From contig JAKJGF010000007.1 of NCBI GenBank assembly GCA_022704525.1, positions 1 through 42,818 of the forward strand: a stretch of DNA of 42,818 nucleotides, read 5' to 3'. This document shows positions 1-42,818 of the stretch, piece after piece (positions within the stretch are counted from its first letter, which is position 1; each line of letters opens with the position of its first letter). A program made the translations under genes and the position numbers. The DNA is from Bacillota bacterium (lineage in GTDB: Bacteria; Vulcanimicrobiota; SpSt-956; JAKJGF01). Below the pieces are notes generated by a model. The model saw nothing but the letters and a program-made list of their open reading frames with translations. It did not search any database and was not told the origin of the DNA.

Positions 1-639
1 CTTCAGGTTAAAGAAGTTACAGTTCAAGGACATCGTTATATAATCTGTTATAATCCGAAAGAAGCCAGAAAAGATAGACATACCAGGGATAGGTGGGTCT
101 CTGAATTAGAATTGTTATTACCATCTGTAAATACAGGTAAAAAAGACCCTTCGGTGATTAAGTCTCATCCTGTTATGAAAAGGCTTTGTCATAAAAATGA
201 CCAGGGCCGATGGGTTATAAACGAAGAAAAACTAAAGCAAGAAGAGCTCTGTGATGATATTTATATACTGGGTACTTCAAAAATTTCTTTACCATCAGAA
301 AAAGTTGCCATTGGTTATAAAACTCTTCAGCGTATAGAGAAAGCTTTTCATTACATAAAAAGTTTTATTGAATTAAGACCCTGTTATCACTGGAGGGACT
401 TAAGAATTAAGGGACATGTATTATTATGTGTGATTGCTTATCTTATCCAGCGTTGGATAGAGCTTCAGACAGAACATTCCTGGCCTGATATAAAAGTTGC
501 TTTTAAGAAAATTCATGCTGTAGATATGCAGGTAAAAAAACAAAAATTTATACACAGATCTCAATTGAATCCAATATCAACAGAAATTTTAAACAGGTTA
601 AAAATTAAATATCCGAGTAAAATTATTAATACAGCATAG
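1..639 (+). CDS. Transposase, IS1634/IS4-type DDE family, C-terminal part (5' end outside window)
   Basis: The frame is open from base 1, so this is the last 212 residues of a gene that begins upstream. A TTG at 112 is an internal codon, not a convincing start. The segment around residues 118-150 has the signature of the C-terminal catalytic region of IS1634-like transposases: a Tyr, then IEKAFHYIKSFIELRP, then CYHWRDLRIKGHVLLC. The Glu of IEKAF is the expected third acidic catalytic residue of the DDE triad. The protein would cut and rejoin DNA at the ends of its own insertion sequence. The other two acidic residues and the left inverted repeat lie outside the window, so intactness cannot be judged. 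The family call is good; the exact subgroup is uncertain. Confidence 0.8.
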   Translation, partial: LQVKEVTVQGHRYIICYNPKEARKDRHTRDRWVSELELLLPSVNTGKKDPSVIKSHPVMKRLCHKNDQGRWVINEEKLKQEELCDDIYILGTSKISLPSEKVAIGYKTLQRIEKAFHYIKSFIELRPCYHWRDLRIKGHVLLCVIAYLIQRWIELQTEHSWPDIKVAFKKIHAVDMQVKKQKFIHRSQLNPISTEILNRLKIKYPSKIINTA

Positions 640-1009
640 TTTTAGATTTGTTATTAAAAACATAGTACACACCACTATGGTCGTCGAGACCAGAAAAACT
701 TGATAATCCACAAAAGGTGAGAGCAATTTGTAATATTTAGGACAAGATTTTTTAGAATTACTCTAATAAATATAACTATGAGTCGTTTTTTAACAACACT
801 TCAGGTAACATTACCAGGACTTTTGACTGCTATGAAATTATGTGAAAACAAAATAATATTTTAAAACTCTGTAAGCCTGATAAGACAGGACTTTCTTTCT
901 TTTCACTTTTCACTTTTCACCTTTCACGTCATTAACAGGCAGGAAAATCAAAAAAAAAGTGGAAATTTTTGAGACTAATTACTAAAAAAATTTGAAAGCG
1001 GTGATATAT
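640..1009. other. Non-coding flank between the transposase and asnS
   Basis: This 370-bp stretch presumably holds the right end of the insertion sequence. A small stem (TGGTC-GTCGA-GACCA, near 677-691) is visible but no terminal repeat can be defined without the left end. A 28-codon ORF at 778-864 has no ribosome binding site or recognisable similarity and is not called. A heptamer array sits at 900-927. Confidence 0.5.
900..927. repeat. Heptamer array, single arm (TTTTCAC x3, CTTTCAC)
   Basis: Four consecutive 7-bp units end about 80 bp before asnS. This is the simplest member of the period-7 intergenic repeat family seen across the window. No opposing arm is obvious here. Confidence 0.7.
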
Positions 1010-2302
1010 TTGCAAAAAGCAACTATAAGAGATATATCTAAATATGACGGAGAAGAAGTAGAAATAAGAGGATGGGTTTATAACAAACGTTCCAGCGGGA
1101 AAATACATTTTCTCCTCATAAGAGACGGTACAGGCATAATTCAGGGAGTGGCAGGGAAAAATGATGTCTCACCGGAAGTATTTGAATCCTTCAATCCTCT
1201 CACACAGGAATCCTCCATAATAGTTACGGGAAAAGTCCGGGCCGATAAAAGAGCTCCCGGAGGATATGAACTTACTCTCACAGGTCTTAAGGTAATACAG
1301 ATAGTAAAAGATTATCCCATATCCCCCAAAGAACACGGTGTGGAATTCCTTATGGAACACAGGCACCTGTGGCTCCGTTCTAAAAAACAGCATGCCACTA
1401 TGCTTATCCGTCATGAAATAATAAAATCCATAAGAAACTTCCTGGATAATAATGGTTTTATATTAATGGACACACCCATACTCACACCTTCTGCCTGCGA
1501 AGGAACAACAACTCTTTTTGAGACACCCTATTTTGATACAAAGGCCTATCTCACCCAGAGCGGTCAGTTATATAATGAAGCAAACTGTATAGCTTTAGGG
1601 AAAGTTTACTGTTTCGGGCCAACCTTTCGGGCCGAAAAATCAAAAACCAGAAGACACTTAATGGAATTCTGGATGGTAGAACCTGAAATGGCCTATGTGG
1701 AACTCGAAGAAAATATGGATATACAGGAACAATTTGTGTCCTATATAGTAAAAAAAGTTCTTGAAAACAGAAGCGAAGAACTTAAGACTCTAGAAAGAGA
1801 CACTGCTCCTCTGGAAAAGATAAAAGCACCTTTTCCCAGGATAACCTATGATGAAGCAGTAAACATTTTAAAAGAAAAAGGATTACCTTTTGAATGGGGA
1901 GGAGATTTCGGGGCACCTGACGAAACTGCCATATCGGAAAACTTTGATAAACCTGTCTTTATAACTCATTATCCCACACAGTGTAAGGCTTTTTATATGA
2001 AGCCAGAGGAAGACAGACCGGAAGTATGTCTCGGGGCAGATCTTATTGCACCTGAAGGGTATGGAGAAATAATAGGCGGTGGAGAAAGGATTTCTGACCC
2101 GGAACTTCTTATAAAACGTATAGAAGAACATAAACTCCCGAAAGAAGATTATCAGTGGTATATAGATTTAAGACTTTACGGAACAGTTCCTCATTCAGGC
2201 TTCGGTCTTGGAATAGAAAGAACTATTGCATGGATCTGTGGCCTCAAACATATAAGAGAAACAATACCCTATCCGAGAATGTTAGAAAGGATCTATCCGT
2301 AA
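1010..2302 (+). CDS. asnS: Asparaginyl-tRNA synthetase
   Basis: A class II aminoacyl-tRNA synthetase that charges tRNA-Asn in the cytoplasm. About the first 110 residues form the OB-fold anticodon-binding domain ([16 protein letters not shown]). The catalytic domain carries motif 2 ([20 protein letters not shown], the AsnRS-type loop) and motif 3 ([20 protein letters not shown]). At 430 residues it has normal family length. I chose TTG at 1010 because GGTGA lies 5 nt upstream and the protein then begins at the usual family N-terminus. TTG at 992 and GTG at 1001 are in frame but have poorer ribosome binding sites. The gene stands alone, with a heptamer array on each side. AspRS is excluded by the AsnRS-type motif 2 and the short length. 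Confidence 0.96.
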
Positions 2303-2305
2303 AAT

Positions 2306-2380
2306 CGTGAGACGTGAGTCGTGAGACGTGAGACGCAATCTCTACTATCACGATTCACGTTTCACCTTTCACATTTCACA
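2306..2380. repeat. Paired heptamer arrays forming a hairpin
   Basis: The left arm is CGTGAGA, CGTGAGT, CGTGAGA, CGTGAGA (2306-2333). The right arm is ATTCACG, TTTCACC, TTTCACA, TTTCACA (2353-2380), roughly the reverse complement. It lies between asnS and the MazG-like gene, ending 4 nt before the likely ATG. Confidence 0.8.
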
Positions 2381-2384
2381 AACC

Positions 2385-2678
2385 ATGCATATAGGTGAAT
2401 TTCAAAAACTCATAGAAGACATATATCTTGAAAAAGACAGCAGTCGTGGTATTGAGAAAAGCTTTCTCTGGCTTGTGGAAGAAATAGGTGAACTTGCAGA
2501 AGCCATAAGAGAGGGAGATAAGGAACAGCAAAAGGTTGAATTCGGAGACTGCCTGGCATGGCTTGTAACCATAGCAAGTATGGCGGGAATAAATATGGAA
2601 GAAGCCTCTTCCATATATCATAGAGGATGCCCCAAATGTAAAGACATACCATGCAGATGTAAGGAAAAAAAGAAATAA
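2385..2678 (+). CDS. MazG-like nucleotide pyrophosphohydrolase
   Basis: A small all-alpha NTP pyrophosphohydrolase of the MazG superfamily. These enzymes hydrolyse (d)NTPs to the monophosphate and pyrophosphate, often clearing abnormal nucleotides. The metal-binding signature is visible as EEIGELAEAI (EExxE) followed by EFGDCLAWL (ExxD). The 97-residue product ends in a Cys cluster, CPKCKDIPCRC, which looks like a small metal site or disulphide knot and is not part of the core fold. The ATG at 2385 is preferred because an upstream in-frame start at 2328 would make the protein begin inside the heptamer repeat. No good ribosome binding site is visible at 2385, so initiation may be weak. The substrate is unknown. 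Confidence 0.8.
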   Translation: MHIGEFQKLIEDIYLEKDSSRGIEKSFLWLVEEIGELAEAIREGDKEQQKVEFGDCLAWLVTIASMAGINMEEASSIYHRGCPKCKDIPCRCKEKKK

Positions 2679-2715
2679 GTTATTGAGATTGGCACTTTAT
2701 TTTATTTACCTGACA

Positions 2716-2724
2716 TGTTATAAT
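2716..2724 (+). promoter_or_regulatory. Extended -10 promoter element (TGTTATAAT)
   Basis: A perfect TATAAT preceded by TGn lies 35 bp before the ATG at 2759. The -35 region is poor (TTTATT at 17-bp spacing), as is usual for extended -10 promoters. It could start the transcript running through the small unknown gene and the GHMP-HPr-EI operon. Confidence 0.5.
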
Positions 2725-2758
2725 TGAGAAAGAAATCTTGGTAGAAAGAAGTGATTTT

Positions 2759-3082
2759 ATGGCTCAAATGAGAAGAATGAGCAAAGAAGCTATGAATCTC
2801 TGGGCGGCCAGAATGGGAAAAAGGGACGAAAAGCTTACTGAAAAAGAAATTCAGTCTGCAGCAGAAACATTCGTTAAGGCCATAAAAGACAGTGAAAAGA
2901 AAAAGAAGGTAAAATTTGACTCTGTGGCACTTACGAAAAGTAAGATTCACATCCTGGCTGAACAGGATCTAACTCCTCAGCTTAAAGCAAAGGTTGAAAA
3001 TTTTAACCGTTTTGAACGTGGAATAAAAAAGACTGAAGCAGCAAAAGCCAGAATCAAAGCACAGGTTAATAAACAGTTCTAA
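2759..3082 (+). CDS. Small basic helical protein of unknown function
   Basis: The 107-residue product is highly charged (Lys/Glu/Arg-rich) with no predicted membrane segment or Cys, and looks entirely helical. I recognise no family. ATG at 2759 has an AGAAG/GTGA-like site upstream; TTG at 2738 and ATG at 2768 are in-frame alternatives. It follows a strong extended -10 element and ends 11 bp before the GHMP kinase gene, whose ribosome binding site (AAGGAG) overlaps its stop. It is therefore probably the first gene of that operon. The composition fits a nucleic-acid-binding or ribosome-associated protein, but that is only a guess. Confidence 0.7.
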   Translation: MAQMRRMSKEAMNLWAARMGKRDEKLTEKEIQSAAETFVKAIKDSEKKKKVKFDSVALTKSKIHILAEQDLTPQLKAKVENFNRFERGIKKTEAAKARIKAQVNKQF

Positions 3083-3093
3083 GGAGTTTTTAA

Positions 3094-4095
3094 ATGATTG
3101 AAGCCTTTGCACCTGTAAGGATTGATCTTGCAGGAGGAACTCTTGACATTTATCCCCTCTATATATTTGAACATGGTGGAATTACAATAAACCTCGCCAT
3201 AAATCTCCTGAGTTATGTAAAAGTGATACCTTCAGGAAAAACCTTAAAATTTTATTCTGAAGATATGGATATAAAAGTAGAAACAGATAATCCAGACAGT
3301 TTACTCGAAGGAGATTTTGATCTTCTCGCAAGAACAGTAAAATTCTATAAACCCTCCAGGGGACTCGAAATTATCACAAGAAATCCCATCCCAAAGGGAT
3401 CTGGACTCGGTGCATCTTCTTCTCTTCTTATGGCTTTAAGTGGAGCTTTAAATAAACTTACAGAGAAAGGATATGACAGAAAAGAGATAATTCATATTGG
3501 AGCAAATATAGAAGCTCAGTCCATTAAAATACCGACAGGGAAACAGGATTATTATGCTGCCATATATGGCGGGTTAAATGCTATCTGGTTTAATATGGAT
3601 GGAGTGGAAATAGAACCTCTTCTTAAAGATGAAAAAGATCTTAAAGAATTTGAGAAGAGACTGATTCTTACCTATACTGGAGAGTCAAGATTTTCAGGTA
3701 CTAATAACTGGGAAATGATGAAAAGATATATAGATGGTCATGCTGTTCAGAATATGAGAAATATAAAGAAAACAGCTGAAAAAATGAGGATTTCAATAAT
3801 TAATAAAGATTTTAACGGAATAGCATCTCTTTTAGCTGAGGAATGGGAAAATAGAAAAAGTCTGGCCTGCGGGGTAACTACAGATAGGATAGATTTTCTT
3901 ATGAACTTGGCCAGATCTGCCGGCGCTCTGGCAAGTAAGATATGTGGTGCCGGTGGCGGTGGATGTATGGTAACAATTACAGAACCGGAAAATAAAAAAA
4001 CTATAATTTCTGCCCTGGAAAATAGAGGAGCAAAAGTAATGGATTTCTCAATAAATAAAGAAGGGTTAAGGGTTATTGAAAGTAATGACAAATAA
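3094..4095 (+). CDS. GHMP-family sugar kinase
   Basis: An ATP-dependent small-molecule kinase of the galactokinase/homoserine/mevalonate/phosphomevalonate superfamily. Motif 1 is at the N-terminus (APVRIDLAGGTLDIYPLY), the phosphate-binding glycine loop is PIPKGSGLGASSSLLMAL near residue 105, and motif 3 is KICGAGGGGCMVTI near residue 295. At 333 residues it resembles the D-glycero-D-manno-heptose-7-phosphate kinase (HddA)/fucokinase-type branch more than mevalonate kinase. That assignment is an inference, and no other heptose gene lies nearby. A clear AAGGAG precedes the ATG. Its 3' end overlaps the HPr start by 11 bp, so it is translationally coupled to the phosphorelay genes. Confidence 0.85.
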   Translation: MIEAFAPVRIDLAGGTLDIYPLYIFEHGGITINLAINLLSYVKVIPSGKTLKFYSEDMDIKVETDNPDSLLEGDFDLLARTVKFYKPSRGLEIITRNPIPKGSGLGASSSLLMALSGALNKLTEKGYDRKEIIHIGANIEAQSIKIPTGKQDYYAAIYGGLNAIWFNMDGVEIEPLLKDEKDLKEFEKRLILTYTGESRFSGTNNWEMMKRYIDGHAVQNMRNIKKTAEKMRISIINKDFNGIASLLAEEWENRKSLACGVTTDRIDFLMNLARSAGALASKICGAGGGGCMVTITEPENKKTIISALENRGAKVMDFSINKEGLRVIESNDK

Positions 4096-4351
4096 AAGTG
4101 TAATCATACAAAAGGACCTTCATGCAAGGCCCGCTACATTACTCATTCAGAAAGCTATAGAATATAAAAATACAAAAATCTGGATTAAAAGAGACGAAAA
4201 AAAAATCCGTCTTAATAGTCTCATAGCTTTATTAGCTCTGGGGCTTAAAAAAGATACTGTTGTCATTATAGAAGCAGAAGGAGATGTTGAAAAAGAAGTG
4301 GTGGAATTGCTATCAGACTTTATAGAAAAAGGAATGCCAGAAGATGGATAG
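4085..4351 (+). CDS. ptsH: HPr-like phosphocarrier protein
   Basis: An 88-residue HPr-fold protein that accepts phosphate from Enzyme I on a histidine. The active-site motif is DLHARPATLL, with His13 corresponding to His15 of model HPr. The second segment, KIRLNSLIALLALGLKK, aligns with the regulatory Ser46 helix and keeps a Ser, so HPr-kinase-type regulation is possible. ATG at 4085 is chosen over an in-frame TTG at 4076. The gene overlaps the GHMP kinase gene upstream and ptsI downstream (8 bp), an organisation that demands coordinated translation. No sugar permease (EII) is present in the window. Confidence 0.92.
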   Translation: MTNKSVIIQKDLHARPATLLIQKAIEYKNTKIWIKRDEKKIRLNSLIALLALGLKKDTVVIIEAEGDVEKEVVELLSDFIEKGMPEDG

Positions 4352-6002
4352 AGTGGAAATCGTTTCACCAGGTATTGCAACAGGAAGGCTATTTATAAGT
4401 AAAAAAACTGTATCTTTTTCCAAAAATGATTTTATCGGTATAGATGAGGAAAAAAACAGGTTTAAAAAAGCAATCAATAAGTGTAAAGCTGAAATAGAAC
4501 AATTAAAAAATAAAACGATAAAGAAACTTTCCCGGAAAGAAGCAGATATTTTTCAATCCCATCTGTTTTTTCTCCAGGATCCTATGCTCATAGATGACAC
4601 ACTGGATTTAATTGAACAGAGAAAAATTAAAGCAGAAGAAGCTCTCCAGAATAAACTGAATGAACTTGAGATTTTATTTTCTGAAATACCGGATCCTCTT
4701 TTTAAGAATCGCTGGACTGATCTTAAGGATGTAGGAGAAAGACTTCTCCGTCTGCTCTTTAAAGATGAAAAAAGTATCTCCCATAATGAAAAAATAATAT
4801 TATTATCTTCTGAAGTAACTCCTTCTGAAATACTGGAACTCTCAGATAACCTCTCAGGCATAATAACAGAACATGGTTCTGAAAATTCCCACAGTGCAAT
4901 CCTTGCGAGAGCTCTTAAGATCCCTATGATGATAAAAAATAAGGCCCTCAGTATTTTTAAAAATGACGAAGAGATCATTCTGGACTGCAAAGAAGGTCTT
5001 ATAATAGAGAGACCCGATGAAGAAAAACGAAAATATTATCAAAATAAAATTATTGAAAGTATCTCAAAAATTCTTATAAAGCCAGAACCTGAAGAAACAT
5101 GGACTGCTGATGGAGTAAGAATTACACTTCTTGCCAATATAATGAACAGAGGTGAAATAGAAGATGTAATAAAATCAAAAGCAGAAGGTGTGGGAATCTA
5201 CAGAACTGAATTTGCCTATCTCAATCATCTGCCGCAGGAAGAAGAATTATATAAAGATTATAAAGAAATCCTGGAGAAACTGTCACCTCTGCCTGTAATA
5301 TTCAGAACACTTGACTTAGGGGCCGATAAATGGCCAAAATATCTTCTACCGCTTCAGGAAAGTAATCCTTCTCTTGGATTAAGAGGTATAAGGTTTTCTT
5401 TACAGAATGAAGAGATATTTACTTCACAGATAAGGGCAATACTGAGAGCATCTGTATATGGGAAAGGGAAAATAATATTTCCTATGGTTACATGTCTTGA
5501 GGATATAATAAAGGGAAAAAATATAATAAAAGGAATCTGTGAAGAATTAAATGTTGAACTTCCCCCTTTAGGGATAATGCTTGAAGTGCCTTCTTCGGTT
5601 CTATGTGCTGAAGGTCTTGCTAAAGAAGTAGATTTTATGAGTATCGGTACAAATGATCTAATTCAGTACACCATGGCAGCAGACAGGGAAAGAGAGGACA
5701 CAAAAAAGTGGTATCAGTCCATTCATCCTGCAATGTTAAAACTTTACACTATAGCTTCAGAAGCCGGAGAAAAACATAACATATCTGTAAGCGTCTGTGG
5801 TGAAATCGGTGGAGATCCTTCCATAGTTCCAATTTTAATCGGATGTAACATAAAGCAATTCAGTATGGTTCCATCCAGAATACCTTTTATAAAAGAAAAA
5901 ATAAGTAAATTGAATTATAAGAGACTAAAAGAACTTGTCCCTAAAGCTATAAATTGCCATAATACTGAAGAGGTTCAGGAAATTTTTAGACACAAAACGT
6001 AA
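4344..6002 (+). CDS. ptsI: Phosphoenolpyruvate-protein phosphotransferase (Enzyme I)
   Basis: Transfers phosphate from PEP to HPr. The 552 residues contain the N-terminal swivel domain with the phospho-histidine loop TEHGSENSHSAILAR (His183) and the C-terminal PEP-binding TIM barrel. The barrel shows DLGADKWP, GLRGIRFSL, EVPSSVLCAEG, GTNDLIQYTMAADR and the acid/base cysteine in SVCGEIGGDP. The length is slightly under the usual 570-575 residues, with all functional motifs present. It is the last gene of the operon and meets the convergent VWA gene at a shared inverted repeat. Its partner HPr is immediately upstream. Without EII genes nearby the pair may serve regulation rather than sugar uptake. 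Confidence 0.96.
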   Translation: MDRVEIVSPGIATGRLFISKKTVSFSKNDFIGIDEEKNRFKKAINKCKAEIEQLKNKTIKKLSRKEADIFQSHLFFLQDPMLIDDTLDLIEQRKIKAEEALQNKLNELEILFSEIPDPLFKNRWTDLKDVGERLLRLLFKDEKSISHNEKIILLSSEVTPSEILELSDNLSGIITEHGSENSHSAILARALKIPMMIKNKALSIFKNDEEIILDCKEGLIIERPDEEKRKYYQNKIIESISKILIKPEPEETWTADGVRITLLANIMNRGEIEDVIKSKAEGVGIYRTEFAYLNHLPQEEELYKDYKEILEKLSPLPVIFRTLDLGADKWPKYLLPLQESNPSLGLRGIRFSLQNEEIFTSQIRAILRASVYGKGKIIFPMVTCLEDIIKGKNIIKGICEELNVELPPLGIMLEVPSSVLCAEGLAKEVDFMSIGTNDLIQYTMAADREREDTKKWYQSIHPAMLKLYTIASEAGEKHNISVSVCGEIGGDPSIVPILIGCNIKQFSMVPSRIPFIKEKISKLNYKRLKELVPKAINCHNTEEVQEIFRHKT

Positions 6003-6036
6003 AAAGTATAATATTATTACTCTTTTCACTTTTTAC
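5999..6036. terminator. Bidirectional terminator between convergent ptsI and VWA gene
   Basis: A perfect 9-bp stem GTAAAAAGT (5999-6007) / ACTTTTTAC (6028-6036) encloses a 20-nt AT-rich loop. It covers the last bases of both convergent genes, including both stop codons. A/T tracts on each arm suit bidirectional termination, although the stem is AT-rich and weak. The right arm also contains a TTTTCAC unit of the heptamer type. Confidence 0.45.
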
Positions 6037-7643
6037 ATATCTTCTGCTATTCTCGTCAGTCTCGATGTTCTGTAGTCATTTCTTAAAGTTGAAGTAGTCC
6101 CATAACATATTATTTTCTGATAGTAATCAAAAATAGCATCTTTATTTTTTTCTCTTCTCTGTAAGTCAGACATATTCTCTAAGGCTTCATTTATGATAGT
6201 CATACTTCTGGTAAAACTGTCTTGTTTTTCAGGGGAAGCTTTTTTTAGATACATTTCGAGTTGATCACCATAGATTTCGAGTTGTTCCATAGCCAGGTCA
6301 ATAGTCTTCTTTCGGGCAAATTCGGCAGATTTCTGTGTATAAAAATCATCAGAAACATCACTTGCAAAATTCTCTATAATCTCTTCCTCTTTATCTGTAA
6401 CAAAGATTTTTTGATTATAAATTCTGATCTTCTTTTTCCCTTCCAGATCTGTATATTCCACTTGTACCTGAAAAGGTAACTCCTGATTAACAGAAAGGTC
6501 TTCAAGAAGGTTCAGAGTACAACAGAACCTTCTATCGGGATTCATAGCCCCGGGCTCTAATTCAAAAAACTTATCCTTTTTATGAAATAAAACCTCTCCA
6601 CTGAGCTCATTTAACATAAGACTGGAGTGTATAAATACTCTAACTTTTACATTTTTCGCTATAATATCTGATTGAGAGAGAGCGTAAAAGGAGCTGGCAA
6701 TCTCATTAGCAGTAACAAAATAAATATCTCCTCCTGTCATATGGGCCATCTCCCCTATAGTGTCCAGTCCAATCGTAGCAGTCATATACGTCCTGACACC
6801 GATAATCTCAATTATTATACCTTTTCTGGAGCAGTAATCTCCCAGACGATTATAAAAATCGGTTTTCACCATCGTCTTATCATATCTCTCTATCAATCCC
6901 ACACCTAAATTTGCAGTACCATCGGTAAGTAAAAGGATTCTTCCGTTTTCCTTTAAAAGAGCGACAGCACCAAGTACTGCCGGTCCCAGAGCAGTAGTAT
7001 GTTCTACTTTAAGTGTAGAAATCAGCGATATCCATTTCTTATAACTACTCTGAATCTTTTCAAATTGAAAATTCACCTGATTAAACACAGACCATATAAT
7101 ATCTTCCTGATCGAGATAGTCACCACTTATCTTAACAATCTCTTTGCCTTCTGAATTATAAAGAATGATGAAGTCTGAAAAAGTTATAAGGGCAAAACCT
7201 GTATCTGGAGAATTTACTGAGAGATTCTTCAATGTCTCTATAAGGCTACTTTTTACAGCATTAAGAGAACTGGCTATCATAGAAGCAGAAATATCTATAC
7301 AGGCCACTATATTATTATGGAATTCTTTCTTTTTTTCTTTTTCCTGGGGATATTCTATTTCTATGATGTCTTCCTGTAAAGACTTAAACGTTTCAAAGGT
7401 ATCTCTGTCTATGTTATTCAAAGATTTACAGAATTCACAAATAAAATGAAGCCCTCTGACAGGGTCATCCTTAACAGACTTCATATCCGTAATTGCAGCA
7501 CCGCAGGAAGGACATATTACAGGCTTAGCTGTAATCATTGAAATCTGTTTTTCCTGTTCATCAAAGGATATACGGGCTATAAGAGGATCGATAAGATTAC
7601 TTTCACTCTTTGTAGAAAGAATATATTTATTTGATAATTTCAT
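6033..7643 (-). CDS. Zinc-finger/VWA protein with Sec23/Sec24-like domain order
   Basis: A 536-residue cytosolic protein. Near residues 44-72 is a CxxC...CxxC zinc finger (ICPSCGAAI ... FICEFCKSLNN). A von Willebrand A domain follows at about 111-317 with a complete MIDAS (DISAS, then the TTALGP and LLTDGT loops). Next come a beta-rich segment at about 330-417 (ending FQVQVEYTDLEGKKKIRIYN) and a helical C-terminus. This matches the zinc finger-trunk-beta sandwich-helical order of Sec23/Sec24, the eukaryotic COPII coat proteins, including local resemblances such as GFALITFSDFIILYNS and MTGGDIYFV. The terminal gelsolin domain is absent. ATG at 7643 is used because AAGGTGA lies 6 nt upstream; an in-frame GTG lies inside that site. 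No operon partner is present. The VWA call is firm; the Sec23/24 relationship comes from reading motifs. Confidence 0.85.
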   Translation of the reverse strand: MKLSNKYILSTKSESNLIDPLIARISFDEQEKQISMITAKPVICPSCGAAITDMKSVKDDPVRGLHFICEFCKSLNNIDRDTFETFKSLQEDIIEIEYPQEKEKKKEFHNNIVACIDISASMIASSLNAVKSSLIETLKNLSVNSPDTGFALITFSDFIILYNSEGKEIVKISGDYLDQEDIIWSVFNQVNFQFEKIQSSYKKWISLISTLKVEHTTALGPAVLGAVALLKENGRILLLTDGTANLGVGLIERYDKTMVKTDFYNRLGDYCSRKGIIIEIIGVRTYMTATIGLDTIGEMAHMTGGDIYFVTANEIASSFYALSQSDIIAKNVKVRVFIHSSLMLNELSGEVLFHKKDKFFELEPGAMNPDRRFCCTLNLLEDLSVNQELPFQVQVEYTDLEGKKKIRIYNQKIFVTDKEEEIIENFASDVSDDFYTQKSAEFARKKTIDLAMEQLEIYGDQLEMYLKKASPEKQDSFTRSMTIINEALENMSDLQRREKNKDAIFDYYQKIICYGTTSTLRNDYRTSRLTRIAEDM

Positions 7644-7900
7644 TTTTTTCACCTTCTCTGAAAAATACTCAAAAAATTCTGAGTTTACCGGTAACTATTC
7701 AAATAACTATTACACCAAAAAGTATATACATAAATTATTGCTCCTGTTACTTAATTATAATAAAATATCCCATATAGAGCAAGAACAATTTATAGTTAGT
7801 TTTAGAAAATATCTTCCTCTGAAGTAGTATGGTAATAGAGGAATCCTTTAACCCACATCGAATTAAACAAAAAAAACTAACTGAAAGGAGAGAGAGCTGT
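7644..7900. promoter_or_regulatory. Divergent intergenic region with candidate promoter
   Basis: This region separates the VWA gene (-) from the amidohydrolase operon (+). It holds a 10-bp palindrome TTACCGGTAA (7685-7694), a possible operator. A TTGCTC (7738) - 17 bp - TAAAAT (7761) pair could be the promoter for the + strand genes. TTGCTC and GAGCAA further on also form a 6-bp inverted repeat. Confidence 0.35.
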
Positions 7901-8647
7901 TTGATTATAGACGCACATGCTCATATACAGGAACTTATCGGTTCAAGCTGGAATTCTCCTCCTGAAAGACTCATATCACTTATGGATAGAGCCGGTATTG
8001 ACAAAGCTATTGTAATGACCTATTCAGATATGCCAGGGAGTGACTCAGAGCTTTTACGCTATGTAGCAGAAGCCACACAAGAATATCCTGCAAGACTGAT
8101 AGGGTTTGCGAGATTAAATCCGGGTTATGGCCCCCTGTCAGAAGAATTACTTGTTCTTGCTATTACTAAAATGGGTATGAAAGGACTTAAACTGCATCCT
8201 GTCGGCTATGGTATTCATCCAGGAAATGAGGTAACTATAAAATTAATAAAAAAAGCTGCAGAATTCAATGCTCCAACACTTTTTCACTGTGGTGATGAAG
8301 AATATACCCTTCCATTGCAGATTGCTGAAGCTGCAAAAAAATGCAGTGAAGCTACGATTATTCTTGGTCATATGGGAGGCTATTTTCATGTTCAGGATGC
8401 CATAAGGGTAGCTGAAAAATATCCCAATATAATACTTGAAACATCTGCTATGCCCTATCCATATCTTATCAGAGAAACTGTTGACAGGATTGGACCTGAA
8501 AGGGTACTATTTGCAAGTGACGGACCTGGATGTGACCCTCTCCTGGAAAGAAAAAAAGTTGAACTGGCAAATCTTTCAAAAAAAGAAATAGAGCTTATCT
8601 TTTCAGAAAATATAATTAAGATTCTGGAAAAAGTAAAAAAATACTGA
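7901..8647 (+). CDS. Metal-dependent amidohydrolase (amidohydrolase 2 family)
   Basis: A TIM-barrel hydrolase of the COG2159/amidohydrolase-2 type. The metal ligands are visible: N-terminal IIDAHAHIQ (HxH), FHCGDEE, ILGHMGGYF and a C-terminal FASDGPGCDP with the catalytic Asp. The 248 residues make a compact version of the fold. The start is TTG at 7901, because AAAGGAG lies 10 nt upstream and the HxH motif is normally within the first ten residues; an upstream GTG-type extension to 7829 has neither. It is followed after 15 bp by a paralogue, so both probably share one transcript and possibly a pathway. Substrate cannot be predicted; members include decarboxylases and lactone or amide hydrolases. 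Confidence 0.85.
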   Translation: MIIDAHAHIQELIGSSWNSPPERLISLMDRAGIDKAIVMTYSDMPGSDSELLRYVAEATQEYPARLIGFARLNPGYGPLSEELLVLAITKMGMKGLKLHPVGYGIHPGNEVTIKLIKKAAEFNAPTLFHCGDEEYTLPLQIAEAAKKCSEATIILGHMGGYFHVQDAIRVAEKYPNIILETSAMPYPYLIRETVDRIGPERVLFASDGPGCDPLLERKKVELANLSKKEIELIFSENIIKILEKVKKY

Positions 8648-8662
8648 GAGGGGGTAAAGAGA

Positions 8663-9412
8663 GTGGTAATAGATTCCCATGTCCATGTAGGAGAATCTCT
8701 TTTTGGATATAAACTGACAGTAGAAGAACTTCTATCCTGTATGAAGGAATGTAAAATTGATAAAGCTATAATATCTCCAGTAAAGCCGCGTAATTATCAT
8801 TTTGAGCCGGAAAATGACTTTATTGCTAATTGTGTAAAAGAATTTCCTGATAAATTTATAGGATTTGGAAGAATAGATCCATGGCAGAAGGAAAAAGCTC
8901 TGGAAGAAATAGATAGATGTATTAAAACACTGAAATTTAAAGGTCTCTTTCTTCATCCATGGGAAGAATCATTTCTTGTAAATGGGAAACTCCTTTATCC
9001 TGTTATGGAGAAAGCCATGGAATACAATATACCTGTAATGATCTCAGGAGGGCATGTAAGAGTATCAGAACCACTTCAGATAGGAGACATAGCTGGAGAA
9101 TTTCCAAAAGTAAATATTATAGCCACAAGTGGAGGCCAGATAAATATATGCGGTATGGCCCTTTATGATGCAGAAAATATGCTGACAGAAAATAAAAATG
9201 TATATCTCGAAACATCCGGTATATACAGACAGGATTTTATAGAAAATATGATCCGTAAATTAGGCTCTTTTAGAGTATTATATGGAAGTAATGCTCCGGT
9301 TATGGATATACGATATGAAATAATGAGAGCCACAACTGCACGGATATCAGATGAGGAAAGGGAAGATATTCTGGGAAGAAGTATTAGTAAGTTAGTGAAG
9401 GATGAAGAGTGA
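8663..9412 (+). CDS. Amidohydrolase 2 family protein, tandem paralogue
   Basis: A 249-residue relative of the preceding gene, beginning VIDSHVHVGE with the HxH metal motif at the usual place. The loops corresponding to the other metal ligands are present but altered: GGHVRVSEP (where the paralogue has FHCGDEE), ATSGGQ (where the paralogue has GHMGG), and YGSNAPVMD. The central GHMGG histidine seems lost, so metal binding and activity may differ from the paralogue. The GTG start has a purine-rich GAGGGGG site upstream. The last codons merge into a heptamer-repeat region. Confidence 0.8.
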   Translation: MVIDSHVHVGESLFGYKLTVEELLSCMKECKIDKAIISPVKPRNYHFEPENDFIANCVKEFPDKFIGFGRIDPWQKEKALEEIDRCIKTLKFKGLFLHPWEESFLVNGKLLYPVMEKAMEYNIPVMISGGHVRVSEPLQIGDIAGEFPKVNIIATSGGQINICGMALYDAENMLTENKNVYLETSGIYRQDFIENMIRKLGSFRVLYGSNAPVMDIRYEIMRATTARISDEEREDILGRSISKLVKDEE

Positions 9413-9485
9413 AAAGAAGTGAGCAGTGAAAAGTGAAGAGATTTACGTAAACTATAGTTTACTTCTCACCTCTCACCGATCACCC
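9404..9485. repeat. Paired heptamer-type arrays around a 16-bp palindrome
   Basis: Left GTGAAAA/GTGAGCA/GTGAAAA/GTGAAGA-like units overlap the end of the amidohydrolase gene. The centre is the perfect palindrome GTAAACTATAGTTTAC (9447-9462). The right arm has CTCACCT, CTCACCG and ATCACCC-type units. It lies just before the ahcY ribosome binding site. Confidence 0.7.
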
Positions 9486-9510
9486 ACAAAGAGAGGAGAA
9501 ATAAAAAACA

Positions 9511-10764
9511 ATGAACTACAAAATTGCAGATCCAGAACTTGCAGAACAGGGAAGATTAAAAATCAGATGGGCAGAATCCAGAATGCCTGTAATGATGGCA
9601 CTGAAAGAAAAGTATTCTGAAACAAAACCACTGAAAGGCATGAGAATAGCAGGTTGTCTTCATGTAACAAAAGAAACGGCAGTACTTGTTAAAACACTTG
9701 TAGCAGCAGGAGCTGAAGTATCCTGGAGCGGATGTAATCCCCTTTCCACACAGGATGATGTAGCAGCTGCTCTGGCAGAAGAAGGTATATCTGTATATGC
9801 CTGGCATGGCCTTACAAAAGAAGACTTTTACTGGTGTATAGAAAAAACCATAGAATTTGAACCAACACTGACACTTGATGACGGGGCAGATCTCATATTT
9901 ACACTCCACAATAAACATCCCCATCTTGCTGATAGAGTTATTGGTGGTACAGAAGAAACTACCACAGGGGTACACAGACTGAGAGCTATGGGAGAAGCAG
10001 GAAAACTGAGATACCCTGTAATAGCAGTAAATGATGCTGAAACAAAATGGGACTTTGATAATGTCTATGGCACAGGACAGTCATCTATAGATGGTATTCT
10101 GAGATCCACAAATATTCTTATTGCAGGTAAAACCTTTGTTGTTGCAGGATATGGCCACTGTGGGAAAGGGTGTGCTATGAGAGCAAAGGGACTTGGAGCA
10201 AATGTAATTGCCACAGAAATCAAACCAACAGCAGCATTGAAAGCAATACTGGATGGTTTCAGAGTTCTTCCTATGGATGAAGCAGCCAAAATTGGAGATA
10301 TTTTTATAACTGCAACAGGTATGAAAGATGTAATAGTTAAAAGGCATTTCGAGTCAATGAAAAATGCGGCTATAGTCTGTAACACCGGCCACTATGATTG
10401 TGAGATAAATATAAAGGATCTTGAAAGCCTTGCTGTATCTAAAACGGAAATAAGAGCCAATAATGAAGAGTATACTATGAAAGATGGCAGAAAAATCTAT
10501 CTTCTGGCTCAGGGAAGACTGGTAAATCTTGCAGGTGCAGAAGGCCATCCTTCTGAGGTAATGGATATGAGTTTTGCAAACCAGTTTATGTCAATGATGT
10601 ATCTTGCAAAAAAAGGAAGAAACCTTGATAAAAAGGTTCATGATATAACAGAAGCTCAGGATCAGGAAATAGCCGGTCTCAAACTTGGAACTATGGGAAT
10701 AAAGATAGATGAACTTACAGAAGATCAAATTGCCTATATAAGTGATTACAGTGCGGGAACGTAA
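9511..10764 (+). CDS. ahcY: Adenosylhomocysteinase (S-adenosyl-L-homocysteine hydrolase)
   Basis: A cytosolic NAD-dependent enzyme that reversibly splits S-adenosylhomocysteine to adenosine and homocysteine, relieving product inhibition of methyltransferases. The 417-residue protein shows the substrate-site segments WSGCNPLSTQDDVAAAL and LTLDDGADL, the NDAETKWDFDNVYGTGQS active-site region, and the NAD-binding GYGHCGKGCAMRAKGLGA. Its C-terminus (DYSAGT) lacks the PDHYRY-type tail of many homologues, as is common in short prokaryotic forms. GAGAGGAG precedes the ATG. It follows the amidohydrolases at about 100 bp with a repeat hairpin between, so it may be a separate transcript. Confidence 0.96.
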   Translation: MNYKIADPELAEQGRLKIRWAESRMPVMMALKEKYSETKPLKGMRIAGCLHVTKETAVLVKTLVAAGAEVSWSGCNPLSTQDDVAAALAEEGISVYAWHGLTKEDFYWCIEKTIEFEPTLTLDDGADLIFTLHNKHPHLADRVIGGTEETTTGVHRLRAMGEAGKLRYPVIAVNDAETKWDFDNVYGTGQSSIDGILRSTNILIAGKTFVVAGYGHCGKGCAMRAKGLGANVIATEIKPTAALKAILDGFRVLPMDEAAKIGDIFITATGMKDVIVKRHFESMKNAAIVCNTGHYDCEINIKDLESLAVSKTEIRANNEEYTMKDGRKIYLLAQGRLVNLAGAEGHPSEVMDMSFANQFMSMMYLAKKGRNLDKKVHDITEAQDQEIAGLKLGTMGIKIDELTEDQIAYISDYSAGT

Positions 10765-10842
10765 GAAAAGAGGTCGTGAAAATCAAAAACTGATGGAAAC
10801 ACTGGTTACTATATCAGATAGTATTCAGGAATAAAACTTCCT

Positions 10843-13533
10843 ATGTATAATAAAAATATTCTTATAGCAGATGATAATATAGACCTTTTAGAGGTATATG
10901 AAACCTTATTCAGTGAATTTAATAGTATTTCTAAAAACATTGAAGAAGGTTTTATTGTAAAAACCTTTGAGACCGGCATATATCTTTTGGAGTACTTCAA
11001 AGAAGAAGTACACAAGGGAAATAAAATACCTCTTGTTATACTGGATATGTTAATGCCCGGCTTAGACGGGCTGGAAACAGGTAAATTACTCAGAAAAATC
11101 GATTCTGACGTAATTATCGTTATTATTACGGCATATCCTGATAAAATATCCCTGGAGTCTATAAAAGCACAACTGAAAGAGGAAATATATTACGTACCAA
11201 AACCATTCAGGCCAAAAGAGATTTATTGCCTTGTAGATTCCCTCTTAAAAAGCTGGAATAAAAAATTTCAGATTAAGGAAAGTGAGGAAAGATATAAAGT
11301 CTTATTTGAAAATACAGGTACTGCCACATGTATATTAGAGGAAAACCACATAATATCACTTGCCAATACAAAATTCCAAAAACTCACAGGTTATACAAAA
11401 GAAGAGATAGAAGGCAAAAAAACCTGGACAGAATTTGTCGTAAAGGAAGACCTTGAGAAGATGGTATATCAGCATAAACTGAGAAGGGTCAGTCCTCATG
11501 AAGCTCTAAAAAATTATGAGTTTCGCCTCATAGATAAAGAGGGCAATATAAAGAATATATTCCTTACTGTCGATTTAATTCCAGGGACAAAAAAGAGCGT
11601 AAGTTCTCTTATGGATATTACCGAGTGGAAGCAGACAGAGGATGCCCTGAGAAAGTCTGAGGAAAAGTACAGAACTATTGTTGAGAATATCTTTGATATA
11701 GTCTATACCTATGACATTAACGGAAAAATTATGTTTATAAGCCCACGTGTTTCTTATTACGGGTACAGGCCTGAGGAAGTCATAGGCCATAGCTTTATTG
11801 AATATGTTCATCCTGATGATATAGAATATGTCCTTTCAGACTATCAAAGAACTATAGACAAAAAAGTAGATACTACAACTATATGCCGCATTATCACACC
11901 GAGAGGAATGAATTATATAGAAGAGATTTCAAGACCTGTAGTGGATAAAAACGGTAATATCGAGTACATTATAGGAGTCATACGGGATATTACAGAACGA
12001 AAAAAAACAGAAGAAGAACTTCACCGTATTGCCACTGCTATTGAACAGGCGGAAGAAACCGTTTTAATTACAGATAAAGATGGAACTATTCAGTATGTGA
12101 ATCCTGCTTTTGAAAAGATTACGGGTTATAAAAAAGATGAAGTAATGGGGAAAAAACCTTCCATACTGAAAAGTGGATCTCATTCTAATGAATTCTACAG
12201 TTCTATGTGGGAAACCCTTGAAAAAGGAAAAGTCTGGAAAGGACGTTTTATTAATAGAAAAAAAGATGGAAATCTCTATAATGAAGAAGCTACAATTTCC
12301 CCGATAATGGATAATACAGGAACTATTACAAACTATGTAGGCGTAAAAAAAGATATAACAAAAGAATTAAAACTGGAAAAACAATTGAATCATATTCAAA
12401 AAATGCAGGCTATAGGCACTCTGGCAGGAGGAATTGCCCATGACTTTAATAATATCCTTGTAGCTGTTCTGGGATATATACAGATTTCACGTTATGATAT
12501 CGGTGATACAAAAACAATTCAAAAAAATCTTGATCATATGCACAGGGCATGTGAAAGAGCTATAAACCTGGTAAAGCAACTTTTGACCTTCAGCCGCAAC
12601 ACTGAGGGAGAAAAAAAGCCTCTATATATAGGAAATATTATAAAGGAAACTCTTAAATTCTTAAGGCCCTTAATACCTGCAACTATTAAAATAAAAGAAA
12701 ATATAAAAGAAAATTCCCATATGGTAATAGCTGACCCGATTCACATCCATCAGATAATAATGAATCTATGCAATAATGCAGCTTATGCTATGAGAGAAAA
12801 ACATGGTATATTAGAAATTATTCTGGAAAAGACAATTTTTACATCTGAGGATTCATTATTATCGAAGGAAATGAAATCCGGCACTTACATAAAATTAAGT
12901 ATAAGTGATACAGGTCACGGTATGAACCAGGCAATTAAAGAACGTATCTTTGAACCGTATTTTACTACAAAAAAAATAGGAGAAGGCTGTGGCATAGGAC
13001 TTTCTGTAGTACATGGAATTGTTACAAGCTATGGTGGAGTAATTACAGTAGAAAGCAAAGAAGGAAAAGGAAGTACTTTTCATATATTCTTACCGGCCAT
13101 TGAATATAATGTAATTCCTGAAAACATAAAACCATTAACATTGCCTAAAGGGAATGAAAGGATACTATTTGTTGATGATGAAGAAGATATGGTTCTTGAG
13201 ATAGCAGAGAAAATATTAGTAAAACTCGGCTATAAAGTGGTTACTAAAACAAGCAGTATGGAAGCACTGGAATTCTTTCGTAAAGAGCCAGATAAATTTG
13301 ATCTTATAATTACCGATGAAATTATGCCGGAGATGAAAGGAAGTGAACTGGCAAAAGAATTATTAAAAATAAGACCTGATATACCTGTAATCCTTACGTC
13401 AGGCTTCATTGAATATATAGATCGGGAAAAAGTCAGAGCTATAGGAATCAGAGAATTTATAATAAAGCCCTTTGATATAAATAACTTTGCCGCAATAATA
13501 AGAAAGGTTCTGAAACAAAATGCACGGTTATGA
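10843..13533 (+). CDS. Hybrid sensor histidine kinase (REC-PAS-PAS-PAS-HisKA-HATPase-REC)
   Basis: A soluble 896-residue two-component protein. Residues 4-130 are a receiver (acidic pair D10/D11, phospho-Asp D68, Lys120). Three PAS domains follow at about 145-262, 270-388 and 393-508. The dimerisation/phosphoacceptor helix is GTLAGGIAHDFNNILVAVLG (His533). The ATPase domain has the N box NLCNNAAYAM, DTGHGM and the G2 box GCGIGLS. A second receiver covers about 770-893. There is no transmembrane segment, so signals are cytosolic, perhaps redox or small ligands bound by PAS. The ATG at 10843 has AGGAA upstream with long spacing. The gene is convergent with the pseudokinase-receiver gene at 13552. 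No DNA-binding output domain is encoded. Confidence 0.93.
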   Translation: MYNKNILIADDNIDLLEVYETLFSEFNSISKNIEEGFIVKTFETGIYLLEYFKEEVHKGNKIPLVILDMLMPGLDGLETGKLLRKIDSDVIIVIITAYPDKISLESIKAQLKEEIYYVPKPFRPKEIYCLVDSLLKSWNKKFQIKESEERYKVLFENTGTATCILEENHIISLANTKFQKLTGYTKEEIEGKKTWTEFVVKEDLEKMVYQHKLRRVSPHEALKNYEFRLIDKEGNIKNIFLTVDLIPGTKKSVSSLMDITEWKQTEDALRKSEEKYRTIVENIFDIVYTYDINGKIMFISPRVSYYGYRPEEVIGHSFIEYVHPDDIEYVLSDYQRTIDKKVDTTTICRIITPRGMNYIEEISRPVVDKNGNIEYIIGVIRDITERKKTEEELHRIATAIEQAEETVLITDKDGTIQYVNPAFEKITGYKKDEVMGKKPSILKSGSHSNEFYSSMWETLEKGKVWKGRFINRKKDGNLYNEEATISPIMDNTGTITNYVGVKKDITKELKLEKQLNHIQKMQAIGTLAGGIAHDFNNILVAVLGYIQISRYDIGDTKTIQKNLDHMHRACERAINLVKQLLTFSRNTEGEKKPLYIGNIIKETLKFLRPLIPATIKIKENIKENSHMVIADPIHIHQIIMNLCNNAAYAMREKHGILEIILEKTIFTSEDSLLSKEMKSGTYIKLSISDTGHGMNQAIKERIFEPYFTTKKIGEGCGIGLSVVHGIVTSYGGVITVESKEGKGSTFHIFLPAIEYNVIPENIKPLTLPKGNERILFVDDEEDMVLEIAEKILVKLGYKVVTKTSSMEALEFFRKEPDKFDLIITDEIMPEMKGSELAKELLKIRPDIPVILTSGFIEYIDREKVRAIGIREFIIKPFDINNFAAIIRKVLKQNARL

Positions 13534-13551
13534 ATATATACAATCACCAGC

Positions 13552-15306
13552 TTATGGATTATGATTATCTACATTTTTCTCTGCTTCCACAATATCTTCA
13601 GAGCTGAACTTTTTTGCTGTAAAGTTACTTAGATGAAGAATATTAGCAGGATCTAATTTTTGAATGGCTTTATTCAGTATCTTCTTTATCTTAGAACCTG
13701 ACTCTCCTTCTTTTGTCTGAGTATGGAGAAGGGGCACTTCGGTAGATTTTTTTTCTAAAGATCCTTCTACAATTTTTTCACTTAAACTTTTATCATAAGC
13801 AGTTTCTAATTTACCTTCTTTTAAAAACTTTATTATATTTATACCACATTCGACACAATATTTTGCTTTCTCATTATTAAGTCTCCTGCAAAGGGGACAG
13901 ATAACTTTATTTTTATCATTCTCAGTCCCAGTCTCAGGTTTCTTCGGAGAAATCTCTCTATCCTTCTTTAAAGTCAGTGCCTTCAATAAGTATGGACTTG
14001 CTTCAGGTGAAATGGGGTTCCCTCCAAAAAAAGCTTTTCTTATAATCTCTTCTAAATCATCCCAGAGAGTACAATTTTTCAGTATATAACCTGATGCACC
14101 GGATTTAAAACAGTTTAAAAATTCTTCTTCATTAAGATTGGCAGTAAGGATAATAATCCTGATAGAAGGACAGGATTTTAAAATTTTTTCTGTAGCTTCT
14201 ATACCATCCATAAGAGACATTCTAATATCCATCAATATAACATCAGGCTTTTCTTCTAACGAAAGGATTGTATTTACTGCATCTTCCCCATTATGGGCTA
14301 TTCCCATAACCTGAATGTCCTTAAAGCAGGAAGTCATATCTTTAAAACTATTGCATATATCAATATCATCATCTACAATAAAAACTTTTATATCTTTATT
14401 ATCCTGAGAATCTTTAATTTTCTCAGAGCAAGTTATGAATTTACTGATTTTATCCTTACCCTTTCTAAATTTTATTTTATGTAAATTTAAAAGAGCATCT
14501 TTCAAATGAATGGCATCTTCAAATCTATGATCTACATCTTCAGAAAGACATTTCATTAAAATACTTTCCATCTCAGATGATACAAAAGGGGCAATTTCTC
14601 GGACAGATTTAAATGGTTTATAAGGAGATAGATTAGTTAAAAGTTCATACATAATAAGTCCAAGAGAATAAATATCTTTGCTTAATTCAAAAGTAGTCCC
14701 GGTGGTATCAACTATGAGATCTTCCAACTTGACTCCAAAATCAACTAAAATCAGAGTCTTATCATAATCTCTTATTATGAATTTATCCAGTTTCAGATTA
14801 CCGGGCATAATAACAGGTTTATAATTATTTAAATATTCCAGAACCCTGCAGATCTGCATAGACCATTCAAGAACCTGTTTTTCAGGTAATCCTCTGGGGA
14901 CTGCCTCTTTTAAAATCCTTTCCAGACTCCTGCCATTTATATAATCTGTAACAATAAAAAAAAAGTCCTTTTCCATAAAATAATCTGTCAGAAAAGGGAG
15001 ATTGGGATGACGGAGATTAGAAAGGATATTTACTTTTTTTCTGAAGGTTTCTTCTATCATTTCTTTTTCAGGTAAAAGTGAAAATCCCTCTTTGTAAATT
15101 CTTCGTAAGGTACAGGGTCTATGTAAATATGTGTCATAAGAAAGTAATACACTCCATGTCTGTCCTGATGACAGATGAGAAATTACCCTGTATCTATTGT
15201 GGTAGAATTCTTCTCCCTGTTCATATGTGATTTGAAAGGGGGCTCCACAATTCTCACAGAAAAGAACATTCTCCAGATTTTCACTGGAGCATTCACTGCA
15301 ATACAC
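13552..15306 (-). CDS. Zinc ribbon-Ser/Thr pseudokinase-receiver-zinc ribbon protein
   Basis: The 584 residues carry an N-terminal double-Cys zinc ribbon (MYCSECSSEN ... FCENCG) and a Ser/Thr kinase-like domain at about 38-280. A response-regulator receiver follows at about 306-430 (DDD acidic pocket, phospho-Asp360, Lys410), then a second zinc ribbon at about 470-488. The kinase looks inactive: the ATP lysine of the AVK motif is Arg (CTLRRI), and the HRD/HGD catalytic loop reads PGNLKLDKF, so the catalytic Asp appears to be Asn. The DFG motif (VDFGVK) remains. The receiver is NarL-like but has no HTH. GTG start with GAGGGA upstream. It lies 44 bp downstream of hypB in the hydrogenase/kinase locus and parallels the 1002-aa kinase without its HEAT/TPR tail. 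It may be a regulatory partner of that kinase. Confidence 0.88.
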   Translation of the reverse strand: MYCSECSSENLENVLFCENCGAPFQITYEQGEEFYHNRYRVISHLSSGQTWSVLLSYDTYLHRPCTLRRIYKEGFSLLPEKEMIEETFRKKVNILSNLRHPNLPFLTDYFMEKDFFFIVTDYINGRSLERILKEAVPRGLPEKQVLEWSMQICRVLEYLNNYKPVIMPGNLKLDKFIIRDYDKTLILVDFGVKLEDLIVDTTGTTFELSKDIYSLGLIMYELLTNLSPYKPFKSVREIAPFVSSEMESILMKCLSEDVDHRFEDAIHLKDALLNLHKIKFRKGKDKISKFITCSEKIKDSQDNKDIKVFIVDDDIDICNSFKDMTSCFKDIQVMGIAHNGEDAVNTILSLEEKPDVILMDIRMSLMDGIEATEKILKSCPSIRIIILTANLNEEEFLNCFKSGASGYILKNCTLWDDLEEIIRKAFFGGNPISPEASPYLLKALTLKKDREISPKKPETGTENDKNKVICPLCRRLNNEKAKYCVECGINIIKFLKEGKLETAYDKSLSEKIVEGSLEKKSTEVPLLHTQTKEGESGSKIKKILNKAIQKLDPANILHLSNFTAKKFSSEDIVEAEKNVDNHNP

Positions 15307-15350
15307 TTTTCATCCCTCACCGAAAATTGTAGAACTATTCAGTTATAACT

Positions 15351-16007
15351 TTATAACTTATTACAAAAATTATCCACACCGGTTCTGATCCATTTTATCC
15401 ACTCATCAAAGCCTTCTCCCGTTTTACTGGAGAGAGGAAATATTCTGGCCTGTGGATTCAGTTTTAAGAAATTCTCATTAATTTTTTCAAGAGAGTAATC
15501 TAAATAGGGAAGTAAATCAATTTTATTTATAATCAAAGAAGTGGCAACACGAAAAATGCCGGGGTATTTTAAAATCTTATCATCCCCTTCAGTAGTGCTG
15601 TTCATAACTAAACTTATATTTTCTCCAAGTTTATAACCTGCAGGACAGATGAGATTTCCAACATTCTCTATGAAAATCAGGTCAGTCTTATGAAGAGGCA
15701 AATTTTCAAGGGCTTTTTGTATCATAGGGGCATTTAAGTGGCAACTTCCTCCGGTATTAATCTGTACAACCGGTATACCAAGTTTCTTTATTCTAACAGC
15801 ATCTACATCAGAAGCAACATCTCCTTCTATTACAGATATTGCCAGATCAAGTCTTTTTATGGTTTCTTCTATAAAAGTAGTTTTCCCTGCCCCGGGAGAC
15901 GAGAGAAGATTTACCATATATATTCTATGGTCATCCAATAATTTACGATTTTGCTCTGCTATGAGATTATTAGCACTTAAAATATCAGTCAACACAGGTA
16001 TATTCAT
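15351..16007 (-). CDS. hypB: Hydrogenase nickel incorporation GTPase HypB
   Basis: A SIMIBI-class GTPase that helps deliver Ni to the [NiFe]-hydrogenase large subunit. The 218 residues show the P-loop LSSPGAGKTTF, the EGDVASDVDAVRI segment, the conserved metal-site Cys-His in GGSCHLNAPM, IENVGNLICPAGY, and the guanine-specificity NKID. There is no His-rich or CxxCGC N-terminal nickel store, so this is a short HypB. Its ATG overlaps the hypA stop (ATGA), meaning coupled translation. The hypCDEF genes are not in the window and must lie elsewhere. Confidence 0.95.
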   Translation of the reverse strand: MNIPVLTDILSANNLIAEQNRKLLDDHRIYMVNLLSSPGAGKTTFIEETIKRLDLAISVIEGDVASDVDAVRIKKLGIPVVQINTGGSCHLNAPMIQKALENLPLHKTDLIFIENVGNLICPAGYKLGENISLVMNSTTEGDDKILKYPGIFRVATSLIINKIDLLPYLDYSLEKINENFLKLNPQARIFPLSSKTGEGFDEWIKWIRTGVDNFCNKL

Positions 16008-16348
16008 AGATCCACCTCAATATCTTCCAATAAAATTTCCTGGCCCGATAATAATTTAACATTTGGACTATAACATAAAGGACATAACATCATGAAATCC
16101 TTCACATTTGAAGTTATTCCACAGGATTTACATTCAATTTGAATATCTACTTTTTCAAATACCAGTAAGGCCCCTTCAGCTATTGTATCTTTACTGAATT
16201 GTTCAAAATAAAATTTAAAACATTCCGGATCTAACATAGTGAGGGCACCTATCTTTAATTTTAAAGAGAGAATTTTTTTTGCTTTATAACGTTCTCCCTG
16301 TTTAATTGCTATAGCAAGCATGTCATGTGTGAGAGATAATTCATGCAT
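16004..16348 (-). CDS. hypA: Hydrogenase nickel metallochaperone HypA
   Basis: A 114-residue nickel chaperone that works with HypB during [NiFe] centre assembly. It begins MHELSLTHDM, giving the invariant N-terminal His2 nickel ligand, and has the structural zinc site CKSCGI ... CPLCYSPN. The start at 16348 is fixed by an AAAGGAG site and by the MHE motif; a longer in-frame extension upstream to 16441 runs through a heptamer repeat and is not coding. It forms an operon with hypB. Confidence 0.95.
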   Translation of the reverse strand: MHELSLTHDMLAIAIKQGERYKAKKILSLKLKIGALTMLDPECFKFYFEQFSKDTIAEGALLVFEKVDIQIECKSCGITSNVKDFMMLCPLCYSPNVKLLSGQEILLEDIEVDL

Positions 16349-16366
16349 AGTATATACTCCTTTTAA

Positions 16367-16460
16367 GGTGAAACGTGAAACGTGAAACAATAATGTAATA
16401 GCGCTTAAGATACATTTACACTTCTTTTCACTTCTGCTCACTGCTCACTTCTTTTCACCC
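16367..16460. repeat. Paired heptamer arrays upstream of hypA
   Basis: The left arm is GGTGAAA, CGTGAAA, CGTGAAA (16367-16387). The right arm is a CTTTTCAC/CTGCTCA/CTGCTCA/CTTTTCAC-type array (16419-16460). The right arm runs into the 3' end of the maturation protease gene and supplies its last bases. Confidence 0.7.
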
Positions 16461-16919
16461 TTCATCTAATTCTTTCAAAACCAGTTCCACCATAGAGGAA
16501 ATGGCTTTTTCCACTTCACTGGAAAGCTCCATAGAAAATCTATTTTCTACTTTTTCTATTTCCATTCCGAGTAATATAATCTTACGGGATATATTATCAG
16601 GATACAGCATTGAACCTATTTTCACAACCTCTGCAATTCCTAACTGATGCATAGAAATAAGACTATCCCTGCTCATATTCTTAAGTTCTTCTACTTCAAA
16701 TCTATAACAATCCCCTTTATTGCCACCAAAGGTAACTGCATCTACTACTATTACTTTATCTATATCCATAAAATAATCCAGTAAATCTAAACCCCTCACT
16801 TCTCCCTCCACTAGATCCACATCAGATGAAACAAATTCCCTTAATTCCTGAATAACACGAAGGCCAAGACCATCATCGCCGGCTATTAAATTACCACATC
16901 CAATAATTCTACTCTTCAG
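16455..16919 (-). CDS. Hydrogenase maturation protease (HycI/HyaD family), non-AUG start
   Basis: An endopeptidase that removes the C-terminal extension of the [NiFe] hydrogenase large subunit after nickel insertion. The nickel-sensing ligands are all present: IGCGNLIAGDDGLGLR (first Asp), VVDAVTFGG (second Asp) and SMHQLGIAE (His). An internal GTG at 16820 would yield 121 residues and lose the first Asp, so the gene must start earlier. The in-frame region back to the kinase stop (TAG, 16926-16928) offers only CTG (16919) or ATT (16922). GGAG in the last codons of the kinase gene sits 9 or 6 nt upstream. With CTG the product is 154 residues, typical for the family. It directly follows, in the same frame, a Ser/Thr kinase gene, and its substrate is encoded about 12 kb upstream in the same locus. 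Confidence 0.88.
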   Translation of the reverse strand: MKSRIIGCGNLIAGDDGLGLRVIQELREFVSSDVDLVEGEVRGLDLLDYFMDIDKVIVVDAVTFGGNKGDCYRFEVEELKNMSRDSLISMHQLGIAEVVKIGSMLYPDNISRKIILLGMEIEKVENRFSMELSSEVEKAISSMVELVLKELDEG

Positions 16920-16925
16920 AATATT

Positions 16926-19900
16926 CTACTCCAGTTCTTTTATATATTTTTCAGCATCAGTAGCATATTCACCCTGGTGAGACACCTTTAGATACTTTTT
17001 CAAATGAAGAAGAGCTTTAAATATCTTTTGCTGTTCTTTATAAACCAGTCCTATATGAAAATGTACTTTTATATCTGAAGGATCTATTCTTAAAATATTC
17101 AGATAGCTTGAAAGAGAAGTATCAAAATCGCCTGATTTATAGCAGGCTTCACCAAGTTTCCATAGTAATAGTAAATCATCAGGTTTCTCTTTAAGTTTCT
17201 CTTTAAGTTCCTGAATAGAATATATTTTATCTTCTTCTTCAATTACTTCTTCCTCAATTACTTCTTCTTCCACTTCTTCTTCTTCCTCAATTACTTCTTC
17301 TTCAATTACTTCTTCTTCCAATTCCTCTTCTTCCTCAATTACTTCTTCTTCCACTTCTTCTTCTTCAATTACTTCTTCTTCCACTTCTTCTTCAATTTTC
17401 TCTTCTTCCGGAAGTTTCTTTAACTTACTAGTATTATATTTTACCTTCACACGTCCTGCCTTTATATCATTCCACTCTTCAATAAGAGTCTCTATATATT
17501 TTCTGGCTTCAAAGACCAGCCCGGTATCAGTTGTAACAGCAAGACACTCATTTAAATGTAAAAGAGCTTCATTAATTCTGTATTCATTTTTTAACTCAGG
17601 ATTATGATTGAATTGCCGTAAAATAACCCTGGCTATATTTAAATGTGCTTTCCCATAGTTAGGATCTACCTCCAGAGCTTTGTTAAAGTTCTCAAGAGCA
17701 AGGGCATCATTATTTTCTTTATAATATTTTTCACCTTCCTCATTGTAAACATCGGATACAGGAATAATCTCAGTCTTAAGTGGCGTAAATACTCTGGTAA
17801 TACAACTCATCTCCACTTCATCAGCATCACCGGTAAGAGTTGGAATCTTATCTTTCTCACCTTTTATTTTTTGAATGGATTTATCTATTACCATCTTCAT
17901 ATTAATACTGAAGGGACTTTCTTTACGTCTGGCTTCCTTCAATGGCTCAACAGCTCTTTCATCACCAAAATCTCCTAAGGATATAACAGCCTGTTTTCTA
18001 ATCTGATGATTTTCATCTTTAAGGGCCTCCAGGAGATAAGAAAATCCTTCTTTATATTTAACATTACCAAGAGTATTTAAAACAGCTATCCTCACAGAAA
18101 GATCATTATCTGTTAATCTATCAACCAGAGGTTTAAAGGCCCGGGCATCTCTCTGTTTTTCCAGTATTGAGATTACCTCCTTACGAATAAGAGGTTCAGA
18201 ATCCTTCAACATATCAATAAGAGGCAATACAAGTCTTTTATCCTGAATATTACTCAGACTCTTAAGTATATCTAATCTATCTTCCTGTCTGGCAACTTTC
18301 AGTTGTCTGATAGATATTTCAATTTTATCCATAGACTTTACCTGGGGTTCTTCTGGCAGCTTAATTACTACTTTTTTATCTCTTCCTGCAACACTCAGAG
18401 TTGTTCCACATGCTTCGCAAAACTTCGCTGAAGGTCTATTTATTCTATTACAGGCAGGACAGAATTTTTTCTCCTCTTTTACCTCTTTTTTCACTCCCTC
18501 CCTATATTCTATTACAGGTACAGGAGACGATTTCTTTTGAAAAGACCAAGCTCTCACAAGCAAATGACTTGCATCAGCTGAAATGGGAATACCTCCTGCA
18601 AAAGCCTTTTTAATAGATTTTTCCAGTTCCCCCCAGTAAGTATCACTTTTAAGGATATAACCTGACACACCGGCCTCAAAACATGCAAAAAATTCTTCTT
18701 CTTTAAGATAAGCCGTTACTACTACAATTTTAGTTACAGGAGAAATCTTCAAAATCTCTTTTGTAGTTTCTATACCGTCTATACCGGGCATTCTCAGATC
18801 CATTAATATTACATCTGGCTTTTTGTCTCCTTCTACAACTTTCTTTATAGCTTCCTCACCATTATTGGCAAATCCCATAACATGAATACCTTTGAAAAAT
18901 TTTGCCATATCATTGAAGGCATCACAGATCTGAGTTTCATCATCTACAACAAGAACATTTATATCACCTGCTGTGGCTTCACTTACTAATGGTTTTATAA
19001 AGCTTCTTGTCTTATATTCATTTTCATCTATTGCGAAATTTTTCTGATAAATTTCCAGTAGATTTTGCTTTAAAACTTTAGCATTGCTAAATCTATCTTT
19101 CATCTCATATTCCAGGCATTTCATAACCAGATATTCTGTATCAGGAGAAATTTCCGGAGTAATGTCCCTGAGAGGACTGAATTCAAAGAGTTCTTCAGGA
19201 AGTATTCCTGTGAGAAGTTCATAGAGGGTGGCACCAAAAGCATATATATCACTTCTTATGTCCAGTATTCCTTCATATTGTTCAGGGGGAGCATAGCCAT
19301 CTGTTCCATAAGACGGGCCATCTCCGCCTTCAAGATCTGCAAGAAAAGCTGTGCCAAAATCCACAAGCATTATACATCCGTCAAATTCTCTTACTATAAG
19401 ATTCGCCGGTTTTACATCTCCATGTATAACAGGAGGTTTTTGACTGTGTAAATATTCAATTACTCTGGAGACCTGAATTGCCCATTCAATCACCTGTTTT
19501 TCCGGTAATCCTTTACCCTCATTTTCATCAAGAATTACTTCTAGATCTTTACCTTCAATATAATCCATTACAAGATAACAGTAATCTCCCTCTATAAAAT
19601 AATCTGTCATACAGGGAAGATTTGTATGTCTCAGAGTAGCAAGCAATTCAGCTTCTCTTTTAAAAGGTTTTACTACATCATCTCTCTCTTTATCAGATAA
19701 AGCTGAAAGACCCTTTTTATGAATACCTTTCACAGCACATAATTTATTCAGACTCATATCATAGGTAAGAGAAATTCCTCCAACCCCGCCGGTAGATAAA
19801 AGAGAAAGTATCTTATATCTCTCCTTAAGGAGATTTTTCTCTTCCTGTTTATCGGAGGCTTTAAAAAAGCATCCACACTTCTTACAAAAAAGTGCTCCCT

Positions 19901-19934
19901 TCGGATTTTCAGTATAACATTCCATACAATACAT
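16926..19934 (-). CDS. Zinc ribbon-Ser/Thr kinase-receiver-HEAT-TPR signalling protein
   Basis: A 1002-residue multidomain protein. Residues 1-20 are a zinc ribbon (MYCMECYTEN ... FCKKCG). The kinase spans about 40-295 with ATP Lys69 (CAVKGI), catalytic loop IHGDVKPANL (Asp173), DFG Asp192 and APPEQ, all consistent with activity. A receiver follows at about 326-450 (DDE, phospho-Asp379, TAYL, Lys430), then a second zinc ribbon (FCPACN ... FCEACG) near 491-509, HEAT repeats at about 540-670 and a TPR block at about 740-835. An acidic Glu/Val/Ile tract (about 850-905) and a C-terminal TPR module complete it. Fusing a Hanks-type kinase to a two-component receiver suggests cross-talk between Asp and Ser/Thr phosphorylation. 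ATG at 19934 has GGTGA 7 nt upstream; GTG at 19943 is possible. The maturation protease follows immediately. Confidence 0.92.
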   Translation of the reverse strand: MYCMECYTENPKGALFCKKCGCFFKASDKQEEKNLLKERYKILSLLSTGGVGGISLTYDMSLNKLCAVKGIHKKGLSALSDKERDDVVKPFKREAELLATLRHTNLPCMTDYFIEGDYCYLVMDYIEGKDLEVILDENEGKGLPEKQVIEWAIQVSRVIEYLHSQKPPVIHGDVKPANLIVREFDGCIMLVDFGTAFLADLEGGDGPSYGTDGYAPPEQYEGILDIRSDIYAFGATLYELLTGILPEELFEFSPLRDITPEISPDTEYLVMKCLEYEMKDRFSNAKVLKQNLLEIYQKNFAIDENEYKTRSFIKPLVSEATAGDINVLVVDDETQICDAFNDMAKFFKGIHVMGFANNGEEAIKKVVEGDKKPDVILMDLRMPGIDGIETTKEILKISPVTKIVVVTAYLKEEEFFACFEAGVSGYILKSDTYWGELEKSIKKAFAGGIPISADASHLLVRAWSFQKKSSPVPVIEYREGVKKEVKEEKKFCPACNRINRPSAKFCEACGTTLSVAGRDKKVVIKLPEEPQVKSMDKIEISIRQLKVARQEDRLDILKSLSNIQDKRLVLPLIDMLKDSEPLIRKEVISILEKQRDARAFKPLVDRLTDNDLSVRIAVLNTLGNVKYKEGFSYLLEALKDENHQIRKQAVISLGDFGDERAVEPLKEARRKESPFSINMKMVIDKSIQKIKGEKDKIPTLTGDADEVEMSCITRVFTPLKTEIIPVSDVYNEEGEKYYKENNDALALENFNKALEVDPNYGKAHLNIARVILRQFNHNPELKNEYRINEALLHLNECLAVTTDTGLVFEARKYIETLIEEWNDIKAGRVKVKYNTSKLKKLPEEEKIEEEVEEEVIEEEEVEEEVIEEEEELEEEVIEEEVIEEEEEVEEEVIEEEVIEEEDKIYSIQELKEKLKEKPDDLLLLWKLGEACYKSGDFDTSLSSYLNILRIDPSDIKVHFHIGLVYKEQQKIFKALLHLKKYLKVSHQGEYATDAEKYIKELE
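17236..17405. repeat. Acidic low-complexity coding repeat (E/V/I tract)
   Basis: Imperfect units such as TTCTTCTTCAATTAC and TTCTTCTTCCACTTC encode alternating EEEVIEE and EEEVEE runs between two TPR blocks of the kinase-receiver protein. Length changes here would stay in frame if whole units change. Confidence 0.75.
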
Positions 19935-19967
19935 AATATTCACCAGCCTGGTCTAACGAAATCAAAT

Positions 19968-22613
19968 CTAAATTATCCTCATAACACATCTAAACCCTTT
20001 AGAATGATCACTATTATCAGGTAAAAGACGATAACGAGTAGTTGTTCTCAAATAATTGGGATAATTTGTAAAAGAACCTCCCCTGAGTATTTTTTCAAGA
20101 CCCTCCTCAGGCCCCCGGGGATTCTTTTCAGGAGAATCCTCATAATATCCTGCTGAATACCAGTCATTACACCACTCCCAGACATTTCCTGACATATCTA
20201 TTACTCCAAAGAAGCTGGCCCCATGAGGATATTTATCTACAGGTGTAGTTGTATTAATATTACTAAAACGATTATTACATTTATTAACATCCCATTTCTC
20301 ACCCCATGGCCATACTCTTCCATCATTACCTCTGGCAGCTTTTTCCCACTCTGCTTCTGTAGGAAGGACTTTCCCTGCCCATTCAGCATAGGCTCTGGCA
20401 TCTTCCCATATCACATTTACAACAGGATGATTATCTTTTTCACTGTTATAATACTTCATAAAATCTCCCTGGGACTTATAACCTGTGGATTCAACAAACC
20501 TGAGATACTGAGCGTAAGTAACAGGAGTTTTATCAATATAATAATCATCTAAATATATAATATGATCAGGTAGCTCTATTTCAAACCAGCTTAACCTGGC
20601 TCCCTTATAATATTCTCTGGCTTCCTGAAGGGCATAATAAATTTCTTTTTCAGAACTACCCATAATAAATTCTCCTGCCGGTATTAAAATCATCTCAGCT
20701 TTATCAATGGGATGAACAAAAATAGAAGGCCTTGTTAATAACTCGCTCTTTATTCTCGTTAGTTCTTCTTCATTTTTCCTTCGAGATTCTTCCAGTTTTT
20801 TCCTGTTCTCTTCATCTAATAACTTTTTCTCTTCCTGATGCTTTTTCTCTCTTTCTTCCAGTCTTTTTATCTCTTCTTCTATATCAAATAAAACTTCTTC
20901 TTCCTTCTCTTCTACTTTTGTCTCCTTCTGAAATTTCTTTTTTTCTTCCAGTTTCTTCAGTTCTTCATCTAATTTTTTTCTCTCTTCTTCTCTTTTCTTT
21001 GCTTCTTCCTCTTCCTTTTTCTTTATCTCCTCTTCCAGTTTTTTTCTCTCTTCTATTTCTTTTATTTCTTCATCCAATCTTTTTCTCTCTTCTTCTCTTT
21101 TCTTTGCTTCTTCCTCTTCCTTTTTCTTTACCTCCTCTTCCAGTTTCTTTCTCTCTTCTATTTCCCTTATTTCTTCATCCAGTCTTCTTCTTTCTTCTTC
21201 TCTTTTCTTTACTTCTTCCTCTTCCTTTTTCTTTACATCCTCTTCCAGTTTCTTTCTCTCTTCTATTTCCCTTATTTCTTCATCCAGTCTTCTTCTTTCT
21301 TCTTCTCTTCTCTTTTCCAGAACCTCTTCTGTTAACTTCACTGGTTCCTCTTCAAGCTTTATTTCCTCACCCAGTCTTTTTCTCTCTTCTTCTCTCTTCT
21401 CTTCTTCTTCTAATCTCTTTCTATCTTCAATTTCCCTTATTTCTTCATCCAGTCTTTTTCTCTCTTCTTCTCTTCTCTGTTTTTCTTCTAAGAATCTTCT
21501 TTCTTCTTCTATTCTCTCATCTTCTTCAGTTCTCTTTCTTTCTTCTATCTCTCTTATTTCTTCATCCAATCTTTTTCTTTCTTCTTCTCTTCTATGCTCT
21601 TCCTCATCAAGTCTTCTTCTTTCTTCTTCCCTATTTTCTTCTTCTTCCAGTCTCTTTTTATCTTCCAACCTCTTTATTTCTTCATCCAGTTTTCTTCTCT
21701 CTTCTTTTCTCTTCTTCTTTTCTTCTTCTAATAACTTTGTTTCTTCTTCTCTTTTCTGTTCTTCTTCTAATTTCTTTCTCTCTTCTATTTCCCTTATTTC
21801 TTCATCCAGTCTTCTTCTCTCTTCTTCTCTCTTTTTTTGTTCTTCTTCTAATTTCTTTCTCTCTTCTATTCTCTTTATTTCTTCATCCAATCTTCTTCTT
21901 TCTTCTTCTCTTCTTTTCTGGGTCTCATCCAATCTTCTTCTTTCTTCTTCTCTTCTTTTCTGGATCTCATCCAATCTTCTTCTTTCTTCTTCTCTTCTCT
22001 TATCTCTTTCTAATCTCTTTTCCTCTTCATCCCTCTTCTGCTCCTCTTCTAATCTTGCTTTCTCTTTTTCTATTTTCTCTTTTTCTTCTGCCAGTTTCTT
22101 TCTTTCTTCTATAAGACTTTTTCTTTCTTCTTCTAAACTCTTCTCCGGTTCTCTTTCTACAATCTTCTTCTGTTCCTCATAAATCTTTTTCTTTTCTTCT
22201 TCTAATTTCTTTCTATCTTCTGCTAATTTCTTTGCTTCTTCTTCCAGTCTCTTTTTTACTTCCTCAAGTAACTTTTTGCCTTCTTCTAACTTCTTTTTAT
22301 CATCCTCCAGTACTTCCCTGTCTGTTTCTAATTCCAATTTTTTCTTTGTATCAAGTTCCAGTATTTTTTTCTCCTCTTCCTCTGCTTCTTTCTTTTTTTC
22401 TTTTTCAGCAATTTTAACCTGATCCCATAATAATATTATTACACCTATTATAAGTAATATTAAAATAAACATAATTACATAAATATCTGATAAAGGTGTA
22501 GATGTAGAAGCAGATACAGGAGGTGAAGAACTTTCCTGTGTAAACCCCGAACCTACATATGTTATAAAGATTAATAAAATAATAGATAATTTAACCAGAT
22601 TTGATATTTTCAT
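19968..22613 (-). CDS. Membrane-anchored giant coiled-coil protein with C-terminal FGE-like (SUMF1) domain
   Basis: The 881 residues begin with a signal-like hydrophobic segment (1-25) and a Ser/Pro/Thr-rich stretch. A transmembrane helix follows at about 47-64 (IMFILILLIIGVIILLW). About 560 residues of Glu/Lys/Arg-rich repeat come next, built on units like REEERRRLDEEIREIEERKK. The C-terminus (637-881) is a formylglycine-generating-enzyme-type domain with GEFIMGSS, TPVTYAQYLRFV, LPTEAEWEKAARG and GNVWEWCNDW. The catalytic Cys pair of true FGE is missing: the region reads RGGSFTNYPNYLR. It is therefore probably a binding or scaffold module. If helical throughout, the rod could be about 80 nm long. 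Predicted topology puts rod and FGE-like domain in the cytoplasm, beside the kinases whose genes flank it (33 and 88 bp away). Confidence 0.88.
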   Translation of the reverse strand: MKISNLVKLSIILLIFITYVGSGFTQESSSPPVSASTSTPLSDIYVIMFILILLIIGVIILLWDQVKIAEKEKKKEAEEEEKKILELDTKKKLELETDREVLEDDKKKLEEGKKLLEEVKKRLEEEAKKLAEDRKKLEEEKKKIYEEQKKIVEREPEKSLEEERKSLIEERKKLAEEKEKIEKEKARLEEEQKRDEEEKRLERDKRREEERRRLDEIQKRREEERRRLDETQKRREEERRRLDEEIKRIEERKKLEEEQKKREEERRRLDEEIREIEERKKLEEEQKREEETKLLEEEKKKRKEERRKLDEEIKRLEDKKRLEEEENREEERRRLDEEEHRREEERKRLDEEIREIEERKRTEEDERIEEERRFLEEKQRREEERKRLDEEIREIEDRKRLEEEEKREEERKRLGEEIKLEEEPVKLTEEVLEKRREEERRRLDEEIREIEERKKLEEDVKKKEEEEVKKREEERRRLDEEIREIEERKKLEEEVKKKEEEEAKKREEERKRLDEEIKEIEERKKLEEEIKKKEEEEAKKREEERKKLDEELKKLEEKKKFQKETKVEEKEEEVLFDIEEEIKRLEEREKKHQEEKKLLDEENRKKLEESRRKNEEELTRIKSELLTRPSIFVHPIDKAEMILIPAGEFIMGSSEKEIYYALQEAREYYKGARLSWFEIELPDHIIYLDDYYIDKTPVTYAQYLRFVESTGYKSQGDFMKYYNSEKDNHPVVNVIWEDARAYAEWAGKVLPTEAEWEKAARGNDGRVWPWGEKWDVNKCNNRFSNINTTTPVDKYPHGASFFGVIDMSGNVWEWCNDWYSAGYYEDSPEKNPRGPEEGLEKILRGGSFTNYPNYLRTTTRYRLLPDNSDHSKGFRCVMRII

Positions 22614-22653
22614 TTAAAATATACACCCTGCAAAAAGTAATATCTAAATTCTC

Positions 22654-22690
22654 TTGCAGGAAGGAGCGATATCGCTCTCCTCCTTTCCAT
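22654..22690. repeat. GC-richer intergenic hairpin between kinase-operon genes
   Basis: The palindromic core GAGCGATATCGCTC (22664-22677) is extended by purine/pyrimidine arms (GGAAG / CTCCTCCTTTCC) to give an imperfect stem. It could attenuate transcription or protect the RNA between the 1490-aa kinase gene and the FGE-like gene. It starts with TTGCAGGA, also found in the 31.5-kb element (opposite strand). Confidence 0.55.
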
Positions 22691-22701
22691 AAAATATTAA
22701 C

Positions 22702-25700
22702 TTATTCAAGTTCTTCTATATAATGTCTGGCTTCAGTTAAATACTCTCCCTGAGGGTCCAGACTCATATATTTCTTAAAATGAATCAAAGCTTTTAACAC
22801 TTTCTTCTGTTCTCTATAAATGAGACCAATATTAAAATGTGTCCTGGCTTTCATCGGCTCTATCTCTAAAACTTTCAAATAACAATCACAAGACAGCTTA
22901 TGTGATCCTGAGCTATAGTAAGCTTCTCCAAGTCTATTAAGAAGATCTACATCATCAGGCTTCTCTTTCAATTCTTTCGTCAATTTCTCTATAAGATTTT
23001 TTCCCTCCTTTCCTTTTATATCTGTTTCTTTCTTAGCTATATCATCAGGACTCATACCTTCTATTTCGGAAATATACATTTCAACTTTTGTTTTTAAATC
23101 TTCATCTTTAGTCAGCTTAATACATCTTCTGAAATGTTTCAGAGCATTAAAGACATTCCCTACATTTCTATAAACCTGACCAATTTCCAAATGAGCTATA
23201 AAATCTTTAGAATTTATTTTAAGGTAATACTTATAATGAGAGATAGATTTATCAAATTTTTCAAATTCTCCATACAGTCTTGCAACCTGTAAACGAACAT
23301 CCTGATTATCAGGTTCATCCTTAAGTTTTATTTCATATTCCTTTAACTCTTCTTCTTTGCTTTTTTCTAATATTTTGACTTCTTCTATTTTCACTTCTTT
23401 CTTTTCTTCTACCAATTCCGGTACTTTTTCTTTTACACCTGCTAATTCCTCAGAAGATAACATTTCAATCTGATTTATATAATTCTTTGCTTCATCCAGA
23501 AGTTCTGAATTATCAGCTTTTCTGGCACATATCCTGAGATAATCTAAAGCCTCATTAAATTTACCCTGTTCTTTATAAAGAAGAGCAACTTCTAAACAAA
23601 GCTTTGCATCAGATGGTTTGATAGATAAACACTTTATGTAATGTTCTATAGCTCTTTCCATATCTCCTGATTCCTTATATAAGACAGCTATATTTATATT
23701 AGCCTCCAGATCATCAGGTGATTTTTCCAGAGAAGACTTCAATTCCCTCAGAAGGGGACTCTCATCTATCACTTTAGCTTCTTCCAGCTTAATTTCCTTT
23801 GTTTCAAAAGGAGTTTCCATTACACTGGCTCCAAGATCTTCTATTTCTTTTATATATTCTCTTGCTTTTTTAATTAAAGAATCATCCTTAGAAGTCTTTA
23901 CACATAATTTAAAATGTCGTAAAGTTTTTAAAACATTTTTCTTGTCTTTATATAGTAAGCCTAAATTCATATGAGCTTCAGCAAAATTGGGATCCAATTT
24001 CAATGCTTTCTCATAATGCTCTTTTGCTTTATTTGGTTTTTTCTTTTCATAATACAAAAGACCGAGTCTGGTATAAATAAGAGGATCATCAGGTGAAGTT
24101 TTCAATAATTCCTGATAATATTCTATAGTTTGAGGCTCTTCTTTCTCAGGAATCTCTTCAGCTTTAACTGGTTCTATCACTTTTTCTGCTTCTTTCTCTT
24201 TAAGTATTTTCAGATCAGAGGAAACTTCTTCTCCCTTTTCTGCATCTTCAATACTCCTTATCTGTTTCTCTAATAATTCTATATTATTTCTGGCTTTAGT
24301 GATTATCTCTTCATTCTGTGAACATTTTTCAGAAACTTTAAAATGCTCCAGAGCATCTTTTAATTTATTAATTTCCTTCAGAGAAGTACCAAGTTCTTTA
24401 TATAAAAGGGCTATATTAAAATGTGCTTCTCCATAAGATGAATTTAACTCCAGGGCTTTCCTGTAATGACTATCAGCTAAAAATACATTCCCATACTCAA
24501 AATAAGCCCGGCCCAGTTCATTATAGATCAGTGGGTCAGAAGGTGAGGATTTTAATCTGTCCTTATAATAAGTTATTCTTTCTTCCAGTACTTCCGGAAC
24601 CTCAGTCGCTTTTATTTCTTCCTGGATCTTCTCTTCTTCCATCTTATTTATTAAAGGCAGTTCTTCCATCTTAATATCCTGAATTTTAGCAGTAATTTCT
24701 TCTGTTTCTTCAGGAGTTTCAATACTTTTTATCTTTAGATCTATCTCCTCTATATACTTTCTGCCTTTATCAATTATCTCTTCATTCTGGGCAAATTTCA
24801 CAGACAATTCAAAATGTTCCCGGGCACCTTTTAATTTATTACTGTCATTCATAGAACTTCCAACTTCTTTATATAACATGGCCAGGTTAAAATGAGCTTC
24901 TGCATAATTCGGAGCAAGAGAAAGGGCTTTCTTATAAAGAGTATCAGCCAGAAACATATTTCCATAATCAACATAAGCAAGGCCAAGTTCATTATGAACT
25001 ACCGGGTCATGAGGAGTTCCTTTCAACATATCCTGATAATATTTTATCCTGTCTTCAGCAGAGCTGGGAACTTCTATATCTTCTACTTCTTCTTCTACTT
25101 CTTCTTCTACTTTTTCTTCTACTTTTTCTTCTACTTCTTCTTCTACTTTTTCTTCTACTTTTTCTTCTACTTCTTCTTCTACTTTTTCTTCTACTTTTTC
25201 TTCTACTTTTTCTTCTACTTTTTCTTCTACTTTTTCTTCTACTTTTTCTTCTACTTCTTCTTCTACTTCTTCTTCTACTTCTTCTTCTACTTCTTCTTCT
25301 ACTTCTTCTTCTACTTCTTCTACTGTTTCTTTCTTTTCTTTTAGTAATTTTTCCTCTTCTGCAGATTTTTCTTCCTCTTTTTCAATCTCAGCCCATACAT
25401 CATTAAGAATTTTTATATAATTTTGGGCTTCTGATGCCAGACTGGCACTGGAAGCAAGTTCAATACATTTATTCAGATGCATGAGGGCTTGATTAACTCT
25501 ATACTTATTTCTGGTCTCAGGCTTATATTCAAATTCAAGCAAAATAAGTCTGGCTAAATTAAAATGGGCCTCCACATATGTGGGATTTATCTCTAAAGCC
25601 TTACTAAAAGATTCCATAGCCAGTTCATATTTATTTTCTTTGAGGTATGCTTCTCCCCTTTCATTACAACTCCTGGCTTCATGAAACTTTACAGTTACCT

Positions 25701-27174
25701 CTGGTAAAAGTTCATTGGTAGAATAAATATCTTCTTTTTTGACTTCTACAGTGCTGGTCTTTAAAGATTCAAGTCTCTGTATGGCCTTATCTATAGTCAT
25801 TTTCATGCTAAAACTTAAAAGTCCTTCTTTCTGGCGGGCTTCCTTCATAGGAATAAGAGCTTGCTCATCACCAATCTCTCCAAGTGATATAGCAGCATGT
25901 CTTCTGATACGATAATCTTCATCTTTAAGAGCTTCTATAAGATGAGGAACAGTCTTAATAAATTTAGGATTTCCAAAAGCCGTTAAAACGGCAAGCCTTA
26001 CACCCAGATCTTTATCTTTTAACAACTTTATAAGTGGTTCCATAGCACGTATATCTTTCAATTTGCCCAGTATAGTGGCGGCTTCCCTGCGAATATTGGG
26101 ATGGGAGTCATTCAGCATCTCAATAACGGGTAATACAATTTTCTCGTCATCAACCTTACTTAATTTACTAATAGCTTCAAATCTTGCCTTCGGATTGGAA
26201 GCTTTAAGCTGAATAATAGATAAATCTATTTCACTGAGGGTATGAGAAGTAACAGATGAAACCCTATCAGTTAAAAGATCTATTAAAGCCTGTTTCATCT
26301 CTTCTGCAGAAGCAAATCTATTTTTAGGTTTAAGTTCAAGGGCCTTTCTAATTATTTCTTCCATAGGGTCAGAGATCTCTGGAACCCTCTTCTTTACCGA
26401 TTCATAGGTGAATGGTATGGGCATTATACCTGTAAGAAGGTGAGACATAGTGGCACCTAAAGAATAGATATCACTGGAAGGTTCAGCCATTCCTCTGAAC
26501 TGTTCCGGTGAAATATAGCCCATAGTTCCTATGGCAGTTCTGGGATTTGTATCATCCTGTAAGGCTTTGGCTATTCCGAAATCTATTAGTATTACTTTTT
26601 CATCTGAGGAACGGATCATAATATTAGAAGGTTTAAGATCACGATATAATATACGGGGATCTCTCGTATGCAAATAAGCCAGAACATCGCATATCTCTAT
26701 AGCCCAACTACTTACCTGTTTTTCAGGTAACCCGGGATTACCTCTTTGTTTAAGGATGGCAAGAAGGTCTGTCCCTTCAACAAAATCCATAGTAAGATAA
26801 TAGCGATCACCTATTGTAAAATAATCATATACCCTGGGAAGGCTTATATGATGTAAATTAGCAAGGGTTTTTGCTTCACTCTGAAACTTATCAATAGCGT
26901 ACTGTCTTTCTCGCTCCGTACTGTGAGGGAAACTTATAAGTTCCTTTATAGCACAGATCTTTCCAAGGTTTTTATCTTCTGCACAATAAACGGCCCCCAT
27001 TCCACCTGCTTTAATAAGTTTTATAATTTGATACCTGTTAACAAGCAAAGTCCCTGCTTCCATACCATTACTGAATTGTCTTGCCAATTCATTTCCCAAT
27101 AAATTGCCGCATTCAGCACAAAACTTTGCTGTATCACTATTCAGGGCATTACACTTAGAACATAACTGAGGCAT
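22702..27174 (-). CDS. Zinc ribbon-Ser/Thr kinase-HEAT-TPR giant signalling protein
   Basis: A 1490-residue soluble protein. An N-terminal zinc ribbon (LCSKCNALN ... FCAECG) is followed by an intact Hanks-type kinase at about 45-300: glycine loop AGGMGAVY, Lys77 in CAIKEL, YRDLKPSN with Asp179, DFG Asp198 and GTMGYISPEQF. HEAT repeats occupy about 320-465 and a TPR block about 500-610. A Glu/Val/Lys tract (about 620-700) then leads to six TPR modules of 100-140 residues running to the C-terminus, most ending in a YIxEIE-like cap. HEAT, first TPR and last TPR module are closely similar to the 1002-aa kinase, but this protein has no receiver. AGGAGGT lies 10 nt before the ATG. It stands between the roadblock gene and the FGE-like gene, so it probably nucleates a signalling complex through its repeats. 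Confidence 0.93.
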   Translation of the reverse strand: MPQLCSKCNALNSDTAKFCAECGNLLGNELARQFSNGMEAGTLLVNRYQIIKLIKAGGMGAVYCAEDKNLGKICAIKELISFPHSTERERQYAIDKFQSEAKTLANLHHISLPRVYDYFTIGDRYYLTMDFVEGTDLLAILKQRGNPGLPEKQVSSWAIEICDVLAYLHTRDPRILYRDLKPSNIMIRSSDEKVILIDFGIAKALQDDTNPRTAIGTMGYISPEQFRGMAEPSSDIYSLGATMSHLLTGIMPIPFTYESVKKRVPEISDPMEEIIRKALELKPKNRFASAEEMKQALIDLLTDRVSSVTSHTLSEIDLSIIQLKASNPKARFEAISKLSKVDDEKIVLPVIEMLNDSHPNIRREAATILGKLKDIRAMEPLIKLLKDKDLGVRLAVLTAFGNPKFIKTVPHLIEALKDEDYRIRRHAAISLGEIGDEQALIPMKEARQKEGLLSFSMKMTIDKAIQRLESLKTSTVEVKKEDIYSTNELLPEVTVKFHEARSCNERGEAYLKENKYELAMESFSKALEINPTYVEAHFNLARLILLEFEYKPETRNKYRVNQALMHLNKCIELASSASLASEAQNYIKILNDVWAEIEKEEEKSAEEEKLLKEKKETVEEVEEEVEEEVEEEVEEEVEEEVEEKVEEKVEEKVEEKVEEKVEEKVEEEVEEKVEEKVEEEVEEKVEEKVEEEVEEEVEDIEVPSSAEDRIKYYQDMLKGTPHDPVVHNELGLAYVDYGNMFLADTLYKKALSLAPNYAEAHFNLAMLYKEVGSSMNDSNKLKGAREHFELSVKFAQNEEIIDKGRKYIEEIDLKIKSIETPEETEEITAKIQDIKMEELPLINKMEEEKIQEEIKATEVPEVLEERITYYKDRLKSSPSDPLIYNELGRAYFEYGNVFLADSHYRKALELNSSYGEAHFNIALLYKELGTSLKEINKLKDALEHFKVSEKCSQNEEIITKARNNIELLEKQIRSIEDAEKGEEVSSDLKILKEKEAEKVIEPVKAEEIPEKEEPQTIEYYQELLKTSPDDPLIYTRLGLLYYEKKKPNKAKEHYEKALKLDPNFAEAHMNLGLLYKDKKNVLKTLRHFKLCVKTSKDDSLIKKAREYIKEIEDLGASVMETPFETKEIKLEEAKVIDESPLLRELKSSLEKSPDDLEANINIAVLYKESGDMERAIEHYIKCLSIKPSDAKLCLEVALLYKEQGKFNEALDYLRICARKADNSELLDEAKNYINQIEMLSSEELAGVKEKVPELVEEKKEVKIEEVKILEKSKEEELKEYEIKLKDEPDNQDVRLQVARLYGEFEKFDKSISHYKYYLKINSKDFIAHLEIGQVYRNVGNVFNALKHFRRCIKLTKDEDLKTKVEMYISEIEGMSPDDIAKKETDIKGKEGKNLIEKLTKELKEKPDDVDLLNRLGEAYYSSGSHKLSCDCYLKVLEIEPMKARTHFNIGLIYREQKKVLKALIHFKKYMSLDPQGEYLTEARHYIEELE
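25079..25324. repeat. 12-bp tandem repeat array inside the 1490-aa kinase gene
   Basis: About twenty units of TTCTTCTACTTC or TTCTTCTACTTT encode VEEE/VEEK tetrapeptides on the minus strand. Units are near-identical at DNA level, so the array should change length readily by slippage while preserving the frame, altering the linker between HEAT/TPR and the later TPR modules. Confidence 0.85.
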
Positions 27175-27210
27175 AATTAATTAACCTCCTAATTAATGCC
27201 AGATAGATAA

Positions 27211-27311
27211 TAAAAGGTGAGTGGGCAGTATAAAATAAATGACATATACTGACTGATAATAAGTATATCTTTATTTCTCACCATTAAACTCTCACCCTCT
27301 CACCTCTCACT
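27211..27311. repeat. Heptamer-type array and hairpin between roadblock and kinase genes
   Basis: AGGTGAG/TGGGCAG-type units (27215-27228) face CTCACCC, TCTCACC, TCTCACT (27291-27311). Between them ATATACT and AGTATAT form a further short stem. It fills most of the gap between the roadblock gene and the 1490-aa kinase gene. Confidence 0.6.
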
Positions 27312-27321
27312 ATTTACCTGA

Positions 27322-27681
27322 TTAAAAACTCAGAATATCCATAAGGGGTTTTTTAGCTCTATTAATAGCCAGACGCAGCATACCCAGATTTGCATCTTTT
27401 GTAGCAAGCATCAAAAGCACTGCTTCTGATGTAACCAGTTGAATTATAGCAATTCCACTCTTATACTGAGATATTAACTGATCTAATTCTCCCACACCGG
27501 CTTCACTTCCCAGAGCTTCTGAAGATCCAAGTCCACTGGAAGCTATAGCACCTATAGTTTCTATATCGGCATCTATAGTGCCTACAGAGGAGATTATTAA
27601 TCCATCTCTTCCAGAAATCATTACAGCTTTGACACCATCAGTTTCGAGAATACCTTTGAGTATTTCCTTTGGACTTCTCAC
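27322..27681 (-). CDS. Roadblock/LC7 domain protein
   Basis: A 119-residue single-domain protein with the roadblock/LC7 pattern: VKAVMISGRDGLIISSVG near the N-terminus, a central glycine/serine-rich helix (AIASSGLGSSEALG), then IAIIQLVTSEAVLLMLA. Bacterial roadblock proteins such as MglB usually regulate small Ras-like GTPases or act as dimeric adaptors. No small GTPase lies in the window. GTG start with AAGGAAGGAAG upstream. It lies 54 bp downstream of a V4R-like gene and upstream of the giant kinase, suggesting an adaptor between the hydrogenase module and the kinase. That role is inference. Confidence 0.85.
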   Translation of the reverse strand: MRSPKEILKGILETDGVKAVMISGRDGLIISSVGTIDADIETIGAIASSGLGSSEALGSEAGVGELDQLISQYKSGIAIIQLVTSEAVLLMLATKDANLGMLRLAINRAKKPLMDILSF

Positions 27682-27735
27682 TGATAAACACTTCCTTCCT
27701 TAAAAATTATAATCCTTATAATAGGCTTCTAAATT

Positions 27736-28227
27736 TTAATCATCAAACTTTGGCATAAGGCGAACTTTTAAAACACATTTTTCTCCCATAGACTCTGTTT
27801 TAAGTTGAAATCTTTCTCCCACTACCTCCACGAGAATTCCCTGAAGGTATGAATGAAAAAGAGTACAGAGATCTCCTCCTACCTTTTCTCCCTGTTGTGA
27901 AAGTATAGTATAGATGGGGCAGTGATCAAAGGTAAGAGTAGTTGTTGAATCAGCAAAAACATAATCAAACTTGAAACTATCTTTCCACTTCCCCTGAAGA
28001 TCCTTTATTATCTCTTCAAAAGTAATCTTCTCATCTTCAAACATACGGGGAAGGTGACTGGCAGCAATTCTTCCGGCAGTGGTGCCGATGGCGCCAAGAG
28101 ATCCTCCTGATACTTTCCGCAGGGTTTTGGATATAGAAAGCATACGAACACCTAAATCTTTAGATGCCAGTTCATAGTCTTTCTCAGTAACATTAATGCC
28201 CTCAATGGTTCTTACTAAATTACTCAT
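27736..28227 (-). CDS. V4R/MetOD-like small-ligand-binding domain protein (downstream copy)
   Basis: A 163-residue soluble protein. Its C-terminal half has the pattern FDHCPIYTI ... GGDLCTLFHSYLQGILVEVVG ... MGEKCVLKVRLM. This resembles the Cys/His-containing core of V4R (4-vinyl reductase) and related methanogen-output-type domains, which bind small hydrophobic ligands or metals in regulators. The N-terminal half is helical. ATG at 28227 follows GGGGTGA at about 10 nt; an in-frame GTG at 28281 overlapping an AGGAGGTGAG sequence is a possible alternative. It follows the ferredoxin gene of the hydrogenase operon. A distant relative opens that operon (30921-31433). The family call is tentative. 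Confidence 0.6.
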   Translation of the reverse strand: MSNLVRTIEGINVTEKDYELASKDLGVRMLSISKTLRKVSGGSLGAIGTTAGRIAASHLPRMFEDEKITFEEIIKDLQGKWKDSFKFDYVFADSTTTLTFDHCPIYTILSQQGEKVGGDLCTLFHSYLQGILVEVVGERFQLKTESMGEKCVLKVRLMPKFDD

Positions 28228-28301
28228 AATATATGTTTCACCCCGGGGTAAAACCTGATTCTCACCTCCTATTTTATGCACAATCCTTAATCATCCTGAA
28301 A

Positions 28302-28574
28302 TTAAATAAGTCTGCTGGCAATCTTCATACCCTCTGAATCACAATAAAAATTCTTACTGTAAGAAACTCCCTGAAGGTCAATACAGGTGGGAGGGCATAT
28401 ATAATAACAGGACAGACAGCCTATACAGTTATCTTCTTTAGTTACAGAAGCAGTATTCCTGGCCTTATCAAAGGTAAATACCTCTACAGGACATACATCA
28501 ACACATAACTGACATCCTCGACAGGCTTTATCATCAAGTAAAATCTTGATCTTCTGGTCAGTTCCCTTCATCAT
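28302..28574 (-). CDS. Two-[4Fe-4S] ferredoxin-like electron-transfer protein
   Basis: The 90 residues have two classical cluster motifs, CRGCQLCVDVCP and CIGCLSCYYICP, each expected to bind one [4Fe-4S] cluster. A C-terminal tail of about 25 residues contains one more Cys. The ATG overlaps the large-subunit stop (ATGA), so it is translated with the hydrogenase and probably acts as its electron-transfer subunit or acceptor. No flavin- or NAD-binding subunit, HdrA or MvhD is present in the window, so the final electron partner is unknown. Confidence 0.93.
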   Translation of the reverse strand: MMKGTDQKIKILLDDKACRGCQLCVDVCPVEVFTFDKARNTASVTKEDNCIGCLSCYYICPPTCIDLQGVSYSKNFYCDSEGMKIASRLI

Positions 28575-29986
28575 AACTCTCTCTCCACCTTTCTTATAAG
28601 CTTTCCACCCTGATAAATATTAAGGACAAGGGGCATCTGTCCCGGTAATGCATGGGTAGAACAGGATAAACAGGGATCATATAATCTAATGGCCACTTCA
28701 AGGGCATTTAAACACTTTTTATCACTTTTTTCTATATAATGTATGGCAGCCTGTTTGATAGTTTCATTGATTGCAAAATAGTTAAGCTGAGTAGCCACCA
28801 TAAAATTAGCATATTTAACCCTTCCATGCTTATCTCCTTCATATTCATGAATAAGTGTACCCCTGGGAGCTTCTACATGGCCAATACCAATACCCGGCAA
28901 GCCTTTTATAGGATCACGAACATTTTTACTGGTTATCTCAGGATTCTGAAGTAATTCTATAGCTCTCTCACAGGCATAAATCATTTCAATTAATCGTGCA
29001 TAATGATGGAGAATGGATTTATGAGCGGGACGGCCATAATTTTTCCTGAAGAGTTCAAGTTCTTTCTGTGCTAATGGTGTCGGCATGGCATCACAGACAT
29101 TTAATCTGGCAAGGGAATTACCTCTGGTAAGCTTTAATTCTCCATTATGTTCAAACATTGTACCTTTAATATAAGTATCAGGTCTGGCATTCTCTTTTAA
29201 ATATTTCTTCCAGTCTTTTGTTTCAAAGTCCTGAACAATATTACCTTTCGGATCCATTACCCTTATAGTTCCATAGGTAAGATCAAGCTTACCCTGATTT
29301 ACTGTTCCAACATTATAACATTCAAGATCCATTATACTCATCAGGTCTTTGGGATCTTTTCCCTGCATTACGGTTTTCCCGAATTCCATAGCCCACTTGG
29401 AAAGCTCAAGAGCTTCTTTGGCATATTCTAAAAGCTGTTTTCTCTTATCTTCTTCAAGAACATAACATACTCCACCTGCTACAACTGCAATACCGTGAGT
29501 AAATCTCCCTGTAAGGATTTCATTCATTTTAGAACCAAGAGTCCTGAGACGAAGAGCTTTTTTAGCCTCTGCAGGAGCAGCTTCAACAATACCAAAGAGA
29601 TTTCTCTTTTCAGGAGGCGAATCTATACCCAGTATCAGGTCAGGCCCGCCAAGAGCAAAGAAATGAAGGGCATGAGAAAATATAGCCTGAGAAAGATTCA
29701 TCAGTTCTCGAAGCATCTTCCCTGCAGGAGGAGGAGTTAATCCATAGGCCATATCCAGAGCTTTACCCGAAGTAATAAGATGAGAAGTAGGACAGACTCC
29801 GCAGATTCTTGCCGTCATCTGGGGCATCTTGCTCATTTCCATTCCTATAAGGTTTTTCTCAAAACCTCTCAATTCTATTACATGCATTGTAGCGTCTTTT
29901 ACCTTACCGGCATCATCTAAATCAACACTTATTGTAGCATGTCCTTCTATCCTTGTAACAACAGGTACCTTTATAGTTTGTGTCAT
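28571..29986 (-). CDS. [NiFe] hydrogenase large (catalytic) subunit, group 3-like
   Basis: This is the Ni-Fe active-site subunit, 471 residues. The two nickel-binding motifs are RICGVCPTSH near the N-terminus (L1) and DPCLSCSTH near the C-terminus (L2). The usual RIEGHATI start and ELRGFEKNLIG are also present. Beyond the last His is a 26-residue extension (ALPGQMPLV...) expected to be removed by the maturation protease encoded at 16.5 kb. Sequence style and lack of a Tat-exported partner point to a cytosolic group 3 enzyme of the MvhA/HoxH-like kind. ATG at 29986 has AAAGGAGG upstream and overlaps the small-subunit stop; an in-frame ATG at 30022 has no such site. Confidence 0.93.
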   Translation of the reverse strand: MTQTIKVPVVTRIEGHATISVDLDDAGKVKDATMHVIELRGFEKNLIGMEMSKMPQMTARICGVCPTSHLITSGKALDMAYGLTPPPAGKMLRELMNLSQAIFSHALHFFALGGPDLILGIDSPPEKRNLFGIVEAAPAEAKKALRLRTLGSKMNEILTGRFTHGIAVVAGGVCYVLEEDKRKQLLEYAKEALELSKWAMEFGKTVMQGKDPKDLMSIMDLECYNVGTVNQGKLDLTYGTIRVMDPKGNIVQDFETKDWKKYLKENARPDTYIKGTMFEHNGELKLTRGNSLARLNVCDAMPTPLAQKELELFRKNYGRPAHKSILHHYARLIEMIYACERAIELLQNPEITSKNVRDPIKGLPGIGIGHVEAPRGTLIHEYEGDKHGRVKYANFMVATQLNYFAINETIKQAAIHYIEKSDKKCLNALEVAIRLYDPCLSCSTHALPGQMPLVLNIYQGGKLIRKVEREL

Positions 29987-30921
29987 ACCGTTGCAGCCTC
30001 CTTTTCTGCTTCTCTCATCCATTTCTTTATGAGAAAAGTGGGTTTATTTCTTAATACGGGGGCACCCATATAATATGAATAATAGGTACGGGCAAAATTC
30101 TCAATCTCCTTAATTATATCTGCTTCCTTTATCTTTGTGAGTTTTGCCATCCTTTCAGCAACTTCTGTTCTTATATCCCTGTAGGGATTCATTATTACCC
30201 TGGGTGTGGGACCTGTACAGCCTATACAGGGCATACCGGTATTCGGACATGGTGCAAGACACCTGTCAAGAGAAACAGATCCAAGACAGATATACCCCTG
30301 GGAAAGGAAACATACTTCAGGATCAGGTATACCTTCTATATTCCTTTTCAACTCGGAAACATCTGTTTTATCCATTCTTCTATTACATTTAGCACAGACA
30401 GAACGAAGGGTTGTATCAGGTAATTTACCTGCTATTAAAGAAGTTAAACCCTCAAATATAAAATAAGGATGAGGGGGGCAACCTGGCATATAAAAATCAA
30501 CATCTATAATCTGATCTATGGGAAGAGCTTCATTCTCAAATTTAGGAATTCTTGGAGAATCGGGTATAATATTAGTTACGGTACTTGGATTATTAAGATA
30601 AACCTTATCAAATATTTCCTGAGGTTTAAAAACCGTATTGGCACCGCAGATTCCTCCCCAGCAGGCACAGGTGCCCCAGGCTATAATGGACTTACATTTT
30701 TTTCTCATGTCCTCAACAACATGACGGTCATGATCAGTTCTCACACAACCTTCAATAAGTCCTACATCGGCTTCAGGGTGTTCTTTAAAATCTGCAAGGA
30801 TGGGGCAATAGACTATGTCTATTGCATTTACTACATCCAGCAGTTTCTCATGTAAATCTACGAAAGATACATGACAACCTGCACATGTGGAACATTGTTC
30901 AGTAGCTACTCTGACTTTCAT
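29983..30921 (-). CDS. [NiFe] hydrogenase small subunit, group 3-like
   Basis: The Fe-S subunit relaying electrons from the Ni-Fe site, 312 residues. It starts VRVATEQCSTCAGCHVSF with no Tat signal peptide, so the enzyme is cytosolic. Proximal-cluster ligands continue in IEGCVRTD, GTCACWGG and MPGCPPHP. Further Cys-rich segments (CAKCNRR, CFLSQGYICLGS, CLAPCPNTGMPCIGCTGPTP) supply medial and distal clusters. The layout resembles MvhG-type subunits. Its ATG overlaps the upstream V4R-like gene stop (TAATG), and its own stop overlaps the large-subunit ATG, so the three are translated as a unit. Confidence 0.93.
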   Translation of the reverse strand: MKVRVATEQCSTCAGCHVSFVDLHEKLLDVVNAIDIVYCPILADFKEHPEADVGLIEGCVRTDHDRHVVEDMRKKCKSIIAWGTCACWGGICGANTVFKPQEIFDKVYLNNPSTVTNIIPDSPRIPKFENEALPIDQIIDVDFYMPGCPPHPYFIFEGLTSLIAGKLPDTTLRSVCAKCNRRMDKTDVSELKRNIEGIPDPEVCFLSQGYICLGSVSLDRCLAPCPNTGMPCIGCTGPTPRVIMNPYRDIRTEVAERMAKLTKIKEADIIKEIENFARTYYSYYMGAPVLRNKPTFLIKKWMREAEKEAATV

Positions 30922-31433
30922 TAACTGCCTCCTTTCTCCTTAAAAACAGTGAGTTTCTTGTAACAGCCATTTTCACCACCATGAAGGATTTCTAAATCTA
31001 CTTTTTTTCCTCCCAAGATTCTTTCCAGTGCTCCTGCAAAGAAACCGTGAGACATATGACAGAGGGCGCCCTCCTGTTTATCTGCATAGGTAAAAAGAGT
31101 ATTTCTCACAAGACAATCCTGAAACCACATATAACTTACCCATTTATCACCTTCATCTTTAAAATATGTCGGTTCGTCGCTTTTCTTCCATAGACCGAAT
31201 TTCCAGTCAAGACCTATGCCGTAAAGGGCTTCCTGAAGGAGATCAACAGCTTTCTCAAGATCATCAGTAGTAGCAGTAAAATTTTTTGTTGCTTCCATTC
31301 CAATGGCTTTCCCTGATTGAAATCCAACAACACTTGCACTTCTCTGGAGGATCTTTTCTGCTCCCTGTCCTAAAGCGCCCATAAACATCATAACATCCTG
31401 TAATTTTTTACGTTCTTTAACTAAATCAGCCAA
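30921..31433 (-). CDS. V4R-like small-ligand-binding protein, first gene of hydrogenase operon
   Basis: A 170-residue soluble protein whose C-terminal half reads WFQDCLVRNTLF ... GALCHMSHGFFAGALERILG ... GGENGCYKKLTVF. This is the same Cys ... LCxxxHgxxxGxLexxxg ... C pattern as the protein at 27736-28227. It suggests a V4R/heme-NO-binding-like sensory or cofactor-binding fold. TTG start with AAAGGAGAG about 11 nt upstream. It overlaps the hydrogenase small-subunit gene, so stoichiometric expression is likely. It could be a regulatory subunit, a maturation factor or a ligand sensor; nothing in the sequence decides among these. Confidence 0.6.
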   Translation of the reverse strand: MADLVKERKKLQDVMMFMGALGQGAEKILQRSASVVGFQSGKAIGMEATKNFTATTDDLEKAVDLLQEALYGIGLDWKFGLWKKSDEPTYFKDEGDKWVSYMWFQDCLVRNTLFTYADKQEGALCHMSHGFFAGALERILGGKKVDLEILHGGENGCYKKLTVFKEKGGS

Positions 31434-31635
31434 TCTTAGTTCTCTCCTTTCTTAAAAACTTATTTCTCTGAAAAAAGAATAACTCACCTCCTCACTATAC
31501 TTTTGCAGAATTTTGAAAAATTGTTGTCCCCTAAGGACATCCCTCGCGGAGGTCCTGCAAGGTAGAATAAGGCTTTGTTTAAAAAGTGCAAAAGTATAGC
31601 TCTTTAGATAAATAAAATAAATCAGGTTTCTTAAA
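31434..31635. repeat. MITE-like element with 13-bp inverted repeats, between pseudokinase gene and hydrogenase operon
   Basis: Perfect inverted repeats CTATACTTTTGCA (31495-31507) and TGCAAAAGTATAG (31587-31599) bound a 105-bp segment. Inside is a GC-rich nested hairpin, GGACATCCCTCGCGGAGGTCC (31535-31555). No ORF is present. It resembles a miniature inverted-repeat element or a structured leader of the hydrogenase operon. Flanking sequence is AT-rich with no other signal. Confidence 0.6.
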
Positions 31636-32694
31636 CTACTCTTGTTTTCTAATCTTTTTCCTAAGGTTCTGAAGAAAATCTATCAGAAAAACCAGTATAC
31701 TCTCCAAAACGGATATAGAAGGTTCTTTTTTTTCATCAGTCTCTTTTTCTATTACTTCTTCAGATTTCTCTAAAAGCTTCTCTTCAATTTTTTCTGAAAC
31801 TGATGGTTTCTTTTCTTCAATAGTAAGTGCCTCAATAGCACTTCTCATACTGACAATATTAGCATATCTTCTGTCTGGATTTAATTCCATGGCTTTAAAT
31901 ATAATATTTTCAAACTCTGATGTAATACTGGAATTAAATTTTCTACACAGAGGAAGAGGTAATTCATTAAGAGTACGATCAATAGCATCTACAGGAGGAG
32001 TACGGGTCATAAGGAAATAAAGAGTGGCCCCCAGAGAATATATATCAGTTCTGTCATCTGTCTGAGCAGTATATTGTTCCATAGGAGAATAGTACATCTT
32101 GGCAGTCTTGGCTACAGCAAGAGTTTTAGCCTGAGGATCAAAAATTTTAGATATGCCAAAATCAATAAGTTTTAATTTTCCATCAGAAGTTATAATTACA
32201 TTTTCAGGGCATAAACCTCTAAAAATAATGGGGTTAGGCTTTATAGTATGGAGATAATAGAGTATATCACAAAGATTAAGAGCCCATTTAATTACCCGGG
32301 ATTCTGGCAAAAAATCCTGTGAATTTTTAATAATATCACTGAGTTTATCACCGGACACATATTCCATGACGAGATATTTTCTCTCATTAAATTCAAAATA
32401 ATCTTCAAATTTAGGAAGATTTTCATGGGATAGCTTTAAAAGTAACTGTGACTCAATATGAAACTGCTTCACTGCCTGATCACGTTCAGCTATATTTAAA
32501 AAACCATCTACAAGAAGTTCTTTAATGGCAACTTCACTATTAAACTCTTTATCTTTAGCTTTATACATTCTGCTTACATAACTTGTGGAAATAAGATTTT
32601 CAATCACATAACGTTCTTTTAATAAGGTCTCGGGTTTAAGAAACTCGTCTTTTAAAGATTCAGCATCTTTTTTAACCCTGGCCATAAAAATCAT
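31636..32694 (-). CDS. Ser/Thr protein kinase-like protein, probable pseudokinase
   Basis: A 352-residue protein. The kinase domain spans about 29-295 with the ATP lysine in SEVAIKEL (Lys58), DFG in KLIDFGISK (Asp178), and a YYSPMEQY activation-segment end. The catalytic loop reads IIFRGLCPENVII, where HRDLKPEN is expected: the catalytic Asp is Gly160 and the Lys is Cys162. The glycine loop is also poor (ISTSYVSRM). It likely binds nucleotide without normal phosphotransfer. There is no zinc ribbon or TPR. The C-terminus is charged and ends in a hydrophobic/basic helix (ILVFLIDFLQNLRKKIRK) that may attach to the membrane. ATG 32694 or 32685 could be the start; both have AAGG-type sites. It sits just upstream of the hydrogenase operon. 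Confidence 0.85.
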   Translation of the reverse strand: MIFMARVKKDAESLKDEFLKPETLLKERYVIENLISTSYVSRMYKAKDKEFNSEVAIKELLVDGFLNIAERDQAVKQFHIESQLLLKLSHENLPKFEDYFEFNERKYLVMEYVSGDKLSDIIKNSQDFLPESRVIKWALNLCDILYYLHTIKPNPIIFRGLCPENVIITSDGKLKLIDFGISKIFDPQAKTLAVAKTAKMYYSPMEQYTAQTDDRTDIYSLGATLYFLMTRTPPVDAIDRTLNELPLPLCRKFNSSITSEFENIIFKAMELNPDRRYANIVSMRSAIEALTIEEKKPSVSEKIEEKLLEKSEEVIEKETDEKKEPSISVLESILVFLIDFLQNLRKKIRKQE

Positions 32695-32814
32695 CCTTCA
32701 TCCTTTTGAGATTACCGAAAGAAATATAAATAATATATTAAACGCACAAAACATGATAAAAGGAGAGATTTTCGTAAAAGCTTATACTCATATCAAATTC
32801 AGTAAGAAGTATTT

Positions 32815-35145
32815 CTATAAAGTTATGTCTGAATCCTTCCAAACCTTAAATTGATTATTAATAAATTCTAATTTATCTTTTATTTCTTTTTCAGGATAAC
32901 CAGCTCGTAAAGCATCCTTAAATTTTATTTCAGCTTCTTTCCACATACCCTTTTTAAGTAACATTATAGCAAGATTATAATGAATATCAGGAATAGAAGG
33001 ATCAACCCTCAGGGCTGTCTCAAAAAGGTTTATAGCAGAATCTATATTACTCTGCTTTGCATAGATAATCCCAAGATTTGAATAGGGAGCAGGATTATCC
33101 GGATCAATTTTTATACACTTATTAAATTTTTCTTCAGCTTTTAAAAAATCTGACTCTTCCATGTATATAAGAGCCAGATTAAAATAAGCTTCATAATCAT
33201 TCTCTGAAAGCTCTATTATCTTTAAAAAAAAATTTTCTGCTTTATTTAACTCACCCTTTTTCTTATAAAGAAGGCCAAGATTATAGTAAATCTCAGGACT
33301 ATCTTCTTTAAAGGAAAGAGCTTTATTATAAAATTCCTCTGCCCTCTTATAGTCTCCCTGAATAAAACATATAAAACCAAGGCTATTATAAACCTGTGGA
33401 AGTTCATATATGTCCAGAGATTTTTTAAAGACCTCCTCTGCCTGCCGGTATCGGGAATCCTTGAGAAATTCCTTTCCCACATCATAATATGCCAGAGAAT
33501 AAAATCTGATTATCTCACTGGTAAAATATTCATTATAAAACTCAGCTTTAAGTCTGTTCCTGAAGGAAAGATTATTCAATAATGATAAAATCTCTTCCGG
33601 ATCAGCAGAATCCTTATAAAATTCATATATAAGACCTGAGCATCTGAGGTCAGAGCTATAAGGAATATCAGTAAAAACAGGAGAATTTGCTTTATCTATA
33701 ATCATTTTTACCATTTCATCATTGGAAGAAAGAATTTTTTCAGGTAAGACTTGAGGATAAATATTTCGCATCTGTTTATTATACCATTGAGAACATAAGA
33801 GCCCATACTGTAAAACACGGACATCTCTTCTAAAACCTTCTACCTTCTGAAAATACATTACCCCCATACCGCAGAGATCACTTCTGCAGATTAATATGGC
33901 CTTTTCAGGAAGAGAATTAAGAAGATTTTTACTATAATCATAATATATATAATTATTACTGTTGTTTACCCGGGGATAATTATAAATAATAGGGATAAGA
34001 GGAAATAAAAGTAAAAAATAATAGACAGGAGAAAAACGCATTTTAACAGAATCGAAAGAAAAACCAGTAAACACAGTAAGAGAAATAAATGACAGCAAAT
34101 AAAATCTTTCTATAAGCCATTTCCATCCTTCTTCAGAGGAAGGATTGGCCAGAGCAAGAAAGAAAGGCCCTGAAAAAATAAATATCAATATAAAAAAGAA
34201 AAAGAAAATTCTCTTCTTTTTAAAAGAAACAAAAAGACCTGAAAAAAATAAAGGAACTATTAATGGAGAAAATTGCCTGTAAAGTGATACAAGATAAACC
34301 TTCATATTATAGATAAAATTACTTATAAAAGAAGAATTACTACCGGAGACATTTAAACTCAGAGAACCATAACCTCTTCTTGTTATAAGACCAATAAAAC
34401 CATCCATATCTATAGCTCCCCAGTTCATAGGAGAAGAACCGGCTCTGAGAGGAATATAAAAATATGGCAAAAGACCTGAAAGTAAAAAAACAAAGGAAAA
34501 GAGTATTTTTTTACAGGAAAGATTTTTCCCTTCAGTAACTATTATTAAATAAAAAAAAGCAGGAAATAATAATACTATTGTATGGTGATGAGAGAGGCCA
34601 AGACCGCAGAAAAAGGAAAAAATATAAAGCAGATAATCTGCCTTTCTGCCATCAGTAACCATATCTCTCCATAAAATAAGAATAAAAATAGTAGAAAGGG
34701 CAAGAAAGACATTTAATATAAAAACTTCTGTACAGAGGGAGAGCTTCCAGAAGGTATAGGAAAAAGAATAACATAAAGCCATAATTACAGCAGATATTTT
34801 ATTTTTAAACAAAAGATAACCTGTTAAAAAAAGAAGAACTGACGAAAGAGATGAAAAAAGACAGGACATAAAATTCATTCTAAATGGAATATTTCCCAAA
34901 GGAAGGGAGATAAAAATATGCCCTATAAGACTGTAAAGAGGGTAACCGGGAGGGTGATTTATTCCAAGTAAATATGAATTTGTTACTAATTCTGCTCCGT
35001 CGCCTATGGGGGAGAGAGAGGGGAAAGAGGTTTTTATGTAAATAATAAAAGTAAAAAGAAATATAAAAAGGGAAATTAGAAGAAGAGAGGTTTTTACTGA
35101 TAACTGAATCTTTCTGTCTTTCTGATAAATAGCTCTTTTCTTCAT
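32815..35145 (-). CDS. DUF2723-type polytopic membrane protein with C-terminal TPR repeats
   Basis: About 776 residues. The N-terminal half has roughly ten hydrophobic segments and the diagnostic SPIGDGAELVTNSYLLGI plus NHPPGYPLYSLIGHIF of the DUF2723 family, which is related to lipid-linked-sugar glycosyltransferases of the PMT fold. After a soluble segment (about 380-550), five to six TPR units run to the C-terminus (for example YYNLGLLYKKKGELNKAENF, YSNLGIIYAKQSNIDSAINL). It may glycosylate an exported protein or polymer, with the TPRs recruiting partners. ATG at 35145 gives a basic N-terminus before the first membrane helix; ATG at 35160 abuts a repeat. Neither has a clear ribosome binding site. 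Confidence 0.82.
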   Translation of the reverse strand: MKKRAIYQKDRKIQLSVKTSLLLISLFIFLFTFIIYIKTSFPSLSPIGDGAELVTNSYLLGINHPPGYPLYSLIGHIFISLPLGNIPFRMNFMSCLFSSLSSVLLFLTGYLLFKNKISAVIMALCYSFSYTFWKLSLCTEVFILNVFLALSTIFILILWRDMVTDGRKADYLLYIFSFFCGLGLSHHHTIVLLFPAFFYLIIVTEGKNLSCKKILFSFVFLLSGLLPYFYIPLRAGSSPMNWGAIDMDGFIGLITRRGYGSLSLNVSGSNSSFISNFIYNMKVYLVSLYRQFSPLIVPLFFSGLFVSFKKKRIFFFFFILIFIFSGPFFLALANPSSEEGWKWLIERFYLLSFISLTVFTGFSFDSVKMRFSPVYYFLLLFPLIPIIYNYPRVNNSNNYIYYDYSKNLLNSLPEKAILICRSDLCGMGVMYFQKVEGFRRDVRVLQYGLLCSQWYNKQMRNIYPQVLPEKILSSNDEMVKMIIDKANSPVFTDIPYSSDLRCSGLIYEFYKDSADPEEILSLLNNLSFRNRLKAEFYNEYFTSEIIRFYSLAYYDVGKEFLKDSRYRQAEEVFKKSLDIYELPQVYNSLGFICFIQGDYKRAEEFYNKALSFKEDSPEIYYNLGLLYKKKGELNKAENFFLKIIELSENDYEAYFNLALIYMEESDFLKAEEKFNKCIKIDPDNPAPYSNLGIIYAKQSNIDSAINLFETALRVDPSIPDIHYNLAIMLLKKGMWKEAEIKFKDALRAGYPEKEIKDKLEFINNQFKVWKDSDITL

Positions 35146-35160
35146 AAACAATACAGCCAT

Positions 35161-35209
35161 TAGCTGTTAGCTGTTATAGTCCAAAAACCAATAGCTAACA
35201 GCTAATTGC
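35161..35209. repeat. Heptamer hairpin of a different sequence class (TAGCTGT / ACAGCTA)
   Basis: TAGCTGT TAGCTGT TATAG (35161-35179) faces ATAGCTA ACAGCTA ATTGC (35192-35208), giving a nearly perfect 14-bp stem around a 12-nt loop. It fills the gap between the M20 peptidase gene and the DUF2723 gene. Period 7 and two-arm design match the GTGA-type arrays though the unit sequence is unrelated. Confidence 0.75.
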
Positions 35210-36370
35210 TTACCCTAAAAACTCAAATACAATCTGGCAGAAAAGTGCTGCACCAATTACCAGACTGTCTTCGTTTATATCAAACTTTGGATGATGAAGG
35301 GAATATTTATAATTTTCTCCTCCACCTCCGAGGCGGATAAAGGTGCCGGGTACTTTCTGAAGGAAACAGGAGAAATCCTCACCACCCATAGAAGGTTTTG
35401 ATATAATTTCTATTTTATCTCTACCTAAAAGTTTTACTCCACAGTTTTCTACAAATTTTGTGGTATCAGGATGATTTATTCCTCCGGGATAACCTTCAAC
35501 AAATGTAAGTTCATATTCGCCTCCCATACTGGAAGTAATGCAGGATATAGCTTTTTCCATAAGGGCCGGTATCTTTTTATGGACTTCCATAGAAAGTGTT
35601 CTTAAGGTTCCTTCTATTTCCACTCTCTCAGGTATAATATTATATCTATCTCCACCTTTTATTCTACCTATACCGATAAGCACTGTCTCCATAGGGTCTA
35701 CCTGTCTTGTTCTTATTCTCTGAAGGGCCTGTATAACCTCTGCTGCCATAATTATGGCATCAACACCTTTATGGGGTTTTGATATATGTCCTGCTCTGCC
35801 TTTTAAGACAATAATAAATTTACTGCTTGCTGCATGGGTCTGGCCATAAGTGAGTCCGATTTTCCCTGTGTCTAAATCTGATGCCATATGAAGAGCAAAG
35901 ACCGCATCTACAGAAGGATTATCTAAAACACCTGCTTCTATCATCGGGAGAGCTCCTCCGGGTCCCTCTTCTGCCGGCTGAAATATTAATTTTACATTTC
36001 CTTTAAGTAAATTTCTCTTTTCAGACAAAATTTTAGCAGTTCCTATAAGTATTGCCGTATGAGCATCATGGCCGCAGGCATGCATAACACCGGGAATTTT
36101 AGAAGCATAAGATACATCATTCTGTTCCTGAATAGAAAGAGCATCCATATCTGCTCTCAGGGCAACTGTTTTCCCTGTACCACCGCCTTTAATCAATCCA
36201 ACTATACCGGTAGATGCCACTCTAAAATATTCTATTCCAAAACTCTTAAGACAGTCCTCCACAAGAGATGCAGTTTTCTTTTCTTTAAAACCCGTTTCAG
36301 GATATTGATGAATAAGTCTCCTCCAGGAAATCAGATCGGATTTTATGCTCTGTGCTTCTTCTAAAAACAT
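35210..36370 (-). CDS. M20D-family amidohydrolase/aminoacylase
   Basis: A dinuclear-metal peptidase of the IAA-amino acid hydrolase/hippuricase/N-acyl-amino acid hydrolase group, 386 residues. Visible motifs are RRLIHQYPETGFKEKKTA, VALRADMDAL, VMHACGHDAHTAIL, QPAEEGPGGA and GGEDFSCFL. The inserted dimerisation domain (about 175-290) has GRAGHISKPHKGVDA. No signal peptide, so cytosolic. AAAGGAGG precedes the ATG. Substrate specificity (N-acyl amino acid, dipeptide or hippurate-like) is not predictable. It is separated from both neighbours by repeat hairpins and is probably monocistronic. Confidence 0.93.
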   Translation of the reverse strand: MFLEEAQSIKSDLISWRRLIHQYPETGFKEKKTASLVEDCLKSFGIEYFRVASTGIVGLIKGGGTGKTVALRADMDALSIQEQNDVSYASKIPGVMHACGHDAHTAILIGTAKILSEKRNLLKGNVKLIFQPAEEGPGGALPMIEAGVLDNPSVDAVFALHMASDLDTGKIGLTYGQTHAASSKFIIVLKGRAGHISKPHKGVDAIIMAAEVIQALQRIRTRQVDPMETVLIGIGRIKGGDRYNIIPERVEIEGTLRTLSMEVHKKIPALMEKAISCITSSMGGEYELTFVEGYPGGINHPDTTKFVENCGVKLLGRDKIEIISKPSMGGEDFSCFLQKVPGTFIRLGGGGENYKYSLHHPKFDINEDSLVIGAALFCQIVFEFLG

Positions 36371-36390
36371 TTATTTGCCTCCTTTAAATA

Positions 36391-36446
36391 GGTGAGGCGT
36401 GAAACATAAGTTATAATTTATCATATTTCACTGTTCACTGCTCACT
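36391..36446. repeat. Paired heptamer arrays between M20 peptidase and CBS genes
   Basis: GGTGAGG CGTGAAA (36391-36404) faces TTTCACT GTTCACT GCTCACT (36426-36446). The right arm overlaps the end of the CBS gene. Confidence 0.75.
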
Positions 36447-36942
36447 TTTTGCACTTCCCACTGTCAACATCTTCCTCATGTGAGGTATCTCCATTTTGTG
36501 CAAGTACTGTTATTATATCCTTCCGGCCAATTATACCTATCATTTTTTTGTCTTTTACCACAGGCAGTCTCTTGATCTTTCTTGTAACCATTATAGATGC
36601 TATTTCCTCAAGAGGTGTTTCTTCAGTTACTGACACAACCCTTTTAGTCATAATATCACCTGCTGTGGTACCAAGCATTTTTTTGAGTTCTATATCCATA
36701 ACCTTTGGATTATCAAGATAAATGACACCTCCGAGAATCTGATAAAAAAGAGGAGGATGAAACCTGGACGCTCTGAGAACTATATCTCCATCGGTTATTA
36801 TACCCAGGAGTTCCTCTTTATCATTTAAAACAGGTATAGCCTCTATATCATTATCTGCCATCATCTTCACAATATCTCTCACAGGTGTATCAGGTTTCAC
36901 ACTGATAACCCCGGTAGTCATTAAATCCTTTGCTGTAATCAA
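36442..36942 (-). CDS. Tandem CBS domain protein
   Basis: A 166-residue stand-alone CBS pair (Bateman module). CBS1 is about residues 1-60 (KDLMTTGVISVKPDTPVRDI ... GIITDGDIV) and CBS2 about 90-150 (DIMTKRVVSVTEETPLEEIA ... GIIGRKDII). Such modules bind adenine nucleotides or similar ligands and regulate partner proteins. The two halves are joined by about 30 residues with a hydrophobic segment (FYQILGGVIYL). TTG start with AAAGGAGTGA upstream. The C-terminal CKK tail is encoded within the start of the heptamer region. No partner can be named. Confidence 0.92.
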   Translation of the reverse strand: MITAKDLMTTGVISVKPDTPVRDIVKMMADNDIEAIPVLNDKEELLGIITDGDIVLRASRFHPPLFYQILGGVIYLDNPKVMDIELKKMLGTTAGDIMTKRVVSVTEETPLEEIASIMVTRKIKRLPVVKDKKMIGIIGRKDIITVLAQNGDTSHEEDVDSGKCKK

Positions 36943-36961
36943 ATTAATATCACTCCTTTAA

Positions 36962-37028
36962 TCGTGAGACGTGAGAGGTATAATATTCATCTCACTTTTC
37001 ACTTCTTTTAACTCTTCACTGCTCACTT
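36962..37028. repeat. Paired heptamer arrays upstream of CBS gene
   Basis: CGTGAGA CGTGAGA (36962-36975) faces a CTCACTTTTCAC ... CTTCACTGCTCACTT run (36991-37027). It lies between the CBS gene and the end of the propeller gene and contributes the last bases of the latter. Confidence 0.7.
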
Positions 37029-37945
37029 TATTCATTCCACAACCAGTCAGGATCAGCTCCATCAAGAACCAGCCGGGTAAGGCCAGAACCATCTGTATTT
37101 ACTATATAAATACCATAAGGGACAAAAGTTTTCCTGCTATGAGAATAAATAGCTTTTTCAAAAACAATTCTGCTCCCATCCATAGAAAAGGAAGGTCTGC
37201 AGAACTGATAACCCTGAGTCAGAGGTATCACTTTTTTTACGCCTAGAGTTCTTAAATTTATAATTCGTAATTCTCCGCCTTTCTCATAAGAATACCATCC
37301 TGCTGTCAGGAAATTACCATCAGGAGAAAAATTAGAATCCAGCCAGCCTGATTCCGAATTTAAATACTCTATTTTACCGGAAGACACATTATATGTAGCA
37401 AGATAATAATTCACATTTCCGCTGACTAACTGATTAAAAACTATGTTCTGCAGCTCATCTGGGAAAAACCTGGGATAACTGTTCCAGGAGTTGTCAGGCT
37501 TCAATAAGACCTTAAAATCAGAACTATCTGCATTAACAACACATACTTCAGGATAATTTGCTGAAGTAAAGTGATCCCATTTATTGCTTTCATGGGTAAA
37601 GATTACCTTTTCACCGTCAGTGGAAAAAGAAGGACTCAGGCAATAACCGGGGACATCAATAAATTTCTCATATTTTCCTGTTTTAATATCATACTTCCAG
37701 AGTTTTCTATTAAAAACAAAAATAATTGTTTTCCCATCAGGAGACCAGCAGGGTTCAGAAACACCACCTTCGAAGGTAAGCTGTTTTACTTCACTACCAT
37801 CAGGTTTGGATATAAAAAGATTGCCTCTCAGGGTATAGGCTATTTTATTCTTAAGTTTTGGCTCTTTTTTAACTTTCTCTTTTGAAAAAGCCACTGAAAA
37901 CAATACTAACAAAGCTAAAATGATTACAGGAATTTTATTTTTCAT
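37028..37945 (-). CDS. Exported TolB-like beta-propeller protein
   Basis: A 305-residue secreted protein. An N-terminal signal peptide (MKNKIPVIILALLVLFSVAF, probable cleavage near FSK) precedes a series of PD40/WD40-like blades with the repeated pattern PxWSPDGKxIxF (EPCWSPDGKTIIFVF, SPSFSTDGEKVIFTH, DSNFSPDGNFLTAGW, RPSFSMDGSRIVFEK). It resembles the propeller of TolB but lacks the TolB N-terminal domain, and the other Tol-Pal genes are absent here. ATG at 37945 gives the signal peptide right at the start; a longer frame to 38014 overlaps a small ORF. It could be a periplasmic protein-interaction scaffold. Confidence 0.85.
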   Translation of the reverse strand: MKNKIPVIILALLVLFSVAFSKEKVKKEPKLKNKIAYTLRGNLFISKPDGSEVKQLTFEGGVSEPCWSPDGKTIIFVFNRKLWKYDIKTGKYEKFIDVPGYCLSPSFSTDGEKVIFTHESNKWDHFTSANYPEVCVVNADSSDFKVLLKPDNSWNSYPRFFPDELQNIVFNQLVSGNVNYYLATYNVSSGKIEYLNSESGWLDSNFSPDGNFLTAGWYSYEKGGELRIINLRTLGVKKVIPLTQGYQFCRPSFSMDGSRIVFEKAIYSHSRKTFVPYGIYIVNTDGSGLTRLVLDGADPDWLWNE

Positions 37946-37961
37946 ATTCTTATCTTCTACC

Positions 37962-38093
37962 TCATTTATTAAAATATTTTTTAACCTTACAAAATAATAT
38001 AAGAAACTTCTCATAAATTACTATAACAAAATATACTAAAGAGAGAAACAATATTACTGCAGGTAAAACATAAAAAAGATCTTTGTTAATCAA
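37962..38093 (-). CDS. Possible small membrane protein (43 aa)
   Basis: A short frame encodes one strongly hydrophobic helix (FYVLPAVILFLSLVYFVIVI) followed by a basic tail. Its TGA stop overlaps the presumed ribosome binding site of the propeller gene. The start is doubtful: TTG at 38093 or 38108, neither with a ribosome binding site. An AAAGGAG at 38128-38134 instead serves very short frames. It could be a decayed or frameshifted small protein. Confidence 0.3.
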   Translation of the reverse strand: MINKDLFYVLPAVILFLSLVYFVIVIYEKFLILFCKVKKYFNK

Positions 38094-38133
38094 ATAAAGA
38101 AGAGACAATATAAGTTGCCATATATTTCTCCTT

Positions 38134-39714
38134 TCATATCTCCTCTAGCCAATCTATAAGATTCTCTTCAGAATATTTAAGCTTTCTGAAAGCCTCAGGT
38201 ATATAATCTATTAAATCTCCTGCTATAAGAGCTTCTTCCCCCTTATCTTTACAGGCCAGATCCCCACAGAGACCGTGAAGAAATACACCGGCAAGACACG
38301 CATAAAGAGGTGAAAGTCCCTGTGCAATAAAGGAGGAAACCATACCTGTAAGGACATCACCACTACCGCCTGTAGCCATACCGGGATTACCTGTAGGATT
38401 AATATAAATTTTCCCATCTGGAGTAGCTATAATAGTACGGGCAAATTTTAATATTATATAAACCTTCCATTTAATTGCATATTCCCTTGAAATAGTAACA
38501 GGATCTGCTTTAATCTCTTTTAAAGCAAATCCTGTAAGACGGGCCATTTCTCCAGGATGGGGTGTAAGAATAACCGTTGATTTAGCATCGAGAATAACCG
38601 ATGTATCTATTGAAAGAGCATTCAATCCGTCTGCATCTATTACAAGAGGTACACCGGACGTAGAGACCAGTTTTCTTACAAGTTCACCTGTTTCCTTCTG
38701 TTGAGATAATCCAGGCCCTATAGCCATACAGTCACAGGGAAAATTCTGAAGAACAGGTAGAGCATCAGGAGAAACTGTATGATCTGAAGTTTCAGTAAGG
38801 GATTTTGTCATAACTTCCGTAAGTTTTCCTGCCATAACAGGGTTTAAACTTTCAGGGAGAGCAACAGTTACAAGGCCTGCCCCTGTCCGAAGACAGCTTA
38901 CCCCGGCCATAGCTGCAGCTCCCGTAAAGCCGGGAGAACCTGCCAGAATAAGGACTCTACCAGAATTTCCCTTATGAAAATCCACTTCTCTTACAGGTAA
39001 ATGTTCCTTCAGTATATCAGGTGTAATGAGATAAGTAGAAAATTTTTCATTATTCATCCAGTAATCAACAGGGATACTTATATCGGCTATTACAAGATGC
39101 CCCACATATCTTCCCCCTGGAAATATAAACATACCTCTTTTGGGAAGACAGAAGGTTACTGTTTCAACTGCTTTTATACAGGGACCCTCTACATGACCTG
39201 TGGTACAGTCAAGTCCAGAGGGAGTATCTATGGCAATAACAGGTTTTTTAATAGAATTTATTAGCTCTATAACCTTTCCTATAAGCCCTCTGGCACCGCC
39301 TCTAATACCTGTTCCCAGAAGACCATCCACTACCAGATCCACTTTCTCTATTTCTGTTTTCAAAGAAAGAACTTCTTCTTCAGTTAAAATCTCTTTTATC
39401 TTTATACCTATTTTTTCTGCTATAAGACAGTTTGATAAAGCATCTCCTTTCAGATCATCTTTTTTTGCCATAAGAAAAATCAGAACTTTATAACCCTTAT
39501 TAAAAAGATGTCTTGCCACTACAAAGGCATCTCCACCGTTATTACCCCTGCCGGCAAGTAATAAAATTGTTTTATTTTTAGTAGCTCTGCTTATAACTCT
39601 CTCATAAACTGCCCTTCCGGCATTTTCCATTAAAACCATTCCGGGTATTTTGAGTTCTTCTATGGTTTTTTTATCGAGAGACTGCATCTCTTCAGAGGTT
39701 ACAATCTTTAACAA
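38134..39714 (-). CDS. nnrED: Bifunctional NAD(P)H-hydrate epimerase / ADP-dependent dehydratase
   Basis: This enzyme repairs damaged (hydrated) NADH and NADPH. The 526-residue fusion has an N-terminal YjeF_N epimerase (about 1-215) with AGRGNNGGDAFVVARHL, VVDGLLGTGIRG and DTPSGLDCTTG. The C-terminal dehydratase of the ribokinase-like fold (about 235-515) has AGSPGFTGAAAM, VLTPHPGEMARL and GNPGMATGGSGDVLTGM. TTG at 39714 is chosen because AAGGTGATC lies directly upstream; GTG at 39723 lies inside that site. The fusion is common in bacteria. No obvious operon partner besides the tiny ORF downstream. Confidence 0.95.
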   Translation of the reverse strand: MLKIVTSEEMQSLDKKTIEELKIPGMVLMENAGRAVYERVISRATKNKTILLLAGRGNNGGDAFVVARHLFNKGYKVLIFLMAKKDDLKGDALSNCLIAEKIGIKIKEILTEEEVLSLKTEIEKVDLVVDGLLGTGIRGGARGLIGKVIELINSIKKPVIAIDTPSGLDCTTGHVEGPCIKAVETVTFCLPKRGMFIFPGGRYVGHLVIADISIPVDYWMNNEKFSTYLITPDILKEHLPVREVDFHKGNSGRVLILAGSPGFTGAAAMAGVSCLRTGAGLVTVALPESLNPVMAGKLTEVMTKSLTETSDHTVSPDALPVLQNFPCDCMAIGPGLSQQKETGELVRKLVSTSGVPLVIDADGLNALSIDTSVILDAKSTVILTPHPGEMARLTGFALKEIKADPVTISREYAIKWKVYIILKFARTIIATPDGKIYINPTGNPGMATGGSGDVLTGMVSSFIAQGLSPLYACLAGVFLHGLCGDLACKDKGEEALIAGDLIDYIPEAFRKLKYSEENLIDWLEEI

Positions 39715-39875
39715 AGTGATCACCTTATTTTTCTTCGTAATGTGTGATACATGACGAAAAGATTAATTATTCATCTAAATTCTATATTTTCAAAGTAAAA
39801 TCCTTTATCTTTTCTTTTGGAGGAGAAAATTATAATTTTTATTTAATGATATAATATCTCCCTACAAAAAGGCGA

Positions 39876-39908
39876 AATAAAAAAAGCTTTCACAAATGAT
39901 CATCATTT
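39876..39908 (-). terminator. Weak terminator candidate downstream of acpS
   Basis: On the minus strand AAATG-ATGAT-CATTT forms a short stem followed after 8 nt by a T-run (complement of 39879-39885). The spacing and short stem make it weak. The rest of the 39.7-39.9 kb gap is AT-rich without an ORF. Confidence 0.3.
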
Positions 39909-39933
39909 TATACAGGCAGGTTTTCAGATACTA

Positions 39934-40302
39934 TTATAGAATATGCTTTCTCATTACTACAAAAGCTATAGCCATATTCTGTGAGTGAGAGATAGTAAGA
40001 AATATTTTATCTATACCTGATTTTTGAGCATATTCCTTTGCATTACCATGTAAAAGGATTTCAGGTTTTCCTTCTTCATTATTTACAACCTCTATATCCT
40101 GAAAGGAAAATCCCTTTCCCAGGGCTTTCATAGTTGCTTCTTTTGAGGCAAATCTTGCGGCGAAATGCTGGGCACTTCTGACTTTTGACGAGGAATAATC
40201 TTTTTCCCGCTCAGTAAAAACCCTGTCTATAAAACGTGGATTTTCACAGGCTTTCTTTATACGATCTATTTCAATAATATCAGTTCCTATACCTGTAATC
40301 AT
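39934..40302 (-). CDS. acpS: Holo-[acyl-carrier-protein] synthase
   Basis: Transfers 4'-phosphopantetheine from CoA to acyl carrier protein. The 122-residue protein has the Mg-binding GIGTDIIEIDRI and ARFASKEATMKALGKGF signatures and the terminal ISHSQNMAIAFVV, and is of standard length. Its ATG overlaps, as ATGA, the stop of the broken restriction-endonuclease frame upstream. It was therefore probably placed under the transcript of the methyltransferase gene, or the R-M genes inserted in front of it. Confidence 0.96.
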   Translation of the reverse strand: MITGIGTDIIEIDRIKKACENPRFIDRVFTEREKDYSSSKVRSAQHFAARFASKEATMKALGKGFSFQDIEVVNNEEGKPEILLHGNAKEYAQKSGIDKIFLTISHSQNMAIAFVVMRKHIL

Positions 40303-40620
40303 TTGGCGGAATTGAACTTTACCAGTTTCTCCCAGTCAATCTTATAATCTGTACAGAAATCTTTAGTAAATTCATCTGCAAATTTACTAATTACCTGGCC
40401 ATAAAGTTCCAAAAATTTTTCATCTCTTTCTTTTGCTTTATAACCGAGCGGTTCTATAATTTCAGTATATAAATTGTCATCACCGGAAATAAATTTCCAG
40501 AATCTCTGTCCCCAGAGTTTTTGATAGTTACGGTTCTGGATTATAACTCTGAAATTTTTTTCTCAAACTACTTTTTAATACCTGTTCTATGTCACGTATC
40601 TGTTCTCTAGATAAAGCCAC
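40299..40620 (-). pseudogene. Remnant of a type II restriction endonuclease (possibly TdeIII/MjaII-like)
   Basis: After the methyltransferase stop, a GTG (40620) with an excellent AGGGAGG site opens a 30-codon frame (VALSREQIRDIEQVLKSSLR ... SYNPEP) ending at TAA 40528-40530. From about 40535 another frame, open to TGA at 40299, encodes about 77 residues (RNYQKLWGQRFWKFISGDD ... DWEKLVKFNSAK). The two pieces read like the N- and C-termini of a small restriction enzyme with the middle missing. A run of seven A near 40555-40561 also lets a one-base change join the frames. Position next to a methyltransferase supports an R-M origin; the TdeIII/MjaII suggestion rests on the N-terminal segment and is tentative. 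Confidence 0.6.
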
Positions 40621-40621
40621 T

Positions 40622-42211
40622 TTATAACCTCCCTTTTAAATGAAAAATAATTTCCGAGTAAGCTCCTTTGTCTTTTTCTGTTCTATTCAAAACAGGACGT
40701 TTATATTGATTAACAATTTGCATACCTGAATTTTCTGCTATCTGTTGATATAAATTATATTTATCATTTGCAACAAAAAATACATCATAATCAACAGCAA
40801 AAAATCTTTTACAATTCTTTAAAACATCTGATATTCCCTGAACATAAGAATTTCTCGCTTCTCTCCCCTGACCTTTAAAAAGAGAACCTATTTCCAATTC
40901 ATCCTGTCTCTTAAAACCAAATAGATCATAAGCATAGGCATGTTGCTCATGATAATCAATCAGACCTACATAAGGAGGACTTGAAAAAATACCTTTAATT
41001 TTTTGCTTTCTTACTAATTCTGAAAATGCAGGAAAATTATTCTCTAGAATTTCAAAAATATTGATAGTTCTTGAATCTCCTGTAAAGCAGGACTGATACG
41101 TATTAGTTCTAAGAGTATCAAAAATTTTTAATCTCTTAATAGTATCTTTACTATAACGTTCCCACCAGCTAAATATAGAAAAGAGCGGTTTACATACTTT
41201 GCCATGTTTAGCACAATAATAGATTTTACGAACTGGTTCCTTTAAAGTAGCTAAATCTGCATGAGTAGTTGCTCTGCAGGAGCGTATTGTTCTACTTAAT
41301 ATAATACTTATAGCTCTTTTAGTAACAGGATTGTTAATTTCTTTAATGAGATTAAATACAAAATCAATTTCTGTTCTGATATGTTTTAAATACCATTTAT
41401 CCAGAAAACTAATAGATCTTTCTTGATTTACTTGAATATCATATTCTTTGACTAACTCTAAAAATACAGGTAAAAATTCTTTTTCTTTTTCACGCCCGTA
41501 CTCATCTTCATTGACTTTTTTATTCTTTATCTGATATTTAAACTCCGGCGACGGAAAATATTTATTATTAAAATTTGCCAACTCTCTTGTTAATTTATCT
41601 TCAAATTTCACTGTATTAGAATTAGAAATAAATTCTTTCAAAGCTTTTGTTATTTTTTGTATCTCATAATGTAAATCTAAAAAATCATATTTATAAATCT
41701 TTACATTGCTTATTAAGGTATTAAAAGCAGAAATATCTATTCCTATGGCATGTAGCCCAAGTTCATTGGACTGAACTAAGGTAGTACCACTTCCACAAAA
41801 GGGATCCAATACTATATCGCCCGGTTTAAAATAGGCTTCTTTTTTGAACTCATCTGTATGGTTATCCAAAAAATATTCAACAAGTTGAGGTATAAACTTG
41901 CCTTTATAGGGGTGTAATCTATGGACGTGCTTTGTAGTATCAGCTTCTTTAAGATGATCAAAAGATAAAGCCCAGTTTAAATCTTCCCCTAACTGATCTT
42001 TCCAGTTAATTTCTCTCTTTCCTATGTAAGATTCTTTATAATATTTAATTAAATCCTGTTTATCAATGAGAGTAGCCCCATTACCACCAATTTTTTTAAT
42101 TCTTCCATATTGAATAAGATAAGATATATTTGAAATAGTAACATTTTTCCCTGTAAATTTTGAAGCCCATTCACTCGCTTCTTTTGTTGTAAATAATTTT
42201 GTAAGTTCCAT
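40622..42211 (-). CDS. Site-specific DNA methyltransferase (N4-cytosine or N6-adenine type)
   Basis: A 529-residue amino-methyltransferase. The first 70 residues look like a MerR/excisionase-type winged HTH (FTTKEASEWASKF ... KKIGGNGATLIDKQDL). The AdoMet-binding motif I is DIVLDPFCGSGTTLVQS near residue 130, and the catalytic motif IV is IFSSPPYVGLIDY near 410; SPPY is typical of N4-cytosine but also some N6-adenine enzymes. A long helical insert separates the two. ATG at 42211 has AAGGAG 9 nt upstream; TTG at 42217 is possible. The partner endonuclease downstream is broken, so this is now likely an orphan methylase with an epigenetic or protective role. Confidence 0.9.
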   Translation of the reverse strand: MELTKLFTTKEASEWASKFTGKNVTISNISYLIQYGRIKKIGGNGATLIDKQDLIKYYKESYIGKREINWKDQLGEDLNWALSFDHLKEADTTKHVHRLHPYKGKFIPQLVEYFLDNHTDEFKKEAYFKPGDIVLDPFCGSGTTLVQSNELGLHAIGIDISAFNTLISNVKIYKYDFLDLHYEIQKITKALKEFISNSNTVKFEDKLTRELANFNNKYFPSPEFKYQIKNKKVNEDEYGREKEKEFLPVFLELVKEYDIQVNQERSISFLDKWYLKHIRTEIDFVFNLIKEINNPVTKRAISIILSRTIRSCRATTHADLATLKEPVRKIYYCAKHGKVCKPLFSIFSWWERYSKDTIKRLKIFDTLRTNTYQSCFTGDSRTINIFEILENNFPAFSELVRKQKIKGIFSSPPYVGLIDYHEQHAYAYDLFGFKRQDELEIGSLFKGQGREARNSYVQGISDVLKNCKRFFAVDYDVFFVANDKYNLYQQIAENSGMQIVNQYKRPVLNRTEKDKGAYSEIIFHLKGRL

Positions 42212-42272
42212 ATACAAACTCTCCTTAATCTATTTATAGTTAGTTTCATAACAATCCATAATTAAAGAACCT

Positions 42273-42325
42273 CGTAATGCGTAAAGCGTGATGCGTGAGA
42301 TAACATTACGCATTACGCATCACGA
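42273..42325. repeat. Paired heptamer arrays upstream of the methyltransferase gene
   Basis: CGTAATG, CGTAAAG, CGTGATG, CGTGAGA (42273-42300) faces ATTACGC, ATTACGC, ATCACGA (42305-42325) across a 4-nt gap. The unusual ATTACGC unit recurs in both arms as its complement, so the arms have changed together. Confidence 0.8.
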
Positions 42326-42410
42326 ATTATTTAAATAAGTTATGAAATATACTATAATATTATCTTATCCTAAAACAAAATAACAGGCAAGTAACAAAAA
42401 GATAAAAAAA

Positions 42411-42428
42411 GCTGATAGCTGATAGCTA
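42411..42428. repeat. Heptamer units GCTGATA x2 plus partial, beside purA stop
   Basis: GCTGATA GCTGATA GCTA ends 2 nt before the purA stop codon position. It resembles the TAGCTGT-type array at 35.2 kb; no second arm is visible. Confidence 0.55.
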
Positions 42429-42430
42429 AA

Positions 42431-42818
42431 TTACCACACATCTCTTCTTATTATACTCTGCTCCCTCTTATGTCCCACAGAAACGAGATATATTGGCACA
42501 CCGGCCTGTTCAGAGATGTAATCGAGGTACTTTCTGGCTTCCAGTGGCAGGTCGTCATAGTTTCTTATATCAAGGGTATCCTGTTTCCATCCGGGGAATT
42601 CTCTGTATACTGGTATACAATTTTCCAGAACTTTCAGATCCTGAGGAAAATCCTTATATATTACTCCCTCATATTCATATCCCACACATAATTTTATAAT
42701 GTCGAAATTATCCAGCACATCTAATTTCGTAACGGCAAGGCCAGAGATACCGTTTAAAATACAGGAATAGCGGATCATAACCAGATCAAGCCATCCACAC
42801 CGTCGGGGTCTTCCTGTA
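42431..42818 (-). CDS. purA: Adenylosuccinate synthetase, C-terminal 128 residues (gene continues past window)
   Basis: GTP-dependent enzyme of AMP synthesis joining IMP and aspartate. The visible part begins with TGRPRRCGWLDLVMIRYS and includes NGISGLAVTKLDVLD and the terminal VSVGHKREQSIIRRDVW, all diagnostic of PurA. The frame is open to the end of the window, so the start lies beyond 42818; an internal ATG at 42778 is not the start. A heptamer repeat directly follows the stop. Confidence 0.95.
   Translation of the reverse strand, partial: TGRPRRCGWLDLVMIRYSCILNGISGLAVTKLDVLDNFDIIKLCVGYEYEGVIYKDFPQDLKVLENCIPVYREFPGWKQDTLDIRNYDDLPLEARKYLDYISEQAGVPIYLVSVGHKREQSIIRRDVW

Follow-up and report, generated by a model that had tools for sequence, protein, structure and literature searches.

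We found, in a single bacterial genome, a family of 11 proteins that join a Hanks-type Ser/Thr kinase to a two-component receiver, and in one member, W584, the kinase has lost constraint whereas the receiver has not. W584 and a second member, W1005, are encoded in the window, by which we mean the whole stretch of 42,818 nucleotides analysed here. The apparently dead kinase and the well-preserved receiver of W584 suggest that histidine kinase signals may switch both Ser/Thr kinase and pseudokinase proteins.

The two window proteins and their neighbours

W584 is a 584-aa protein, and its ORF is a real gene. W1005 has 1005 aa when read from a GTG and 1002 aa when read from the ATG at 19934, which is the likely start; its residue numbers given here refer to the 1005-aa (GTG) version. 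In both proteins, Pfam matches and CxxC pairs gave the order zinc ribbon, Hanks kinase, receiver, zinc ribbon, as the initial annotation had read it, with two CxxC-CxxC ribbons per protein, one N-terminal and one past the receiver. The chain of W1005 goes on beyond its second ribbon, with HEAT repeats, TPR repeats and a stretch rich in Glu that are absent from that annotation. The features are listed by position.

10843..13533, plus strand: hybrid histidine kinase, receiver-PAS-HisKA-HATPase-receiver (ORF, Pfam); convergent with W584, 18 bp apart
13552..15306, minus strand: W584, predicted pseudokinase-receiver protein (ORF, Pfam, AlphaFold2 mean pLDDT 81.6)
13843..13899, minus strand: W584 C-terminal zinc ribbon, CPLC...CVEC (CxxC pairs)
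13975..14394, minus strand: W584 receiver (Response_reg 5.3e-20)
14485..15195, minus strand: W584 predicted pseudokinase domain (alignment, motif table; Pkinase 5e-16)
15235..15300, minus strand: W584 N-terminal zinc ribbon, CSEC...CENC (Zn_Ribbon_1 6.9e-7, CxxC pairs)
15351..16820, minus strand: hydrogenase maturation cassette between W1005 and W584 (NCBIfam)
15351-16007, minus strand: HypB (TIGR00073)
16004-16441, minus strand: HypA (TIGR00100)
16455-16820, minus strand: hydrogenase protease (TIGR00072)
16926..19943, minus strand: W1005, kinase-receiver-HEAT-TPR protein (ORF, Pfam)
16944..17771, minus strand: W1005 TPR repeats around the Glu-rich stretch, bounds approximate (TPR_2, TPR_11)
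17874..18191, minus strand: W1005 HEAT repeats, bounds approximate (HEAT_2 1.8e-21)
18405..18461, minus strand: W1005 second zinc ribbon (Zn_Ribbon_1 2.6e-7, aa 494-516)
18546..18965, minus strand: W1005 receiver (Response_reg 6.8e-22)
19053..19820, minus strand: W1005 Hanks kinase domain with every catalytic motif (Pkinase 9.8e-34)
19872..19928, minus strand: W1005 N-terminal zinc ribbon (CxxC pairs)
19968..22613, minus strand: K/E-rich (coiled-coil-like) FGE-sulfatase (SUMF1-like) protein, directly upstream of W1005 (PF03781 4e-56)
22702..27174, minus strand: 1490-aa Hanks kinase with HEAT and TPR repeats (Pfam)
28571-30022, minus strand: NiFe hydrogenase large subunit (PF00374 2e-26)
29983-30921, minus strand: NiFe hydrogenase small subunit (PF01058 2e-31)

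Pfam searches of W584 and W1005 gave no match to HisKA or HATPase_c, so the two are not hybrid histidine kinases, and none to a PP2C/SpoIIE phosphatase domain, so they are not receiver-PP2C proteins. There was likewise no Pfam match to a DNA-binding domain in either protein.

On the minus strand, from 30921 down to 13552, the genes run in the order hydrogenase small subunit, large subunit, a 181-aa unknown protein, the kinase with HEAT and TPR repeats, the FGE-sulfatase protein, W1005, protease, HypA, HypB and W584. The hydrogenase genes thus share a strand with W584 and W1005, and the gaps are short. The frame of the protease (16455-16925, minus strand) reaches back to just behind the W1005 stop codon, and this extension contains no ATG, GTG or TTG. 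FGE-sulfatase proteins adjoin kinase-receiver genes at two loci, namely in the window (19968-22613, minus strand) and at L031:9196-10998 (minus strand).

Extent and origin of the kinase-receiver family

The genome comprises 5.04 Mb in 407 contigs and is 90.9% complete. Profile searches gave 147 kinase, 87 receiver and 57 HATPase matches, and intersecting the kinase and receiver matches yielded 11 kinase-receiver proteins, the window pair included. Nine of these are intact, one (C111) is cut by a contig end, and one (C311) is interrupted by a frameshift. In four fusions (C312, C39, C192 and C111), DUF4388 follows the receiver; such kinase-receiver-DUF4388 proteins are those of L034, L035, L037 and L039 (the last cut at a contig end), and the domain is of unknown function in Pfam.

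We then used FastTree to place 172 kinase domains, of which 132 came from this genome and 40 from others, with C111 left out. The fused kinases formed one clade of 11 tips, consisting of the nine intact fusions, the kinase half of C311, and a receiver-less kinase-HEAT protein (C256), so that the family is essentially of single-clade origin. W1005, C15 and C171 grouped to the exclusion of the W584 kinase, with moderate support (77-85), and W584 and W1005 are therefore not a sister pair. The initial annotation had read them as an active/inactive pair, but a dedicated pair is not supported: besides the branching order, pseudokinases are common in the genome, where the motif census found the catalytic Asp missing in 18 of about 136 scored kinase domains. 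This count also rules out treating a pseudokinase as a rarity here. In the alignment of nine fused kinases, the catalytic Asp is missing from W584 alone.

Several other features of the kinase complement were observed. A second window kinase (31636-32694, minus strand) has Gly in place of the catalytic Asp, with the Lys, alpha-C Glu, DFG and APE present. Two kinase domains per chain occur at L243, L247, L212 and L253, several of them without the catalytic Asp. An N-terminal CxxC-CxxC zinc ribbon was found in 46 of 125 kinase ORFs, with about 0.4 expected in shuffles. The 147 Hanks kinase matches in 5.04 Mb correspond to about 29 per Mb. The genome of Sorangium cellulosum is much larger than 5.04 Mb. 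In that species, 317 kinases have been reported (PMC2887360).

Searching for the architecture, as the initial annotation had suggested, we found the fusion 11 times in this genome and in none of the 148 other genomes of the phylum. Using a joint kinase-receiver profile against all 149 phylum genomes, we obtained matches spanning both domains in this genome only, and those listed from the other genomes ended near position 255-291. When the receiver alone was searched for in these 149 genomes, the matches listed from other genomes lay mostly in frames of 210-365 aa, and the two longest of the frames listed (490 and 979 aa) had no kinase match. The long-frame receiver matches in G034, G036 and G026 were rejected as fusions; they had no kinase match, and their ends resembled a LuxR-like HTH by eye. 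In samples of three other phyla (300, 400 and 395 genomes), the matches listed were kinase-only; with no more than the best 4-5 candidates scored in each genome, these searches do not prove the fusion absent. A Balneolales match over both domains (L071) proved to be separate adjoining genes. Viral contigs gave only three weak receiver matches, and none of the best 60 PDB chains spanned both kinase and receiver. We met no receiver-Hanks kinase fusion in the available portions of the literature surveyed. In a cyanobacterial survey, RsbU is the output class based on Ser/Thr phosphorylation, and two cyanobacteria are listed with histidine kinases that carry kinase domains (PMC9953108). The parts are individually known, and the data searched did not reveal another expanded receiver-Hanks kinase family in which a pseudokinase has kept its receiver.

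Two known kinases share features with W584 and W1005. PknG of mycobacteria and other actinobacteria combines an N-terminal Cys-metal domain, which down-regulates catalysis, with a Hanks kinase and C-terminal TPR (PMC8546545). However, PknG is described without a receiver, and its rubredoxin-like domain (PF16919) had no Pfam match in W584 or W1005, which carry Zn_Ribbon_1/DZR instead. SpkB of Synechocystis, likewise of the Hanks type, has a Cys motif at its N terminus and is inactivated by oxidation; no receiver is mentioned for it in the source (PMC12189002).

Catalytic loss and receiver conservation in W584

By alignment, the W1005 kinase has K72, the alpha-C Glu (E97), the catalytic Asp (D176), the DFG Asp (D195) and the APE Glu (E221). 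On these motifs (Lys, alpha-C Glu, HxD, DFG and APE) it is predicted to be an active Hanks kinase; the Lys, HGD and DFG had already been recognized in the initial annotation, as had the Arg and Asn substitutions of W584. In W584, R68 replaces the Lys and PGN170 replaces HGD, and the degradation goes deeper than had been described: K91 replaces the alpha-C Glu, the Gly loop is degraded (GQTW), and the activation segment and APE are missing through an in-frame deletion. The DFG is retained (D189). A frameshift concealing the activation segment was ruled out, given that the missing motif occurs in no other frame. We therefore classify W584 as a predicted pseudokinase, which has lost several catalytic residues and, according to its model, retained the kinase fold. 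In this it is similar to EssB/YukC and other bacterial pseudokinases, which show degraded catalytic motifs and Gly loop, a shortened activation loop and a structural role (PMC12599244). However, EssB is a membrane component of type VII secretion, and the terms ‘receiver’ and ‘response regulator’ are absent from the text of that review.

The receivers of W584 (acidic pair D312/D313, phospho-Asp D360, T388 and K410) and W1005 (acidic pair D334/D335, phospho-Asp D382, T410 and K432) both have the complete response-regulator residue set of acidic pair, phospho-Asp, Thr/Ser and Lys. The motif table and Pfam thus agree with the earlier reading of receivers that keep the phospho-Asp and Lys and lack a DNA-binding output. 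In the C15 paralogue, one residue of the acidic pair is lost.

We also examined an AlphaFold2 model of W584, built from 43 sequences. Most blocks of the kinase domain had a pLDDT of about 90, falling to 60-71 within residues 191-210 and to 73 within 71-80, the receiver was mostly at 93-98, and Foldseek returned PknB-type kinases as the top matches. Given that the pTM of 0.55 does not fix the relative orientation of the domains, the model demonstrates no receiver-kinase interface.

Next, we compared evolutionary rates, using the paralogues C312, C39, C333 and C192 as the reference in a test that rests on nine paralogues. The W584 kinase was farther from the reference than its sisters, with an excess distance of +0.39 (bootstrap 95% CI 0.22 to 0.59). 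The W584 receiver was nearer to the reference than its sisters, at -0.20 (95% CI -0.42 to -0.01), an interval that almost reaches zero. The kinase branch of W584 was 1.09, about three times the 0.23-0.41 of its sisters, and its receiver branch of 0.27 was the shortest among the fused receivers. With a fast kinase and a slow receiver, we argue that receiver function has therefore been retained on the dead kinase.

The long kinase branch, the several catalytic losses and the deletion of the activation segment could also indicate that W584 is a decaying duplicate heading for loss, in which case the pair would be functionally meaningless. However, the frame is open over 584 codons with both zinc ribbons intact, the fold is confidently modelled, the receiver evolves more slowly than those of active sisters, and domains without the catalytic Asp are otherwise common in the genome. 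Decay is thus highly improbable, and the unequal rates together with the modelled kinase fold and the well-modelled receiver lead us to regard W584 as a probably repurposed kinase.

Direction of signalling and the process served

We propose that these proteins are lineage-specific response regulators whose output would be a Hanks-type Ser/Thr kinase. Histidine kinases, such as the zinc-ribbon GAF kinase of the C15 locus, would phosphorylate the receiver Asp, and the phosphorylated receiver would alter how active the attached kinase is or how it docks with partners. The zinc ribbons and the HEAT/TPR repeats may select partners or sense the metal or redox state. W1005 would be the catalytic version, and W584 would have lost catalysis and kept the switch, with its receiver toggling a dead kinase fold that may take part in the same pathway, be it as scaffold, activator or competitor. 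We give an even chance to this scheme, the likeliest of those considered, in which the receiver is the input, the kinase is the output, and W584 is a receiver-switched dead kinase of the same circuit.

A precedent for receiver-gated Ser/Thr chemistry, which we count in favour of a receiver-gated kinase, comes from receiver-PP2C proteins (the RsbU class and Pseudomonas PA3346), where a receiver is joined to an output of Ser/Thr phospho-chemistry (PMC12189002 and PMC9953108). According to the former, the receiver-phosphatase PA3346 is stimulated once the histidine kinase PA2824 phosphorylates it. In contrast to these proteins, W584 and W1005 have a Hanks kinase or pseudokinase as their output in place of a phosphatase, and carry the receiver on its C-terminal side.

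Which histidine kinase would act on these receivers was also considered. The initial annotation gave the hybrid histidine kinase at 10843-13533 as an example, but its role as the natural partner is not supported: this gene is on the opposite strand and convergent with W584, which rules out an operonic relationship, it has two receivers of its own, and the adjacency statistics are weak. A histidine kinase was present within 7 kb on the same strand for two of 10 fusions and for seven of 137 other kinases (p=0.12); on any strand, the counts were 4/10 and 14/137 (p=0.02, post hoc). Proximity across all fusions is thus suggestive only, and most fusion loci have no nearby histidine kinase. A better lead is the paralogous locus on contig C15. 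Three genes lie there in tandem on one strand with short gaps, and they encode a kinase-receiver protein, a kinase-FGE protein with a zinc ribbon, and a GAF histidine kinase with two zinc ribbons. This arrangement supports the general idea, already put forward in the annotation, that His-Asp signals may feed into a Ser/Thr kinase. At C311, the fusion is followed on its own strand, at a distance of about 90 bp, by a gene for a receiver-histidine kinase.

The opposite direction was also considered, namely that the kinase is upstream and phosphorylates Ser/Thr of its own or sister receivers, tuning their response to histidine kinases. Response regulators are known targets of free-standing Hanks kinases, among them those of VraTSR, WalRK, GraSR, RitR and others (PMC12189002), and StkP-ComE is a further precedent (PMC6010298). 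The fused receivers also match NarL/FixJ-type response regulators best (VraR and NarL in the PDB, and the NarL model), and among solved receivers VraR is the closest of these matches by sequence. However, NarL/FixJ-type proteins have an HTH output that W584 and W1005 do not, so that there is no DNA-binding output to tune, and the receivers are joined to kinase, repeats or DUF4388 only. The StkP-ComE type likewise places a Ser/Thr kinase and a receiver in one circuit, but as separate proteins, with information flowing opposite to the direction proposed here. In addition, W584 should not phosphorylate its own receiver, yet that receiver is well kept. We consider an upstream kinase unlikely.

Similarly doubtful is a mainly scaffolding role for receiver and kinase. 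The receiver would then offer a surface for docking or dimerisation without signalling by phosphate, and the zinc ribbons and TPR/HEAT repeats would bring several proteins together in a complex. The many repeat domains fit such a role, as does the kinase-receiver linker of W584 (residues 283-300), which is of low confidence and disordered in the model. However, each of the nine fused receivers in the alignment has the phospho-Asp and the Lys without variation, and a pure dock would need neither.

If the receiver-input scheme is correct, then it introduces the question of the process that it serves. Given that the protease-HypA-HypB cassette is bracketed by W584 and W1005, all on one strand, the likeliest candidate is hydrogenase maturation or redox state. 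No hydrogenase gene was found among the scanned neighbours of the other fusion loci, and this link may therefore be particular to the window locus. In its fullest form, the proposal would describe a new class of two-component output, with Hanks kinase effectors expanded in one lineage, a receiver-driven pseudokinase, and wiring to NiFe hydrogenase maturation; we put this forward tentatively, as improbable in its entirety.

The usual link between His-Asp and Ser/Thr phosphorylation runs through separate proteins, and in it response regulators are acted on by Ser/Thr kinases. A one-chain family in which active and dead kinases both carry receivers would make the reverse direction, i.e. histidine kinases controlling Ser/Thr kinases, directly testable, and W584 may represent a case of a receiver outliving the catalysis of the domain that it controls.
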